Below, one piece after another: positions 1 through 64,000 of a DNA stretch of 64,000 nucleotides. Source of the DNA: Melioribacter roseus (GTDB lineage: Bacteria; Bacteroidota; Ignavibacteria; Ignavibacteriales; Melioribacteraceae); assembly GCA_020722065.1 (NCBI GenBank), contig DYLK01000004.1, positions 62,001-126,000 on the forward strand. Reading direction: 5' to 3'. The notes beneath the pieces were generated by a model, which saw only the letters and a list, made by a program, of their open reading frames with translations, was not told where the DNA came from and did not search any database. Positions within the stretch are counted from its first letter, which is position 1. Each line of letters starts with the position of its first letter. Both the position numbers and the translations under genes were made by a program.

Positions 1-522
1 TGGTTCTGTTTCACCAGGAATCATTTTGTAAGTTAAGAAATAATGTTTTAATCGTTCAATTAACACAGGAGGAAGTTCAGAAATCTCATGAATATTTCCC
101 CAAATATTATCATTTTTAAGAACAGCTATAATTTTATCATCTGCTTCGCTGTGGTCAATTCCTTGTATTCCACCAACAACACGAGCTTGCAACATAACTT
201 CTCCACGAGAAATTGGGCGTTCGCTAATTACGCAAATATCAAGTGGATCACCATCCCCTTTTTTTGCAGTTGGATTTAGTGAATTGACATTTACCCCACA
301 ATAAGTGCGTGGAACAAATCCATACAAAACAGGTGGATGAGAAGAAGATCTTTGAGGTCTATCAACTTTCATATAACCTGTGTATTTATCAACTTCGTAC
401 TTTACTGTATCAAAAGGTGTAATTTCGATGTAAGCATTTACAATATCTGGGGCTTCTGACCCAATTTCAATTCCATGCCAAGGATGAGGTCGCCATCGGT
501 AAAATGTTTTTGGGAAAGGCAT
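1..522 (-). CDS. ppa: Inorganic pyrophosphatase, 3' end cut by window edge
   Basis: Hydrolyses pyrophosphate to phosphate in the cytoplasm, pulling biosynthetic reactions forward. The reading frame runs leftward from an ATG at 522, preceded by AGGAGATAAA, and stays open to base 1 (174 codons seen). The translation begins [19 protein letters not shown] and contains the family I soluble pyrophosphatase core: YVPRTYCG-like sequence (here [14 protein letters not shown]), then the metal-binding run [16 protein letters not shown], then [18 protein letters not shown]. The DGDPLD acidic cluster is the signature of family I enzymes. The C-terminus lies outside the window. The fit to the family is strong. 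Confidence 0.95.
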
Positions 523-819
523 TTTATCTCCTATTATTTTGAATTAATAATTCAAAAATATGAAATATATCGGTAATTCTAACTTTATTCTAATTTAAGT
601 TTACCATAAGTTTTTCCCAAAAAGAGTTAGATAAATAATTCTGTATAATCTGTGTTATCAAATGAATATATCAATAAAACAAAAATATTCTGTTTATATA
701 GTAAGAATATTGCTAAAAAGAAGTAACAATTTCGTTTATAGAAATTAAAAAATTGCATTTCTTAATTCGCTTATCTATCTTAAACGTTCTAAATTTTAAA
801 TTATTGGAGTACTTCTAAT

Positions 820-2907
820 ATGGGTATGATGACACGTATGAGAAACCTTGCACCTTGGTTTATTGTAACGGTTGGTGCAATCTTTGTTTTATTTATGGTT
901 TTGTCCGATGCGAATATTTCGGAAATATTCAGAAATCAAAGTCGAATTATTGGCGAGATTGATGGGCAAGAAATCTATTATCAAGACTTTGTAAAAAGAG
1001 TTGAGTTTGAGAAAACTAACCTTGAAAAGCAAGGAAGAGTTATTGACGAAGCCCAAATGTCTGATTTTAGAGATCAAGTTTGGGATGCAATGGTAAATGA
1101 AGCCTTAATCGAAAAGAAAATTGAAGAATTTGGCATTGAAGTAACTGATCAGGAAGTTATTGATTTGATACTCGGACCAAATCCTCCTCAATTTGTAAAA
1201 CAATATTTTACTGATTCAACTGGTGTTTTTAATAGACAAGCCTATGATGCTGCAATGCGAAATCCAGAAAATAAGGAAGCAGTTTTACAAATTGAAGATA
1301 TGGTAAAACGTCAACTAACTCAACAAAAATTAACAGACCACCTTTTTGCAGCTGTCCAAGTTTCCGAAGATGAATTGAAAGAGGATTTTGCAAAACAACA
1401 TATCTATATGAATGCTGATTATGTTGCAGTTATGGCAAGTTCAATTCCAGATAAAGATGTTAAACTTACTGACGAATATCAGAAAGAATATTACAATAAA
1501 AATATTCTAAATTATAATCAAGAAGAAAAAAGAGTAATTGATTACGTTCTTTTTCCGTTACAACCATCCAAAGAAGATACTGCTACAATTATGAATAATC
1601 TTTCTTCAATTCTTGAAAAAACTAAAAACGATACACTTCCTTTTAAAAATTATATTGAAATTTATTCTGAAAAACCATATTCAGTTGATACTTTATCATT
1701 AACAAAAATGGATTTACCACTTCAAAAAGCATTAGCAAATGCCAAAGATGGGGAAATTATTGGTCCAGTAATTACACGGGAAGGTGTTATTTTAGCAAAA
1801 TTACTAGCCAAAACAGTCTCAAAAGAACCTTCTGTGCGTGCATCTCATATTTTAATAAAAATGGGAACTGACGAAAAAGCAGCATTACAAAAAGCAAATG
1901 ACATTTACACAAAACTTATTTCTGGTGGGAATTTCGCTCAAATTGCAAAAGAAGTTTCAGAAGATCCTGGTAGTGCTATAAAAGGCGGAGATTTAGGATG
2001 GTTTTCAAAAGGACAAATGGTCCCGGAATTTGAACAAGCGGTTTTTAATGGAAAAATTGGACAAATTCAGAAACCTGTGAAAACAAATTTTGGATATCAT
2101 ATAATTTTGGTAACTGAAAAATCTAACACAGATTATGTTGTTGAACGTATTATAAATGAATTAAAACCAACTGCATCAACAATTGATAATATTTATCAAA
2201 AAGCCTCTGATTTCTCCTATTTGGCAAAAGAAAACAACTTTAAGCGTGAAGCTGAATTAATGAAATTAAAACCAATTGAATCAAGACCATTTACAAAAAC
2301 ACAAAAATCAATTTCTGGACTTGGGTCAAATTTCTCAATAATTAATTATTCATTCAATAACTCTGTTGGCAAAGTTAGTGATGTATTTAGAGTGCAAAAT
2401 GGATATGTAGTTTTCCAAGTTTCAAAGGAAATGAAAGAAGGTCCGCAACCTTATGAAGAAGTTAAGGAAGTTGTTCGATCGCAAGCACTTAATGAACTTA
2501 AATTAGAAAAAGCAATGGAAATAGCTAAAAAGATTAAAGCTAAAATTGGTTCAACAGGCAATCTTGAATTAGCAAAACAAGTTTTTCCTGCTGCGAAAGT
2601 TGCACAAGTAAACAATTTTAAAATTGGTGTAAATATTCCAACAATAGGTCGTGAATTTGCTTTTTCAGAATATGCTTACACAGCAAAAGTTGGAAAAGTA
2701 TCACAACCAATTAAAGGCAATAGAGCATGTTTTATTATAAAACTTACAAGTAGAACCCCATTCGACCAAACAGGTTATTCCGTTCAGCGGTTATCTATTT
2801 ACGAAAAACTTTTACGAGCCAAACAACGAGAATTTTTAAACAATTGGATGGAAAAAGTAAAAGAAGAAGCTGATGTAAAAGATTATCGTTATAATTTCTT
2901 CAAATAA
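820..2907 (+). CDS. Membrane-anchored peptidyl-prolyl isomerase, PpiD/SurA-like
   Basis: Probable envelope foldase of 695 residues. Residues about 12-30 form one transmembrane anchor (PWFIVTVGAIFVLFMVLSD). Next comes a helical chaperone region like SurA_N (about 38-170), then a parvulin (PPIC) domain at about 337-440 with RASHILIKM, GGDLGWFSKGQMVPEFEQA and FGYHIILV, the usual conserved points. A second, degenerate parvulin-like segment may follow. The size and single N-terminal anchor match PpiD (about 620 residues), which works at the SecYEG exit. The ATG at 820 has GGAGT ten bases upstream. A terminator follows directly, so it is probably a single-gene unit. Confidence 0.88.
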   Translation: MGMMTRMRNLAPWFIVTVGAIFVLFMVLSDANISEIFRNQSRIIGEIDGQEIYYQDFVKRVEFEKTNLEKQGRVIDEAQMSDFRDQVWDAMVNEALIEKKIEEFGIEVTDQEVIDLILGPNPPQFVKQYFTDSTGVFNRQAYDAAMRNPENKEAVLQIEDMVKRQLTQQKLTDHLFAAVQVSEDELKEDFAKQHIYMNADYVAVMASSIPDKDVKLTDEYQKEYYNKNILNYNQEEKRVIDYVLFPLQPSKEDTATIMNNLSSILEKTKNDTLPFKNYIEIYSEKPYSVDTLSLTKMDLPLQKALANAKDGEIIGPVITREGVILAKLLAKTVSKEPSVRASHILIKMGTDEKAALQKANDIYTKLISGGNFAQIAKEVSEDPGSAIKGGDLGWFSKGQMVPEFEQAVFNGKIGQIQKPVKTNFGYHIILVTEKSNTDYVVERIINELKPTASTIDNIYQKASDFSYLAKENNFKREAELMKLKPIESRPFTKTQKSISGLGSNFSIINYSFNNSVGKVSDVFRVQNGYVVFQVSKEMKEGPQPYEEVKEVVRSQALNELKLEKAMEIAKKIKAKIGSTGNLELAKQVFPAAKVAQVNNFKIGVNIPTIGREFAFSEYAYTAKVGKVSQPIKGNRACFIIKLTSRTPFDQTGYSVQRLSIYEKLLRAKQREFLNNWMEKVKEEADVKDYRYNFFK

Positions 2908-2925
2908 TATAAGATTTTAATTTTC

Positions 2926-2960
2926 AGGGGTAATTTCGAAAGATTTACCCCTTTTTTTTT
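2926..2960 (+). terminator. Intrinsic terminator after the PpiD-like gene
   Basis: Stem AGGGGTAA / TTACCCCT around a short loop, followed by a run of about nine T. It lies 18 bases after the stop codon and separates the foldase gene from the sigma-factor operon. Confidence 0.85.
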
Positions 2961-2981
2961 CTAAAATTTAAGTGAATCTAA

Positions 2982-3587
2982 GTGATTGAAAATACATCAA
3001 ATGACATTGAAGAAAGTGAACTAATTGCCAAAGCTCAAAAAGGAGATAGAAAATCTCTTTCAGATTTAGTGAAAATGTACGAATCTACAATTTTTAATTT
3101 TGCATTTAAAATTTGTAGAAATCACGAAAGAGCCGAGCATGTTGTTCAAGAAACGTTCTTTAGCATGGTGAAATCAATTTCGCAATTTAGTGGGAATTCC
3201 AAACTCTCAACTTGGCTTTATACAGTTGTCTCAAATCATTGTTTGATGCTGGCACGAGGAGAAAAACGAAGAGAAAAAACTTTTTTTAACGAAGATATAA
3301 GCGATTCGCCAAATTACACGCCAACTGAATGGAAAAATCATCCTGATGAAATAGCGGAAAATGAAGAATTACGAATTGCTTTGGATAAAGCAATCAGCAA
3401 ATTACCAGAAGATTATAAAATTGTTTTTATGCTTCGGGATGTTGAAGGACTTTCGACCAAAGAAACAGCAGATATTGTAGAATTAACAATTCCAGCAGTA
3501 AAATCAAGATTACATCGTGCAAGAGCATTTTTAAGAGACGAACTCAATAAAATATTTAGCGATGAAAATAAAAAAAATTACTTGTAA
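2982..3587 (+). CDS. ECF (RpoE-like) sigma-70 family RNA polymerase sigma factor
   Basis: Directs RNA polymerase to a regulon, normally held back by the anti-sigma encoded next. The 201-residue product has sigma region 2 (about 25-95: MYESTIFNFAFKICRN, AEHVVQETFFSMVKSI, LSTWLYTVVSNHCLM) and region 4 (about 130-190: ALDKAISKLPEDYKIVFML, GLSTKETADIVELTIPAVKS, RLHRARAFLRDEL). The start is a GTG at 2982 because no in-frame ATG lies nearby; its ribosome site is weak. The 3' end overlaps the next gene by 26 bases, indicating translational coupling. The regulon is unknown. Confidence 0.9.
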   Translation: MIENTSNDIEESELIAKAQKGDRKSLSDLVKMYESTIFNFAFKICRNHERAEHVVQETFFSMVKSISQFSGNSKLSTWLYTVVSNHCLMLARGEKRREKTFFNEDISDSPNYTPTEWKNHPDEIAENEELRIALDKAISKLPEDYKIVFMLRDVEGLSTKETADIVELTIPAVKSRLHRARAFLRDELNKIFSDENKKNYL

Positions 3588-3804
3588 AGAAGTTGCTGAT
3601 TACATTTGTGAAACTCTTGGTGAAAACCTAAATTCTCCTAAGTGTAAAGACATTAAAGACCATTTGGAACATTGTGAAATTTGCAATAGTTACTATAAGT
3701 CAGTGCAAGAAACTGTTCAAATGTATAAGCAATACAAAATTAAAGTCTCTGATGATTGCCATTCCAGATTAATGAAATATTTAGATTTGGCAGAATTTGA
3801 ATAA
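3562..3804 (+). CDS. Small soluble zinc-binding anti-sigma factor (ZAS type)
   Basis: An 80-residue protein with no membrane segment. It carries the zinc anti-sigma signature H34-x3-C38-x2-C41 (HLEHCEIC) plus further cysteines at 8, 16 and 28. In characterised ZAS proteins such as RsrA this motif binds zinc, and in some members it senses thiol oxidation. The gene overlaps the sigma-factor gene by 26 bases, and its stop shares bases with the start of the OsmC-like gene, so the three are one unit. Pairing with the upstream sigma factor is inferred from position and motif. Redox sensing is possible but not shown. Confidence 0.8.
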   Translation: MKIKKITCKEVADYICETLGENLNSPKCKDIKDHLEHCEICNSYYKSVQETVQMYKQYKIKVSDDCHSRLMKYLDLAEFE

Positions 3805-4244
3805 TGGAAAGCAAAATTTTCAATTATTCAACCGCAGTAAAATGGATAAATGGTTCAAGTGGGATTTTAACCGAACCAACAATGCCACAAATCAAAGTTG
3901 CTTCGCCTATCGATTTTGAAAATGGGGTTTCAGAAACTTGGACTCCCGAACATTTATTAATTTCTGCCGTTAATATTTGTTTGATGACCACATTTACCGC
4001 AATAGCACAAAATTCCAAATTGAATTTAATTGAATACAATTCCACAGTCTCGGGTAAAATGGAAAAAGAGGGAAGTGGATTTTATTTGTTCACGGAAATT
4101 ATTATTTCAACTAATATCGTTGTAAAAGAAGAAAGAGAAATCGAGAGAGCTTTTCGTTTATTGAATAAAGCCGAGAAAATTTGTCCTGTTGCAAATTCCT
4201 TAAAATCTAAAATTGTGATTAATCCTAAAATTTCTGTTCATTAA
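3804..4244 (+). CDS. OsmC/Ohr family protein
   Basis: A 146-residue member of the OsmC fold. Proteins of this family reduce organic or lipid hydroperoxides with a pair of reactive cysteines, and this one has both: Cys59 (SAVNICLMTTF) and Cys127 (EKICPVANS). The start ATG overlaps the preceding stop (TAATG), so it is translationally coupled to the anti-sigma gene. That context suggests that the sigma factor responds to oxidative or thiol stress. Substrate (organic peroxide, or another thiol-reactive electrophile) cannot be told from sequence. It may also be co-transcribed with the ABC transporter, which starts 58 bases later. Confidence 0.82.
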   Translation: MESKIFNYSTAVKWINGSSGILTEPTMPQIKVASPIDFENGVSETWTPEHLLISAVNICLMTTFTAIAQNSKLNLIEYNSTVSGKMEKEGSGFYLFTEIIISTNIVVKEEREIERAFRLLNKAEKICPVANSLKSKIVINPKISVH

Positions 4245-4302
4245 TTAGCACTATTTACATTCATTTTATTTATTTTTCTTTCAATAAAATACGAGATTTT
4301 TT

Positions 4303-5400
4303 TTGATAAGATTCCCCGAAATAAAATACCATTTTATCATTTTACTGCTTTTTTCGTTAATATTTTTTGGGATCTTTCAGATAATTCCTTCAAACAAAAC
4401 AATTAATCAAGATTATCAAAAGATTTCCGCACTATTCAAAAAGTTAAATCTTGATATTAATTCCAACGAAGATAGAATATTATTTCAAGAAAGTAGAAAC
4501 GATTTTTTAAGTCGCACAAATATTTCTGATGATTTTCCAACTGAAATTGAGACAATTTATTCACAAAATTTGGAAATTCAGAAGAATGAACTCTATTCAA
4601 ATCTTGAAAATGATGAACTTGTTTCTACAATATTATGGGGATTAATGAGATTTATTTTCATTTTCACGCTTTTATCAATTTTAATATTCTATCTTTCAAA
4701 AACTTTAGCTTTACAAAAAATCTTATTTTTAACTAAAAAACACTATTTTTCACTTGAAAACATTATTTGGCAAATTGAAGAATTTCGACAATTCCCGACT
4801 TCATCCAAAGTTAAGAGAAATGCAAAAATATTTTTCAAATTATTACTTAAAATAATTACACTTGTCGTCCTATTCTCGCCAGTTTATGTAATTGGTTATT
4901 CCTTTAATTTGAAAGGTGAACAAATTTCGATTGTAATGGCGATTTTTCTTGGTTTAATTTCTAACGGATTGCTAATAACTTCAACAAATTCATTCTATCA
5001 ATTTCTTCAAGCTGAAAGCAAAAAAGGTTATGTGAAAACAGCCAAACTTAAAAATTTGAAAAATATGTTTGAAAATGATGAAAATTTGAACTGGAAAAAA
5101 TTATTCGCGATCAAAAAAGTATTTCCAAATAATACATTAAATCAGATTTACATTAACGCCGATTTACATTTTACGTCAAATTTTAAGAATTTTAGTCGGC
5201 TTATAATTACAAGTCTGGTTATTATTGAACTTACTTTAAATATTCAAAATGGATTTTTTTACTTGATGCTAAAAGCTGTACTTTTTGGAAATTATAAAAT
5301 CCTGGCAATAGTTGTTTATCTTACTTTTCTCGTTGTCAAATTAAGCGATATCGTAATTGAATTTATTTCATTAAGAAAGAATCAGAAATATGAAAATTGA
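4303..5400 (+). CDS. Divergent DppB-like ABC transporter permease
   Basis: A 365-residue membrane protein. One membrane segment lies near the N-terminus (about 10-28), followed by a roughly 80-residue polar, probably periplasmic stretch and then about five more segments. Its plan resembles DppB/OppB peptide permeases. The segment SKKGYVKTAKLKNLK occupies the place of the cytoplasmic EAA coupling loop (family pattern roughly YVRTARAKGL), and the last third resembles the DppB C-terminal membrane block. Overall similarity is low, so the call rests mainly on the neighbours: a DppC-like permease overlapping by 11 bases and a double ATPase. The start appears to be TTG at 4303, with no good alternative. 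Confidence 0.6.
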   Translation: MIRFPEIKYHFIILLLFSLIFFGIFQIIPSNKTINQDYQKISALFKKLNLDINSNEDRILFQESRNDFLSRTNISDDFPTEIETIYSQNLEIQKNELYSNLENDELVSTILWGLMRFIFIFTLLSILIFYLSKTLALQKILFLTKKHYFSLENIIWQIEEFRQFPTSSKVKRNAKIFFKLLLKIITLVVLFSPVYVIGYSFNLKGEQISIVMAIFLGLISNGLLITSTNSFYQFLQAESKKGYVKTAKLKNLKNMFENDENLNWKKLFAIKKVFPNNTLNQIYINADLHFTSNFKNFSRLIITSLVIIELTLNIQNGFFYLMLKAVLFGNYKILAIVVYLTFLVVKLSDIVIEFISLRKNQKYEN

Positions 5401-6265
5401 ACTAAAAGCTCGATTATTTGAATATTTTAAGAATTTCAAGAAAGATAAATTTCAACTTTGGGTTACAATTTATCTAATTACGTTGTTTGCAATTTTGGTT
5501 TGGGATTTACTTTTTCTAAATTCATCGGCTTTTAAAATGTTAAGTTCAGCCATTTTTAACACATTTGTAATCTCGTTATTTGCCGTTTTGGTTTCATTTT
5601 TGTTGGGAATATTTTTTGCTTTTGCAACTGAAGCAAATTTTAGATTTAACTCTGTAATTCGGTTTGTTGTTAAATTTTTACTCGATTCAATAAATTCAAT
5701 TCCACAAATATTATTGCTTTTATCAAGCTACGTATTTCTAATTATCTTTTTTTACAACAAAGAATTAGCTCAAATTTTGTGGCTTGTATTTTCACTCTCA
5801 ATAATTTTTGCAAACGACTTTTTCATCGAAATTTCAAATCGAATTCAATATTTCAAGAAAAATGAATTCTACAATGCCTCGCTTGTTTTGGGAATTTCTG
5901 AAAGAAAAATTATCATAAAAGATATTTTAATATCAAACAGCAAAAATCATCTTCTCAATAGAATAATTCTTGTCTTTTCATCAATGATTTTTCTTTTTTC
6001 GAGTGTTGATTTTATCATTTCAGTTGGACTTTCTACAAATTTAAGTTTGGCGGAATTGCCAAAAACTTTGGGTAATATTTTGGCTTCGTTAGATAGCAAG
6101 CAAGATATTTTGGCAATTTCAATGTTGATAAAAAATCCACTCTATATTTCAGAAATTTTAACAACTCATCTCGAAGGAATTTCGGCGGCAAGTATTTTGA
6201 TTTTAACACTCATTTCTTCCTATAAAATCTCAAATTCGTTAATTCAAAAAATGAAATTGTACTGA
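5390..6265 (+). CDS. DppC-like ABC transporter permease
   Basis: A 291-residue inner-membrane protein with about six hydrophobic segments. The middle matches the BPD_transp_1 permease core: FNTFVISLFAVLVSFLLGIF, then LLDSINSIPQILLLLSSYVF, then the EAA-type coupling loop at FYNASLVLGISERKIIIKDI. The LDSINSIPQILLLL portion corresponds to the DppC/OppC pattern in which a proline follows the third segment. It overlaps the upstream permease by 11 bases and shares one base with the ATPase start (TGATG), so all three proteins are made together. The transported compound is unknown. Confidence 0.72.
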   Translation: MKIELKARLFEYFKNFKKDKFQLWVTIYLITLFAILVWDLLFLNSSAFKMLSSAIFNTFVISLFAVLVSFLLGIFFAFATEANFRFNSVIRFVVKFLLDSINSIPQILLLLSSYVFLIIFFYNKELAQILWLVFSLSIIFANDFFIEISNRIQYFKKNEFYNASLVLGISERKIIIKDILISNSKNHLLNRIILVFSSMIFLFSSVDFIISVGLSTNLSLAELPKTLGNILASLDSKQDILAISMLIKNPLYISEILTTHLEGISAASILILTLISSYKISNSLIQKMKLY

Positions 6266-7734
6266 TGGAACTTTCCGTAAAAATAACCTTATCCGAAAAT
6301 CAGATAATTGAAATTGATTCTTTCAAATTGGCGAATAGAAAAATTAATTTCATTTTTGGAGAATCTGGAATTGGAAAAACTCTTATTTCACAAGCTATCT
6401 TGGGAATTTTACCAAAAGACGAATTCAAAATTGAGATTGATGGCGTTGAATACGCACAATATTTAGAACTGCCAGGCGTGAAGGAAATTATGCAAAAACA
6501 CTTTTTTGTCTTTCAAGAACCTTCAAGTCATTTATCGCAAACCCAAACATTGCGTGAGCAAATTTCTGAAGGATGTTTTTCTGAAACGCCAAGAAAAGAA
6601 GAATTTGCAAAATCTTTGTTTTATGATAAATCTGTGGCGGAAATTGAAAAATTATTAAATACTTACCCGAAATCTTATCGCCCAAGTGGTGGCGAAAAGC
6701 AGCGTATTTTTAATTTAATGAGTTTCTTGAAAATTCAAAATCTCACAATTTCAACAGCTTGGAATGGATATTTCTTTTTTGACGAACCGACGGGATTTCT
6801 TGACGTAAAAACCAGAAATATACTAATCAAACAAATGGTTGAAAGTTACATTATTGATAAACCAACTTTTCTGATTATTACACACGATTATTCAATAATT
6901 TCATTTATAAAGGAACAATTTTCAGAATACTCCGAACTTTTTTCTTACACAGAAATTTATAAAGATGGGGAAAACTTAAAACAACGAACTTTCGATGAGT
7001 TTGAATATCTCTTTTGGTTAGAAAATGCTGTTAAAAATAGACCAAATAAGGTTAAACAATCTGAAGTTGTAATGGAATTGCAATCGGGAATTTCAATTTT
7101 TGGTAAGAAGTTGAATTTCTATAGGAATGAATATAGCTCAGAAAGTACAAAGTTAACTTTGCGAAAAGGAGAAATCACATATCTAAAAGCTGCAAGTGGC
7201 GTAGGAAAAACAACAATTGCTAAAATAATTATGGGTTTAATTCATACAAAATTTAATATGAATTTAGATGGCAAACATATAACTGAAAAAACACCGATTT
7301 TGTATTTTAAAAATCATTTGTGGGGGAAAAAATTATCGATGGTTTTTCAGAATGCGGATGAATCGTTAAATCCAAAAACAACGGTTAAGAATCTTTTTAA
7401 TGATTTTCCTCGAAAAATTGAAAAGACATTACTTCAGAATTATTTTGAACGACTTTTCCCCAAATATGATTTTTCTGAATTGCTTGATAGAAAAGTGGGA
7501 ACACTAAGTGGTGGCGAAAAGCAGAAAATAAATCTAATTCGAGCATTAATTCTTGAAACAGAAATCACAATTCTTGATGAACCAATTACTGGTTCAGATT
7601 TAAGTGGAATCAAACAAATTCTGATTTTTCTACAAGAACAAATTGCTTTTGGTAAGTCATTTTTGTTGATTTCGCATAATGAAGATATTTTTGATACAAT
7701 TGTCCCACCAGAAAATGTTTATTATCTTCGGTAA
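6265..7734 (+). CDS. Fused two-domain ABC ATPase (DppD-DppF-like)
   Basis: Drives the transporter encoded upstream. The 489-residue chain has two full nucleotide-binding domains. Domain 1: Walker A GESGIGKT (about 32-39), signature PSGGEKQR, Walker B FFFDEPTG, switch histidine in ITHDYS. Domain 2: Walker A ASGVGKTT (about 309-316), signature LSGGEKQK, Walker B ITILDEPIT, switch ISHNED. Separate DppD and DppF are each about 320-330 residues, so this fusion is compact and lacks much of the usual C-terminal oligopeptide-binding-type extension. No substrate-binding protein gene lies nearby. The next gene is convergent, 35 bases away. Confidence 0.88.
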   Translation: MELSVKITLSENQIIEIDSFKLANRKINFIFGESGIGKTLISQAILGILPKDEFKIEIDGVEYAQYLELPGVKEIMQKHFFVFQEPSSHLSQTQTLREQISEGCFSETPRKEEFAKSLFYDKSVAEIEKLLNTYPKSYRPSGGEKQRIFNLMSFLKIQNLTISTAWNGYFFFDEPTGFLDVKTRNILIKQMVESYIIDKPTFLIITHDYSIISFIKEQFSEYSELFSYTEIYKDGENLKQRTFDEFEYLFWLENAVKNRPNKVKQSEVVMELQSGISIFGKKLNFYRNEYSSESTKLTLRKGEITYLKAASGVGKTTIAKIIMGLIHTKFNMNLDGKHITEKTPILYFKNHLWGKKLSMVFQNADESLNPKTTVKNLFNDFPRKIEKTLLQNYFERLFPKYDFSELLDRKVGTLSGGEKQKINLIRALILETEITILDEPITGSDLSGIKQILIFLQEQIAFGKSFLLISHNEDIFDTIVPPENVYYLR

Positions 7735-7769
7735 AGAATATCAGCTTTATTTATCGTTTTGAGTGTGCT

Positions 7770-9212
7770 TTAATTAATCAGACTTTCGTATAATGCTTGA
7801 TATTCTTTCGCTGAATTTTCCCAAGAAAAATCTGATTTCATAGCATTTTCTACTATTTTCATCCAAATTTTAGGATTTTGATAATAAAATATTGCACGTT
7901 CAATTGCATTTTGCAACGCTGGTAAAGTAAAATCAACAAAAGAAAATCCGTTACCATCTTCATAATTTTGCCAAAAACGTTCATCCCAATCCAAAACGGT
8001 ATCAGCTAAACCGCCAGTTTTGCGAACAATTGGAATTGTTCCATATTTAAGAGAATAAATCTGATTTAATCCGCAAGGTTCGTATAAAGAAGGCATTAAA
8101 AATGCATCTGAGCCAGCTTCGATTAAATGAGCTAAATTATTGTTGTATCCGATATGAATTTTTATGTTTTTGGTAGATTTCTGCAATTTGGAAAAAAAGT
8201 CTTCGTATTCTTTTTCGCCATTTCCGAGAATTACAAGATTTGCATTCATTTTTGTAAGATAATTTTCCAATTTCATCAGCAAATCAAAACCTTTTTGCGA
8301 AACTAAACGGGTTATCATTCCAATTATCAATCTGTTATTGCGAGATGAAATTCCAAATTCCTTTTTCAATTCAATTTTATTTTTTTTCTTTTCTGAGAAT
8401 GTTGAAAAGGAATATTGTTTGGGAATTAAAATGTCAGTTTCGGGCGACCAAATTTTGTAATCAACGCCATTTAATATTCCATAAAAATTAGCTTGGCGTT
8501 GCTTCAAAATATTTTCCATTCCTCCGCCTAAATTGGGAAGAAGTAATTCTTTTGCATAAGTTTTGCTTACTGTGTTAATTGCGTCAGAAAAAATTAACCC
8601 CATTTTTAAGAAATTTATTCTGCCAAAAAATTCTGCTGGTCCCATTGGGTAAAATAGATTTTCAGCAATTTCTGTTTCATATAAAAATTCGTAATCAAAA
8701 ACTCCTTGATAACCAATGTTGTGAATAGTTAAAAGCGACTTGGTTTTGGGGAAATTCGCTTGAAATTGAGTTTTTAAGTAATATGGAATTAAGGAAGTTT
8801 GCCAATCATTTACATGAATAATATCGGGAATGGAATTAGATTCCTTTAGAAATGTAAGAACTGATTTTTGAAATAAGACAAATCTGAGATGTTCATCATT
8901 ATCTGATGTATAAAATTGCTTGCGATTGAAAAATTCGGGATAATCAACAAAATAAATCTTTACATTAGAATCGGGCATTTTTGAGGATTTTATCTGAACA
9001 GTGTATTTTTTGCCAGAAATGAATACATCAAATTTGAATTCATTTTTGAATCTTGATTTTACATTTTTCCTAACTTCGGCATAAAAAGGGGAAAACACTG
9101 AAATATCATTTCCGATTTTACTTAATGTTACTGGAAGAGAAGCTGAAACATCAGCTAAACCGCCAGTTTTTGAAAATGGAAAGACTTCACTCGAAACAAA
9201 CGCAATTTTCAT
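7770..9212 (-). CDS. glgA: Glycogen synthase (ADP-glucose type)
   Basis: Adds glucose from ADP-glucose to a growing alpha-1,4-glucan. The 480-residue protein is GT-B/GT5: the N-terminus MKIAFVSSEVFPFSKTGGLA carries the KTGGLADV substrate loop (about 15-22); HVNDWQTSLIPYYL and TIHNIGYQGVF follow; the C-terminal half has MPSLYEPCGLNQIYSLKYG and VRKTGGLADTV. Length matches the family (about 470-490). The ATG at 9212 has AGGAGAATAAA before it. It is the last gene of a three-gene minus-strand unit with malQ and a small membrane protein. Confidence 0.95.
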   Translation of the reverse strand: MKIAFVSSEVFPFSKTGGLADVSASLPVTLSKIGNDISVFSPFYAEVRKNVKSRFKNEFKFDVFISGKKYTVQIKSSKMPDSNVKIYFVDYPEFFNRKQFYTSDNDEHLRFVLFQKSVLTFLKESNSIPDIIHVNDWQTSLIPYYLKTQFQANFPKTKSLLTIHNIGYQGVFDYEFLYETEIAENLFYPMGPAEFFGRINFLKMGLIFSDAINTVSKTYAKELLLPNLGGGMENILKQRQANFYGILNGVDYKIWSPETDILIPKQYSFSTFSEKKKNKIELKKEFGISSRNNRLIIGMITRLVSQKGFDLLMKLENYLTKMNANLVILGNGEKEYEDFFSKLQKSTKNIKIHIGYNNNLAHLIEAGSDAFLMPSLYEPCGLNQIYSLKYGTIPIVRKTGGLADTVLDWDERFWQNYEDGNGFSFVDFTLPALQNAIERAIFYYQNPKIWMKIVENAMKSDFSWENSAKEYQALYESLIN

Positions 9213-9213
9213 T

Positions 9214-9561
9214 TTATTCTCCTTTTGATGAAATAAAGAAAATGATTCCCAATAAACTGTTAATAATCAGAATTGATGAAATTGAAAGAGGAAGCCACAT
9301 TTCTCCAACTTTCCCAATTCCAAATTGAAATTGGGAAGAGGAAAAAATGATAAATAAAGTTAGAACAATTATTCCAACTGAGGAATTGTGAATTCTATAA
9401 AAAATAACAAGTTGATTTTTTGTTAAATCTTGATTGTATTTTTTTACATAAATTGGTAATAAAGCCATCAGAACAAGAGTTAACAAACTTTGTTGTCCGA
9501 CAAAATATGTCCCAAATAGCATTAAAAATCCAATAAATCCTTCAAAATAGAATCGTTTCAT
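9214..9561 (-). CDS. Small membrane protein of unknown function between malQ and glgA
   Basis: A 115-residue hydrophobic protein with three or four predicted membrane segments (about 5-22, 24-38, 57-75 and 89-110), and polar stretches such as VKKYNQDLTKNQ. I do not recognise the family. Its start overlaps the malQ stop by one base (TAATG) and its stop lies one base from the glgA start, so it is translated as part of the glycogen unit. Position alone suggests, without proving, a link to glucan metabolism. The tight packing supports it being a real gene. Confidence 0.7.
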   Translation of the reverse strand: MKRFYFEGFIGFLMLFGTYFVGQQSLLTLVLMALLPIYVKKYNQDLTKNQLVIFYRIHNSSVGIIVLTLFIIFSSSQFQFGIGKVGEMWLPLSISSILIINSLLGIIFFISSKGE

Positions 9562-11060
9562 TATTTAGCTTTTCGTTCGTAAATTTCAACTAATTTTTTG
9601 TATGTCGAAGCGAGTTCTGGTGTAATTTGATTCCAATTAAATCTCCAAACCCAATTTCCTCCAAGTGTCCCAGGAAAATTCATTCTTGCTTCACTTCCCA
9701 AATTTAAAATATCTTGTAAAGGAATTACCACGATATTTGCCACAGATTTGTATGCTTCCTTTATTAACGGAAAAACTATATCTTCACCAAAATAATTAAG
9801 ATAATTTTGTGCCCAATTGAAAGTGTCAACATCTTCAATTTTTAGCTTTTCAAAAAAACCTCGAGTTGTGTCGTTATCATGGGAACCAGTGTGAACAATG
9901 CAATTCTTTGGATAGTTATGGGGCAGAAAATTTTTATCGCCGTTTTCACCAAAAGCAAATTGCAAAATTTTCATTCCTGGTAAATTGAAAGAATCTCGCA
10001 ATTCTTTTACTTCGTCAGTAATAACTCCTAAATCTTCAGCAATAATTGGTAATTTGCCAAATTCTTTGATTAATTCAGTAAAAAAGTGCTTTCCTGGAGC
10101 TTTTGTCCAAACTCCGTTTATTGCAGTGACGGCATTTCCAGGAATTTGCCAAAATGCTTCAAAACCTCGGAAATGGTCAACGCGAACAATATCTACAAGT
10201 TCTAATAATTTTTTGAAACGTAATTTCCACCAAGCATAATTATCTTTTTGCATTTCTTCCCATCGATAAAGAGGATTTCCCCAAAGTTGTCCAGTTGGGG
10301 AAAAATAATCAGGAGGAACACCAGCAACTGAATTCAAATTACCTTGTTCATCAACAGTAAACAAATGTTTATTTGCCCATAAATCGGCACTATCGTAAGC
10401 AATAAAAATTGGCATGTCGCCAATAATTTTAATTCCATTTTCATTTGCATATTTTTTAACTTCATTCCAATGTTTGAAAAAGTAATATTGTACAAATTTA
10501 TGGTAGAGAATATTTGAAGAAAGAGTATTTTTCCAATCTTCGAGGTGTTTTTCATCACGAAAGGCTAAAGAAGTGTCCCAATTCGTCCAATGCATTCCTT
10601 TGTGAAAATCTTTTCCCGCCATAAATAAAGCATAATCTTCTAACCAGAAAGTATTTTCATTACAAAATACTTTGAAATTTGGACTATTCTCAATTTCATT
10701 TTTAGCATTTTGAAAAGCTTTTTTAAGAAGATTTGTTTTGTAAATAATCAAATTCCCAAAATCGATTTCTGATGGATTAAAATTTGGAATGTTTGATAAA
10801 TCATCAGAAGATAAAAAACCATCATCAACTAATTTATCAAGGCTTATCAAAAGAGGGTTTCCCGCAAAAGCTGAAAAACTTTGGTATGGAGAATCGCCAT
10901 AGCCAGTTGGACCAAGTGGAAAAATTTGCCAGAGTGTTTGCCCAGCACTTTTTAGAAAATCAATAAATCGGAAAGCATCTTCACCAAGTTCGCCAATTCC
11001 ATATTTTGTGGGTAAAGAAGTAGGGTGAAGTAAAATTCCAGCTGAACGTTCGAAAGTCAT
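9561..11060 (-). CDS. malQ: 4-alpha-glucanotransferase (amylomaltase)
   Basis: Transfers alpha-1,4-glucan segments between maltodextrins. The 499-residue product shows the GH77 landmarks in order: SAGILLHPTSLPTKYGIGEL at the N-terminus, FPLGPTGYGDSPYQSFSAFA, the nucleophile region VDIVRVDHFRGFEAFWQIPG (Asp of RVDHFRG), the acid/base region PIIAEDLGVIT, and the third acidic site HTGSHDNDTTRGF. Length is that of the bacterial MalQ group (about 500). It is first in the malQ-membrane protein-glgA unit, pairing maltodextrin rearrangement with glycogen synthesis. Confidence 0.96.
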   Translation of the reverse strand: MTFERSAGILLHPTSLPTKYGIGELGEDAFRFIDFLKSAGQTLWQIFPLGPTGYGDSPYQSFSAFAGNPLLISLDKLVDDGFLSSDDLSNIPNFNPSEIDFGNLIIYKTNLLKKAFQNAKNEIENSPNFKVFCNENTFWLEDYALFMAGKDFHKGMHWTNWDTSLAFRDEKHLEDWKNTLSSNILYHKFVQYYFFKHWNEVKKYANENGIKIIGDMPIFIAYDSADLWANKHLFTVDEQGNLNSVAGVPPDYFSPTGQLWGNPLYRWEEMQKDNYAWWKLRFKKLLELVDIVRVDHFRGFEAFWQIPGNAVTAINGVWTKAPGKHFFTELIKEFGKLPIIAEDLGVITDEVKELRDSFNLPGMKILQFAFGENGDKNFLPHNYPKNCIVHTGSHDNDTTRGFFEKLKIEDVDTFNWAQNYLNYFGEDIVFPLIKEAYKSVANIVVIPLQDILNLGSEARMNFPGTLGGNWVWRFNWNQITPELASTYKKLVEIYERKAK

Positions 11061-11406
11061 AAAAAATCCTTGAAATTTGTTAAAAAATTGTAGCTAAAAA
11101 TAAGATATGTTTTAAAAATATTATTAATAAAAAGCAATATTTGAAAAACTTAATTAGTTAATGAATGAAGAAAAATTGTCTTTAAATCGATTATTTGATT
11201 ATCGGATGAATTATATAAAACAATTAGTTAAAGATAAGATAAGTAGGTTAATCAATTATATAATTTTTAAAAAATAATTTTAATTATTAATAAAAATCTC
11301 TTAACTTGAACGCCACTTCTTTACACTTTATGCGATTTAAACGAGAATATTAATTCACAAAGTCTAATGACTTTATTTATATAAATTTACAATTTTAAGA
11401 GGTTTT
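11061..11406. other. Divergent intergenic region between malQ and nrdJ
   Basis: 346 very AT-rich bases that must hold promoters for both flanking units. The only clear symmetry is AAAGTC-TAAT-GACTTT at 11359-11374, about 30 bases before the nrdJ start. Nothing coding was seen. Confidence 0.5.
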
Positions 11407-14400
11407 ATGAAGATAAAAAGACTATTTACCAAGTTAGGTGAAGATCCTTTAGCATCATTGAATTTTGTAAAAAGGACTTCAGAAATTAAAAACCCTGATG
11501 GAAAAATTATCTTTAAAATGGATAATGTTTTTGTCCCAGAAAGCTGGTCGCAAGTTGCAACAGATATAATAGCTCAAAAGTATTTCCGACGAGCTGGCAT
11601 TCCTTACTTTCTAAAAAAGAGTAAAGAAAAAAATATTCCAAATTGGTTGCAACCATCTATTCCTGATACCGAACTTTTGAATAGTTTACCTGAAAAAGAG
11701 AGATTTACTTCAGAAACAGACTCACGACAAGTTTTTCATCGATTAGCTGGAACTTGGACATATTGGGGATGGAAAGCTGGTTATTTTGATTCGGAAGAAG
11801 ATGCACAAGCATATTACGATGAAATGAAATATATGCTTGCTACTCAGATGACCGCACCTAACAGTCCACAATGGTTTAATACAGGTTTGCATTGGGCGTA
11901 TGGAATTACTGGTCCATCCCAAGGACATTATTATGTTGATTACAAAACGGGAGAATTAACAGAATCTTCAGATGCTTATACACATCCTCAACCACACGCA
12001 TGTTTTATTCAAGGTGTAACTGACGACTTGGTAAATGAAGGCGGAATTATGGATTTGTGGACACGTGAAGCAAGGTTGTTTAAGTATGGTTCAGGAACGG
12101 GAAGTAATTTCTCGGATATTCGTGGAGTTAATGAACCATTAAGCGGCGGTGGAAAATCATCGGGATTAATGTCATTTCTAAAAATTGGAGATAGAGCCGC
12201 AGGTTCAATAAAATCTGGTGGAACAACTCGTCGCGCTGCAAAAATGGTTACTTTAGATGTAGATCATCCAGATATAGAAGAATATATTAATTGGAAAGTA
12301 ATTGAAGAACAAAAAGTAGCTTCTTTGGTTACAGGGTCAAAAATAGCAAATTTCCATTTAAATAATATTATGCAAGCGTGTTATGCCGAACATCCAGAAA
12401 ATAACAGATTTGATAGAAACTCGAATAAAAAATTACGAGATGCAATAAGAGAAGCAAGAAAAGTAGAAATCCCAACAAACTCTATAGAACGCGTTATTCA
12501 ATTGGCAAAACAAGGTTTCAGATCAATTGAAATTCCAGTTTACGATACAGATTGGACTTCTGAAGCCTACGCAACTGTGTCGGGACAAAATTCCAATAAT
12601 TCAGTTCGTGTAACAAATCAGTTTATGGAAGCTGTGTTAAATGATGGAAGTTGGAACTTGTATTTCCGCACCGAAAAGAAAAAAGCATCAATTGAAGGGA
12701 GAAATCCAAAACCAAGCAAAATATTACGTGCTCGTGATTTATGGGATCAAATAAATTATGCGGCTTGGAGCTCTGCTGACCCTGGATTACAATTTCATAC
12801 AACAATTAATGAATGGCATACAACGCCGAAAAGTGGTCAAATTAATGCATCAAATCCATGTTCTGAATACATGTTTTTGGATGATACGGCTTGCAATTTG
12901 GCTTCGATAAATCTTGTTAAATTTTACGATGCCAAAAAGAAATCTTTTAATGTAAAATCTTTCAAACATGCAACAAGACTTTGGACATTAACGTTGGAAA
13001 TCAGCGTTTTAATGGCACAATTTCCAAGTAAAATTATGGCTCAAAAAAGTTACGATTTTAGAACACTCGGTTTGGGTTATGCAAATGTTGGAGCTTTGTT
13101 GATGCGACAAGGAGTTCCTTACGATAGCAAAGAATCGTTAGCAATTATTGGGGCAATAAGTGCTATAATGCACATGACTGCTTATGCAACATCAGCCGAA
13201 ATGGCAAAAGAGTTTGGAACTTTCCCAAAATATGAATTAAACAAAGAAGATATGCTTCGCGTTATCAGGAATCATAAACGAGCTGCATTTAACGTCCCAA
13301 AAGAAGAATATGAACATTTGACAATAAAACCAATGGGGATTGACCCACAATATTGTCCATCTGATTTATTGGAAGAAGCTAGAGAATGTTCTGAACAGGC
13401 AGTACTTCTTGGTGAAAAATATGGATTTAGAAACGCTCAAGTTACTGCAATTGCTCCAACTGGGACAATTGGTTTATTGATGGATTGCGATACAACTGGT
13501 ATTGAGCCAGATTTTGCCTTGGTTAAATTCAAAAAACTTGCAGGTGGAGGATATTTCAAAATCATAAATCAATCAATTCCACCAGCTTTAGAAAGTCTTG
13601 GTTACAATAGCAATCAAATTGAAGAAATTGTAAAGTTTGCAAAAGGATCAGGATCGCTTGATGGCTGTCCGTACATAAATAAAGAAACATTGCGAGTAAA
13701 AGGATTTACGGACGAAATTATCAAAAAAATTGATTCTTCTTTACCAACAGTTTTTGAGCTAAGTTTTGCTTTCAACAAATACACAATTGGAGAAGATTTT
13801 CTTATAAGAAATCTTAAAATACCTTCAGAAACATTAAATGATTTTAACTTTAATTTGTTAGAATGGCTAGGATTTACAAAAGAAGAAATTGCCGTTGCTA
13901 ATGATTTTGTATGCGGAACAATGACAATAGAAAATTCACCATTTCTAAAACATGAACATTATGCAGTTTTTGATTGTGCCAATAAATGCGGCAAAAAAGG
14001 GACAAGATTTATTCGTCCCGAAGCACATATAAATATTATGGCAGCAGCACAGCCATTTGTTTCGGGAGCAATTTCAAAAACTATCAATTTCCCAAATGAA
14101 GCAACAATTGATGATATTAGCGATGCTTATATAAAATCTTGGCAATTAGGTTTAAAGGCAAATGCTATTTATCGAGATGGTTCAAAATTATCGCAACCGC
14201 TCAATACTGCGTATGATGAAGATGTTTCGGAAGAAGAGACAATTGAAGAAAATGACATTGTAAAAGTTGCTGAAAGAATTATTCATAAATATATTGCTAA
14301 AAGAAAAAGATTGCCAGATAGACGTGGCGGTTATACTCAAAAAGCAAAAATTAATGGACAAACTGTTTACATCAGAACTGGTGAATACGAAAATGGTCAA

Positions 14401-14961
14401 CTTGGCGAAATTTTTATAGATATGGCAAAAGAAGGTGCAGCTTTCCGTAGTTTGTTAAATAGTTTTGCAATTGCAGTTTCGCTTGGTTTGCAACACGGAG
14501 TTCCGCTCGAAGAATTTGTTGATGCGTTTGTCTTCACAAAATTTGATCCAAGTGGAATGGTAATGGGAAATAAGCGAATAAAAATGGCAACATCTGTAAT
14601 TGATTATATTTTTAGAGAACTTGCTGTTTCATATTTAGCGAGAAATGATCTTGCTCATGTTTCAAAAGAAGAAGCTGAAAAGGATAAAGATTTTCCATTT
14701 ACTTATGTTGGTGGGAATTTGGAAAAAGAAGAATTAGATAGAAGAGAAAAAGTTATGATGTTAGATAAATCAGAATCGTTAACTTCACTTCGAACTATTA
14801 ATTTAGATTCATCTTCATTGCAGCAGAAGAGAAGTGTGGAAAATGCTCGGCAACAAGGTTATACTGGCGATATTTGTCCAGAATGCGGTAGTATGACTAT
14901 GGTTAGAAATGGAACTTGCTTAAAATGTAATACTTGTGGTGCAACAACAGGTTGTTCTTGA
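11407..14961 (+). CDS. nrdJ: Adenosylcobalamin-dependent (class II) ribonucleoside-diphosphate reductase
   Basis: Makes deoxyribonucleotides with a B12-derived radical and needs no oxygen. The 1184-residue product has the reductase barrel with [13 protein letters not shown] near the N-terminus, [20 protein letters not shown] in the centre, [15 protein letters not shown], and the AITPTG-equivalent [19 protein letters not shown]. Next come [20 protein letters not shown] and [17 protein letters not shown], typical of long NrdJ proteins. The C-terminus is a cysteine-rich ribbon with [19 protein letters not shown], which probably re-reduces the active site. The ATG at 11407 follows AAGAGG. A hairpin terminator follows. 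The cobalamin-riboswitch operon at 41.6-47.3 kb would supply its cofactor. Confidence 0.95.
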
Positions 14962-14991
14962 TTTAGACAATAGTCTGCATTTTTTTAATAT

Positions 14992-15020
14992 AAAAGTCCG
15001 CTATAAAGCGGACTTTTCAT
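14992..15020 (+). terminator. Intrinsic terminator after nrdJ
   Basis: An 11-bp perfect stem AAAAGTCCGCT / AGCGGACTTTT with loop ATAA, ending in T-rich sequence, 30 bases after the stop codon. Confidence 0.85.
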
Positions 15021-15215
15021 TTTAAGAGTTTGTAAAATAATTTGTGTAAATGGTTAAAGTAATATTTTAACAAAGTATTGCCTAATTGGGTTTTTTATCT
15101 CAATTTTTATTTATTTTATTAAAGAATTGAGTCTATCTTATGATATCTTTTTTCATTTAATTATTTTTACTATCTCAATAAATAAGTAAAATCGCTCAAC
15201 ATTGACGGAGAAAAA

Positions 15216-16844
15216 ATGAACGGAATAGTTTTAATTTTATTCGGATTAGCGGCTTTCATTATTGCATATAAATTTTACGGAAGTTTTTTATCAAAACATT
15301 TAGATGTTGATAATAAAAATTTAACTCCATCGCATACAATGTCAGATGGAGTTGATTATTGTCCAGCAAAGTCACCTGTTTTACTTGGTCATCATTTTGC
15401 TTCGATTGCTGGGGCAGGACCAATTGTAGGTCCCGTCATCGCAGCAGGTTTTGGATGGGTTCCTGTTTATCTTTGGATTGTTTTTGGCTCCATTTTTCTT
15501 GGCGGAGTGCATGATTATACAACCATTATTGCATCAATCAGGCATCAGGGTAAATCAATAGGCTTTATTATTCAGCAATATGTTGGATTAAGCGGGAAAA
15601 AATTATTTCTACTTTTCGCATGGGCAACTTTAATTCTTGTCATAGCTGTATTCACGATTATTGTTGCTGAAACTTTCACAAATATTCCTAGTTCAGGTAC
15701 ATCTTCAGCTTTATTTATGCTGCTTGCTATATTATTTGGTTTGACAATTTACAGATTAAAAGTAAAATTATGGATTGCTACAATTGTAGGTGTAATATTA
15801 TTATTTCTATCTATTCCTGCAGGAAATCTTTTCCCAATGCAACTAGATAAAACAACATGGCAATTATTTTTGTTTGCATACATTTTTATTGCTTCAGTAA
15901 CTCCTGTTTGGATTTTATTACAACCACGAGATTATTTGAACTCGTTTTTTCTTTATGCATTAATTGCAGGTGGATTAATTGGAGTATTTTTCTTTTCACC
16001 AACAATAAACATTCCTGCATACACTTCATTTTCACTCGATAAAGTCGGCTACCTATTCCCTGCTTTGTTTGTGACAGTTGCATGTGGGGCAATAAGTGGT
16101 TTTCATTCTTTAGTTGGAAGCGGCACAACAGCAAAACAACTTGATAAAGAAACCGACGGGAAAATTGTCGGATATGGCGGAATGTTAATTGAAGGTCTGG
16201 TTGCTGTTTTATCATTAACCGCTGTTGCTTCAATGATGAATAAGGAATTTATTGATATACTAGTAAATAAAGGACCGGTAGCAGCTTTTTCACTTGGTGT
16301 AGCAAGATTTCTACATGCGATTCCGGTAATAAATTTAAGCATTGAAATTGGACAAACTTTCACTGCTCTCGCAGTTTCAGCTTTTGCTTTGACTTCCTTA
16401 GATACAGCAACACGATTGGCAAGATTTATGTTTCAGGAATATTTTGAAATAGAGGAAGAAGGGAAAGAAAATAATAACAGTATTTTAAAAAACAGATTTG
16501 TTGCAACTGCAATAACTGTTGCTTTCGGAGCAGCATTCACATTCAGCGGACAGACAATGTCTATATGGCCTGTATTCGGTAGTGCGAATCAGCTTCTAGC
16601 CGCAATTGCTCTTCTTGCACTAACTGCCTGGGTTATTAAAATAAAAAAGAATTCATTGTTTGTTATGATTCCTATGCTGTTTATGTTTTCGGTTACGTTA
16701 ACTGCTCTTGGAATGCTGATTTATCAGAATTTAATACTTAGCAATTACGTTCTCGCGGTTATTTCAACGCTATTATTTTTACTATCAATAATTCTAGGAA
16801 TTAAAACATATATAGTTTTGGGCAGAAAAGAAATAATTGCTTAA
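15216..16844 (+). CDS. cstA: CstA-family carbon starvation protein / peptide or pyruvate carrier
   Basis: A 542-residue multi-spanning membrane protein with about 14-16 hydrophobic segments. It has the CstA core near the N-terminus (GVDYCPAKSPVLLGHHFASI, AGAGPIVGPVIAAGFGWVP, FLGGVHDYTTIIASIRHQGK), the central HSLVGSGTTAKQLDKETDGK, and SLDTATRLARFMFQEYF followed by WPVFGSANQLLAAIALLALT. E. coli CstA and BtsT (YjiY) of this family take up peptides and pyruvate respectively; which applies here cannot be told. At 542 residues it is shorter than E. coli CstA (about 700), as in many non-proteobacterial members. The ATG at 15216 follows ACGGAGAA. It stands alone. Confidence 0.9.
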   Translation: MNGIVLILFGLAAFIIAYKFYGSFLSKHLDVDNKNLTPSHTMSDGVDYCPAKSPVLLGHHFASIAGAGPIVGPVIAAGFGWVPVYLWIVFGSIFLGGVHDYTTIIASIRHQGKSIGFIIQQYVGLSGKKLFLLFAWATLILVIAVFTIIVAETFTNIPSSGTSSALFMLLAILFGLTIYRLKVKLWIATIVGVILLFLSIPAGNLFPMQLDKTTWQLFLFAYIFIASVTPVWILLQPRDYLNSFFLYALIAGGLIGVFFFSPTINIPAYTSFSLDKVGYLFPALFVTVACGAISGFHSLVGSGTTAKQLDKETDGKIVGYGGMLIEGLVAVLSLTAVASMMNKEFIDILVNKGPVAAFSLGVARFLHAIPVINLSIEIGQTFTALAVSAFALTSLDTATRLARFMFQEYFEIEEEGKENNNSILKNRFVATAITVAFGAAFTFSGQTMSIWPVFGSANQLLAAIALLALTAWVIKIKKNSLFVMIPMLFMFSVTLTALGMLIYQNLILSNYVLAVISTLLFLLSIILGIKTYIVLGRKEIIA

Positions 16845-17039
16845 TAAAATCTAATGTGTATCATCATGAAATTTATTGACTCAAAATGAATAAAAAAGTC
16901 AAACTATTTCAAGACGATACAAAAGTGTAATTAAGGACAATACAAGTAGAGACTTGCTGATAATATTTTCCCACGGTTTCCTCTTAAAATGAGAGATTGT
17001 TCTAGCTAAAATGAGTTGAATTAAGCAATATTCCAAAAA

Positions 17040-17654
17040 TCAAATTTTAATTATTTTAGATAATTTTAAGTCAGAAATAATTTGTGATTGATTCTTAACT
17101 TGGATTGTTTTCCACCCAATATTTTCAGCTGCTTGGCAATATTCCAAAATATCATCAATAAAAAGGTGCGTTTCTGGTAGTTCTTGTGTGAAATTCATAA
17201 CGGATTGGTAAATTCCAACTTCAGGTTTAGCAAATCCAACTTCGTGCGAAAGAATTAATTTATCGAAATATTGTAAAAAATCGTATTTCGCCCAACCAAA
17301 TCTTTGGTGAATTGAGTTTGTGTTCGAAAGCAAAACGAGTTGGAATTTGCTTTTAATTTCTGGCAAGTATGAAATTAATTCTTCGTTCAACGTGAAAATG
17401 TTGGAATATATTTCTGCAAATTCATCAAAAGAAATTAGATTTTTTGTCCATTTTTGAATATAAGCCCAAAATTCTTCTTCTGTGAGTTTTCCTTTCTCGA
17501 ATTTGCGATGTATTTCATAATTCTGCTTGTAGTTTGCATAGAAGAATTCTCCAAGATTTATGTCAATTTTATTCAATTTTTGGATTATTATGTTATAATC
17601 AAAAGGAATTAACACATTTCCTAAATCGGATACTACTACTTTTATTTTATTCAA
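17040..17654 (-). CDS. HAD-superfamily phosphatase (YihX-like)
   Basis: About 204 residues when started at the TTG at 17654. I chose this start because it has GGAGATAA directly before it, begins MNKIKVVVSDLGNVLIPFD (motif I at once) and avoids overlap with the divergent thioesterase gene. A longer frame to 17726 exists but adds an unlike 24-residue leader. HAD motif I is DLGNVL, with Gly where the second catalytic Asp usually sits, as in YihX-type sugar phosphatases. Motif II is LLSNTNSIH, motif III is the Lys in GFAKPEVGIYQ, and motif IV is HLFIDDILEYC. A small-molecule sugar phosphate is the likeliest substrate (inference). Confidence 0.85.
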   Translation of the reverse strand: MNKIKVVVSDLGNVLIPFDYNIIIQKLNKIDINLGEFFYANYKQNYEIHRKFEKGKLTEEEFWAYIQKWTKNLISFDEFAEIYSNIFTLNEELISYLPEIKSKFQLVLLSNTNSIHQRFGWAKYDFLQYFDKLILSHEVGFAKPEVGIYQSVMNFTQELPETHLFIDDILEYCQAAENIGWKTIQVKNQSQIISDLKLSKIIKI

Positions 17655-17712
17655 ATTATCTCCAATTAAAATTTTGTTTAATTTTGTACGCAAAATACAA
17701 ATTGGTAAGTTT

Positions 17713-18192
17713 ATGATAGAATACAAAAATTTAGCTGTTCAAGATTTTTATCCAGATGATGTTGCTCATTGTTATGGCTGTGGAAAGTTAAACGAACACG
17801 GACATCAAATCAAAAGTTTTTTAGATGGCGAAGAAACAGTTGCTTATTTTATGCCTAAAGAATTTCATACTGCAATTCCTGGATTTGTTTATGGTGGTTT
17901 AATTGCTTCGCTTATCGATTGTCACGGAACTGGAACTGCGGCAATAATTTCATACAAAAATGAAAATCGCAATTACGATTCTTTGCCAGCCTTTCGGTTC
18001 GTTACTGCACATCTTGAAGTTGATTATTTGAAACCTACGCCACTTGGAATTGAACTTGAACTACGCGGCAAAGTTGTGGAAGTTAAAGGGAAGAAGGTTG
18101 TAACTGAAATTTTAGTTTCCGCAAATGGAATTATAACAGCAAAAGGGAAAGTAGTTGCAGTTCTAATGCCTGAAAGTATGTCGGGGAAATAG
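17713..18192 (+). CDS. PaaI/YiiD-like hotdog-fold thioesterase
   Basis: About 159 residues from the ATG at 17713, preceded by GGTAAG; a frame from 17674 would only add an unconserved leader. The protein starts with a Cys-Gly pair region, HCYGCGKLNEHGHQIKS, seen in many PaaI-like proteins. The hotdog helix FVYGGLIASLIDCHGTGTAA and the strand LEVDYLKPTPLGIELELRG follow. Proteins of this type hydrolyse acyl-CoA or acyl-carrier thioesters. It is not in the fatty-acid operon on the opposite strand but lies just downstream of it, so a role in acyl-CoA turnover is plausible. Confidence 0.85.
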   Translation: MIEYKNLAVQDFYPDDVAHCYGCGKLNEHGHQIKSFLDGEETVAYFMPKEFHTAIPGFVYGGLIASLIDCHGTGTAAIISYKNENRNYDSLPAFRFVTAHLEVDYLKPTPLGIELELRGKVVEVKGKKVVTEILVSANGIITAKGKVVAVLMPESMSGK

Positions 18193-18301
18193 ATTTGAAA
18201 TTCTAAATCAGTAATCAGTAAACGGTGATGAGAAATTAGTAAATTGTAAACTCGCGATCAAACGATTCAACAATTCGATAATTGGTAAATAGGTTTTTGC
18301 T

Positions 18302-19180
18302 TCAATTATTCTTATTTGATTTTCTGATATTTTGTTCAATTTCGTCCCACATTTCTGGTTGAATAAAATCTAAAAAATTGAATTGTCCAGCCCCTTTTAG
18401 CCATTCGCCGCCATCAATAGTTACAACTTCACCAGTAATGTAAGCTGCGAAATCTGAAATTAAAAATGCTGCAAGATTAGCCAATTCTTGATGTTCTCCA
18501 GTTCGTTTTAATGGAACTTTGTCCGCTAAATTGATTTTGCTTGCTAAATTGCCAGGCACTAATCTTTCCCAAGCACCTTTTGTAGGAAATGGACCAGGAG
18601 CGATTGCATTTAGCCGAATTCCATATTTTGCCCATTCAACTGCAAGCGAGCGAGTTAAAGCTAAAATTCCACCTTTTGAAACAGCTGACGGAACAACATA
18701 ACCAGAGCCAGTCCAAGCGTAAGTTGTAATAATATTCAGAATATTTCCTTCAATTTTCTCTTTTATCCAATATTTACCGAAAGCTAAAGTTGAGTAATAT
18801 GTTCCTTTTAAAACAATATCAACAATTTTATCAAATGCTCGTGGGGAAAGTCTTTCTGTTGGACTTATAAAATTTGCAGCAGCATTATTCAGCAAAACAT
18901 CAACTTTGCTAAATTTTGCAAGTGATTCTTTGAGCAGATTATCAACTGAATGATGATCGGAAATATCAACAGAAATTGGGAAAACTTCATTTCCAGTTTG
19001 TGAAGAAATTTCAATTGCAGATTGTTGCAAAACCTCCATTTTTCTGCTTGAAATTATCACATTTGCTCCAAGTTCAGAAAAATATGTTGCCATTGATTTT
19101 CCCAACCCTGTTCCACCACCAGTTACAAGTATTGTTTTTCCTTGTAACGAATTTTCTTTCATCATTTTTTGAATAATCAT
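18302..19180 (-). CDS. fadH: SDR oxidoreductase, 2,4-dienoyl-CoA reductase-like
   Basis: A 292-residue short-chain dehydrogenase. It has the nucleotide loop TGGGTGLGKSMA and the NNAA motif (LLNNAAANFI). Where classical SDRs have YxxxK, this protein has SGYVVPSAVSKGG, so the Tyr is Ser while the Lys stays. The sequence PSA-x2-K followed by LTRSLAVEWAKYGIRLNAIA and PGPFPTKGAWERL is what the eukaryotic-type and Bacillus FadH 2,4-dienoyl-CoA reductases show. It would reduce dienoyl-CoA from unsaturated fatty acids. It is last in the fad operon, after the transposase insertion. The gene symbol is by analogy with Bacillus. Confidence 0.8.
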   Translation of the reverse strand: MIIQKMMKENSLQGKTILVTGGGTGLGKSMATYFSELGANVIISSRKMEVLQQSAIEISSQTGNEVFPISVDISDHHSVDNLLKESLAKFSKVDVLLNNAAANFISPTERLSPRAFDKIVDIVLKGTYYSTLAFGKYWIKEKIEGNILNIITTYAWTGSGYVVPSAVSKGGILALTRSLAVEWAKYGIRLNAIAPGPFPTKGAWERLVPGNLASKINLADKVPLKRTGEHQELANLAAFLISDFAAYITGEVVTIDGGEWLKGAGQFNFLDFIQPEMWDEIEQNIRKSNKNN

Positions 19181-19201
19181 TTTTTTTCTCTAAATATAAT
19201 A

Positions 19202-19231
19202 AACCTTCGAGGTGCTTGCTCCTCGAAGGTT
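19202..19231. repeat. Hairpin flanking the REP-associated transposase (distal copy)
   Basis: Perfect 11-bp stem AACCTTCGAGG / CCTCGAAGGTT with an 8-base loop TGCTTGCT. It lies 3 bases beyond the transposase stop codon. With the hairpin at 19806-19835 it brackets the transposase, as in REPIN/RAYT arrangements. Confidence 0.85.
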
Positions 19232-19234
19232 AGA

Positions 19235-19795
19235 TTAATAAAATAAAATATTTGAGTCTTCTAATTCGTTCAGATTTTCCAGAAATTCGAGCATTTCATT
19301 TTTATCTTGAAAAATATTTTCGATAAATTTATTGTCAGCCAAGTTTCCATTTCTTAAATGAAGCAAATCTCTTGCATTACTAAATTTCCACTCTGAATAA
19401 TGCTGAACTAATTTTGCTTTTTCTGGATTTTTCAAGATATATCTAATAAGCCAAATAAAATGTGTCGGATTTTGAATTTCTTTACTTTTGAATTTGGACT
19501 CAAAAAGAGTTCCATTTTTTTGATATTTGGTATTAAAATATTTTGTATATGAATTAAATGTCAACGATATAAATTCTGAAATTGTTGGTTGTTCTTCTAA
19601 TTGTTGTAAAAAAAAGTGGTAATGATTAGGCATCAAACAATAAGCAATAATCTTGATATTTTTCATCACTTTATATTTTTTCATTTTTTGTAATAAATAG
19701 ATATAATCTTTATCTTCAATGAAAATATCATTATATACACTTTTATTGTAAAGATGATGGAAAGAGTTTTTGAAAAAATTGCGTGGTTTATTCAT
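19235..19795 (-). mobile_element. REP-associated tyrosine transposase (RAYT, Y1-transposase fold)
   Basis: A 186-residue HUH single-strand endonuclease. The N-terminus has HHLYNKSVYNDIFIEDKDY; the metal-binding HUH motif is in YCLMPNHYHFFLQ; the catalytic-Tyr helix is SLTFNSYTKYFNTKYQ followed by GTLFESKFKSK; then FIWLIRYILKNPEKA. These are the RAYT/TnpA_REP hallmarks. Family members act on palindromic REP sequences, and here an 11-bp-stem hairpin lies on each side. The cassette of about 634 bases (19202-19835) sits between the fadE-type gene (stop at 19844) and the dienoyl-CoA reductase gene in the same orientation, so it may be read by the operon promoter. Confidence 0.9.
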
Positions 19796-19805
19796 CTAAA
19801 AAACC

Positions 19806-19835
19806 AACCTCGAAGGAACAAGTACCTTCGAGGTT
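19806..19835. repeat. Hairpin flanking the REP-associated transposase (proximal copy)
   Basis: Perfect 11-bp stem AACCTCGAAGG / CCTTCGAGGTT with loop AACAAGTA. Read on the other strand its loop is TACTTGTT, close to TGCTTGCT of the copy at 19202-19231. The stem arms are the two strands of the same 9-mer exchanged. It lies 8 bases from the stop codon of the acyl-CoA dehydrogenase gene. Confidence 0.85.
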
Positions 19836-19843
19836 TAATTTGT

Positions 19844-21625
19844 TTAATAAACATACTTATTTTCTTCAATCATTTTGTTTGCTATTTCACGACGAATTGC
19901 TACCGAATTTACAGGATCGAGTTTTGTAAATCTCTTCATTCCAAGCATCAATAATTTCAATTCGTCATCTTCAGCAAAAGCTGAAATTGCGTTTCTACCG
20001 TTTGTGTTAATTCTATCTAAAGCATCACGAAGATAAACTTTGCACATTTTTTCGTAGAATTCTAAATTCTTAGTGCCAACTTGTGCTACTTTTAACGTTC
20101 TTAATAATGCTGATTCGGCGGTATAAATATCAATTATCATATCAGTTAAGTACATTATTATTTCTTGTTCGTTGCCAAGTTTTTGCATAAATTTTTGAAC
20201 AGCAGAACCAGCAATCATCAACACTGCTTTCTTGGCTTGAGCAATTGATTGCATTTCAAGTTCAAGCAATCCAGTTGGTTTTTCCCCAAATTCTGGAATT
20301 GACATTAATTCTTTTTGAATTGCCATTGCTGGTCCGAGCAAATCAATTCTTCCTTTCATCGAACGTTTTACGAGCATATCAATTACTAAAAGCCTATTAA
20401 TTTCATTTGTCCCTTCAAAAATTCTATTAATTCTTGAATCACGATAAGCTCTTGCTGCGGGATATTCTTCCGAATAGCCATAACCACCGTGTATTTGAAC
20501 TAGTTCATCTACAACATAATCAAGAACTTCAGAACCGAATATTTTCATTATTGAAGATTCGATTGCATATTCTTCAGCTGCATCAATCATTGCTTCGCTG
20601 TAAGTTTTTCCTTGTCCTTGCAATTCAGCAATTTTATCGTTTATCAAACCACTTGTTCTCAAAGTTGAGGCTTCGGCTACAAAAGTTCGAATTGCCATTT
20701 CGGCAAGTTTATGTTTGATTGCTCCAAAAGATGAAATTTCTCTCCCAAATTGCTTTCTTTCATTTGCATAATTTACTGCAACGTCAATGTAATGTTTTGC
20801 TCCACCTGTTGTCATTGCACCAAGTTTGTAACGTCCAACATTCAAAACGTTGAAAGCGATATAATGACCTTTTCCAATTTCACCAAGCACATTTTCAACT
20901 GGAACTTTTACATTATCTAAAAATAAAGCTCGTGTTGATGAACCTTTTATACCCATTTTATTTTCTTCTTCGCCAGCCTGAAAACCTTCAGAATTGGTTG
21001 GAATGATAAATCCAGTGAATTTATCTCCATCAACTTTGGCAAATGTGATTAAAATATCAGCGAAACCGCCGTTTGTAATCCACATTTTTTGACCATTTAG
21101 CACATAATGTGTTCCATCTTCTGAAAGAACTGCTGTCGTTTTTGCAGAAAGTGCATCAGAACCTGAAGTTGGCTCGGTTAAACAATAAGCGGCTTTTAGT
21201 TCGCCCGAAGCTAATTTTGGAAGATATTTTTTCTTTTGTTCTTCTGTTCCATAATATAAAATTGGCAAAGTCCCAATTCCAGTATGTGCAGCAAAAGCAA
21301 CTCCGAAAGAATGGCTTGCTCCCATCGACATTGAGATTATAGAGTTTGTGTTGAAACTTTCTCCTAATCCTTCGTATTCTTCAGGAACAGCTGCGCCAAG
21401 CAAACCGAGTTCGCCCGCCTTTTCGAGTAAACTTAGAATCAAACCTGGTTTTTGTTTATCAATATCATTCAAATTTGGCACAACTTCCTTTTCTATGAAA
21501 TCTAAAGTTGTTTCAGCCATTAATTTTTGCTCTTCTGTAATATCTTCAGGAATAAAAACTGTTTGTGGATTTGTTGCTTTTGTTACAAATTCTCCACCTT
21601 TTAATGATTTATTTAATTCTGACAT
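19844..21625 (-). CDS. fadE: Acyl-CoA dehydrogenase (FadE type, VLCAD-like)
   Basis: Oxidises acyl-CoA to trans-2-enoyl-CoA with FAD. The 593-residue protein has the usual three-part fold with the flavin and substrate signatures YCLTEPTSGSDALSAKT, KMWITNGGFADILITFAKV, and the C-terminal ARAYRDSRINRIFEGTNEIN. The Glu of FEGTNEI is the expected catalytic base. About 180 residues follow the core, which is the plan of very-long-chain dehydrogenases and Bacillus FadE rather than of the 380-residue short-chain enzymes. It follows the thiolase gene by 16 bases in the order fadN-fadA-fadE known from Bacillus. Confidence 0.93.
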   Translation of the reverse strand: MSELNKSLKGGEFVTKATNPQTVFIPEDITEEQKLMAETTLDFIEKEVVPNLNDIDKQKPGLILSLLEKAGELGLLGAAVPEEYEGLGESFNTNSIISMSMGASHSFGVAFAAHTGIGTLPILYYGTEEQKKKYLPKLASGELKAAYCLTEPTSGSDALSAKTTAVLSEDGTHYVLNGQKMWITNGGFADILITFAKVDGDKFTGFIIPTNSEGFQAGEEENKMGIKGSSTRALFLDNVKVPVENVLGEIGKGHYIAFNVLNVGRYKLGAMTTGGAKHYIDVAVNYANERKQFGREISSFGAIKHKLAEMAIRTFVAEASTLRTSGLINDKIAELQGQGKTYSEAMIDAAEEYAIESSIMKIFGSEVLDYVVDELVQIHGGYGYSEEYPAARAYRDSRINRIFEGTNEINRLLVIDMLVKRSMKGRIDLLGPAMAIQKELMSIPEFGEKPTGLLELEMQSIAQAKKAVLMIAGSAVQKFMQKLGNEQEIIMYLTDMIIDIYTAESALLRTLKVAQVGTKNLEFYEKMCKVYLRDALDRINTNGRNAISAFAEDDELKLLMLGMKRFTKLDPVNSVAIRREIANKMIEENKYVY

Positions 21626-21641
21626 TTAATTTTTCCTTATT

Positions 21642-22817
21642 CTAATTTATCATTTCATAAATTCCAGCAACTCCTTGTCCACCACCGACACAAGCAGTTA
21701 CCATTCCATATTTTTTGTTTCTTCTTTGTAGTTCATTTAAGATTTGAACTGTAAGTTTTGCTCCAGTGCAACCAAGTGGATGACCAAGTGCAATTGCTCC
21801 ACCGTTTACGTTTATTATTTCAGTGTTCAAATCCAAAGTGCGAATTACAGCGAGCGACTGAACCGCAAATGCTTCGTTTAATTCAATTAAATCCATATCA
21901 TTAATTGATAAACCTGCTTGTTTAAGTGCTTTTGGAATTGCTTTTGTCGGACCAATTCCCATTACTCGCGGGTCAACTCCAGCAGCAGCATAAGAAACCA
22001 TTCTTGCAATTGGTTTAAGATTTAATTCTTTCATCATTTCTTCAGATAAGACCAAAACAAAAGCTGCTCCATCCGATGTTTGCGATGAATTTCCAGCAGT
22101 TACACTTCCGTTTGTTGAGAATGCTGGTTTAAGTTTTGCAAGTGCTTCGATTGTAGTATCAGCTCTTGGTCCTTCGTCTGTGTCAACAACATATTTCTTT
22201 GATTTCTTTTTGCCGTTTTCGTAATAAATATGATTTACTTCGATTGGCACAATTTGACTTTTGAAATATCCATTTTTAATTGCATTTATGGCTTTCTTAT
22301 GCGATTGATATGAAAATTCGTCTTGGTCTTCGCGTGATATTTGATAATCTTTCGCTATTTCTTCAGCTGTTAATCCCATTCCCATATAATATTCGGGATT
22401 TTTGATTGCAATTTCATAATTTGGGGCAAGTTTCCAGCCTGTCATCGGAACCATCGACATCGATTCTGTTCCGCCAGCAATTATGCAATTTGCCATTCCC
22501 GATTTGATTTTAGCAACGGCTGTTGCAATACTTTCCAAACCTGAACCGCAAAAACGGTTTACTGTTTGTCCAGAAACTTCAATTCCAAGTGCTTTTAGTG
22601 CAATCATTCTTCCAACTTGTAAACCTTGTTCAGCTTCTGGGAAGGCATTTCCAACAATGATATCGTCAATTCTTGTTGTGTCGAGTTGTGGAACGGTTTG
22701 AACAAGATATTTTATAACATCTGCCGCCAAATCATCTGGACGATAAAACCGAAATCCACCTTTTTTTGATTTTCCAATTGCTGTTCTAAATCCAGCAACA
22801 ATATATGCTTCTTTCAT
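21642..22817 (-). CDS. fadA: Acetyl-CoA acyltransferase (3-ketoacyl-CoA thiolase)
   Basis: Cleaves 3-ketoacyl-CoA to acetyl-CoA and a shortened acyl-CoA. The 391-residue product has the acyl-accepting Cys in VNRFCGSGLESIATA, the catalytic His in GGAIALGHPLGCTGAKLTVQ, and the second Cys in MVTACVGGGQGVAG. The length equals that of FadA-type thiolases. It lies 23 bases after the multifunctional dehydrogenase/hydratase gene and just before the acyl-CoA dehydrogenase gene. Confidence 0.95.
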   Translation of the reverse strand: MKEAYIVAGFRTAIGKSKKGGFRFYRPDDLAADVIKYLVQTVPQLDTTRIDDIIVGNAFPEAEQGLQVGRMIALKALGIEVSGQTVNRFCGSGLESIATAVAKIKSGMANCIIAGGTESMSMVPMTGWKLAPNYEIAIKNPEYYMGMGLTAEEIAKDYQISREDQDEFSYQSHKKAINAIKNGYFKSQIVPIEVNHIYYENGKKKSKKYVVDTDEGPRADTTIEALAKLKPAFSTNGSVTAGNSSQTSDGAAFVLVLSEEMMKELNLKPIARMVSYAAAGVDPRVMGIGPTKAIPKALKQAGLSINDMDLIELNEAFAVQSLAVIRTLDLNTEIINVNGGAIALGHPLGCTGAKLTVQILNELQRRNKKYGMVTACVGGGQGVAGIYEMIN

Positions 22818-22840
22818 AATTTATCTCTTAAAATTGATTT

Positions 22841-25249
22841 TTAATTTCTTAGTGGTTTTCCACTTGTTAGAATACTTTGAATTCTTTCTTGAGTTTTTCT
22901 TTCGCCTATCAGACTTAAAAATGCTTCGCGTTCCAAGTCGAGTAAATATTGTTCTGAAACCAGTGTTCCTTCTGATAAGTCGCCACCACACATAACGTAA
23001 GCAAGTTTTTCGGCAATTTTTTTATCGTGTTCAGAAATGTAATTCCCAACTTTGAATGAATAAGCTCCAAGCATTAAAGCTCCGAGGGCACTTCTTCCTA
23101 GAACTTTTACATCTTCTCTTTCGATTGGTTTTGTGTAGCCTTTATTTGCAAGTAGTAATGCTTGATTTTTTGCGTTCAAAATCAATCTGTCTTTGTTCAA
23201 AGTGTAATTATCAAAACCGTGACGGAAAATTCCCAAATCAAATGCTTCACGAGCCGAAGTGGAAACTTTTGCCATTGCGATATTCAAAAATCTTCGCTGA
23301 AGTTCTGGTAATTCAATTCCACCTTCAATATATGTGTCAGAAGCTCGCAAAGTCATTTCTTTTGTTCCGCCACCAGCGGGAATAATCCCAACGCCAACTT
23401 CAACCAAACCAATATATGTTTCGGCTGCAGCTTGAACTGAATCAGCGTGAAGCGCAACTTCGCAACCTCCGCCAAGTGTTAAACTATGCGGAGCAACTAC
23501 AACAGGAATTGCTGAATAGCGGACTCGCATTGTGGCTTTTTGAAACATTCGAACAGCCATATCGATTTCATCAAATTCTTGTTCAGTTGCAAGCATAAAC
23601 ATCATTGCTAAGTTTGCACCAGCTGAAAAATGTTGTCCGTTGTTTGCAATCACTAAACCTTTCCATCCATCATTTTCGGCAATTTCTATAGATTTTATTA
23701 TTCCTTGCAAAACTTCGCTTCCAATTGAATTCATTTTAGTTCGGAATTCGAGATTCAAAATCCCATCGCCCAAATCGTGAAGTACTGTTCCTGAATTGGA
23801 CCAAACTGGAGAATTTCCGCGTAGGTTATCAAGAATGATAAAATCCTTTTTTGTCGTAATTTCTTTGTATGATTTTGATGGAATATCGTAGTATTTTCTT
23901 GTTCCATTTTCCACTTTGTAGAAAGATTTATTTCCCGCTGAAAGCATTTCCAAAACCCAATCAGCTGGTTGCATTTGCATTTGTTTCATTAACTCAACAG
24001 ATTTTCCAACTCCAACGGCGTCCCAAATTTCGAATGGACCAAGTTCCCAACCAAAGCCAGCTTTCATTCCGTCATCAATTTTGTAAAGTTCATCTGAAAT
24101 TTCTGGAAGTCTGTTTGAAGCATATTTGAAAATTGAAAAAGTTGTTTTTCGTAAAAATTCACCAGATTTATCTTGAGAATAGTGCAACATTTTCAATCTT
24201 TCTTTCAAATCGTCCACTGGTTTTGCTGCCGTGATTGATGCAAATTTCACTTTTTCGCTTGGTTGATATTCTAATGTGTCTGTGTTCAATTCGTGAATAT
24301 CTTTCTTCCCATTTGCATCTTTGGTTTTCTTGTAAAAACCTTGCTTCGTTTTATCGCCAAGCCAACCATTTGCAACCATTTTTTGAACATATTCTGGGAC
24401 TTGGAAAATTTCGCGTTCTTCATCATTTGGGCAATCGTTATAAATATTAGTAGCAACTTTTACAAAAGTGTCCAATCCGACAACATCTGCCGTGCGAAAT
24501 GTTGCTGATTTTGGCTTTCCAGTAATTGGTCCAGTAAGCGTATCAACTTCTTTTATAGTCAATTTCATTTCTGATTTATATTTTAGAACTGACATCATAC
24601 TATAAACACCAATTCTGTTTGCAATAAAAGCGGGAGTATCTTTTGCAAGAACAGTAGTTTTTCCGAGATAAAGATCACCATATTTCATCAAAAAATTTAC
24701 AACTTCTGGCAAAGTTTCCTTTGATGGAATTACTTCCAAAAGTTGTAAATATCTTGGGGGATTAAAAAAGTGAGCACCACAGAAATACTTTCGAAAATCT
24801 TCAGAACGACCTTCGAGCATTGAATTTATTGGAATTCCAGATGTGTTTGTTGTTACCAAAGTCCCAGCTTTTCTGAATTTTTCAACATTCTCAAACACAA
24901 TCTTTTTTATATTTAAATTTTCAACAACTGCTTCAATTATCCAATCTACTTTCCCAACAACATTCATATCATCTTCAAAATTGCCTGTGATAATTCTGCT
25001 TGCGAATGATTTGTGATAAAGTGAAGCGGGATTTTGTTTTTGAATTAATGCAAGATTTTCATTAGCAATCCTGTTTCTAACTACTTTATCTTGTAAAGTT
25101 AAGCCTTTTGCTTTTTCGGTTTCTGATAATTCTTTTGGAACAATATCAAGCAGATACGCTTTGCAACCAATATTTGCAAAATGTGCCGCTATTCTTGAAC
25201 CCATTACTCCAGAACCCAAAACTGCAACTTCTTTAATAATTTTATTCAT
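22841..25249 (-). CDS. fadN: 3-hydroxyacyl-CoA dehydrogenase / enoyl-CoA hydratase (FadN type)
   Basis: Performs the middle two steps of beta-oxidation in one 802-residue chain. The N-terminal half is the NAD-binding dehydrogenase: AVLGSGVMGSRIAAHFANIG, TNTSGIPINSMLEG, CGAHFFNPPRYLQLLEVIP, KDTPAFIANRIGVY. The C-terminal part (about 480-720) is an enoyl-CoA hydratase domain with GQHFSAGANLAMM, LGGGCEVALHADS, and VGVGIIPAGGGTKEM, where the Glu-equivalent region can be seen. The order dehydrogenase first, hydratase second is that of Bacillus FadN and opposite to proteobacterial FadB. It follows the acyl-CoA synthetase gene by 14 bases. Confidence 0.94.
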   Translation of the reverse strand: MNKIIKEVAVLGSGVMGSRIAAHFANIGCKAYLLDIVPKELSETEKAKGLTLQDKVVRNRIANENLALIQKQNPASLYHKSFASRIITGNFEDDMNVVGKVDWIIEAVVENLNIKKIVFENVEKFRKAGTLVTTNTSGIPINSMLEGRSEDFRKYFCGAHFFNPPRYLQLLEVIPSKETLPEVVNFLMKYGDLYLGKTTVLAKDTPAFIANRIGVYSMMSVLKYKSEMKLTIKEVDTLTGPITGKPKSATFRTADVVGLDTFVKVATNIYNDCPNDEEREIFQVPEYVQKMVANGWLGDKTKQGFYKKTKDANGKKDIHELNTDTLEYQPSEKVKFASITAAKPVDDLKERLKMLHYSQDKSGEFLRKTTFSIFKYASNRLPEISDELYKIDDGMKAGFGWELGPFEIWDAVGVGKSVELMKQMQMQPADWVLEMLSAGNKSFYKVENGTRKYYDIPSKSYKEITTKKDFIILDNLRGNSPVWSNSGTVLHDLGDGILNLEFRTKMNSIGSEVLQGIIKSIEIAENDGWKGLVIANNGQHFSAGANLAMMFMLATEQEFDEIDMAVRMFQKATMRVRYSAIPVVVAPHSLTLGGGCEVALHADSVQAAAETYIGLVEVGVGIIPAGGGTKEMTLRASDTYIEGGIELPELQRRFLNIAMAKVSTSAREAFDLGIFRHGFDNYTLNKDRLILNAKNQALLLANKGYTKPIEREDVKVLGRSALGALMLGAYSFKVGNYISEHDKKIAEKLAYVMCGGDLSEGTLVSEQYLLDLEREAFLSLIGERKTQERIQSILTSGKPLRN

Positions 25250-25263
25250 AATATTACTCTTTA

Positions 25264-27060
25264 TTAATAATGTGATTTATTTTCTTCTTGATACATTTTT
25301 TCTATCAAGTGTGCATATTTTTTTAGAATTACTCTGCGTTTTAATTTCAGAGTTGGTGTTAATTCGCCGCTTTCAACTGTCCATTCATCTCCAACAAGTA
25401 CAAATTTTTTCACTTGTCGAACTTTCCCAAATTTTTGGTTAAATGCGTTAATATCTTCCCAAATTCTATCTTTTAGAATTGGAGAATCGAGCATTTGAGT
25501 TCTGTTTCCAAGATTTGCACATTTCTTTTTGCACCATTTTTCGATAAAATTAAAATCTGGGTAGATTACTGCAGAAACAAAATTTTTGTTTTCGCCAACA
25601 ATCATAATTTGTTCGATGAAAAGTGATTCTTTCATTTTATTTTCGATTGGCAACGGAGCAACAAATTTTCCACCAGATGTTTTAAATACTTCTTTTAATC
25701 TGTCCGTAATTTTCAGGAATTTTCCATCAACCCATTCTCCAATATCACCAGTATGAAACCAACCTTCTTCATCAATTGCAGATGCGGTATCTTCTGGTTT
25801 ATTGTAATAACCTTTTGTAACATTCGGACCTTTTGCAAGAATTTCACCATTTTCGTCTATTTTAATTTCAACTTCAGGAAGGGGAATTCCGACTGTTCCA
25901 ATGTACCAATCATCTTTGTTAAAACGATTGCAAGCTAAAACTGGAGATGTTTCTGTCAAACCGTAGCCACTTCTTACTGGAATTCCAGCTGCGCAAAATA
26001 TTCTACCAAGTCTTGGTTGCAAAGCTGCGGCACCAGAAATTACGCCTTGAACATTTCCACCGAGTGCTTCTTGCCATTTAGAAAAAACGAGTTTCCTGGC
26101 AATCGCTAATTGAAAATTGTAAAGAAAGTTATTCTTTCCTTGTGGATGATATTTATCGCCTAAATTTACGGACCAACCAAAAATAGCTTTTTTAGCTCCG
26201 GTTAATTCTCGACCTTTTTGCATGATTTTATCATAGATTTTTTCGAGAACTCGTGGAACTGTTGTAAAAAAGTGTGGTTTTACTTCTTTAATATTTTCAC
26301 CAAGCATATCAATGCTTTCAGCAAAATAAATTGCTCCGCCAACAAAAAGATAAAAATAGACTGCAGTTCTTTCAAAAATGTGACAGATTGGAAGAAAACT
26401 AAACATGGTATGTGTGTTGTTGTGCGGTTCTACTTGCTGTACTTGCAAAACGTTACTCAAAATATTTGAATGAGAAAGTAAAACACCTTTTGGAACGCCA
26501 GTTGTCCCAGAAGTGTAAATAATTGTAGCTAAATCAAATTCATCGATTGAATTTTTAACTTCGTTAAATTCATCTCGTAAACTTTCATCAGCATTATTTT
26601 GAACATCTGTCCAATGTTTTGAATTTGGTAATTTTTCGAAGGAAAAAATTTCACGAACGCTTGGAGTTTTTGGTAAAATTCGCTGTACTTTATCGAGTAA
26701 TTCTTGATTTTCTACGAATACGGCTCTAACTTCGGCATCGTTAAAAATATATTCGTAGTCATCTTCACTCATATTTGGATACATCGGAACGTCAATTCCA
26801 CCCATTTGTAAAATTCCCAAATCTGTCATCGTCCATTCTGTTCTATTGTAAGAAATAATGGCGATTCTCTCTCCTTTTTTGTAACCAAGTTTCATTAACC
26901 CGAGACTAACTTTGTCGGCGTTTTCAATAATTTGGTCGGTACTGAATTTTCTCCAGACCCCATATTTTTTGTCGCAAAGAGCATCTTCTCTTGGATAATG
27001 AGTTTTTTGATATTCAAGAATATCAAATAATCTGTTTTTAAGTACTTTTTTCATAAGCAT
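25264..27060 (-). CDS. fadD: Long-chain acyl-CoA synthetase (AMP-forming)
   Basis: Activates free fatty acids to acyl-CoA with ATP. The 598-residue protein has the adenylate-forming signature TIIYTSGTTGVPKGVLLSHS, the A4-A5 region RSGYGLTETSPVLACNRF, GWFHTGDIGEWVDGKFLKIT and DRLKEVFKTSGGKFVAPLPI. The last matches the FAA1/FadD15 subgroup used for long chains. It is the first gene of the minus-strand fatty-acid operon. Two in-frame ATGs (27060 and 27054) are possible; neither has a strong ribosome site. The regulator gene is divergent from it across 155 bases. Confidence 0.93.
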   Translation of the reverse strand: MLMKKVLKNRLFDILEYQKTHYPREDALCDKKYGVWRKFSTDQIIENADKVSLGLMKLGYKKGERIAIISYNRTEWTMTDLGILQMGGIDVPMYPNMSEDDYEYIFNDAEVRAVFVENQELLDKVQRILPKTPSVREIFSFEKLPNSKHWTDVQNNADESLRDEFNEVKNSIDEFDLATIIYTSGTTGVPKGVLLSHSNILSNVLQVQQVEPHNNTHTMFSFLPICHIFERTAVYFYLFVGGAIYFAESIDMLGENIKEVKPHFFTTVPRVLEKIYDKIMQKGRELTGAKKAIFGWSVNLGDKYHPQGKNNFLYNFQLAIARKLVFSKWQEALGGNVQGVISGAAALQPRLGRIFCAAGIPVRSGYGLTETSPVLACNRFNKDDWYIGTVGIPLPEVEIKIDENGEILAKGPNVTKGYYNKPEDTASAIDEEGWFHTGDIGEWVDGKFLKITDRLKEVFKTSGGKFVAPLPIENKMKESLFIEQIMIVGENKNFVSAVIYPDFNFIEKWCKKKCANLGNRTQMLDSPILKDRIWEDINAFNQKFGKVRQVKKFVLVGDEWTVESGELTPTLKLKRRVILKKYAHLIEKMYQEENKSHY

Positions 27061-27139
27061 CTTATATTTTATTGTGGAATAATTATTATCAATTCCAAAT
27101 TTTGGTGCGAAAAAATAAAATAACTTATTTCAAAATGCA

Positions 27140-27153
27140 AGCGAAATTTCGCT
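27140..27153. promoter_or_regulatory. Perfect palindrome between fadD and the ScfR-like gene, likely operator
   Basis: AGCGAAATTTCGCT is a 14-base perfect palindrome. A related half site follows: GAAATTTCGCTAAA at 27143-27156 resembles GAAAATTTGCTAAA at 27160-27173. The pair sits in the 155-base divergent promoter region between the fatty-acid operon and the regulator gene, which is where a regulator of both would bind. Characterised RamB/PrpR-type regulators favour AT-rich sites containing TTTGC or TTGCAAA; the match here is partial. Confidence 0.5.
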
Positions 27154-27215
27154 AAACGTGAAAATTTGCTAAATATTAAATTTTCGTTAATTTTACTTAA
27201 AAAGAAATAAAAATT

Positions 27216-28718
27216 ATGCAACTTACTGATGAACATATAAAATTAATTCTTGGGTTAAAGCTTAAAAACTTTCGACAAGAAAAAGGATTGTCGTTAATTG
27301 AACTTTCCAGAATAAGCAAACTTTCCGTTTCATACATAAATGAAATAGAAAGCGGAAAGAAATTCCCTAAAATTGATAAACTTCAAGCTCTCGCAAATGC
27401 ACTCGAAATTAATTATGAAGATTTAATTTCATTAAAACTCACCAAAAATCTAAAACCAATAAGTGAACTTTTAGAATCTAACTTATTGAAAATTTTACCT
27501 TTACATCATTATGGAATAGACATAAACAAGTTAATTACAACAATGGCTTCTGCTTCGGCGCCAATTGGAGCTTTAATTTTGGCATTTATCGATTCGGCTC
27601 GTGGTTCAGAATCATCCCAAAATAATTTTAGTAAAAATGCTTTGCGTACATTTAAGGAATTTTACGAAGATTATTTTGAAGAAATTGAAACTGCTGTTGA
27701 TACTTTTCGGCTTGAAATTGGTGTTGATAAAAACTCAATTTTGAGTTATTCAAGATTATCAGAGCAATTAAAAAATCAGTTTCAATATAAAATTGATGAG
27801 AATAAATTGAATGATTATTCAGAATTGCAAACTTTACGAGCTGCTTATTTTCCAGAGACAAAATCGCTTTTCCTTAACAATATTCTTTCTGAAAAGCAAA
27901 AAGCCTTTATTATTGCAAAAGAAATTGCTTTCAATTATCTGAAAATTAATGAGAGAAGTAATTTACACGCTGAAAAAGCTTTAGAAACTTTTGATCATCT
28001 TTTAAATAATTTTTATGCTTCATATTTTGCAAATGCTCTTTTACTTCCCAAAGAAATATTTCTTCAAAAATTGACTGATTTTTTTAAAAACCCAACTTTT
28101 CAGCCTGAATTTTTATTGGAATTACCAAATTATTTTCATGCAACTCCAGAAATGATATTTCAACGTATTACAAATCTTTTACCTAAATATTTTGGAATTA
28201 ATCAATTTTTCTATCTAAGATTTAATAGTAACATCAATTCTGATAATTTTTATCTAACAAAAGAATTAAGATTAAATACTGAACAAAATCCTGGTGGAAA
28301 TAAACACGAATTTCATTTTTGCAGACGCTGGGTTTCAATACAAATCTTAGATGAAATGAAAGCCAAAGTCCGTGAAAATATTGATTTTAACAACTATTTG
28401 TCGAAATCGCTGAAATCAACTTTTCATAATTCGCAAAATCAATACATAAACATTTCACTTGCAAAACATCGCCGACTTTCGAAAGATGTGGTTTATAGCG
28501 TTACAATTGGGATTTTGTTGAACGAAAAAAGTAAAAGTATAATCAAATTCTGGAATGATGAAAATATCGAAAGCCGAGTTGTTTCGGATAATTGTGAAAC
28601 TTGCCCAATTCAAAATTGCATTGAAAGAGTAGCCGAACCTACAGAATTAGAAAAATATGTGCGTAGTCAGAATTTTGATGAATCATTATTAAAATTAGGA
28701 AAAACAACTATAGTCTAA
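27216..28718 (+). CDS. XRE-family regulator of the ScfR (RamB/PrpR/MccR-like) group
   Basis: A 500-residue transcription factor. The N-terminal HTH (about 12-68) reads LKNFRQEKGLSLIELSRIS and VSYINEIESGKKFPKIDKLQ. A large central domain follows with an IrrE/DUF955-like stretch (QKAFIIAKEIAFNYL) that lacks the HExxH metal motif. The C-terminal part resembles the DUF2083 domain, with Cys in HFCRRW (about 369) and a C460-x2-C463-x4-C468 cluster (CETCPIQNCIER). In PrpR this region binds an iron-sulfur cluster and acyl-CoA. Divergent placement from the fatty-acid operon suggests acyl-CoA-responsive control of that operon and of itself (inference). Confidence 0.8.
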   Translation: MQLTDEHIKLILGLKLKNFRQEKGLSLIELSRISKLSVSYINEIESGKKFPKIDKLQALANALEINYEDLISLKLTKNLKPISELLESNLLKILPLHHYGIDINKLITTMASASAPIGALILAFIDSARGSESSQNNFSKNALRTFKEFYEDYFEEIETAVDTFRLEIGVDKNSILSYSRLSEQLKNQFQYKIDENKLNDYSELQTLRAAYFPETKSLFLNNILSEKQKAFIIAKEIAFNYLKINERSNLHAEKALETFDHLLNNFYASYFANALLLPKEIFLQKLTDFFKNPTFQPEFLLELPNYFHATPEMIFQRITNLLPKYFGINQFFYLRFNSNINSDNFYLTKELRLNTEQNPGGNKHEFHFCRRWVSIQILDEMKAKVRENIDFNNYLSKSLKSTFHNSQNQYINISLAKHRRLSKDVVYSVTIGILLNEKSKSIIKFWNDENIESRVVSDNCETCPIQNCIERVAEPTELEKYVRSQNFDESLLKLGKTTIV

Positions 28719-29109
28719 ATTGATTAAGATCGGATTATAAAAAGTATTGTGTATTTATACAATTCATGACTTTACTAATTATGTAAGATTTTTAGTTTAA
28801 AAGAACAGCCCGAAAGAATTTCAGGCTGTTCTTGCAGATATGTAAAGAAGGGTTTGAGGGGACGAAAAATACGAAAGAATCTTAAAATAACAAGAAAAAA
28901 TGTTTAATAATAGCCAAATATTTTTAAATATAAATTTGCGCTTAAATTTCATATAATTATGTGTTTGTAGTGTGTAATATTATACATTTAACATAAAAGA
29001 TGTTCTTAAATTTATGACAAATTATAAAAATTAAGTTTGTTGTTATTGAGCATCTTTATATTTTTACTTCACCAACAATTAATTGTAAAACCAAATAACA
29101 GGTGATTTT
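28719..29109. other. Intergenic region before the T9SS-exported GH3 gene
   Basis: 391 bases. It contains a 10-bp stem AAGAACAGCC / GGCTGTTCTT at 28801-28833, with a 13-base loop but no T-run after it on the plus strand, so it is at best a weak terminator of the regulator gene. The rest is AT-rich leader before the ATG at 29110, which has AGGTGA upstream. Confidence 0.5.
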
Positions 29110-31968
29110 ATGATAAAATCCAAATTTCTTTTCCTTCTTCAAATAATATTATTTATTAGTATTACAGAAATATTTTCTCAAACTCCACCGTATCTTGACC
29201 CAAATCTTTCTCCACAAGATAGGTTGAATGATTTACTCCCGAGAATGACACTTGATGAAAAAATTGGACAAATGACACAGCCCGATCACGCAGCGGTTCA
29301 AAATTTAAATGATGTTACAACATTATTTCTTGGTTCAATTTTAAGTGGTGGCGGTTCTGATCCATCAAGCGGAAACTCACCGCTCGATTGGGCAAATTTG
29401 TATGATTCATTTCAAACGAAAGCTATGCAAACAAGATTAAAAATCCCATTAATTTATGGTGTTGATGCTGTTCACGGGCATAGTAATGTTGTTGGAGCAA
29501 CAATTTTCCCTCACAATATTGGAATTGGAGCTACAAGAAATCCTTCATTAGCAAGAGAAATCGCAAAAATTACAGCTAAAGAAATTGCAGCAACGGGCAT
29601 TGATTGGACATTTGCACCGTGTGTTGCTGTTCCAAGAAATGAACGATGGGGAAGAACTTACGAAGGATATGGCGAAACGCCCGAATTAGCACAAATGTTT
29701 GCTGGAGTTTACGTTTCTGGTTTTCAAAATGATTCATTAAACTCGCCAACAAGCATTGCCGCTTGTGCTAAACATTATATGGGCGATGGTGGTACGACGA
29801 ATGGAATAGATCAAGGAAATACAGAAGTAACCGAAGCAGAGTTAAGAGCAATTCATCTTCCAGGTTATATTGAAGCAATTGAAAACAATGTTCAAACAAT
29901 TATGGCTTCCTACAGTAGTTGGAACGGACAAAAAATGCACGGGAATCATTATCTTCTTACAGATGTATTGAAGAATGAATTGGGTTTTGAAGGATTTGTT
30001 GTTTCAGATTGGGGTGGAATTGACCAATTGCCAGGCGATTATCATTCAGATGTTGTTGAGGCAATTAACGCTGGCGTTGATATGATTATGGTTCCGAATG
30101 AATACCAAACATTTATTACTGAACTGAAATTGGCAATTGCAAATAATGAAATTTCAATGGAAAGAATTGATGATGCTGTTAGCAGAATTCTTTTAGTAAA
30201 ATTTAGACTTGGCTTGTTTGAAAATCCATATTCGGATAGAGCATTACTAGCTGAAGTTGGGAAAACAGAACACCGAAATGTAGCGAGACAAGCTGTTCGA
30301 GAATCACTTGTTATGCTTAAAAAGAATGATAATGTTCTTCCACTTCCAAAATCTGGTTCAAAAATACTTGTAATTGGTGAACACGCCAATAATATTGGTT
30401 TGCAATGTGGTGGTTGGACAGTTCAATGGCAAGGTGAAAGTGGTGAAGTTACTGAAGGAACCACAATTCTTGAAGGATTGCAAAAAGTGGCAGTTTCTAA
30501 CGAATATGTTTTTTCTGAAGATGTAAATTTTACCCAAACTGATGCTGATTATGCAATTGTTGTTATTGGCGAACAACCTTATGCTGAAATGTATGGAGAT
30601 AGAGAAAATCTTGAACTTGAATCGCCACAAATTGAAATGGTAAGAAAATTAAAAAATATGGGAATTCCTGTTATTACAATCCTAATTTCTGGCCGCCCAA
30701 TGTTGATTAATCCAGCTCTTCACAATTCTGATGTATTTATTGCGGCTTGGTTGCCTGGGACAGAAGGTGATGGAATCGCGGAAGTGTTGTTTGGCGATTT
30801 TCAACCAAAAGGTATTTTGCCAGTTAGTTGGGCAAAATCGATGTCGCAAATTCCTATAAACTACGGAGACGCAAATTACGAACCTCTTTTCCCATATAAT
30901 TTTGGAATTAATTCACTCGCAAATTCCGAAGTTGGTTCAAATCCAATATTACAATCCGCATTAGTTACAGAAGATGGTATGCACGTTGAATTATCATTCA
31001 ATAAATCAATGGTAAATAGTGAAAATACAAATGCAGTTTTTCAATTGATTAAAAATGGAACAACTCAAGTCGGCGTTTCAAGTTTTGCAGTTTCTGAAGT
31101 GAATGAAAATGTTATTGTTCTTACTTTATCTGAAAGAATAAACAAAGGAGATGTTGCAACAATTTCGTATCAATCTGGGAATCTAAAATCTGCCGATGGT
31201 GGAATTGTTGACTTTTTCTCAAATTTCGAAATAATTAACTATTTGAATTACATTGCTGGTATAAATATTTTACCAGGTAAGGTTGAAGCCGAACATTTCT
31301 CTGATATGTTCGGCATTCAAACTGAAGCGACAACCGATATTGGTGGCGGAATGAATGTCGGTTGGATTGATTCTGGTGATTGGTTGGAATATGAATCAGA
31401 TGTTCAACACGCGGGAACTTTTTTTGTAAATCTTCGTGTAGCGAGTCTAAATGGTGGTGGAAATGTACAGTTTCAATCAAATGGAAATACGCTTTTTTCT
31501 AAAACAATAAATTCAACTGGTGGATGGCAAAATTGGACAACTATTTCTGGTGTTGCAAATCTTACAAAAGGCGAGCAAACTATAAAATTATTAGCAACTT
31601 CAGGTGGTTTTAACATTAATTGGTTTGAATTGATTACAATTACTGATTTGGAAGATAATTCTGAAATAGCTGATGATTTTCAGTTGTTTCAAAATTATCC
31701 AAATCCGTTCAATCCAATAACTAAGATTAAGTTTTCAATTCCAAAAAATGTAGATGCTACAAAAAATGTTAGATTGGTTGTTTATAACACACTTGGGCAA
31801 CAAATTGCAGAATTAATAAATCAATCACTTCCAAATGGCTTTTATGAAGTTGTGTTTGATGCAGAAAATTCGGATGGAAAGGGAAGTGTTCTTGCGAGCG
31901 GCGTTTATTTTTATACATTGCAAATTGCTGGAAATTCCATCACAAAAAAAATGACACTGCTTAAATAA
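29110..31968 (+). CDS. GH3 beta-glucosidase-type glycosidase with CBM6-like domain, T9SS-exported
   Basis: A secreted glycosidase of 952 residues. Signal peptide about 1-24. GH3 N- and C-terminal domains span about 30-600, with LPRMTLDEKIGQMTQ, GVDAVHGHSNVVGATIFPHN, CAKHYMGDG and the nucleophile Asp300 in GFVVSDWGG. Next is a small Ig-like segment (ALVTEDGMHVELSFNKSM). A CBM6-like lectin domain (about 715-840) follows, with KVEAEHFSDMFGIQ and VGWIDSGDWLEYESDV. The last 85 residues are a T9SS type A sorting domain starting FQLFQNYPNPFNPITKIKFS. It probably acts outside the cell on beta-linked glucans. The exact substrate cannot be read from sequence. Confidence 0.92.
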   Translation: MIKSKFLFLLQIILFISITEIFSQTPPYLDPNLSPQDRLNDLLPRMTLDEKIGQMTQPDHAAVQNLNDVTTLFLGSILSGGGSDPSSGNSPLDWANLYDSFQTKAMQTRLKIPLIYGVDAVHGHSNVVGATIFPHNIGIGATRNPSLAREIAKITAKEIAATGIDWTFAPCVAVPRNERWGRTYEGYGETPELAQMFAGVYVSGFQNDSLNSPTSIAACAKHYMGDGGTTNGIDQGNTEVTEAELRAIHLPGYIEAIENNVQTIMASYSSWNGQKMHGNHYLLTDVLKNELGFEGFVVSDWGGIDQLPGDYHSDVVEAINAGVDMIMVPNEYQTFITELKLAIANNEISMERIDDAVSRILLVKFRLGLFENPYSDRALLAEVGKTEHRNVARQAVRESLVMLKKNDNVLPLPKSGSKILVIGEHANNIGLQCGGWTVQWQGESGEVTEGTTILEGLQKVAVSNEYVFSEDVNFTQTDADYAIVVIGEQPYAEMYGDRENLELESPQIEMVRKLKNMGIPVITILISGRPMLINPALHNSDVFIAAWLPGTEGDGIAEVLFGDFQPKGILPVSWAKSMSQIPINYGDANYEPLFPYNFGINSLANSEVGSNPILQSALVTEDGMHVELSFNKSMVNSENTNAVFQLIKNGTTQVGVSSFAVSEVNENVIVLTLSERINKGDVATISYQSGNLKSADGGIVDFFSNFEIINYLNYIAGINILPGKVEAEHFSDMFGIQTEATTDIGGGMNVGWIDSGDWLEYESDVQHAGTFFVNLRVASLNGGGNVQFQSNGNTLFSKTINSTGGWQNWTTISGVANLTKGEQTIKLLATSGGFNINWFELITITDLEDNSEIADDFQLFQNYPNPFNPITKIKFSIPKNVDATKNVRLVVYNTLGQQIAELINQSLPNGFYEVVFDAENSDGKGSVLASGVYFYTLQIAGNSITKKMTLLK

Positions 31969-32370
31969 AACTTCTCAAATTCCTCAAATTTCAAAATCAA
32001 AAAATTAAAAATCTAACAAAAAGAGTAGTTGGCTCTGTTTAAATATTTTTCAAATGAGAACTTTAATTTCAACTGATTCGCTAACTTTTCCCTTAATAAA
32101 ATAATACTGCCCTTTTTAAAAATTGAATATGGTTAATTGTCGGGTTATTTTACCCAATTTAACACTTCCATTAAAATTTAGCTTAATTTGAACAATTTGT
32201 GAGATGTTCAGTCAAAGCATTTGGAAAGTATTTTATCAAATAAATGAGTTCTTATAAAAATATTTTCTTGGAAATAATTTAATTATCGATAAATTAAGTA
32301 AACAAATTTTACATTATTTGTAACTTTTGTGAATTAAGTTAGTCTAACAATTAAAAAATAAAAAAAATAA
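31969..32370. other. Intergenic region before the efflux operon
   Basis: 402 AT-rich bases with no credible frame. The only symmetry of note is the short palindrome GTTAG-T-CTAAC at 32338-32348, 22 bases before the tetR-type start, a possible autoregulatory site. Confidence 0.4.
32338..32348. promoter_or_regulatory. Possible operator of the TetR-type regulator
   Basis: GTTAGTCTAAC, a 5-bp inverted repeat around one base, lying directly before the regulator gene that heads the efflux operon. TetR-family repressors commonly bind such palindromes in their own promoter. It is short, so chance occurrence in this AT-rich sequence is possible. Confidence 0.35.
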
Positions 32371-33006
32371 ATGCAGACAGAAAAAGAAATAAGAAATAAA
32401 ATACTTCAGAAATCGCTGGATTTTTTCCTGCAAAATGGATATTCAAAAGTTACAATGGGGGAAATTGCAAATAATGCTGGAATAAGCAAAAAAACGTTGT
32501 ATAAATATTTCTCGAACAAGGAAAATCTATTCGAATCAATTTATACTTCATTTACTTGCCAAAATGATATTTATATTGAACAGCTATTCAATAACAATGA
32601 AATTGGTTACGTGGAAAAAGTAAAATCGATACTTGCTCATGTTTCGCAGCATGTTGCAAAATTAAAAGGTCCGTTAATGCAAGATTTGGAAAGTCATCAT
32701 CCGCAAATGTGGAAGAAAATTCAGGTTTATATGCAGAAAAAAGCTTGGGAAAAATTCTCAATATTAGTTGAAGAAGGAATTAAACACGGAATTTTTAGAG
32801 AATCAATAAATAAAAATATTGTCGTATTGGTTTATGTTTTTTCACTTCAGAATCTTTTAACACCGAGCATTCTTTCAGAATTACCACTTTCAGCAGAACA
32901 AGTTTACAATACGCTTGTAAACATCATTTTTGAAGGGATTCTAACTGAAGAAGGAAGAACTAAATTTAACAATTTTGAAATTGAAAAAATAAGGATTAAT
33001 CTATGA
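32371..33006 (+). CDS. TetR/AcrR family transcriptional regulator
   Basis: A 211-residue regulator with the TetR helix-turn-helix at about 10-56: SLDFFLQNGYSKVTMGEIAN followed by GISKKTLYKYFSNKENLFES. The C-terminal ligand domain is not informative. Its stop overlaps the start of the TolC-like gene (ATGA), so it is co-translated with the efflux pump genes and most likely represses the whole unit until an effector binds. Confidence 0.9.
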   Translation: MQTEKEIRNKILQKSLDFFLQNGYSKVTMGEIANNAGISKKTLYKYFSNKENLFESIYTSFTCQNDIYIEQLFNNNEIGYVEKVKSILAHVSQHVAKLKGPLMQDLESHHPQMWKKIQVYMQKKAWEKFSILVEEGIKHGIFRESINKNIVVLVYVFSLQNLLTPSILSELPLSAEQVYNTLVNIIFEGILTEEGRTKFNNFEIEKIRINL

Positions 33007-34325
33007 TAAAAAAGAAGATAAAATTTACTCTATTACTTGTTTTGTTGTTGTCGGTAAGTTATTTCCCGCAGAACAAGATTATTATTTCGGTTGATGATGC
33101 GGTTGAAATTGGGCTAAAGAACAGCAAATTACTTCACATTTCACAGATGAAAGTAAAAGTAAACTCAGCTCGTTTGAATGAAGTAAACGCAAGCAGACTT
33201 CCTTCTGTAAAATTTACAGGAATTTATTCGAGATTAAGTGAAATTGAGCCTTTTGTAATAATGATGCCATCGGGTCCGTTTGTGCTTTCACCATCAATAT
33301 TGAATAATTATCAATTAAAATTATCTGTTGCTCAACCGTTATTTATGGGTTTTAAACTTCAAAGTGCTAGCGAATTGGCTGAATTTCAACTAAAATCTTC
33401 TGAGGCTGAATATTCAAAAGATGAGTTGGAAACAATTTATAACATAAAAAATGCTTATTGGACATTTTTTAAAGCGAATGAAATGAAAAAAGTAATTGAC
33501 CAACTTGTGTTACAAATGGAAGCACATTTAAAAGATGCAAATAATTTCTATTCTCAAGGATTAATGACGAATAATGATTTATTAAAACTAAAGGTTCAAC
33601 TTTCAGATCTTAAATTAAAACAACTTGAAGCACAAAATGGTGTTCAGTTTTCACAAATAAACTTAAATAATATATTGGGAAATCCACTTTCAACTGAAAT
33701 TGAATTGAGCCAAAATGTATCGGATAATTCAATTTTTGAATCTAATTTAGAGTTGAATACCTTATTAGAATCAGCATTTGAAAGTCGTGGAGAAATTAAA
33801 GCATCGGAATTCCGAAAACATGCTGGCGAATCTTCGGTTACAATGGCAAAATCGAGATGGTATCCCGAAATTAGTTTGTATGGAAATTATTACTACAATC
33901 GTCCAAATCAAAGAATATTTCCTTCTCAAGATAAATTTAACGACACTTGGGATGCTGGAATTATGGTTTCGATGGAACTTTGGAATTGGTTTTCAACATC
34001 TTATCAAACTGAACAAGCAGAAGCAAATCTGTCGCAAGCAATTGATGCAGTCGGAGTTACAAAAGAAGCTATTACCTTAGAAGTAACTCAAAATTTTTTC
34101 AATTTTAATCAAGCAAAACAAAAAATTGAAATAACAAAACTTGCTGTTGAGCAAGCTGAAGAAAATGAGCGAATTACAACACAGAAATTTAAAAATGGAC
34201 TAGTTCTAAGCTCAGATTTAATAGATGCTGAAGTTTCACTTCTTTCAGCAAAAACAAACTATACTTCCGCTTTGGTTGATTTTCAGTTGGCTAAAGCAAA
34301 ATTAGATAAATCAATTGGTAAATAA
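33003..34325 (+). CDS. TolC-family outer-membrane efflux protein
   Basis: Outer-membrane channel of a tripartite pump, 440 residues with a signal peptide (about 1-22). It shows the repeated TolC plan of two similar halves rich in long helices: DAVEIGLKNSKLLHISQMKV begins the first, and NDLLKLKVQLSDLKLKQLEA and NGLVLSSDLIDAEVSLLSAK are the typical helix-hairpin segments. It overlaps the regulator gene by 4 bases and is followed after 14 bases by the adaptor gene. Confidence 0.92.
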   Translation: MIKKKIKFTLLLVLLLSVSYFPQNKIIISVDDAVEIGLKNSKLLHISQMKVKVNSARLNEVNASRLPSVKFTGIYSRLSEIEPFVIMMPSGPFVLSPSILNNYQLKLSVAQPLFMGFKLQSASELAEFQLKSSEAEYSKDELETIYNIKNAYWTFFKANEMKKVIDQLVLQMEAHLKDANNFYSQGLMTNNDLLKLKVQLSDLKLKQLEAQNGVQFSQINLNNILGNPLSTEIELSQNVSDNSIFESNLELNTLLESAFESRGEIKASEFRKHAGESSVTMAKSRWYPEISLYGNYYYNRPNQRIFPSQDKFNDTWDAGIMVSMELWNWFSTSYQTEQAEANLSQAIDAVGVTKEAITLEVTQNFFNFNQAKQKIEITKLAVEQAEENERITTQKFKNGLVLSSDLIDAEVSLLSAKTNYTSALVDFQLAKAKLDKSIGK

Positions 34326-34339
34326 TTTTGGAGAAATAA

Positions 34340-35398
34340 ATGAAAAAAATGAAATTAGTTTTATTAGTGTCTGGAATTTTTGCTGCAATAATTTTAGTGT
34401 TATTTATGAATAAGCAAAAATTGTCTTCTTATTCGGCTGGTGGAATAAAAGAAATTTATTATGTCAGTGTCGCGAAAGCAGAAAAGAAAAATCTTACAAA
34501 TACATTAAGTCTTGTTGGAATTGTTTTTGCTAATAATGATGTAAATATAATTTCTGAAACAGCTGGAAAAATTACCGCAGTTTATACAAAAGTTGGTGAT
34601 TACAAAAAAGCAGGGTCGGTTTTATTTCAAGTTGATGATGAACTAAAACAAGCTGCATTTAAAAATGCTGAAGCAAATTACGAAAAGGCGAAAAAGGATT
34701 ATGATAGATCAAAAGAGCTTTTCGAACAAAAATCCTTAACTGAATCTCAATTAGATTTGTCAAAACTTGCATTTGTAAATGCTGAAACTCAATATATTGT
34801 TGCTAAAAGACAATTAGAAGATACAAAAATTAAAACTCCAATTTCGGGCTACATAACTGCAAAATACGTTGATTTAGGTTCGATGGTTCAAGGTGCTCCT
34901 CAACCAACTTTAGTAGCAAATATTGTAGATATTTCAAAAGTAAAAGTAAAATTAAATGTTTCTGAAAATGATATTTTTAATGTAAAACAGGGGCAGAAAG
35001 TAGAAATAACTTCGGATGCTTACCCAAACATTATTTTTTTTGGAACAATAACATCTGTCTCGGCAAAAGGAGATGAAGCTCACACTTTCCCGATTGAAAT
35101 AAGTGCTGAAAATCATCCAAATACACAACTTAAAGCGGGAATGTTTGCAAAAGTTAATTTCAATTTACAAGAAAAAAATGAAACAACCGTTATTCCACGT
35201 GCATCAATTATTGGCAGTGTAAAAAAACCTCAAGTTTTCGTTGTTGAAAATGGAATTGCCAAAATTCGCTCAATAAAAGTAGGACAAATATCCGAAACAG
35301 ATATTCAAGTTCTAAGTGGAATAAACCCAGGAGAAGTTGTTGTGGTTAACGGGCAAAATAATATTACTGATAACACGAAAGTAGAAATTTTGAAATAA
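34340..35398 (+). CDS. RND efflux periplasmic adaptor (membrane fusion protein)
   Basis: Links the RND pump to the TolC-like channel. The 352-residue protein has an N-terminal anchor (about 5-24), a lipoyl/barrel-sandwich portion (NDVNIISETAGKITAVYTKV, GDYKKAGSVLFQVDDELKQA), a helical hairpin, the second lipoyl half (KIKTPISGYITAKYVDLGSM) and a beta-barrel plus membrane-proximal domain ending IQVLSGINPGEVVVVNGQNN. The ATG at 34340 follows TTGGAGAA. It is third in the operon. Confidence 0.92.
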   Translation: MKKMKLVLLVSGIFAAIILVLFMNKQKLSSYSAGGIKEIYYVSVAKAEKKNLTNTLSLVGIVFANNDVNIISETAGKITAVYTKVGDYKKAGSVLFQVDDELKQAAFKNAEANYEKAKKDYDRSKELFEQKSLTESQLDLSKLAFVNAETQYIVAKRQLEDTKIKTPISGYITAKYVDLGSMVQGAPQPTLVANIVDISKVKVKLNVSENDIFNVKQGQKVEITSDAYPNIIFFGTITSVSAKGDEAHTFPIEISAENHPNTQLKAGMFAKVNFNLQEKNETTVIPRASIIGSVKKPQVFVVENGIAKIRSIKVGQISETDIQVLSGINPGEVVVVNGQNNITDNTKVEILK

Positions 35399-35438
35399 CA
35401 CATTTTTATGAGTTAGAATAAATTAAGGAAATTTTAAG

Positions 35439-38400
35439 ATGACAATTACAGAATTATCAATAAAAAGACCTTCGTTAGTTATTGTAGTTTTTACAGTACT
35501 AATTGTAATAGGACTTTTTGCTTTTCAACAATTAAAATATGAGCTTTTGCCAAAAATTTCACCTCCAATAATTACTATTACAACAATTTATCCAGGGGCT
35601 TCGCCAAACGAGGTTGAAACAGGAGTTACAAAAGTTATAGAAGATGCAGTTTCTGGAATGGATAAAGTATCCGAAATTCGTTCAACATCTTTTGAAGGAA
35701 TTTCTTTTGTAACAGTAGAATTGCTTCACTCTGCCAATACTGATTTATCTTTGCAAGATGCTCAAAGAAAAATTGGACAAATAACAGCATCTTTGCCAGA
35801 AGGGACAAAATCTCCTACTATTTCAAAAATTGCTTTGGACGAAATTCCCATTTTACGTTTAGGAATTTCAGCAGATATGGATTCTAAATCATTTTATCAA
35901 TTTACAAAAGATAAAATTCAGCCTTTGCTTTCTCGTGTTCCAGGAGTAGGACAAGTTGCATTAGTTGGAGGAGAAGAAAGGGAAATCAGAGTAAATATAG
36001 ATTTACAAAAGATGAGATTTTATGGATTTTCAATTCTTCAAATTTCACAAGCTATAAAAGCTGCTAATTTGGATTTCCCCACGGGAAAAATTAAAGATAA
36101 CGATGGGCAATTTATCGTTCGCGTTGCAGGGAAATTAAGTTCTCTTGATGAATTAAGAAATTTGACTATTGGACTTTCACGGCAAGGTGGCGAAGTGAAA
36201 CTTTCCGATATTGCAGAAGTTGAAGATGGAATTAAGGAGCTTTCTAATATTGCTCGAATAAATTTTAGAAATACAATCGGAATAATTATCCAAAAGCAAT
36301 CAGATGCAAATGCGGTGGAAGTTTCGGCTTTAGTTAGAGAAGAATTAAATAGAATTGAGTCTGTTTACAAAAAAAATAATGTAAAATTTGAAGTTGCACA
36401 AGATGCTTCAATTTTTACAATTAGTGCAGCAAATGCTGTAAAAGAGGATCTTGCCATTGCGGTTGTTCTTGTAGCTATTGTAATGCTAATGTTTCTTCAT
36501 AGTATAAGGAATTCAGTTATTGTACTTGTCGCAATTCCTACTTCTCTAATTTCAACTTTTATTGTTATTTGGGCATTCGGTTATACACTGAATTTAATGA
36601 CTTTGCTTGGTTTATCGCTTGTTGTGGGAATTTTGGTTGACGATTCAATTGTAGTGCTAGAAAATATTTATCATCATTTAGAAAATGGTGAAAATAGTCG
36701 AGTTGCAGCTTTACGCGGTAGAAATGAAATAGGTTTTGCAGCTTTGGCAATCACCTTTGTGGACGTTGCAGTTTTCTTCCCATTAACTTTAGTTGGTGGA
36801 ATTGTTGGTAATATTCTCCGTGAATTTTCAGCGGTTGTTGTGGGTTCAACTTTAATGTCTTTGTTTGTTTCTTTCACAGTTACTCCAATGCTTGCTTCTC
36901 GTTTTGCTAAACTCGAAAGACTAACATCCAACACTATTGTCGGAAAATTCGCAATCTGGTTTGAAAACAAATTTAAAGAATTGACTAGTTTTTATATTAA
37001 TTTACTAAAATGGTCAATCAATAATAAAGGCAAAGTTTTAATCTTAACGGTAATATTATTTTTTGCTTCAATTGCATTAGTGCCATTGGGATTTATTGGT
37101 GCTGAATTTATGACGCAAACCGATAGAGGTGAATTTTCAGTAGCAATAGAACTTCCACCAGGTTCAACAATTGAAAAGACAAATCGAGTTTCGCAAGAAA
37201 TTGAAAAAATTATAGCAGCAATGCCCGAAGTTTTAAGAATTTATGCCAATGTTGGAACTTCGAGCGAAGGTTTAATTGGTTTTACTTCAAGCAATACAAC
37301 AGATTTAGCTGTTACTCTTGTCGATAAAAAATTTAGAAAATTATCAACAGACGAAGTTGCTGATAATATTAAAAAAGCAACACAAAAATTTCCAGGGGTA
37401 AAAGTAAGAGTTAATCCTATTGGTATTTTTGGAGTAGCAAATCAAACTCCGATTCAATTAATTATTAATGGACCAGATTATACACAAGTTCAACAAACAG
37501 CAACTGAGATTAAAAATATAGTAAAATCTATTCCAGGTACAGCCGATGTTCGACTTTCCTCGGTTGACGGAAATCCAGAAATAAGAATTGAAATTGATAG
37601 AAGAAAACTTGCAAGCTTTGGTTTAACAATAGCAGAAGTTGGGCAAGCTTTAAAAATTGCTTTAACAGGTGATAATGATTCAAAATTACACGATAAAAAC
37701 ACAGATTTTGATATTAGAATTGTGCTAGATAAATTCGATCGTTCCAAAACGACAGAAATAGGTAATCTTAGTTTTGTAAATAGAATTGGACAACAGATTT
37801 ACCTAAAGCAATTTGCTAATATATATCTTGCAACTGGTCCAACAAAACTATCACGACAAGCAAGAAGTGCTGCAGTAACAATTTTTTCGCAAGTACAAAC
37901 GGGAAAAACTTCAGGAGCAATTTCGCAAGAAATCGACAAAAAGTTAGCAACATATAATTTTCCAGCTGGAGTTACATATCAATTTTATGGTGATGTAAAA
38001 AATCAACGCGAATCATTTGGCGATTTAGCAATTGCAATGTTAGCCGCAATCTTGTTTACCTATCTTGTTATGGTTGCATTATATGATTCATTTGTTTATC
38101 CATTTGTAATTTTATTCTCTATTCCACTTGCTATGATCGGAGCTTTGCTTGCATTAGCTTTGTCGCTAAAATCTTTAAGTATTTTTACAATACTTGGAAT
38201 TATTATGCTTGTTGGATTAGTAGCTAAAAATGCAATTCTTTTAGTTGATAGAACAAATTTTATGAGATTACAAGGGAAAAGCATACTTGATTCGTTAATT
38301 GATGCAGGAAAAATGAGAATTCGTCCAATATTTATGACCACTTTAACAATGATTTTTGGAATGCTACCAATTGCAATATCAACCGCACCAGGTGCTGAAT

Positions 38401-38561
38401 GGAAATCGGGTTTAGCTTGGGCTTTGATTGGAGGATTATCAAGTTCATTATTGCTAACATTGATAATTGTACCAATTATCTATACAAAAGTCGAAGAATA
38501 TAGAGAAAAAATCCCTAAATTTTTCGAAAAAGCTACTGTTTTAATTGGTATAAAGAAATAA
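35439..38561 (+). CDS. RND efflux transporter, AcrB/HAE1-like permease
   Basis: A 1040-residue inner-membrane proton antiporter with the two-fold RND plan of 12 membrane segments and two large periplasmic loops. Recognisable points: N-terminus ITELSIKRPSLVIVVFTVLI, PGASPNEVETGVTKVIEDAV, GLSLVVGILVDDSIVVLENI (the membrane Asp pair in segment 4), the C-terminal repeat GIIMLVGLVAKNAILLVDRT, and AGKMRIRPIFMTTLTMIFGM. Its substrates may be drugs, solvents or endogenous compounds. It ends the operon before a strong terminator. Confidence 0.95.
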   Translation: MTITELSIKRPSLVIVVFTVLIVIGLFAFQQLKYELLPKISPPIITITTIYPGASPNEVETGVTKVIEDAVSGMDKVSEIRSTSFEGISFVTVELLHSANTDLSLQDAQRKIGQITASLPEGTKSPTISKIALDEIPILRLGISADMDSKSFYQFTKDKIQPLLSRVPGVGQVALVGGEEREIRVNIDLQKMRFYGFSILQISQAIKAANLDFPTGKIKDNDGQFIVRVAGKLSSLDELRNLTIGLSRQGGEVKLSDIAEVEDGIKELSNIARINFRNTIGIIIQKQSDANAVEVSALVREELNRIESVYKKNNVKFEVAQDASIFTISAANAVKEDLAIAVVLVAIVMLMFLHSIRNSVIVLVAIPTSLISTFIVIWAFGYTLNLMTLLGLSLVVGILVDDSIVVLENIYHHLENGENSRVAALRGRNEIGFAALAITFVDVAVFFPLTLVGGIVGNILREFSAVVVGSTLMSLFVSFTVTPMLASRFAKLERLTSNTIVGKFAIWFENKFKELTSFYINLLKWSINNKGKVLILTVILFFASIALVPLGFIGAEFMTQTDRGEFSVAIELPPGSTIEKTNRVSQEIEKIIAAMPEVLRIYANVGTSSEGLIGFTSSNTTDLAVTLVDKKFRKLSTDEVADNIKKATQKFPGVKVRVNPIGIFGVANQTPIQLIINGPDYTQVQQTATEIKNIVKSIPGTADVRLSSVDGNPEIRIEIDRRKLASFGLTIAEVGQALKIALTGDNDSKLHDKNTDFDIRIVLDKFDRSKTTEIGNLSFVNRIGQQIYLKQFANIYLATGPTKLSRQARSAAVTIFSQVQTGKTSGAISQEIDKKLATYNFPAGVTYQFYGDVKNQRESFGDLAIAMLAAILFTYLVMVALYDSFVYPFVILFSIPLAMIGALLALALSLKSLSIFTILGIIMLVGLVAKNAILLVDRTNFMRLQGKSILDSLIDAGKMRIRPIFMTTLTMIFGMLPIAISTAPGAEWKSGLAWALIGGLSSSLLLTLIIVPIIYTKVEEYREKIPKFFEKATVLIGIKK

Positions 38562-38579
38562 ATTTTTTCGATATTTACA

Positions 38580-38627
38580 TTGACCAAAAAGGATTCAAAG
38601 GTTCAGAATCTTTTTTGGTCAATTTTA
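38580..38627 (+). terminator. Intrinsic terminator after the RND pump operon
   Basis: A 17-bp stem with one G-T wobble: TTGACCAAAAAGGATTC pairs with GAATCTTTTTTGGTCAA around a 9-base loop, followed by T-rich sequence. The A-rich 5' side may also serve the convergent GH3 gene. Confidence 0.85.
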
Positions 38628-38726
38628 TTTAACTTGAAACAATACATTCAACTTATTTTCGCATTTATTTAATAAAATTTTGGATACATTATCTAAATAT
38701 TATCCTCATTTTATTATCTCGCCACT

Positions 38727-40958
38727 TTATTTCAACTCAAATTTTGCTTGAAGTAAATCGTATTTATTAGAAGAGCTTCCAACAAAAAGATGAAATTCTC
38801 CTGGTTCAGCAACATAATTCATATTAATATCATAAAATTTCAAATCATGAACACTTATTTCGAAACGTACAATTTGCGACTCACCTGGTTTTAGATTGAT
38901 TTTCTTAAAGCCTTTTAGTTCTTTTACAGGGCGAGTTAAACTTCCAACTAAATCACGAATATAAAGTTGTACAGTTTCTTTTGCTTCAAAATTCCCAGAA
39001 TTAGTTACTTTTACTGAAACATCAATTTTATCGTCATTTGTAATTACATTTCGTGAAAGTTGTAAATCTGAATAAACAAATTTTGTGTAGGATAAACCAA
39101 ATCCAAAATAGTAAGCTGGTGTAAAATCTACATCTAAGTAATAACTTGCAAAACCATCGGGATTTTCTGGAGTTCCAATTTTACGTCCGAGTTGATTATC
39201 TGCTGGCGGGCGACCAGTATTTTTATGATTGTAATAAAGGGGAATTTGTCCTTCTGAACGTGGAAATGTTACTGGAAGTTTTCCCGAAGGCGAAACTTTG
39301 CCAAATAATATGTCAGAAATTGCTGGACCGCTCATTGTCCCAGGATGCCAAGAAAAAAGTATAGATTTAACCGCATTTGTTAAGCTCCCAAATGTTAATG
39401 GTCTTCCAGATAAAATAACAAGTACAATTGGTTTGTTTGTTTTTGCTAATTCGAGAACCAAATCTTCTTGGATACCTGGAAGATTAATAAATGCACGTGA
39501 ATGACTTTCCCCCGTGAGTAGATAATCTTCGCCAACAAAAACTATTGCCGCATCAGATTTTTCGACAATTTGTTTTGCTTTCTCAAAATAATCTTTTGAA
39601 CTACTTCGTGGATTTTCGTAACCTTTGCAATAATTTATCTGAATATTATCACCAAATTCTGATTTAATTGCACTTAATGGCGTAATTACATCTTTGGCTT
39701 TGCCTTCAACATTCCAACAACCCATTTGGTCAATTTGCGAATCAGCAAGCGAGCCAATTATAGCAACAGATTTTATATCACTTTTAAGAGGAAGAAAATT
39801 ATCAGTATTTTGCAATAAAACCATACTTTCAATTGCTGATTCTTTGGCAATTTGCTTGTGAAAATCCGAAAGAATTGTTGATTCTTCTGGTATTTGTGGC
39901 AATGGATTTTCGAATAAGCCTAATTTAAATTTTATCCTTAAAATATCACCCACCATTTTATCAATCCAATTTATATCAACTTTTCCTTCATTAATCAAAT
40001 TTCTTAAATTATATGCATAATGTTGTGAAACCATTTCCATATTTACGCCTGCGTTAATGGCTTTATATGCAGCTTCTTTTCCATCTTTCGCAAATCCGTG
40101 CGGAATAAGTTCGCTAATTGCTCCCCAATCGCTTACAACAAATCCGTCAAATTTCCATTCATCTCGTAAAATGGTTTTTAGAGTAAATGAATTTGCAGAA
40201 GTTGGAACACCATTCAAATCGTTAAAAGCACTCATAAATGTTGCAATTCCATTTTCTGAAACAGCTTGAAATGGTTTTAAGTAGATATTTCTGAGTTCAG
40301 ATTCTGGGATTAAAGTTGTATTGTAATCTCTTCCGCCCTCGGTTGCACCGTATCCGACATAATGTTTTCCGCAAGCTGCAATTGAATTTTTTGAATTGAG
40401 AGATTTTCCTTGAAATCCTTCAATCATTGCAACACCCAAAACACTTGATAAATATGGATCTTCTCCAAGCGATTCTGCAATTCTTCCCCAACGAGGGTCG
40501 CGGGAAATATCGAGCATTGGTGAAAATGTCCAATTGATCCCTTCTTCTTTTGCTTCGATTGCGGCTATTTCCGCACCTTTTCGAACTAATTCTGGATTCC
40601 AAGTGGCGGCTTGTGCAAGAGGAATTGGTAAAACTGTTTTATAACCATGAATTACATCTCTTCCAATAATTAGTGGAATACCCAATCGAGAATTTAATGC
40701 GGCTTTTTGCAAACTGATAATATTTTGAATATTTCCAGCATTCAGAAATGAACCAACTTTTCCCGCTTTAACTTCAGCAAGAACATTTTCATTCATTTCA
40801 TCTAAATTCTTTTGTTGCATTTGTCCAATTTTTTCTTCTAATGTCATTTTAGAAAGCAAATCATGAATTCTATCTTCAATATTTGCATTTGGATCTCTAT
40901 AAGTTTGCGAAAATGACATTGTAAAGCTAAAAATTATAAGTAATAATATCTTTTTCAT
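38727..40958 (-). CDS. bglX: GH3 beta-glucosidase, BglX-like, exported without a T9SS tail
   Basis: A 743-residue periplasmic or secreted glycosidase. Signal peptide about 1-18 (MKKILLLIIFSFTMSFSQ). GH3 domains: LLSKMTLEEKIGQMQQ, GRDVIHGYKTVLPIPLAQAA, FSPMLDISRDPRWGRIAES, ACGKHYVGYGATEGGRDY, and the nucleophile Asp277 in GFVVSDWGAI; then VLVILSGRPL and a C-terminal fibronectin-III-like domain (ETVQLYIRDLVGSLTRPVKE). Length and architecture match BglX. Unlike the GH3 gene at 29.1 kb it has no CBM or sorting domain, so it probably stays in the periplasm and finishes the oligosaccharides the other releases (inference). Confidence 0.92.
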   Translation of the reverse strand: MKKILLLIIFSFTMSFSQTYRDPNANIEDRIHDLLSKMTLEEKIGQMQQKNLDEMNENVLAEVKAGKVGSFLNAGNIQNIISLQKAALNSRLGIPLIIGRDVIHGYKTVLPIPLAQAATWNPELVRKGAEIAAIEAKEEGINWTFSPMLDISRDPRWGRIAESLGEDPYLSSVLGVAMIEGFQGKSLNSKNSIAACGKHYVGYGATEGGRDYNTTLIPESELRNIYLKPFQAVSENGIATFMSAFNDLNGVPTSANSFTLKTILRDEWKFDGFVVSDWGAISELIPHGFAKDGKEAAYKAINAGVNMEMVSQHYAYNLRNLINEGKVDINWIDKMVGDILRIKFKLGLFENPLPQIPEESTILSDFHKQIAKESAIESMVLLQNTDNFLPLKSDIKSVAIIGSLADSQIDQMGCWNVEGKAKDVITPLSAIKSEFGDNIQINYCKGYENPRSSSKDYFEKAKQIVEKSDAAIVFVGEDYLLTGESHSRAFINLPGIQEDLVLELAKTNKPIVLVILSGRPLTFGSLTNAVKSILFSWHPGTMSGPAISDILFGKVSPSGKLPVTFPRSEGQIPLYYNHKNTGRPPADNQLGRKIGTPENPDGFASYYLDVDFTPAYYFGFGLSYTKFVYSDLQLSRNVITNDDKIDVSVKVTNSGNFEAKETVQLYIRDLVGSLTRPVKELKGFKKINLKPGESQIVRFEISVHDLKFYDINMNYVAEPGEFHLFVGSSSNKYDLLQAKFELK

Positions 40959-41166
40959 TTCATTTCTCCAATTTTGCCGAATTAAAACAATTTTTATACC
41001 ATCACAAAAAACTGTTAAATATCAGAATTATTCAATTGCTTCATTAAAAATAGGGGATTTTATTATCAATAAGTAAATTTCAAATTATTACAAAGATAAG
41101 ATGGGAGATAGAAAATTGAAATTAATCAAGTGAACTGGAAAGTTTTTATTAATTCAAGAATATTTA

Positions 41167-41240
41167 GCTTTTTTTTTATTGCACTCAACTTTAGCTGACT
41201 GATTTGAAAGATGAAAAATTATTTTGCTTTAGCATCATTA
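41167..41240. repeat. Dispersed repeat module 1 (inverted copy at 55659-55730)
   Basis: The minus-strand reading contains AATGATGCTAAAGC, then TCAAATCAGTCAGCTAAAG, then TGCAATAAAAAAA. The same three blocks in the same order are at 55659-55730 on the plus strand. The block around TCAGCTAAAG-TGA is itself a partial palindrome. Confidence 0.8.
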
Positions 41241-41250
41241 TTTTTTTTAT

Positions 41251-41326
41251 GTCATACTGAGCGAAAGCGAAGTATCTTGAAAAATAGATTGATACGGGAA
41301 AGATTCTTCATTTCGCTCAGAATGAC
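41251..41326. repeat. Intergenic imperfect palindrome
   Basis: The left arm GTCATACTGAGCGAAAGCGA (continuing AGTATCTT) is mirrored by the right arm AAGATTCTTC-ATTTCGCTCA-GAATGAC, giving a hairpin of about 26 bp with a few mismatches and a loop of about 20 bases. Elements reading GTCATTCTGAGCGAA are common between genes in Bacteroidota and relatives. No protein is encoded. Confidence 0.8.
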
Positions 41327-41374
41327 AAAATAGTTTGTTCAATTTATTGATTAAGTTTTTTTATTATTTGGTAG

Positions 41375-41394
41375 AACAGACGTCTGCGTCTGTT
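41375..41394. repeat. Palindrome AACAGACG-TCTG-CGTCTGTT
   Basis: An 8-bp perfect stem with a 4-base loop. It is a sister of the GTCAGACG-N4-CGTCTGAC palindromes at 41429, 55421 and 55551. Confidence 0.8.
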
Positions 41395-41428
41395 CATTTG
41401 AATTAACAATTAAATCATCATTTGTTTT

Positions 41429-41514
41429 GTCAGATGAGGACGTCTGACCTACCATTTCACATAATTTTAAACTTAAACTGCTTTTGTCTTTATTTTTTAA
41501 TCTTGAAAATCAAA
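41429..41514. repeat. Dispersed repeat module 2 (inverted copy at 55484-55570)
   Basis: On the minus strand it reads TTTTCAAGATTAAAA, then AAAGACAAAAGCAG, then GAAATGGTAGGTCAGACGTC, ending in the palindrome. The same blocks occur in the same order at 55484-55570 on the plus strand. The palindrome itself (41429-41448) reads GTCAGATG-AGGA-CGTCTGAC, with one stem mismatch. Confidence 0.8.
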
Positions 41515-41574
41515 TAATCTTGTAAATCTTGATTCAGACTTTTCTACTGATTACTTATTACACATCACTGATCA

Positions 41575-42906
41575 CTACTTCATCAAAATCATTTTCTTTG
41601 TTTCAGAAAAACTGCCACTTTGTAATTTGTAGAAATAAATTCCCGAAGGTAATTGATAATTACTAATTGATAATTGATAATTATGCGAGCCAGCGGACAT
41701 TTCTTTATCTATCAAAGTTGCTACTTTTTCTCCAAGTGTGTTGAATAATTCCAATTTAACGTGTGAATCTTGTGGAATGTTAAAATTGATTTGAGTACTT
41801 GGATTAAATGGATTTGGATAATTTTGGAATAATCTAAAATTAGTTGCTTGAGTTTCATTATGAATAGCTGAAGATTGTGATAATTCAGTTGAAGTTGCAA
41901 AATTGACATAATCACTTTCAAACATTGTTAATTCGTTTTGGTTTTCATCGTAAATGTGAATTCCTCCATTAAATTGTGCGGCTAATTTACCATCTTTCAT
42001 TTTTGCAACAATATCGTTCGAAAAAATTCCTTCGCTTTGATATTCAAATTCAAACGTATTATTGTTGATAAGCCCAGAAAGAATCATAAAATTAACATCC
42101 CAACCTGTGCCATAAATTAGCGAATCATTAATTTGAATCAATTTTGTAACCTTTAAATTTACATCAAAATCTAAAGTATCTGTAATTTCATAAGAAGTTG
42201 GATTGATTTTCATTACCGAACCGTAATTTTCATCGCCCGACCAACTTCCCCAACTTGTTGCAAGCAAATTCCCATCGGATAATTTCATAACGTCAGTTGT
42301 GTTTAATCTTACTGGAATTGAGAATTCAATTTGTTCTGTTGTTCTATTAAAAACAGCAACACTATTTCCTACACCAGCATACCAATCTGCCATTGCGATT
42401 GCGACATAATTATCATTAATTTCGCTACTTCCTTGCGGATTTCCTACTACATTTTCAGAGATTGTGTTTGTAATTTCACCCGTTAAGAAATTTACAACTT
42501 GCAACTTGCTTGTTGCTGCCAAAGTTACAACTACTGTAGAATCCGTTAAACCAACAACTGTATAAGCATTTCCGCTATTTTCTAATTCAACAATTGTATT
42601 CTGATTATCAATAACCGAGGTATCCTGAGTTGAAATAAAATCATTAAAAGCGGTGAGTGGAATGATTTCCAAAGTTGTTTGCGGCGAAGAAAATCCGCCA
42701 GAAGTTACAACGAATAAATTATTTTCCCAGATGTATAAATAGTTAGCAAGTGTCCCAAGCGTTTGAATTTGCGGATAATTTTGATTTTCTGTCAAATCAT
42801 ACATTCCTAATTTGTCGCTTGTTAGGTAAAATAATACTTCTCTATTGGTTTGCGAGAAAGTAGTTGTTGCTAAGAATAGCATCAAGACGATTAATTGTTT
42901 TTTCAT
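41575..42906 (-). CDS. T9SS-exported beta-propeller-like protein in the B12 operon
   Basis: Last gene of the cobalamin-riboswitch unit, 443 residues from the ATG at 42906. I chose this start because GGAGA lies just before it; the ATG at 42918 would put that site inside the gene. Signal peptide about 1-19 (MKKQLIVLMLFLATTTFSQ). The middle consists of repeated blade-like stretches (LQVVNFLTGEITNTI, VAVFNRTTEQIEFSIPV, VMKINPTSYEITDTLDF), reminiscent of the BtuG-like lipoprotein encoded next to it. The C-terminus is a type A sorting domain (FRLFQNYPNPFNPSTQINFN). A surface role in corrinoid capture is inferred from operon position. Confidence 0.78.
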   Translation of the reverse strand: MKKQLIVLMLFLATTTFSQTNREVLFYLTSDKLGMYDLTENQNYPQIQTLGTLANYLYIWENNLFVVTSGGFSSPQTTLEIIPLTAFNDFISTQDTSVIDNQNTIVELENSGNAYTVVGLTDSTVVVTLAATSKLQVVNFLTGEITNTISENVVGNPQGSSEINDNYVAIAMADWYAGVGNSVAVFNRTTEQIEFSIPVRLNTTDVMKLSDGNLLATSWGSWSGDENYGSVMKINPTSYEITDTLDFDVNLKVTKLIQINDSLIYGTGWDVNFMILSGLINNNTFEFEYQSEGIFSNDIVAKMKDGKLAAQFNGGIHIYDENQNELTMFESDYVNFATSTELSQSSAIHNETQATNFRLFQNYPNPFNPSTQINFNIPQDSHVKLELFNTLGEKVATLIDKEMSAGSHNYQLSISNYQLPSGIYFYKLQSGSFSETKKMILMK

Positions 42907-42936
42907 ATTTTTCTCCATATTTATTTGTTTAATGAT

Positions 42937-43980
42937 TTATTTATTGATTGATATTCTTGAAATTTTTCCTGGATTTAATCCGCAATTAAATTTTGAAATT
43001 AAATTCCCACTTAAATCAAATTGTAAAACTTGTCCATCTTGCATAAAATCTTTTGGATTTCCCAACCAAATGGAATTTGTCTGCTCGTCGTAATAAATCT
43101 CATAAATTATTCCATTTAACGAGTTTACAGAAAATCCATCAATGAAAATTGAATCTGATATTGTAAAATTTTGCTTGTCTATTTTTAGAATTCCGTTTGA
43201 GTTCACAACAAAAATATTCTCGTCTGTAATTGCAAATTCCCCAGGATTTTGTGGGATAAAAAGTGTGTCTGTTGGTAAAAAAGAAGAATTATCAAATTTG
43301 GTAATTGCTCCAATTCCTTCAGAATCATATTTTCCTGTACTTACAACGTAAATATTTTCCTCATCATTTTGGACAAAACGCGGATTTATCCAAACGGGAA
43401 TTTGACTTACTTCAGAATTTGTTGATAAATTAACAACCGAAAGTGATTTCCCATTCCCAAAACCAGAATTGGCAACTATAATAAAGTTACCGCTTTTTGC
43501 CATTTGTTCGGGTTTTGAGCCGACTTGAATTGCTGAAAGGATTTGCAAGTTTTGTAAATCAATTTTGACTAAAAAATCAGAAGTAGTTGTAACAAAAGCA
43601 GTTAACAAGTCAGTTTGTGTAATAAATCTTGGATTACCGTAATTTGAAAAATCAATAAAACCTTTGCTTTCAAAAGTTTGTAAATCTATAACTTCAACTT
43701 TTCTGGAATAATCTACAACAATAAATCCAACATTTCCAACTTGCAAAAAATCGTTTGCAGTATCGCCCAATAAATCACCATCATTTTGAGATGAATATAA
43801 ATTCTGATAAACTTTTTCATCGGAAATAAATGTTAAAGATGCGTTATTTTGTCCGTATAAACCTTCGTTTATTACCAAAATACCATTTCCAAATTCATCG
43901 GAAACTGGTGGCGTATGTTCATTTTCAGAACAAGAAATAATAAAAAATAGTGCAAAAAGTAAAATAATTTTTTTCATCAT
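42937..43980 (-). CDS. BtuG-like surface lipoprotein (beta-propeller, corrinoid capture)
   Basis: A 347-residue lipoprotein: the leader MMKKIILLFALFFIISCSEN has a lipobox ending at Cys17. The body is a YncE/DUF5074-type propeller starting GNGILVINEGLYGQNNASLT, with blades such as VEVIDLQTFESKGFIDF, FLVKIDLQNLQILSAIQVG and LSVVNLSTNSEVSQIPVW. BtuG of Bacteroides has this plan, starts with a similar NEG-x-GNA-type segment, binds cobalamin tightly on the cell surface and caps BtuB. The gene overlaps the TonB-dependent receptor gene by 4 bases, under a cobalamin riboswitch. Function is therefore well supported by context, though not tested. Confidence 0.82.
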   Translation of the reverse strand: MMKKIILLFALFFIISCSENEHTPPVSDEFGNGILVINEGLYGQNNASLTFISDEKVYQNLYSSQNDGDLLGDTANDFLQVGNVGFIVVDYSRKVEVIDLQTFESKGFIDFSNYGNPRFITQTDLLTAFVTTTSDFLVKIDLQNLQILSAIQVGSKPEQMAKSGNFIIVANSGFGNGKSLSVVNLSTNSEVSQIPVWINPRFVQNDEENIYVVSTGKYDSEGIGAITKFDNSSFLPTDTLFIPQNPGEFAITDENIFVVNSNGILKIDKQNFTISDSIFIDGFSVNSLNGIIYEIYYDEQTNSIWLGNPKDFMQDGQVLQFDLSGNLISKFNCGLNPGKISRISINK

Positions 43981-46088
43981 AATGTCATTTTATATGTAAA
44001 AGTAAAACTTCTTAGCGGCATTGGATAAGATTGAATTATCAAATAATTCTCGTTAGTTAGATTTTCAATAGCAAACGAAAGAGAATTTTGTGTAGAATAA
44101 AGATTGAATTGGTAAGCTAAGTTTAAGTCAAAAATATTGTAAAAGGGAATTTTGTAAATCGGATTATTATCTGTTGTGTAGAATTTTTCTGATGAAAATT
44201 GATGGAAAAGGGAAGCCGAAAACCCATTCCATCGAGCATTTATTCCACTTTTTAGATTGTGTAAAGATGAATAAAGAAGTTGCTTATTGTAAGAATTATC
44301 ATCTTGAGATTGTGCTGAAATATTCCGAGCGTCAGTGTAACTATAAATAAAATAAGAAGTTAAATTGTTTTTGAAAATTGGAATATTCAAGTTTAATTCA
44401 AATCCATTTGTGATGGTTTTTTTTACATTTTTTGGAATTTGCAATGCAAGTCGAGTTGGGACCCAAATAATTTTATTATTTCCAAAGATGTTGAAAATCT
44501 CGAAATTTGCAGTAAAAAGTTCGGAATTGTAGTTCAGTCCAACAAGAATTTGCGAATAATTTTCGGGCAATAATTTAGAATTTGAAAAAGTTGTTGAATA
44601 GTATAATTCTGTAAAATTTGGCAAACGGAAACTATCAGAATAGTGAAATAAAAAACTAAAATTTTTCATATTCTTAAACGAAAAATTAGTCTTTACATCT
44701 TTTGAAAAGTAATTTTGCCAAGAATTGTCAATAATTTCATTTTTAACAAATTGAGAATTAATTTCTGCCGAAATCTGCAATGAATTAAAAATTGAAAATT
44801 CATCACAAGTGTAAAATGGTCTCAGATATAATGAAAATTCACTTTTGGTTGCGGAGTATAAATTATCAAGATATTCCAACGCAATTGGCGAAGAATTCTG
44901 TAGTTTGCCGAAAAGGAAATTCTCACCAAAATTCAATTTAAGATTTCCAAAACTGAAAGAATTGCGATTTTGAATAGAAAAATTATTCAGTTTTGCTGTT
45001 TGTTCAAGTTGATTTGTTAGAATTTCTTCATTCGGGTCGAGTAATTTCAAAATCTGAAACTGATAGCCAGAATGTATTTCAGAATGAAAAAAACTTGAAA
45101 AATTATGGGTCAAATTGATAGTTGCAAGTAGATTCCTATTTTCATTTCTTGCTGCAGACGATTGATTATTTGTTACAACAAATCCAGGCAAACCACTTTT
45201 AAAATCATTAAAATGGATATAAAATTTGGCGTAAGTTTTTATATCTAAATAACTTAAAGAAGAATACAGAAGAGTTTTAGAAAAATCTGCATTTTCTCTT
45301 GAATACAATTTTTCATCAAAAATAAAGGAATATTTGTTTGGAGAATAACTACGATTAAAACCAAAATTCGCAGAAAAATTATTAAAAGAAACTGAATAGT
45401 TGGCAAAAAGAGAATTTAATTTATCAGAAGAAATTGAACTTCCCAATTCAAATTTGTTAGAATCGGCAAAATTTTTTGTAGAAAGATTCAAAATTCCGCC
45501 AGCAGCCGAAAATCCATTAGAATTTCCGTTTGTAATTTCAATATTTTCAATAACTTGTGGTGAAATTTGAGAAAAGTCAAAACTCCCACTTCGCAAATCG
45601 TTAATTTGTGCTTCGTTGAACAAAACTAAAAAATTATCGCTAGTTAAACCTCGACGAAAAATCGTTGAAAAAGCATTTTCGCCACCACTTTTTATAAATA
45701 TAAAAGACGTATTTTGAGATAGAATATCGTCAATTCCAAAGTTGTAAATAGTTGAAAGATTGGACAAATTGATGTTTTTCTTCTCATCTGAATTAGAAAG
45801 AACCAAAACAGTATCCAATTGGAAATGTTTTTCTTTCAGATGTAAAATGTTACCGATTTTTGATTTCTGAATTGTAGTATCAACAAAATTAATATGCGAA
45901 AAAGATATCGAATCATTTTCAGAAAACTTTGATAAATCAACGATCCCATTCTCGTTGGAAATAGAATAAGTTGTTTTATTAAAAGCATTTACAGAACTAA
46001 TTGGCTTATTGAAATTATCTAAGATGTGAACGTTCTGTGAAAATACTTCACTGAAAATCATCAACAATATCACAAAAAATAATCTCAA
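43977..46088 (-). CDS. btuB: TonB-dependent outer-membrane receptor (BtuB-like, corrinoid uptake)
   Basis: A 703-residue receptor with signal peptide (about 1-17) and a short carboxypeptidase-like domain (NKPISSVNAFNKTTYSISNE). The plug follows at about 105-210, with STIFRRGLTSDNFLVLFNEA, IENIEITNGNSNGFSAAGGI and LNLSTKNF. The remainder is a 22-strand-type barrel ending in aromatic FTFTYKMTL. A cobalamin riboswitch upstream and the BtuG-like neighbour give the substrate. It overlaps both neighbouring genes by 4 bases. Inner-membrane BtuCDF genes are not in the window. The symbol is by role; sequence alone would only give a TonB receptor. Confidence 0.85.
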   Translation of the reverse strand: MRLFFVILLMIFSEVFSQNVHILDNFNKPISSVNAFNKTTYSISNENGIVDLSKFSENDSISFSHINFVDTTIQKSKIGNILHLKEKHFQLDTVLVLSNSDEKKNINLSNLSTIYNFGIDDILSQNTSFIFIKSGGENAFSTIFRRGLTSDNFLVLFNEAQINDLRSGSFDFSQISPQVIENIEITNGNSNGFSAAGGILNLSTKNFADSNKFELGSSISSDKLNSLFANYSVSFNNFSANFGFNRSYSPNKYSFIFDEKLYSRENADFSKTLLYSSLSYLDIKTYAKFYIHFNDFKSGLPGFVVTNNQSSAARNENRNLLATINLTHNFSSFFHSEIHSGYQFQILKLLDPNEEILTNQLEQTAKLNNFSIQNRNSFSFGNLKLNFGENFLFGKLQNSSPIALEYLDNLYSATKSEFSLYLRPFYTCDEFSIFNSLQISAEINSQFVKNEIIDNSWQNYFSKDVKTNFSFKNMKNFSFLFHYSDSFRLPNFTELYYSTTFSNSKLLPENYSQILVGLNYNSELFTANFEIFNIFGNNKIIWVPTRLALQIPKNVKKTITNGFELNLNIPIFKNNLTSYFIYSYTDARNISAQSQDDNSYNKQLLYSSLHNLKSGINARWNGFSASLFHQFSSEKFYTTDNNPIYKIPFYNIFDLNLAYQFNLYSTQNSLSFAIENLTNENYLIIQSYPMPLRSFTFTYKMTL

Positions 46089-47026
46089 TTTATCACCAAA
46101 AATTTCTTTGTTATTGTTTGGTGATTAGCTAAAAACTGGACAAAATAAATTCCAGTTGATAAAAAATTTGGCTTAAAATTTACTTCGTTAAAATTTTGAT
46201 GAATTTGAATTTTTTCATCTGAAATAATTTCCCCAAGAATGTTAAAAATTCTAATATGACAAGAAAAATTGTTTTTAGAGAGAATTTCCACATTAATCGA
46301 ATTTCCTTTTTTAACTGGATTTGGGTAAATATCGCCGAGTTCAAATTGCTCAACTTGATTTGAAGTATTTTGAATGTTAACAAATTCTGGACTTACGATT
46401 GCAATTCCGTCCAAATCGAAACCATTTATAGTAAAGTCATAAAATGGATGCGAAGTGTCAGATTTAATAATTTCACAAACATCTGTGATTTTGATAAAGC
46501 GTGCGGAATCCAAACCAATTTCGGCTAAATCGAAAGAATCGCCGCCTGAAACAAAAGGATTTGTTGGATTTTGATTACCAAAAGTGGGAGTTTTGCCCGC
46601 CAAACCTTCAAGAGTAAGTGAGTCAAAAGGGAATTCGTAAAATGTTATTCCGTCGTAACTTGCGGCAACTTTTGCGGGCTCGGCAAAATATTCACCAGCC
46701 CTAATTCCAAATTGAATTTTGAAAACATTCTCGAAAATGGTAAAATCTTTTCCAGGTAAATCTATTATTGGATTTTGCGAAAAGCCGAGTATAATTTCGC
46801 CATTTAATCCAAGTGAACAAATTTCATCAGGCGAAACTTCGGGTATAAATTCAGTTGCAATTGTGCTTGTTTCACCTAAAACATTGTTTGGGAAATAAGG
46901 TTGCGATTGGTTACTGAAATTCCCGATTCCAAACGAAACAGAATCCACAAAATCTGGGAAAAAGTTTTGTTGAGGAAAAATTTCAGTTCCCAATAGAAAC
47001 AAAATATAAAAAAATAGTTTTTTCAT
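46085..47026 (-). CDS. T9SS-exported surface protein, first gene of the B12 operon
   Basis: A 313-residue secreted protein, starting at the ATG at 47026 (a TTG one codon earlier is possible). Signal peptide about 1-19. The body has a pattern I know from B12-associated secreted proteins but cannot name as a Pfam family: GEIILGFSQNPIIDLPGKDF, TIFENVFKIQF, GITFYEFPFDSLTLEGLAGK, DSFDLAEIGLDSARFIKITD. It looks like a compact jelly-roll type domain. The C-terminus (about 235-313) is a type A sorting domain (LGDIYPNPVKKGNSINVEIL). As first gene behind the riboswitch and coupled to the receptor, it is a candidate corrinoid-binding or delivery protein. Confidence 0.75.
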   Translation of the reverse strand: MKKLFFYILFLLGTEIFPQQNFFPDFVDSVSFGIGNFSNQSQPYFPNNVLGETSTIATEFIPEVSPDEICSLGLNGEIILGFSQNPIIDLPGKDFTIFENVFKIQFGIRAGEYFAEPAKVAASYDGITFYEFPFDSLTLEGLAGKTPTFGNQNPTNPFVSGGDSFDLAEIGLDSARFIKITDVCEIIKSDTSHPFYDFTINGFDLDGIAIVSPEFVNIQNTSNQVEQFELGDIYPNPVKKGNSINVEILSKNNFSCHIRIFNILGEIISDEKIQIHQNFNEVNFKPNFLSTGIYFVQFLANHQTITKKFLVIN

Positions 47027-47134
47027 CAAAGTTTAATGTTTAATAATAAAGTTTGATGATTTCTTAAAAAGGGATTATTGTAAGGAAATAAATAGGAATG
47101 AAAAGACGAAGGCTATGAATCATCTTTAAATTGC

Positions 47135-47157
47135 TAAAAACCTTTCCCGCGAAGGTT
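47135..47157 (-). terminator. Terminator-like hairpin below the cobalamin riboswitch
   Basis: Read on the minus strand: AACCTT-CGCGGGA-AAGGTT followed by TTTAG, a 6-bp stem with U-rich tail just downstream of the aptamer. It probably serves as the expression platform, ending transcription when cobalamin is bound. Only the hairpin is seen; the switching is inferred. Confidence 0.55.
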
Positions 47158-47169
47158 AATCGACTTTTC

Positions 47170-47316
47170 TACGGCAGGTCTCCTGGCTTAGGATAATTGA
47201 TTTTAACGCCTTCCCATTCCCAAAAGAACAGTGGCAAAATGTTAAAAATAAATCCATTACAGTTGCGGGGCAGCATCGGATTTTCACCGATTTCCCATAT
47301 TAAGAAATCACCGTAA
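47170..47316 (-). promoter_or_regulatory. Cobalamin (B12) riboswitch
   Basis: Read on the minus strand the conserved segments occur in the right order: the P1 5' side TTTTACGG, then GGGAAATCGGTG, then GCTGCCCCGCAACTGTAA, then GCCACTG, GGGAAGGCG, and the B12 box AAGCCAGGAGACCTGCC at 47173-47189, followed by GTAGAAAA closing P1. This is the class I cobalamin aptamer. It precedes a four-gene operon with a TonB-dependent receptor and a BtuG-like lipoprotein, so it lowers corrinoid uptake when cobalamin is plentiful. Confidence 0.95.
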
Positions 47317-47372
47317 AAATAATTTCAGAGAACTTGTACTAATATAAATTAAAAAGTCGAAATGATAAAAAA

Positions 47373-47990
47373 TTATTCAAAATAAGTCGGCGAATCTGGA
47401 TTGGCAATGTGTTTTAGAATTTCGTTGATATGTTTTTGATTTGTTCTAAATTCCGAAAATTCAGGTAAATTGTTAAAATCAAAGAATTTAACATCTAAAG
47501 TTTCGTTGCTTGGTCTTGGTGAACCACCAATAATTTTACATAAATAGACAATTTTCACCGCATGGAAAAAATCTAAATTTCGTCCTGTTCGATTGGCATC
47601 AAAAACGCCAATCACTTTTAGAACTTCAACATTATAGCCACTTTCTTCGAAAACTTCGCGAATTGCTGCTTTTGCGGGATAATCTCCAACATCAGCCCAG
47701 CCGCCAGGCATCGCCCATTTTCCATCAGTATTTTCTTGAACTAACAATATTGTCCCGTGTTCAATAATTGCTGCTCGAACATCAACTTTGGGAGTGGCGT
47801 ATCCTTTTTGTGTGAGAAAAATTCTTTCGATTTCGTTTTTATCTAAATCAGAATTCTGTTCGACCATTTCAGAAGCAATTTGCAAAAGTTTTTTATTTCG
47901 CTCTATTTCATATTCGTTTTCTGAAAAAGCTAACCCTGTTTGAGCAGATGCTTGTATTTTACGAGCCCAATTCAATAATTTTTCATTCAT
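47373..47990 (-). CDS. NUDIX hydrolase (YjhB-like, with N-terminal helical domain)
   Basis: Hydrolyses a nucleoside diphosphate linked to another group. The product is 205 residues from the ATG at 47990; a TTG at 48005 would add five residues, but MNEKLLNWARKIQASAQTGL is the usual N-terminus of the NUDIX_N_2 domain. The Nudix box is GWADVGDYPAKAAIREVFEE followed by SGY, with Asp in place of the first Glu, as common in this subgroup. PGGW before the box is also typical. Substrate unknown. It is divergent from the leader of the epimerase-like gene. Confidence 0.88.
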   Translation of the reverse strand: MNEKLLNWARKIQASAQTGLAFSENEYEIERNKKLLQIASEMVEQNSDLDKNEIERIFLTQKGYATPKVDVRAAIIEHGTILLVQENTDGKWAMPGGWADVGDYPAKAAIREVFEESGYNVEVLKVIGVFDANRTGRNLDFFHAVKIVYLCKIIGGSPRPSNETLDVKFFDFNNLPEFSEFRTNQKHINEILKHIANPDSPTYFE

Positions 47991-48042
47991 TTGCAAAACT
48001 TTCAATTTTTTTTAAATATTTAAACTTTTTTTTAATATTATA

Positions 48043-48190
48043 TTGCCAAAGCTATTAAATATTATTAAGTTTACACAACAAAAAAATAAGAATACTCCTC
48101 AAAACCATAAAGACCTCATAGCACTCCTTATTGTGAATGCAAAAAAGCCAGCTCCCCCCAAAGCTGGCTTTTTTTATTTAGGAGAAAATA
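48043..48190 (+). ncRNA. Possible attenuated leader or small RNA ending in a terminator
   Basis: Between the divergent NUDIX gene and the ATG at 48191 there are about 150 bases ending in a strong hairpin. The upstream part has AATAAGAATACTCCT and ACTCCTTATT, which could pair weakly. An 8-codon-plus frame exists here but runs through the hairpin, so I do not call it coding. The arrangement suits either a short terminated RNA or a leader controlling the next gene. Confidence 0.35.
48141..48176 (+). terminator. Strong intrinsic terminator just before the TIGR01777 gene
   Basis: AAAAAAGCCAGCT / AGCTGGCTTTTTTT, a 13-bp stem around an 8-base loop CCCCCCAA, with a run of T. It ends only about 14 bases before the start codon and next to the ribosome site AGGAGAA, so it must affect expression of the downstream gene. 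Confidence 0.85.
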
Positions 48191-49102
48191 ATGAAAAAAA
48201 TATTAATATTTGGCGGAAGCGGATTTATTGGAAAATATCTTTCCAACTATTTTTCTAATAACTATAAAGTATATGTTTTTTCAAGAAGTCTTCATTATCC
48301 CAAAGGAAATATTGAATATGTTATTTGGAATGAAAACACTCCGAATGATGAATTACGAGAAATCGTAAATGGAGCATATACAGTAATAAATCTGGTTGGA
48401 GAAAATATTAACACAATTTTTACTGAAGAAAAAAAGAGACTAATTATTTCTTCTCGTGTGAATTCTGTAAAACGAATTTATGAACTGATTTCTTCTGTAG
48501 AAATTCCACCAGAATACTGGCTTCAAGCAAGCGCAATTGGTTATTATGGAAATAGTTTTTCTGAGATTTATGATGAGAATTCAGAAAAAGGGAAAGGTTT
48601 TTTAGCGGATGTTTGTGATTTGTGGGAAAAGGAATTCAGAAAAATTGAATTGCAAATCACCAAAAAAGCAATTATTAGGATTGGAAATGTGCTTGGGAAT
48701 GATGGAGGAATGTTTCCACCGCTAAAATTTATTACAAGATTATTTTTAGGCGGTTCATCAGGGAATGGAAAACATTTCGTTAGTTGGATACATATTACTG
48801 ACTTAGTGAGAATTTTTGATTTCTTAATTTCCGAGAAAAAAGAAGGCGTTTTCAATGCTGTAAGTCCAAATTTTGTCTCGAATAAAGAATTTATGTCTGC
48901 TTTAAGAAAAGCAATGAATAGACCTTTTTCGCCTCCAGTCCCTAAATTATTATTAAAATATATGTCATATTTAATTGGGACAGATTTTGAGCTAATTTTT
49001 GCAAGTTCAAAAGTTTATCCCAAGAATTTAATTGACAATGGTTTTATGTTCAATTTCCCTAATTTGCAAGAATCTTTGCATAATCTGATAAAAAAAGTTT
49101 AA
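48191..49102 (+). CDS. TIGR01777 family NAD(P)-binding epimerase-like protein (YfcH/SulA-like)
   Basis: A 303-residue extended SDR protein. N-terminal nucleotide loop: MKKILIFGGSGFIGKYLSNY. Family landmarks follow: VINLVGENI, YWLQASAIGYYGN, KAIIRIGNVLGNDGGMFPPL, and KHFVSWIHITDLVRIFDFL, FNAVSPNFVSNKEF. Members are about 295-305 residues; their reaction is not established, though some bacterial and plant members influence division. The ATG at 48191 follows GGAGAAAATA. It is preceded directly by a strong hairpin, which is odd for a gene start. Confidence 0.85.
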   Translation: MKKILIFGGSGFIGKYLSNYFSNNYKVYVFSRSLHYPKGNIEYVIWNENTPNDELREIVNGAYTVINLVGENINTIFTEEKKRLIISSRVNSVKRIYELISSVEIPPEYWLQASAIGYYGNSFSEIYDENSEKGKGFLADVCDLWEKEFRKIELQITKKAIIRIGNVLGNDGGMFPPLKFITRLFLGGSSGNGKHFVSWIHITDLVRIFDFLISEKKEGVFNAVSPNFVSNKEFMSALRKAMNRPFSPPVPKLLLKYMSYLIGTDFELIFASSKVYPKNLIDNGFMFNFPNLQESLHNLIKKV

Positions 49103-49200
49103 GATTAAAGAAATAAAAATGATAATTGAACTTGCTTTATATTATTGATATTTTATCTAATATTAAATAAATAATGAATGATTAAAATTAAGGATTGTTT

Positions 49201-50067
49201 ATGAAAAACAATGTATCAAACTTTATAATTAATGCAAAAGCAGTTAAAATTCTCATTTTACTTATAGTTTTCTCTTTTTCTGACATTCTGGCACAAGATT
49301 CCATTTCCGTTATGAGTTTTAATATTCGTTATGGCTTGGCAAATGACGGCGAAAATAGTTGGCAATTTCGCAATAAATTTGTTTTTGATGTAATTAAGAC
49401 AAATAATCCCGATTTGATTGGTTTGCAAGAAGCACTTTTCTTCCAAGTGGAAGAGATTTTGAATCAATTTCCAGGATATAAAATGATTGGAGTTGGTCGG
49501 GATGATGGGAAATTGGCTGGTGAATTATCTTGTATTTTATATAAATCTGATAAATTTTCGGTTGACACAAGTTCAACTTTTTGGTTTTCTGATACGCCCG
49601 AAATTCCAGGTTCGCGACATTGGGGAAATAATTACAATAGAATTTGTACTTGGGGAAAATTTCAATTGAAAAATTCGGATAAATCTTTTTATTACTACAA
49701 CTTACATCTCGATCACGAATCTGAAATTGCACGAGAAAAGAGTGTTGATTTGCTAATTCAGAAAATTGGAGATTTGAAAAAAGCTAATCCGATAATAATT
49801 TCTGGTGATTTCAATTGCGGTGAATCAAGTGTTCCAATTCAAATTATTTTGAAAGAATTCCGCGACACATTCCGACTTGTAAATTCCAAACAAGAAAATG
49901 AAGGGACATTTAATGGCTTTACTGGAGATATTTCAGGCGAGCGAATTGATTATATATTAATAAATAATTTATTTGAGACAAAAAAAGCTGAAATCATCAG
50001 AACAAATTATGAAGGGAAATTCCCATCAGACCATTTCCCTATTTCCTCACAAATTATTTTAAAATAA
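49201..50067 (+). CDS. Exported endonuclease/exonuclease/phosphatase-fold hydrolase
   Basis: A 288-residue secreted hydrolase, started at the ATG at 49201 because AAGGA lies six bases upstream; a TTG at 49195 is less likely. Signal peptide about 1-31. EEP fold motifs: VMSFNIRYGLANDGENSW, NPDLIGLQEAL (metal-binding Glu), YYYNLHLDHES (His), IISGDFNCG (Asp and Asn), and the final FPSDHFPISSQI (Asp-His). The FNIRYG plus SDHFP pattern is that of the exported EEP hydrolases found next to sugar-use genes in Bacteroidota. Target, phosphodiester or phosphomonoester, is not evident. Confidence 0.85.
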   Translation: MKNNVSNFIINAKAVKILILLIVFSFSDILAQDSISVMSFNIRYGLANDGENSWQFRNKFVFDVIKTNNPDLIGLQEALFFQVEEILNQFPGYKMIGVGRDDGKLAGELSCILYKSDKFSVDTSSTFWFSDTPEIPGSRHWGNNYNRICTWGKFQLKNSDKSFYYYNLHLDHESEIAREKSVDLLIQKIGDLKKANPIIISGDFNCGESSVPIQIILKEFRDTFRLVNSKQENEGTFNGFTGDISGERIDYILINNLFETKKAEIIRTNYEGKFPSDHFPISSQIILK

Positions 50068-50103
50068 AAAAAGGATATTGCTTTTTAACAATATCCTTTT
50101 TCT
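50064..50103. terminator. Bidirectional terminator between convergent genes
   Basis: AAAAAGGATATTG / CAATATCCTTTTT, a 13-bp perfect stem with an 8-base loop. A-rich and T-rich flanks let it work for both the EEP hydrolase (plus) and the ferredoxin gene (minus). Confidence 0.85.
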
Positions 50104-50119
50104 CAAAGTTAAGAATGAA

Positions 50120-50404
50120 TTATTGTATAACTTTTTTAACTGATAATTCTTCTTTTGTTTCAACATGATCTGGGTCTGGGACGCAGCATGAAACTGGACA
50201 AACAGAAGCACATTGAGGTTCATCGTGGAAGCCAACGCATTCAGTACATTTGCTAGGTACAATATAGAAATGATCTTCACTTATTGGGGTAAAAGAATTT
50301 CCACCACTTTGCCATTCTGCTCCACCTTCGTAAATAGCAGTATTAGGACATTCTGGTTCGCAAGCACCACAATTGATGCATTCGTCTGTGATCATAATAG
50401 CCAT
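50120..50404 (-). CDS. 2[4Fe-4S] ferredoxin of the Allochromatium/YfhL type
   Basis: A small electron carrier of 94 residues. First cluster ligands C9-x2-C12-x2-C15-x3-C19 ([13 protein letters not shown]). The second motif has an insertion: C53-x2-C56-x8-C65-x3-C69 ([19 protein letters not shown]), the mark of Alvin-type ferredoxins also common in Chlorobi. A C-terminal helix of about 20 residues follows. The ATG at 50404 follows AAGGAGC. Its start overlaps the end of the DUF309 gene by 13 bases. Partner unknown. Confidence 0.93.
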
Positions 50405-50772
50405 GAGATTGCTCCTTTATTTTGTTGTAATTTTATTACTGGAATTATCGCATAATTCACAGTTTTTGTTTTAGTATTTAGTTGAATTTTAATTTCTGTT
50501 TCAAATATATTGATATCAGACAATAATTGAGTAAGATTAATTTCCATATAGTCTGGTAAATATTGCAATAGTTTAGTTTTAGCTTTTTCAAGTTGACTTA
50601 AACTGCCACTAAAATTTCCAGAAACAAAGTGAAAGCAACTTACTGAAAGTTGAGTTAATCCTTGAAAAAAATTTCTATTCTTAGATTCAGCAGAATGCCA
50701 AAGATCTTCAAAAAAATCATGTGCGGCGAAATAATCACCGTCATTGAATATTTTTATTCCTTTTAATATCAC
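50392..50772 (-). CDS. DUF309 domain protein
   Basis: A 126-residue protein with the DUF309 helical core: [17 protein letters not shown], then [20 protein letters not shown]. The HDxxEDLW and QGLxQL features are typical of the family, whose function is not known. The start is a GTG at 50772, since the nearby ATG is out of frame. It overlaps the ferredoxin gene by 13 bases, so both are expressed together. The tail after about residue 95 is unlike the family. Confidence 0.75.
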
Positions 50773-50819
50773 ATCAAAATATAATTATTTCATTTAAATG
50801 AGACAATCTTATTGAAATA

Positions 50820-50848
50820 AAAAATCCCGCATAGTTGAGCGGGATTTT
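50820..50848 (-). terminator. Intrinsic terminator after hsp20
   Basis: On the minus strand AATAAAATCCCGC-TCAACTAT-GCGGGATTTTT: a stem of about 10 bp with a T-run, 50 bases downstream of the hsp20 stop. Confidence 0.8.
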
Positions 50849-50896
50849 ATTAGGAAGTTTTAGGGAAATCTATATACAAATTGTTATTCCCTCTTT

Positions 50897-51349
50897 TTAA
50901 TTTATTTTAACTTCAATTTCTTTTGGCTTTACTTCCTCAGCCTTTGGAATTTCAATTGTTAATGTACCATCTTTAAACTCAGCTTTAATTTGATCTTCAA
51001 CTATCTTTTCTGGCAAATTGAAAGCACGATAGTATTTGCCATTTAATCTTTCAACTCTGTGATAAGTAGCATTCTTTTCCTCGGAAACTGATTTTCTTTC
51101 ACCGTTAATAATTAGTTGATTATTTACGAATTTAATTTTGACATCTTCTTTGCCTATTCCAGGTAAATCAAGATGTAAGACAAATTTATCATCGTATTCA
51201 ACAATATCAGTTGCTGGTGACCAGACTGAGTTTTCAATTTCAGATTCGCTTTCAGATGCAAATCTGTCGTTAAACAAATTGAACCATTTTGCAATTTCTT
51301 TTTCAGCGTTCCAAATTTGTTTTACTGGGTTAATTCTAACTAGTGTCAT
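50897..51349 (-). CDS. Small heat-shock protein, Hsp20/alpha-crystallin family
   Basis: An ATP-independent holdase of 150 residues. The alpha-crystallin domain (about 45-140) has WSPATDIVEYDDKFVLHLDL, PGIGKEDVKIKFVNNQLIIN and GKYYRAFNLPEKI-type strands. A C-terminal extension with EVKPKEIEVKIN contains the IxV-like motif region. The ATG at 51349 follows AAAGGAGAT. It is monocistronic, with its own terminator. No CIRCE element was found upstream. Confidence 0.93.
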   Translation of the reverse strand: MTLVRINPVKQIWNAEKEIAKWFNLFNDRFASESESEIENSVWSPATDIVEYDDKFVLHLDLPGIGKEDVKIKFVNNQLIINGERKSVSEEKNATYHRVERLNGKYYRAFNLPEKIVEDQIKAEFKDGTLTIEIPKAEEVKPKEIEVKIN

Positions 51350-51491
51350 TTTATATCTCCTTTTTGTTTTTTTAGTTAATTGTTTTATAATTATTTGTTT
51401 TGGTAATATTAATCTAAAAATTGTGCCAAAAAGTTATTAAACAGCTAAGTTATTATAATACAATATTTTAATTCTGAAAATTGTTTAATAA

Positions 51492-51570
51492 AGTAAAAAT
51501 TTTACTAGGTAAACTACTGCCAGATTTTCAGAATATTTGAAAATTAAACAAAATATTTGCCAGATTTTCA
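51492..51570. promoter_or_regulatory. Palindrome and 13-bp direct repeat upstream of hsp20
   Basis: AGTAAAA-A-TTTTACT at 51492-51506 is a 15-base palindrome. TGCCAGATTTTCA occurs at 51518-51530 and again at 51558-51570, starts 40 bases apart, close to four helical turns. They lie 140-220 bases upstream of the hsp20 start and downstream of kup. A binding site is possible; nothing more can be said. Confidence 0.3.
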
Positions 51571-51626
51571 TATTTGGGAAGAAAATCATGTCCTCATGTT
51601 CAAATCAATTAATTTTCAATATTCTA

Positions 51627-53465
51627 TTATATTTCAATGCGAGTGTAAACACCGTGTAACTTCTGATAAGGTAATTCCATAAATTGAACAAAGTTTGGAG
51701 TTAGCCTTTTTATAATTGAATAGATTTTTAATAATGGTTGGTTTGCTTTAATATCATCAACTCCGTAAAACATTACTTTTGGCTCAATATTGCATTCTTT
51801 CAATATTTTTGGGACATCAACTCTTTCCATATAGCCAAATTTAATTTCCAAACCCGAAAGTCCTTTGGCAAGATTTGGTATCATTTTATATTCAATTCCG
51901 CGTGAAGTTTCGGTTGTTGCAACTGATACAAGCACATTGTTTTCGTAAATTATTCCACTTCGGATTGTGCTATGTACCATATACGGAGGAATCATATTAA
52001 GACTTTTTGCAAAAAATAATGCAGTACCTGGTAAAGTTTTTCCAGTATTATAAATTTGTTCAAAACTTAATGAGTAAATATCTAATGAAAGTGGACGGAA
52101 TGATTTGTAAACAGATTTATTACCTTTTGACCAAATGTAAATTATGATAAAAGGAACAATTCCAATTATAATAGACCAATAACCACCGTGAGGAATCTTT
52201 GTAAATACTGCAAATAAAAACATTAAGTTAACAACAAAAACTGCGAGAGCTGTTACAAATTTTATCCATGATTTTTGATTTTTGAAAATCCAAATCATAA
52301 AAATTGTACTCATTGCCATCGTAATAGTAACGGCAAAACCATAAGCTGCGGCAAGGTTTGCTGATTCTCTGAATAATAATATTATGAAAATAACTGCAAG
52401 GAGCATTGCCCAATTAACAGAATTAATATAAATCTGTGATTTTAATTTTGAGGAAGTATAGGTAACTCGTAATAGCGGAAAGATATATGTTCTAATTCCT
52501 TGGTAAATTAACGAAAAGATGGCGCTAATCATTGCTTGAGATGCAATTATTGTTGCAAGTAAAGTAATTAGTAAAAATGGAATATAAAAGTAAGGTTGAA
52601 TGTGATTTACCATTCCAAATAAAATATTTGATGTTGTTTCCTTTTCTGATGATAATAAAATTGCAAACGAACCTTGTCCGAAATAGTTAATTATCAAAGC
52701 AATAAAAACAAAATACCAAGCTCTAACTATTGGTTTTTTGCCTAAATGTCCCATATCAGCATACAATGCTTCGCCACCAGTAGCACTTAAAATCACTTCT
52801 GAAAGAACAATAAAGCCAATAAATCCATTATTACTTAAAAATTTAATTGCTTCATAAGGATTTATTGCCCAAAGAATTTGGGGATTTTCAAATAATGAAA
52901 TTATTCCAAAAATGAATAAAGAACCAAACCACAAAACCATAATTGGTCCGAATGATGTTGCAACTTTATCTGTTCCTTTAGATTGAATAGAAAATAGAAC
53001 AATTGTAATAATTATTGTAACAAAAATTACTTGATTAGTAGGAATATCTGAGAAATTAGGAATAAATTTCAGACCTTCAACTGCTGATAGTATTGAAATT
53101 GCTGGAGTAATTACGCCATCTCCAATTAAAAATGACACGCCAATAAATCCCATATATGCAATAATTATACTTTTTCTGCCTTTTTTCACATAACTATGCA
53201 ATATTTCCTTCAATACAATGATTCCGCCTTCTCCATTTGAATTGAGACTCATTGCTAAAAATGTATATTCAATAGTTACAAGTATAACCATAGTCCAAAA
53301 CAATAATGAAAGAACGCCGTAAACATTTTCAACAGTGATTGGCAAAACCAGAAAGACAACAGTCATAGTGTAAATTGGACTTGTTCCAATGTCGCCAAAT
53401 ACAAGTCCCATTGCTTTTATTATTTCAGAAATTCTTTCGCGATTTGTTCTATCAGATTTTTTCAT
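51627..53465 (-). CDS. kup: Kup-family potassium uptake transporter
   Basis: Proton-coupled K+ importer, 612 residues from the ATG at 53465; a TTG at 53474 would add three. About 12 membrane segments occupy residues 15-450. Family points: MGLVFGDIGTSPIYTMTVVF near the N-terminus, NSNGEGGIIVLKEIL, LIGDGVITPAISILSAVEGL, and ATGGEALYADMGHLGKKPI. A cytoplasmic C-terminal domain (about 460-612) ends the protein. Length agrees with E. coli Kup (622). It lies 119 bases after the glucose-6-phosphate isomerase gene on the same strand; no terminator separates them. Confidence 0.95.
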   Translation of the reverse strand: MKKSDRTNRERISEIIKAMGLVFGDIGTSPIYTMTVVFLVLPITVENVYGVLSLLFWTMVILVTIEYTFLAMSLNSNGEGGIIVLKEILHSYVKKGRKSIIIAYMGFIGVSFLIGDGVITPAISILSAVEGLKFIPNFSDIPTNQVIFVTIIITIVLFSIQSKGTDKVATSFGPIMVLWFGSLFIFGIISLFENPQILWAINPYEAIKFLSNNGFIGFIVLSEVILSATGGEALYADMGHLGKKPIVRAWYFVFIALIINYFGQGSFAILLSSEKETTSNILFGMVNHIQPYFYIPFLLITLLATIIASQAMISAIFSLIYQGIRTYIFPLLRVTYTSSKLKSQIYINSVNWAMLLAVIFIILLFRESANLAAAYGFAVTITMAMSTIFMIWIFKNQKSWIKFVTALAVFVVNLMFLFAVFTKIPHGGYWSIIIGIVPFIIIYIWSKGNKSVYKSFRPLSLDIYSLSFEQIYNTGKTLPGTALFFAKSLNMIPPYMVHSTIRSGIIYENNVLVSVATTETSRGIEYKMIPNLAKGLSGLEIKFGYMERVDVPKILKECNIEPKVMFYGVDDIKANQPLLKIYSIIKRLTPNFVQFMELPYQKLHGVYTRIEI

Positions 53466-53583
53466 TTTTATCAAAAGTAAGTTAAAGATTTTTATAAACC
53501 AATATCAAGCAATAACGAGACAAAATAAGGTAATAAATTTAGAGCCGAAAAATATCAATAAAATATATTTTACGGCTATTGAA

Positions 53584-55290
53584 TTAAATCAATTGTTTTA
53601 ATGATTCGATAAATTTTATCAAAGTTGAATTAATTTCACATCGAATAACTTGTCGATTGTTAGATAAAAGAGCTGCTCTATCACCCAAAGATTGAGCTTG
53701 AACGAGAATATCGAATGAAATATCTGATTTGCTTTCTGTTGCATTTTGGGGAATTGCGATATTTTCTGAAGGAAAATCAACGATTTGAATAAAAATTCCA
53801 TTCCCCGAATCACCTTTGTGTAGTTGTCCTGTTGAATGCAAGAATCGTGGTCCAAAACCACTTGTTACAGCAATTTTATATTTTTCAGATAGATAATTTT
53901 GAAAATCAACCAAAATTGCTTGATTTTCCTTTGTCTGAGGTATAAATGCTTGAATTGAAATATAAGGTCTTCCGAAAACTTGTTCGGTCGGGATTGAATT
54001 AAGTTGACTTTCGAGTTCTTCGAATATTTGCGTTGTTGTATGAAATTTTTCTTCTTCAGTGACTCGAACATTAAAATTATGAGATTCAAGCAGTTTCCCA
54101 CCGAAAACAAGTTGATGCGTTTCAGCATAATTTTTTAGCACATTTCTCGCAGCAATTTTTGCCGATTCAACATTGGGTTGGTCAAAAGGATGAATTTGGA
54201 GAATATGCCCGATAATTGCTGTTGACATTTCCCACAAAAAGAAAAGTGAACCAAGTTCGTAAGTATTTTCAATTGAAACTTCTACAACATTAAAACCACA
54301 GCGAACAAAATCTTTCATTTCAAGAATTAGTTTTTCATCATTTCCAAATCTTAGGAATACAAAAAGTCTATCTTTTGAATATGTTTCAGTTTTACGAATT
54401 TCTTCCAAATCAATTGGTAGAACACCATTTCCAATTTTTCCAGTGCTTTCAGCAACAAGTTGTTCAATCCAAGCTCCGATTGCTTTTAGTTGATTTGATG
54501 GATAAAGAGTGAGTTTGTCGATTCCTTTTTTTGCTTGCAACCCGATAATTCCGCCAAGCAATAAAGCCGAGTTTGAAATTGACTGATTCTCGATTAATTC
54601 CCTTTTGAACGATAAAGTTGTTTCAAGTAATTTTTTTATATCAACGCCAACTAAAGCTGCTGGTACTAATCCAAAGAATGAAAGTGCCGAAAATCTTCCG
54701 CCAATGTTTGGATTATTCAAGAATATTTTGCGAAAACCTAATTCTTCGGCAAGTTTCTGAAGTTCACTATTTGGGTCAGTTATTGCAGCAAAAAGATTCC
54801 CTGCAGGTTTTTCTTCTTTTATCAATTGATAATAAAAATATTTCGCAAGAGAAAGTGTTTCTACTGTTCCGCCAGATTTTGTTGAGACAAGAAAAAGAGT
54901 TTTATGATTTTTGATTTTGTTTTCGATATTTCTTATGGCAGTTGGGTGTGTTGAATCTGCAATAATTAATTCTAAAAAAGATTCATTTTTACCAAATATT
55001 TTTTGATAAACTTCGGGAGCTAAACTTGAGCCGCCCATTCCAATAAGTACGACAAATTGAAACTTTTCTTTAACAATTTCATCAACAAAATTCTGAATTA
55101 TATCAATTTTTAGAAGATATTCATCAACAGAAATCAGCCAATCTAATCTGTTTGTAATTTCAGTTTCTGAACTGCTCCAAACTGTGTAATCTTTTTCAAA
55201 TATTCGATTTAATATATTATTATCAACAAGGTGTTGAATTTGAGAATCAAATTTTGCGTGATCTTCGTGAAGAAATTTTACAATTTCCAT
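53584..55290 (-). CDS. pgi: Glucose-6-phosphate isomerase, type found fused to transaldolase
   Basis: Interconverts glucose 6-phosphate and fructose 6-phosphate. The 568-residue protein has VVLIGMGGSSLAPEVYQKIF, STKSGGTVETLSLAKYF, IGGRFSALSFFGLVPAALVG, and the C-terminal IHPFDQPNVESAK and GFGPRFLHSTGQLHKGDSGN. The last segments match the isomerase half of bifunctional transaldolase/isomerases (about 950 residues) more than E. coli Pgi; here the transaldolase half is absent. The ATG at 55290 follows AAAGGAAAG. It supports the glycogen and glucan genes of the window. Confidence 0.9.
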   Translation of the reverse strand: MEIVKFLHEDHAKFDSQIQHLVDNNILNRIFEKDYTVWSSSETEITNRLDWLISVDEYLLKIDIIQNFVDEIVKEKFQFVVLIGMGGSSLAPEVYQKIFGKNESFLELIIADSTHPTAIRNIENKIKNHKTLFLVSTKSGGTVETLSLAKYFYYQLIKEEKPAGNLFAAITDPNSELQKLAEELGFRKIFLNNPNIGGRFSALSFFGLVPAALVGVDIKKLLETTLSFKRELIENQSISNSALLLGGIIGLQAKKGIDKLTLYPSNQLKAIGAWIEQLVAESTGKIGNGVLPIDLEEIRKTETYSKDRLFVFLRFGNDEKLILEMKDFVRCGFNVVEVSIENTYELGSLFFLWEMSTAIIGHILQIHPFDQPNVESAKIAARNVLKNYAETHQLVFGGKLLESHNFNVRVTEEEKFHTTTQIFEELESQLNSIPTEQVFGRPYISIQAFIPQTKENQAILVDFQNYLSEKYKIAVTSGFGPRFLHSTGQLHKGDSGNGIFIQIVDFPSENIAIPQNATESKSDISFDILVQAQSLGDRAALLSNNRQVIRCEINSTLIKFIESLKQLI

Positions 55291-55420
55291 TTATCTTTCC
55301 TTTGAATTTGTTTATTCAAATTTAAGTAAAAATACAATCATCAATTTCAAGTTTTTTGTCATTATCCTAATCAGTGAGCAGTAATCAGTAATGAGTGAAG
55401 GATTGGATAATTGATTTCGG

Positions 55421-55440
55421 GTCAGACGTCCTCGTCTGAC
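55421..55440. repeat. Palindrome GTCAGACG-TCCT-CGTCTGAC
   Basis: An 8-bp perfect stem with loop TCCT. The same stem with loop TCCC is at 55551-55570, and imperfect copies lie at 41429-41448 and 41375-41394. Confidence 0.85.
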
Positions 55441-55483
55441 AATTGAAAATTCAAGATGTTTGAACTATGATTTATCTGATTAT

Positions 55484-55570
55484 TGGATTTTCAAGATTAA
55501 AACACAAAGACAAAAGCAGCTTAAGATTATGAAATTAGCTGAAATGGTAGGTCAGACGTCCCCGTCTGAC
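55484..55570. repeat. Dispersed repeat module 2 (plus-strand copy)
   Basis: TTTTCAAGATTAAAA, AAAGACAAAAGCAG and GAAATGGTAGGTCAGACGTC occur in order, as in the minus-strand reading of 41429-41514. It ends with the palindrome GTCAGACG-TCCC-CGTCTGAC at 55551-55570. Confidence 0.8.
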
Positions 55571-55590
55571 AATTGAAAATTAAAATATTG

Positions 55591-55610
55591 CAGTTCACTT
55601 TAGTGAACTG
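55591..55610. repeat. Palindrome CAGTTCACT-TT-AGTGAACTG
   Basis: A 9-bp perfect stem with a 2-base loop. It lies between repeat modules 2 and 1, where the 41-kb copy instead has the AACAGACG and GTCAT palindromes. Confidence 0.8.
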
Positions 55611-55658
55611 ATAAAGAAATTAATAATATAATTGGCTTCAGCCACATAAATAAATCTC

Positions 55659-55730
55659 AAATGATGCTAAAGCATAATTATTTATAATCATTCAAATCAG
55701 TCAGCTAAAGCTGACTGCAATAAAAAAAGC
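55659..55730. repeat. Dispersed repeat module 1 (plus-strand copy)
   Basis: AAATGATGCTAAAGCA, then TCAAATCAGTCAGCTAAAG, then CTGACTGCAATAAAAAAAGC. It contains the perfect palindromic core GTCAGCT-AA-AGCTGAC and matches 41167-41240 inverted. Confidence 0.8.
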
Positions 55731-55754
55731 AAATTACTTAATTAGTTGTTAAAA

Positions 55755-55789
55755 AAGATGAACTCCACCTTTAAGGTGGAGTTCATCTT
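55755..55789. repeat. Long perfect hairpin, 16-bp stem
   Basis: AAGATGAACTCCACCT pairs perfectly with AGGTGGAGTTCATCTT around loop TTA. No T-run of terminator type follows on either strand. It is probably another intergenic palindrome family rather than a terminator. Confidence 0.8.
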
Positions 55790-55856
55790 AAATTTACAAA
55801 TTAAAGAGATTCCCGATAGAAACATTCGGGCATGACAACTTTTTTTATTTTGTCTT

Positions 55857-55881
55857 CCTTCGAGGTACTAGTTCTTAGAAG
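55857..55881. repeat. Degenerate copy of the transposase-associated hairpin
   Basis: CCTTCGAGGTACTAGTTCTT continuing AGAAG aligns with CCTTCGAGGTGCTTGCTCCT continuing CGAAGG of 19205-19229. The left arm is intact and the right arm decayed. Confidence 0.6.
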
Positions 55882-55922
55882 TTATAATGTTTAAGTCAAT
55901 ATGTAAATGTTTTCATATTAAT

Positions 55923-55950
55923 AAAAAACGCCACTTGCGTGGCGTTTTTT
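55923..55950 (-). terminator. Intrinsic terminator of the giant T9SS gene
   Basis: AAAAAACGCCAC-TTGC-GTGGCGTTTTTT, a 12-bp perfect stem whose arms give a T-run on either strand. It lies 30 bases past the stop codon of the giant gene. Confidence 0.9.
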
Positions 55951-55979
55951 GTGAAACTATTTTACTTTTTTTTCTAAGA

Positions 55980-58900
55980 TTACTTCATTAAGATGAATTT
56001 CTTAGCATCAACAAATGAAGAACCATCTACGCCTTCAGCACGAATAGCATAGAAATAAACGCCACTTGTTAAATTAATTCCATTAAATTTGATACTGTGA
56101 GTACCAGCTTCAACTTGTTTATTTACAAGTGTACTTACTTCTCTACCAAGAACATCAAATATTTTTACAGTAACTTTTGCGCTAACTGGTAAAGCATAAA
56201 TGATATTTGTGCTTGGGTTGAATGGGTTTGGATAATTTTGTGATAATTCATATTTAGAAGGAATATTACCATTACCACCGCCAATTCCAGTACCAACACC
56301 AAAAGTAATATCCATTGTTGAATATACGTTTGTTGGGTCGTTTGAAAATACGTGTAATGTTCCGTAATAAGTACCTTCGCTCATACCTTCTGAGTTCATT
56401 GTAAATGTAACTTCTTGAGATGAACCAGCATTTACAACACCTTCTGATGGCTCAATAGTTAACCAAGAACTTCCACCGAGATAAATAATTGAATTATGTA
56501 GTAAAGTTGCTAAATCTGATGCCCAAGATGAGTTACCATTAATTGGAAGTATATTCAAACCAACAACGTTTTCATTTACAGCAATCATTGGTTGTCCATC
56601 TGACCAATCAGCAATCAAATCAGCACCTGAAGCAACTGTAGGATCTTGGTGTCCCCAGCTATCATCGATAGCATTAACGCCTTCCATAAGTGGATGATTT
56701 GGGTTATGAATAGTTCCAAGAGAACCTGCACCCCAAATATCTCTAGTAGTTGAAACGAATGGGCCATAACCTTCAGTAATAAATCTTCCAGCTAATCCCC
56801 AACCATCATAACTATACAAATACATATTAGCAACTACTTTTCCACCTGCATCAATATAATCAGCAAGTACGTTTCCAACATTGGTTCTATCGCCTGAAGA
56901 TGCTTCCCAAGTTAAGTCATTTTGAGAAAGTACAACATCAAAAGGTAATAATTCATCGGCTGTTAAAGTAGCAAGTCCTTCAAGAGGATATTGTGTAACT
57001 GTTAAATCATCAAATGCTGTTAAAGCAGCCATTAATTCAGAAATATATTCATCTGTATCTGGTGAAAGGACAAGAACATTTACTGTTGATTTTTGAGTAG
57101 TCAAGCCATTATTAACAACAATTGTTCTAGCTGGCACATCAGTTGTAAGATTATGTTTAGCTTTTTCGTTGATATAAACTAAAGATGGTTCAAGTTCAAT
57201 TGTTGTAGTTTTACTGCTTTTTCCTAACAATTCAGCTTCTAAACCATAATATAGTTCGCTACCACCATTATTAGAAATAGTTAATACCACTTCAGTAGTT
57301 CCACCTATTTCTGTATAACCTGAAATTGCAGATAAATCCATAGCCATTGCTGGTGGTAAAACTGCAGTTGCGTATAATGGAACTTGTTTGTTTGGTTCAT
57401 TTCCGTCATTTGATTCGATAGTTAATACACCAGAAATATCACCAACACTTGTAGCGTTAACAGAAATTTCAAATAAAGTAGAAGTTCCGCTAGTAAGAGT
57501 GATTGGGAATAGGCCGATAAACGAAAATGCATTATTATCAACAGTTGCATTTGTAATTACTAAATCGTCTGTTCCAGTATTTGAAACAATTAGAGTTGAT
57601 GTACTTGGGTAGCCAACAAAAACTTGACCAAAATCAACAACAGTTGGTTCTGTTTCAATATTTGGTGCGCCAGTAACATTCATTGTTGCTTCAACAACTG
57701 CAACTGGAGTAACGGGATCGTTGCTATTAACATTAATGTTTGCAGCATAATCACCGCCGACTAAACCTTCAGCATCAAAGGTTACATCTACTAATAAAGA
57801 ACCACCAGCTGGAACTGTTCCTTCTAATGGTGAAGCAGTTAACCAATTACCACTTCCGGCTCCGCCAATGAATGTTAACATATCCATTTCAGCACCATTA
57901 CCGAGTGAACCGATTGCTAATGTATTACCTGTTTCAGTATCAGCTACTCTTAATTCGCCAATACCAGTTGAATTGTTGTATGCTGCAAGATAAAGCACAT
58001 CATTTGTAGCATCGTAACCCATACCTTGTGCATAATTAGCATCGAAACCAACTGAACCAATTACTGTTCCAGCACCTGTAGCAGCATCTACGTGATAAAG
58101 CTTATCATCTGAAATGTTTAGTGCGAAAAGTTCGCCATTTCCATCTTTACCGAGAGAAATAACAATTCCAGCTGCTACTGAACCAACTGTAGTTACTGAA
58201 TTTGTAGCAACATCAAGTGTTTGAAGAACTGATTCGGACCCTGTGTAAGTTACAACGTAGCATGTGTTTCCTACATATTCCATACCTGTTGCTGAACCAC
58301 CTAAACCAGCTACAGTACCAAGATCTTCAACAACGCCGGTTGAAAGATTCATTGACCATAAATGATTAACATCATAATCGATAGCATAAGCTAATTCAGG
58401 ATTATCTGGTGTAATTGCACCAGCAAAGAATGAACCAATTGCAAACATATCGTTTAATGTTCCAGGGTTAGTAACATCAAAGTTTTGGAAGTATGACGTA
58501 AATAGGTTTGCAGCGTAACCAGTTACTGTTTCATCTTTTGTAGATGAAACATTTGCATTAAGATTGTTTTTTGGAGCAGGTAAGAATGATGGAGCTGCAT
58601 TTCCTTTTTCGAAATTTCCGTCGCTCTTTGGTAAGTTAATTTTTGAAATTCTGGCTTTAAGTGGTGCCATTGTTTCTTCAATTTCTATTGAAAAATCTAA
58701 GGCAGATTCGCCTGTATTAGAAATTGTAAATTGTTGTGTAGAAGATTCACCTGTTGTTAAATCAGCGTTTAATGCAATTGGATTTACACCAATAATTGGT
58801 GGATTAACTGCGTTACCTGTTAAATTCACGGTGAATGTAGCTTCATCTGGGTCATCACTTGCAATTGTTACAATTGCTGTACTAGATGCTGCTGCTGTAG

Positions 58901-61900
58901 GTGCGAAAGTAACTGTTAGCTCAGTTGATTCGCCAGGAGCAAGTGAGCCAGTATAATTTGTAACTGTATATTCTGTGTTATCAACTGAAACACCAGAAAT
59001 TGTAAGATTATCAGTTCCAAGGTTAGAAACTGTTACAACTTCAGATTTTGTTCCGTTAACAAAGATAGTTCCGAAATCAATTGCTGTTGGTGTAGCGTCA
59101 ATATCTTGTACGCCAGTAACATCCAATTGGCAAGCTATTGCTGGAGCTGGATTTAGGGGGTCGTTTGTGTTTACAACTATATTTGCATTGTAAGTTCCAC
59201 CGAACATACCAGTTGCATTAAATGTTACATCGTGAGTATTGCTTGTTCCATTATATGCTTGTCCTTCAAGTGGATTAACTGCTAACCAAGCTGCACCACC
59301 AACTATCTGTACATCATCAACTTGAACTTCCCAGTTCCAGTCATTTGTACTTGAATCCCAATAATGGAATCTTACTTTTATGTTCGAAGTTGTTGGAGTT
59401 ATATAGTCATCTAACAAGATAGTTACAACTTCTGGGGTTGTGTGATCTTCAGCCCAACTAATCATATTTGTCCAAGTAGCGCCGTTATCAGTTGTAATAT
59501 CAACATCAAATAAATCGGTAGCTCCTAAGTTATTGAAATATGCTTTGTAGGTTAAAAATATATCTTGTCTTCCCATTACATTGATTGATGGAGTAATGAG
59601 TTCGGTATCATATTCAATTCCAGAACCAGCAGCATCTGAATTTACAGTTGCACTCAATCCTGTTCCACCTGTTAAGTTGTCACTTCCCCATTCTGTATTG
59701 GTTTTCCAGATAACGCCAAAAGTTTCATTATCTACTACTGTCCAATCTGTTGGAGGAACTCCACCTTCGAAATCTGCATTTAGAAGAACATCATCTTTTC
59801 TTCCGAGAACATACATAGTTGGATATTTTCCATTTCCAATATGATTAACGTCGGTTAAAGATTTTTGTAGTTGTTCTTTTGTTAATTGTTTTTGTGGAAT
59901 AACAACTTTTGAATCATATTCAATTGATACATAATATTCTAACAAACTTGTTGTTGTGCTAATATTTGCAACATTGAATGTTTGTTCTGAAGTTTGTCCA
60001 GTTAGTAAATCAGCAGAAAGTGATGTTGGAGTTACTTGAGCTACTGGAAAATCTGAGCCTTCGCCAGTTAAAGTAACAAGAACTGTTCCTTGGTCAGGAT
60101 CATCACTAACAATTGTTAAAGTAGCATTATCAGCACCAGTATGTGTTGGCATAAAGTAAACAGTAACATCTTTTGATTGTCCCGAAGTAAGTACAAAGTT
60201 TGCATCACTTAAAGAATAATCTGTATTATCAACTGATAGACTCGATACGTTCAAATCATCTGTTCCAGTATTTGAAACTGTTACGATTGCACTATCTTGT
60301 TCATTAACAAACAAAGTTCCAAAATCGATTGATGATGGATCAACAACTATATTTTGAACACCAGTTACATCTAATGTACAAGTTACAGGAATTGTTGGAT
60401 TTACTGGATCGTTGCTAACTACTAAAACGTTTGCATTGTAAGTTCCACCGAACATACCAGTTGCATTAAATGTTACATCGTGAGTATTGCTTGTTCCATT
60501 ATATGCTTGTCCTTCAAGTGGATTAACTGCTAACCAAGCTGCACCACCAACTATCTGTACATCATCAACTTGAACTTCCCAGTTCCAGTCATTTGTACTT
60601 GAATCCCAATAATGGAATCTTACTTTTATGTTCGAAGTTGTTGGAGTTATATAGTCATCTAACAAGATAGTTACAACTTCTGGGGTTGTGTGATCTTCAG
60701 CCCAACTAATCATATTTGTCCAAGTAGCGCCGTTATCAGTTGTAATATCAACATCAAATAAATCGGTAGCTCCTAAGTTATTGAAATATGCTTTGTAGGT
60801 TAAAAATATATCTTGTCTTCCCATTACATTGATTGATGGAGTAATGAGTTCGGTATCATATTCAATTCCAGAACCAGCAGCATCTGAATTTACAGTTGCA
60901 CTCAATCCTGTTCCACCTGTTAAGTTGTCACTTCCCCATTCTGTATTGGTTTTCCAGATAACGCCAAAAGTTTCATTATCTACTACTGTCCAATCTGTTG
61001 GAGGAACTCCACCTTCGAAATCTGCATTTAGAAGAACATCATCTTTTCTTCCGAGAACATACATAGTTGGATATTTTCCATTTCCAATATGATTAACGTC
61101 GGTTAAAGATTTTTGTAATTGTTCTTTTGTCAATTCTTTTTTAGGGAAAGTTCTATCTTGGAACACAATTTCTAATAGGTATTCAAGATTACTTCCAGCT
61201 GAAGCATCATTAAAAATTGTGAAAGATTTTTCTTCTGTTCCACCAGTGAAAAGTGTTGAAGAAAGTGAGGTTGGATCAACACTTGCAATAGGTGGATTGT
61301 CTGTTGTCCCAGAAGGTGAATTAGATACATCAGATTCATTTCCAAGATTATCAATTGCCTTAATTGCAAAATAATAAGCTTCTCCAAAACCAAGTCCTGT
61401 AACAGTAAAAGTTTCAGTAGAACCAGAAGCTTGTGGAACTAATGTATTTTCAACAGAAGTAGCATTAGCCCAATTTGAAGAATTGATTTCACTTGTGCTA
61501 TAACGAATATCGTATCTTGCTGCAGTTCCCGTAGTTCCATCATCGCCAGTTGCAGTCCAAGTTAAAGTTGCAGTATTTGATTCTGTATCGGTAACATTAA
61601 GATTTGTAATTGCGGCAGGTGCTACTTCATCTACTTCAAATGTGAAACCTGCAATTCTTGTCCCCCAATCCCAACTTCCATTAGAATATTGGTTAGTGTA
61701 CCAGAAAGTTACATTATCAGTTGGGTCAAGAGCCATATTTGTGTAATCGCCCCAACGATTTACGCCATCTTGTGAAGCTGGACCAGCAAAGATAGTTTCT
61801 TCTGTGATAGTCATTTCGCCGAGTGGATCATTAACGTAACGACCAGTAAATCTAATTTCTGGAGTAATAGAACTACTTGAAACAGAATAACCAATTGCGA

Positions 61901-63197
61901 TATTCCCATTAATATCCATTGCGGCTGAACCCATCCAACGGGAATTATTATCTGGAGAATATGTACCTTGTTGATAAAGTGACCAGTTTGCTCCGTTGCT
62001 TCTTAATTCATACCAACGAACAGCGGCAACCCCACTTCCATTATCAACAGTGTGGTTTGTTACCATTCTTTGGTCTGTTGGACTAAAATAACGATATTGC
62101 AATCTTGTCATTAATCTTCCTGAAAGTGCATCAAGTTTTTGTGAAGTACCTGCTTGAGGAACGCAATCTCTTGATGAACAAATATTTGAGAAATTAGCAA
62201 CAGAAATTGGTGTAGGTCCAACTAAAACTGATGAAGATGGATCTGTCCAATCTATCATAAAGTTATAAATTAACAATCGGTCGTTTGAACCATTCTCTTC
62301 AATTTCCGCGAAAATTCCAGGAGTATCAGATGGAGCAGCTGTTCCATCTAAATCAGCTGGTAACAAGCTATAGGCTGCACTTGTTTGATAGAATATCATT
62401 TGAGCGTTAGGATCGCCAGCGAGCATTGCACTTCTATCTAATGCAGCAACAGCCGCACCAATAAAAGATAAACTACCAGCACTAAAACTATTAACACTCA
62501 TATAATATGCATCTGGCCATACACCAAATTTTGGATAGTCAGGCATATCATCCATTTCAAATGCATATAAATACCAAGAACCTAAAGGATCATCAGAGGC
62601 AGAAACACCTACTAATTCATAAAATGGTCCATTAGGGAAATTTGGTAAAGCAAATTGAGAAACAAACCATCGACCAGCAAGTTCGTCATACATAACGATT
62701 GGATCGCCATCATTTGAACTTGACCAAGGACCTGGTAAGTTGTTCCAAATTGTATTATTATCAGCAGGTCCATAAAGAACTCTACCTGTTTTACTGAAAA
62801 CAGCAAAAGATACGTTAATCATCTGTAGGTAATTTCCAGGACCAACATCACCCATGTTGTCAGGTGGTGCATAGCCGTGAACGTTGTTCACACCTTCAAA
62901 GTTGATCATATCTTTTGTTGTGTTTATTCGTTTTGTTCCCATTGTACTTTGCAGCACAACGTCTTCAACGAATGTAGGATCCGGTTCCTTCATAAGGTCA
63001 AGGGATGGGTTTGGTACCATTTTTTTCATGATCTTCCAAGCACCGTCTCTTTCCTGAGCTGGAATCGCTTGAATTGTTGAAAGTGGAGCAGTTTTTACAA
63101 AGCCAGCTGCTTTTTTCACTTTAACAATATTATTTTGTGAGTAGCCCGTGGATACCATAAAGACAATAGCCACAAGCAGTGTAATGAGTTTCCTCAT
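55980..63197 (-). CDS. Giant (2405-residue) T9SS-exported multidomain surface protein
   Basis: A cell-surface protein without recognised enzymatic core. Signal peptide about 1-20. A propeller-like N-terminal region (about 95-515; NNVHGYAPPDNMGDVGPGNY, GDPIVMYDELAGRWFVSQFA) is followed by a fibronectin-III domain (about 520-612). Repeated HYDIN/choice-of-anchor-D type Ig domains follow (IDFGTLFVNEQDSAIVTVSN, VVDFGQVFVGYPSTSTLIVS), with two near-identical MAM/jelly-roll-like blocks (about 688-922 and 1104-1338). A second propeller-like stretch is at about 1570-1790, and a ThuA/glutamine-amidotransferase-like segment at about 2030-2240. The sorting domain (LSQNYPNPFNPSTNIIYALP) is C-terminal. 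The ATG at 63197 follows GGAGG. An adhesin or matrix role is inference. Confidence 0.88.
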   Translation of the reverse strand: MRKLITLLVAIVFMVSTGYSQNNIVKVKKAAGFVKTAPLSTIQAIPAQERDGAWKIMKKMVPNPSLDLMKEPDPTFVEDVVLQSTMGTKRINTTKDMINFEGVNNVHGYAPPDNMGDVGPGNYLQMINVSFAVFSKTGRVLYGPADNNTIWNNLPGPWSSSNDGDPIVMYDELAGRWFVSQFALPNFPNGPFYELVGVSASDDPLGSWYLYAFEMDDMPDYPKFGVWPDAYYMSVNSFSAGSLSFIGAAVAALDRSAMLAGDPNAQMIFYQTSAAYSLLPADLDGTAAPSDTPGIFAEIEENGSNDRLLIYNFMIDWTDPSSSVLVGPTPISVANFSNICSSRDCVPQAGTSQKLDALSGRLMTRLQYRYFSPTDQRMVTNHTVDNGSGVAAVRWYELRSNGANWSLYQQGTYSPDNNSRWMGSAAMDINGNIAIGYSVSSSSITPEIRFTGRYVNDPLGEMTITEETIFAGPASQDGVNRWGDYTNMALDPTDNVTFWYTNQYSNGSWDWGTRIAGFTFEVDEVAPAAITNLNVTDTESNTATLTWTATGDDGTTGTAARYDIRYSTSEINSSNWANATSVENTLVPQASGSTETFTVTGLGFGEAYYFAIKAIDNLGNESDVSNSPSGTTDNPPIASVDPTSLSSTLFTGGTEEKSFTIFNDASAGSNLEYLLEIVFQDRTFPKKELTKEQLQKSLTDVNHIGNGKYPTMYVLGRKDDVLLNADFEGGVPPTDWTVVDNETFGVIWKTNTEWGSDNLTGGTGLSATVNSDAAGSGIEYDTELITPSINVMGRQDIFLTYKAYFNNLGATDLFDVDITTDNGATWTNMISWAEDHTTPEVVTILLDDYITPTTSNIKVRFHYWDSSTNDWNWEVQVDDVQIVGGAAWLAVNPLEGQAYNGTSNTHDVTFNATGMFGGTYNANVLVVSNDPVNPTIPVTCTLDVTGVQNIVVDPSSIDFGTLFVNEQDSAIVTVSNTGTDDLNVSSLSVDNTDYSLSDANFVLTSGQSKDVTVYFMPTHTGADNATLTIVSDDPDQGTVLVTLTGEGSDFPVAQVTPTSLSADLLTGQTSEQTFNVANISTTTSLLEYYVSIEYDSKVVIPQKQLTKEQLQKSLTDVNHIGNGKYPTMYVLGRKDDVLLNADFEGGVPPTDWTVVDNETFGVIWKTNTEWGSDNLTGGTGLSATVNSDAAGSGIEYDTELITPSINVMGRQDIFLTYKAYFNNLGATDLFDVDITTDNGATWTNMISWAEDHTTPEVVTILLDDYITPTTSNIKVRFHYWDSSTNDWNWEVQVDDVQIVGGAAWLAVNPLEGQAYNGTSNTHDVTFNATGMFGGTYNANIVVNTNDPLNPAPAIACQLDVTGVQDIDATPTAIDFGTIFVNGTKSEVVTVSNLGTDNLTISGVSVDNTEYTVTNYTGSLAPGESTELTVTFAPTAAASSTAIVTIASDDPDEATFTVNLTGNAVNPPIIGVNPIALNADLTTGESSTQQFTISNTGESALDFSIEIEETMAPLKARISKINLPKSDGNFEKGNAAPSFLPAPKNNLNANVSSTKDETVTGYAANLFTSYFQNFDVTNPGTLNDMFAIGSFFAGAITPDNPELAYAIDYDVNHLWSMNLSTGVVEDLGTVAGLGGSATGMEYVGNTCYVVTYTGSESVLQTLDVATNSVTTVGSVAAGIVISLGKDGNGELFALNISDDKLYHVDAATGAGTVIGSVGFDANYAQGMGYDATNDVLYLAAYNNSTGIGELRVADTETGNTLAIGSLGNGAEMDMLTFIGGAGSGNWLTASPLEGTVPAGGSLLVDVTFDAEGLVGGDYAANINVNSNDPVTPVAVVEATMNVTGAPNIETEPTVVDFGQVFVGYPSTSTLIVSNTGTDDLVITNATVDNNAFSFIGLFPITLTSGTSTLFEISVNATSVGDISGVLTIESNDGNEPNKQVPLYATAVLPPAMAMDLSAISGYTEIGGTTEVVLTISNNGGSELYYGLEAELLGKSSKTTTIELEPSLVYINEKAKHNLTTDVPARTIVVNNGLTTQKSTVNVLVLSPDTDEYISELMAALTAFDDLTVTQYPLEGLATLTADELLPFDVVLSQNDLTWEASSGDRTNVGNVLADYIDAGGKVVANMYLYSYDGWGLAGRFITEGYGPFVSTTRDIWGAGSLGTIHNPNHPLMEGVNAIDDSWGHQDPTVASGADLIADWSDGQPMIAVNENVVGLNILPINGNSSWASDLATLLHNSIIYLGGSSWLTIEPSEGVVNAGSSQEVTFTMNSEGMSEGTYYGTLHVFSNDPTNVYSTMDITFGVGTGIGGGNGNIPSKYELSQNYPNPFNPSTNIIYALPVSAKVTVKIFDVLGREVSTLVNKQVEAGTHSIKFNGINLTSGVYFYAIRAEGVDGSSFVDAKKFILMK
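59182..59887. repeat. Intragenic near-identical repeat, copy A
   Basis: About 706 bases matching 60430-61135 at a constant offset of 1248 bases (416 codons). No difference was seen by eye up to 59869; the last 18 bases carry two. The match stops sharply at both ends, beyond which the flanking Ig domains are only distantly similar. Confidence 0.9.
60430..61135. repeat. Intragenic near-identical repeat, copy B
   Basis: Partner of 59182-59887. It encodes residues about 688-922 of the giant protein, with the same sequence from QLTKEQLQKSLTDVNHIGNG to GGTYNAN. Synonymous positions are also the same. Confidence 0.9.
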
Positions 63198-63365
63198 ACA
63201 ACCTCCGAGATGAATTAATTAGTTAGTTAAATTACTTATGATGTAGCAAACTAATTGTAACAAAAATAAAGGTAATAAAATTAAAAACAAAAACATTTAT
63301 TCTTTTTGTGATAAATTGCACAAAGAATATTTTTAGTATATTTATCAAAAAAGAAAGAAAAAACA

Positions 63366-63572
63366 TTGCTATTAATAGAAATTAAAGAAGATAAATGTGA
63401 TTTTTGTGGAGCTTGTGTTGGAGTTTGCCCCGAAGATGCTATCGAACTAAAAGAGTTTTCGCTTGTCATTTTAGAAGATTTGTGTACAAATTGTTCGAAA
63501 TGTGTTTGGATTTGTCCCGTTGAAGCCTTAAAGTTTAATAAAATGAAAATAGGTAAAAATGATGATAAATAA
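63366..63572 (+). CDS. 2[4Fe-4S] ferredoxin coupled to a geranylgeranyl-reductase-like gene
   Basis: A 68-residue electron carrier with two standard cluster motifs: C11-x2-C14-x2-C17-x3-C21 (KCDFCGACVGVCPED) and C40-x2-C43-x2-C46-x3-C50 (LCTNCSKCVWICPVEAL). The start is taken as TTG at 63366, with a GA-rich stretch upstream; no ATG fits. The 3' end overlaps the next gene by 11 bases. That tight coupling makes it the likely electron donor for the flavoprotein encoded next (inference). Confidence 0.88.
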   Translation: MLLIEIKEDKCDFCGACVGVCPEDAIELKEFSLVILEDLCTNCSKCVWICPVEALKFNKMKIGKNDDK

Positions 63573-64000
63573 ATGCTATGATGTTATTATTGTTGGAGCG
63601 GGACCAGCAGGTTCAACAGCGGCTATGTTTGCAGCACGAAAAGGTGTTTCAGTTCTTGTTCTCGAAAAAGATAGAGAAATTGGATTACCTGTCCGTTGTG
63701 CTGAAGCAGTTTCAAAAGAAGGAATTGCGGAATTTATTGAGCCTAATTTGGATTTTGTATCAAGCACAATTACCAAATTTTCACTTACTTCCCCCAGTGG
63801 AATTGAAGTAATAATTCCTCTTGAACAAATCGGGTATGTGTTGGATAGAACTCGTTTTGATAAAGCTATCGCTCAAGAAGCGGCAAAAAATGGAGCTCAG
63901 TTTGTAACACGTGCGTATGTTAATAATCTACTTATAGAAAATGGAATTGTAAATGGTGTTGAGGCTGAAATTAATGGCGTTCAATACAAAATAAATTCTA
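63562..64000 (+). CDS. Geranylgeranyl reductase family flavoprotein, 3' end cut by window
   Basis: About 146 codons are present. The start ATG at 63562 follows AGGTAAAA and overlaps the ferredoxin gene. The N-terminus MINKCYDVIIVGAGPAGSTA is the FAD-binding Rossmann fold (GxGxxG), with the acidic end VLVLEKDREIG. The motif GLPVRCAEAVSKEGI is characteristic of the geranylgeranyl reductase family (ChlP, archaeal GGR, MenJ-like). In a non-photosynthetic relative of Chlorobi the substrate could be the isoprenoid chain of menaquinone; this cannot be decided here. Confidence 0.88.
   Translation, partial: MINKCYDVIIVGAGPAGSTAAMFAARKGVSVLVLEKDREIGLPVRCAEAVSKEGIAEFIEPNLDFVSSTITKFSLTSPSGIEVIIPLEQIGYVLDRTRFDKAIAQEAAKNGAQFVTRAYVNNLLIENGIVNGVEAEINGVQYKINS

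Follow-up and report, generated by a model that had tools for sequence, protein, structure and literature searches.

In the available text on Haloquadratum walsbyi, PATEs carry no genes and have palindromes near their termini that resemble those of IS605-type transposons; small mobile repeats preferentially target the PATE palindromes, giving rise to nests, and core deletions leave copies composed of the termini only (PMC3119063). For subclass 1.2 of the TnpA_Y1 transposases no REP is given in the available portion of Quentin et al., where its members are described as generally without the typical terminal structures of IS200 and without the IS properties of subclass 1.1 (PMC6006769). We examined two palindrome nests, near 41 and 55 kb, within a 64,000-nucleotide stretch of Melioribacter roseus DNA (the window; its genome is 2.38 Mb in 69 contigs). 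Both nests are probably pile-ups of non-autonomous mobile units belonging to several families, and one of these units, B-C-D-E, would be MITE-like and derived from an IS200-type element, as judged from its sequence and that of its relatives.

Both nests are intergenic and lie between same-strand genes; the unit borders given here were read from alignments. The 41-kb nest has the module order M2-A-N-I-DE-X: M2 (41467..41543, minus strand), the putative terminal part of an inverted-repeat element like those flanking some GxxExxY genes; A (41427..41453, minus), a GTAG-tagged palindrome GGTAGGTCAGACGTCCTCATCTGAC of apparent REP type; N (41370..41400, plus), a second GTAG-tagged palindrome GGTAGAACAGACGTCTGCGTCTGTT; I (41251..41327, minus), a long palindrome GTCATTCTGAGC...GAATCT with an inverted copy; DE (41171..41239, minus), a solo copy of the right-end double hairpin of B-C-D-E; and X (41121..41169, minus), a dispersed 49-nt module also seen between M2 and BC at contigs C22 and C7. 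The order in the 55-kb nest, all on the plus strand, is A-M2-A-BC-DE-G-F-H: a first copy of A without a complete GGTAG foot (55420..55445), M2 (55455..55545), a second A with the GGTAG foot (55546..55574), the left-end double hairpin BC (55586..55656; CAGTTCACTTTAGTGAACTG and GGCTTCAGCCACAT), the right-end double hairpin DE (55660..55727; ATGATGCTAAAGC and CAGTCAGCTAAAGCTGACTGCAAT), the palindromes G (55756..55789; AGATGAACTCCACC..GGTGGAGTTCATCT) and F (55805..55836; AGATTCCCGATAGAAACATTCGGGCATGAC), and H (55855..55881), a degenerate version of the palindrome found on both sides of the resident Y1 transposase gene.

Three segments are common to both nests, each inverted: DE (41171-41239 and 55660-55728, 69 nt, 90% identity within the window), M2 (41468-41539 and 55458-55529, 72 nt, 83% within the window) and the GTAG-palindrome A segment (41427-41467 and 55532-55572, 41 nt, 90%). 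The spacing from A to DE was ~187 bp in the 41-kb nest vs ~85 bp in the 55-kb nest. The earlier note had proposed that the nests share modules in inverted orientation, with the frame kept and the interiors different, and both points were borne out, the frame being M2-A-...-DE; its extent was larger than the note said, with X added at 41 kb and, at 55 kb, another A together with G, F and an incomplete H. The likeness was not random, as had also been claimed: with the 55-kb nest as whole-genome query, the pieces at 41 kb were recovered at E = 3.7e-29 and 3.4e-20. Further copies were found throughout the genome (47 matches to the 55-kb nest at E <= 10, and 66 to the 41-kb nest at E <= 1, both nests counted in each case).

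The palindrome CAGTTCACT at 55 kb, within BC, had been taken for content foreign to module 1 (DE); instead, BC forms the left end and DE the right end of a single ~145-bp unit, B-C-D-E. Matches to the composite adjoin Y1_Tnp genes in relatives of the same family. In Stygiobacter electus (locus L078) and in the Melioribacteraceae MAG SKW230 (L079) the order is B-C-ATG...stop-D-E, with gene-less B-C-D-E copies on both sides of the gene, head to tail. The window BC was identical at 63/68 positions to the S. electus left end, which stops 1 nt from the ATG, and the window DE at 50/64 positions to the right end, 1 nt from the stop. Left ends matched at p <= 0.01 in 12/14 loci and right ends in 7/14 (14 of 29 loci were compared; the frame of L266 is cut by an early stop, so that its right end was not really tested). 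The inner hairpin GGCTTTAGCCACAT precedes the ATG in many of the 29 loci, those of Bacteroidetes included. The L078 gene matched the IS200 transposase model NF033573 (E 1.5e-19), and both it and the L079 gene are among the 71/81 classified Y1 genes of the family that carry the HUH motif and the Y---Q--HH signature of subclass 1.2 (91 loci were given, mostly best-scoring, and 11 were without a classified gene). Judged by these motifs, the partner gene of B-C-D-E is one with the TnpA_Y1 subclass 1.2 signature. The feet of the unit are ATTGCAG/CTGCAAT; the GTAG foot and the class 2 Y---NP transposase that mark REPIN/RAYT systems were not found for B-C-D-E, the linked gene having Y---Q--HH.

Tested against mononucleotide shuffles at p <= 0.05, significant hairpins were present upstream of 47/66 distinct subclass-1.2 genes, downstream of 49/66 and on both sides of 37/66, with 29/66 being without one on one or both sides; the corresponding control values were 4/34, 2/34 and 0/34 for window genes, and 6/71, 4/71 and 0/71 for GxxExxY genes. 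We infer that B-C-D-E is an internally deleted derivative of an IS200-type element with a subclass 1.2 TnpA: each end would be a hairpin pair (B+C on the left, D+E on the right), tnpA lying between C and D in the gene-bearing form, and an HUH/tyrosine transposase would work in trans on single-stranded DNA, binding the structured ends, excising the unit and inserting it elsewhere. Solo halves, such as DE at 41 kb, may have arisen when the core was deleted or when one end moved by itself.

The hairpins of B-C-D-E covary. In 16 copies from four genomes, picked by sequence similarity alone, 98.4% of 383 cells were paired and 9/24 pairs had changed on both sides, though the four genomes are related and the cells are not independent events; slid controls brought pairing down to 14-36%. 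The covariation score was 0.224 vs 0.072 for shuffled alignments and was reached by 0/500 shuffles. The inner stem of C was invariant, and the evidence is therefore carried by B, D and E. This count replaced a first one (13 copies from seven genomes, 98.1% paired, 14/24 pairs changed on both sides), because the copies in the latter had been picked by perfect outer stems, which favours pairing and had left out the C10 and C11 copies of the window's own genome with their imperfect stems.

An exact search for the gene-less B-C-D-E pattern, no mismatch being allowed, found it in 6/75 genomes: six matches on six contigs of the window's genome; 3, 3 and 4 matches in G059, G065 and G068, all <3 kb from the transposase gene and on one contig with it; and two matches each in G072 and G073. 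There were 0 matches in four genus-mates, two of which are 77 and 85% complete. No subclass 1.2 transposase gene was found in the window's genome; its sole Y1_Tnp match is class 2-like, so the window's B-C-D-E units are non-autonomous, and their mover is deduced from the relatives. Given this distribution, and a single Y1_Tnp gene that belongs to another class, B-C-D-E was probably a late arrival in this lineage, with its mover gone or unassembled.

Repeats near GxxExxY genes were taken only as a lead. Matches to an M2 HMM invertedly flank a GxxExxY gene of the window's genome (L149, on C53; TIGR04256, E 3.6e-39) at E 3.8e-5 and 0.0025, and lie around the gene of G036 (L105) at E 1e-6 and 0.0046. 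The link is one of a handful of loci: GTCTGAA-like ends of the M2 kind were seen at 4/71 GxxExxY genes, and M2 aligned unevenly, often weakly, with single flanks (p 0.002 to 0.85). Inverted flanks as such were frequent. When upstream flanks were compared with reverse-complemented downstream flanks, 52/71 GxxExxY genes matched at p <= 0.01 and 58/71 at p <= 0.05, vs 0/34 and 2/34 for the window genes (p values from 200 mononucleotide shuffles; the control genes are all from one AT-rich genome), and 42/71 exceeded the 95% level of cross-gene pairs; of the subclass-1.2 genes, 31/69 matched at p <= 0.01 in the same test. The sample derives from 81 loci with 72 usable genes, one identical protein being removed to give 71, and the test replaced a first one in which 23/35 loci exceeded the shuffled 99% level. 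The GxxExxY flanks also gave a repeat peak at lag 9 (match 0.366 upstream and 0.357 downstream, vs 0.24-0.33 at other lags), and the window genes were flat with no lag-9 peak. In sequence, M2 is similar to the ends of certain GxxExxY (PDDEXK_3) nuclease genes. It may terminate a second type of unit whose inverted ends are rich in GATT, as are those flanking some of these genes, and which the GxxExxY nuclease would move or copy. More tentatively, and with the odds somewhat against it, GxxExxY genes could be at the centre of a small mobile element of a class not yet described, in which one ~130-aa nuclease gene is bracketed by inverted arrays of a motif of ~9-11 bp (GATT, ACACGGATT and CGCAAAG types); its gene-less offspring, M2 among them, would then be landing sites for HUH-type hairpin elements. 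The open-licence literature searched yielded no account of repeats flanking GxxExxY (PF13366/TIGR04256) genes, or of the mobility of these genes.

GTAG is found in the REPs of E. coli, which was likewise used as a lead only. A and N have a GTAG foot and a hairpin, as REPs do, and from these features they look like GTAG-tagged REPs. No transposase for A/N was found in the window's genome. Its only detected Y1_Tnp gene (19235..19795, minus; 186 aa, motif YILKNP, class 2-like) has inverted H palindromes on both sides, upstream at 19806..19835 (minus) and downstream at 19202..19231 (minus), and a diverged H lies beside its 185-aa homologue (L121) in a genus-mate; H is therefore presumed to be the REP of this resident transposase, and the gene its partner. 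The resident transposase was also considered as mover of all the modules and rejected: H is the palindrome that goes with it, and 0/120 Y1 loci had a match to the strict patterns for A/N, F, G or I (some genes are counted more than once in the 120, having come from two collections). The A palindrome (CAGACG..CGTCTG) was likewise at 0/120 and a looser GTAG..CAGACG pattern at 3/120, and strict patterns gave no partner gene for A, N, F, G or I at 120 Y1 and 82 GxxExxY loci.

Twelve modules were scanned over 187 kb of the 2.38 Mb of own-genome sequence, drawn largely around matches; adjacency counts are biased because the nest map was drawn from those matches. There were 54 nests, 34 of them with at least two modules, comprising 28 matches to A, 16 to I, 15 each to BC and M2L, 14 each to G and DE, 13 to M2c, 12 to H, 10 to F, 5 each to M2R and X, and 4 to N, some of the short ones possibly by chance. 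Of these nests, 19/54 were <= 400 bp from a contig end, which indicates repeats long and similar enough to break assembly and suggests that intergenic nests are the reason such genomes break into contigs there. Spacer sequence is common to blocks of several families, and the feet GTCATTC...GAATCT are common to F and I. The shared spacers and the nests at contig ends would both be expected if dispersed repeats, through homologous recombination or gene conversion, had spread and reshuffled the modules, with the transposases long gone. That reading is unlikely, since it leaves unexplained how B-C-D-E first came to be in this species and in no other of the five genus genomes, and why copies occur at sites without any other scanned module (C13, C56:34443).

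Several module orders are seen repeatedly: A-BC-DE, G and F being optional, at C10, C11, C2, C50 and C56:117k, and expanded at C22 with M2 and X in between; M2L-H-M2R-A-I at C22:41k and C46, with parts at C15 and C59; and A-N-G at C37, C48 and C53. Four genome copies are 91-95% identical to the window across about 180-190 nt, and the left border of the A-BC-DE-G-F block is the GGTAG foot of A, beyond which the left flanks of the copies compared are unrelated. The recurrence of the A-BC-DE order, the identity of the copies and the left border speak for the whole frame A-M2-A-BC-DE-G-F having been one transposable unit that moved as a block and later decayed or swapped its interior, and the earlier note had likewise seen one composite element; this we consider quite improbable. 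BC/DE, M2 and H are of separate families, each with its own partner gene; half-units exist outside the frame, as BC alone (C13, C7) and DE alone (C41, C56:34443 and the 41-kb nest), on contigs that extend far enough for the other half to have been visible; other orders of M2, H, A and I are also seen; and the B-C-D-E arrays around the transposase in relatives are without the nests' other modules. In a pile-up of separate mobile units, these would land in or beside one another, so that intergenic sites keep the frame M2-A-...-DE with contents that differ, and some composites (A-BC-DE-G-F) would be copied as blocks via co-mobilisation or homologous recombination. That the nests are functional RNA or chromosomal structures under host selection (terminators, mRNA stabilisers, nucleoid sites), the repeats being incidental, would fit the strong hairpins with compensatory changes and the intergenic position between same-strand genes, but is very improbable, as the window's only Rfam match at gathering thresholds is a cobalamin riboswitch elsewhere, the B-C-D-E pattern was not found in four genus-mates, and in relatives the hairpins that covary lie at the ends of transposase genes.

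The sister species G077 is 89-94% identical to the window's genome around C22, where two sites could be compared. At site 1 the window's genome has A-M2-X-BC-DE-G-F, and G077 has M2 followed by an F-like palindrome with no B-C-D-E, which again does not fit a single composite; the G077 contig starts just left of M2, hiding the place of A. Site 2 is contiguous in both genomes: in the window's genome an M2 element with both ends encloses H and is followed by A and I, and G077 has only the M2 left end and an F-like palindrome, with H, A and I absent. The absence of single units in G077 may be loss there. For the two window nests, the orthologous gap of the 55-kb nest is a run of N in G077 and the flanks of the 41-kb nest are on two separate contigs; for an M2 nest of G077, our own assembly breaks at the matching site (C59 end, C58 start). 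The suggestion that palindromic units insert into and replace one another at fixed sites was thus upheld in part. Shared sites do gain and lose palindromic units, as unit content differs at orthologous sites and composite orders recur; a single mobilised composite element is not supported.

A pairing of these mini-units with subclass 1.2 genes or with GxxExxY genes was described in neither case in the literature searched. TnpA_Y1 subclass 1.2 would gain a candidate hairpin substrate and gene-less offspring, having been published, in the available text, as generally having neither (PMC6006769), and the little-studied GxxExxY nuclease family is linked to periodic inverted repeats; both links are bench-testable because specific loci and substrates are given, with Stygiobacter electus as the named species for the first link. 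In the GxxExxY family (TIGR04256/PF13366) the inverted flanking repeats seen here are a difference, none being described in the literature searched. As compared with the available account of PATEs, the present nests likewise have gene-less units, terminal-only copies and nested insertion; they differ in that PATEs belong to an archaeon and have IS605-like near-terminal palindromes, whereas here there are two hairpins per end, a putative TnpA_Y1 subclass 1.2 partner, and a distribution in Melioribacteraceae and relatives (PMC3119063). With REP/REPIN systems and RAYT/TnpA_REP, as far as the available portions of those papers describe them, the nests share the GTAG foot and hairpin of A/N (PMC3116915, PMC2817692, PMC3733652, PMC6006769), the H palindromes that flank the resident class 2-like Y1 gene and, as in REPINs, an inverted pair of structured ends in B-C-D-E (PMC3733652, PMC6006769); B-C-D-E differs in being without a GTAG foot and in the motif class of its partner, 1.2 (Y---Q--HH) and not class 2 (Y---NP) (PMC6006769). 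The closest likeness of the partner gene is to subclass 1.2 itself, which in the available text of Quentin et al. (2018) has proteins of about 148 aa with HUH, WQ and Y---Q--HH, and few copies per genome, in Cyanobacteria and Bacteroidetes; the hairpin ends and gene-less derivatives seen here set the present members apart from that description (PMC6006769).

The inverted flanks of the GxxExxY nuclease gene are related among three species (loci L142, L145 and L146), and in each of these genus-mates the gene apparently occupies the same site, before a MVTQLKGKHFLTTDDW gene that we take to be ornithine carbamoyltransferase-like; the gene may perhaps be an old insertion common to them. At L144, on contig C4 of the M. 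roseus genome itself, a gene-less inverted-repeat copy directly adjoins a GxxExxY gene on its 3' side. The ends of this copy read AACACGGATTACACTGACAACACAG... / ...TCCGTGTAATCAGTGTCGTCCGTGTTC, the gene beside it has similar ends, and the copy is a second candidate for a MITE of the GxxExxY-linked family.

For 19 of the 54 palindrome nests mapped in this genome a contig end was found no more than 400 bp away, and the break between contigs C59 and C58 of the assembly is the counterpart of one nest site in the sister species G077. Adjoining the 55-kb nest is a 2405-aa ORF (55980-63197, minus strand) with internal direct repeats (300 nt, 76%, spaced 1248 bp). A cobalamin riboswitch (47156-47330, minus strand; 112.7 bits) lies upstream of the minus-strand ORF at 46085-47029.

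L121 (genome G075, contig C58) holds a gene homologous to that of the resident class 2-like Y1 transposase, and a diverged form of the H palindrome (AACCTTGAAGG...CCTTCAAGGTT) flanks it. Transposase gene and palindrome vary in concert between the resident and L121.
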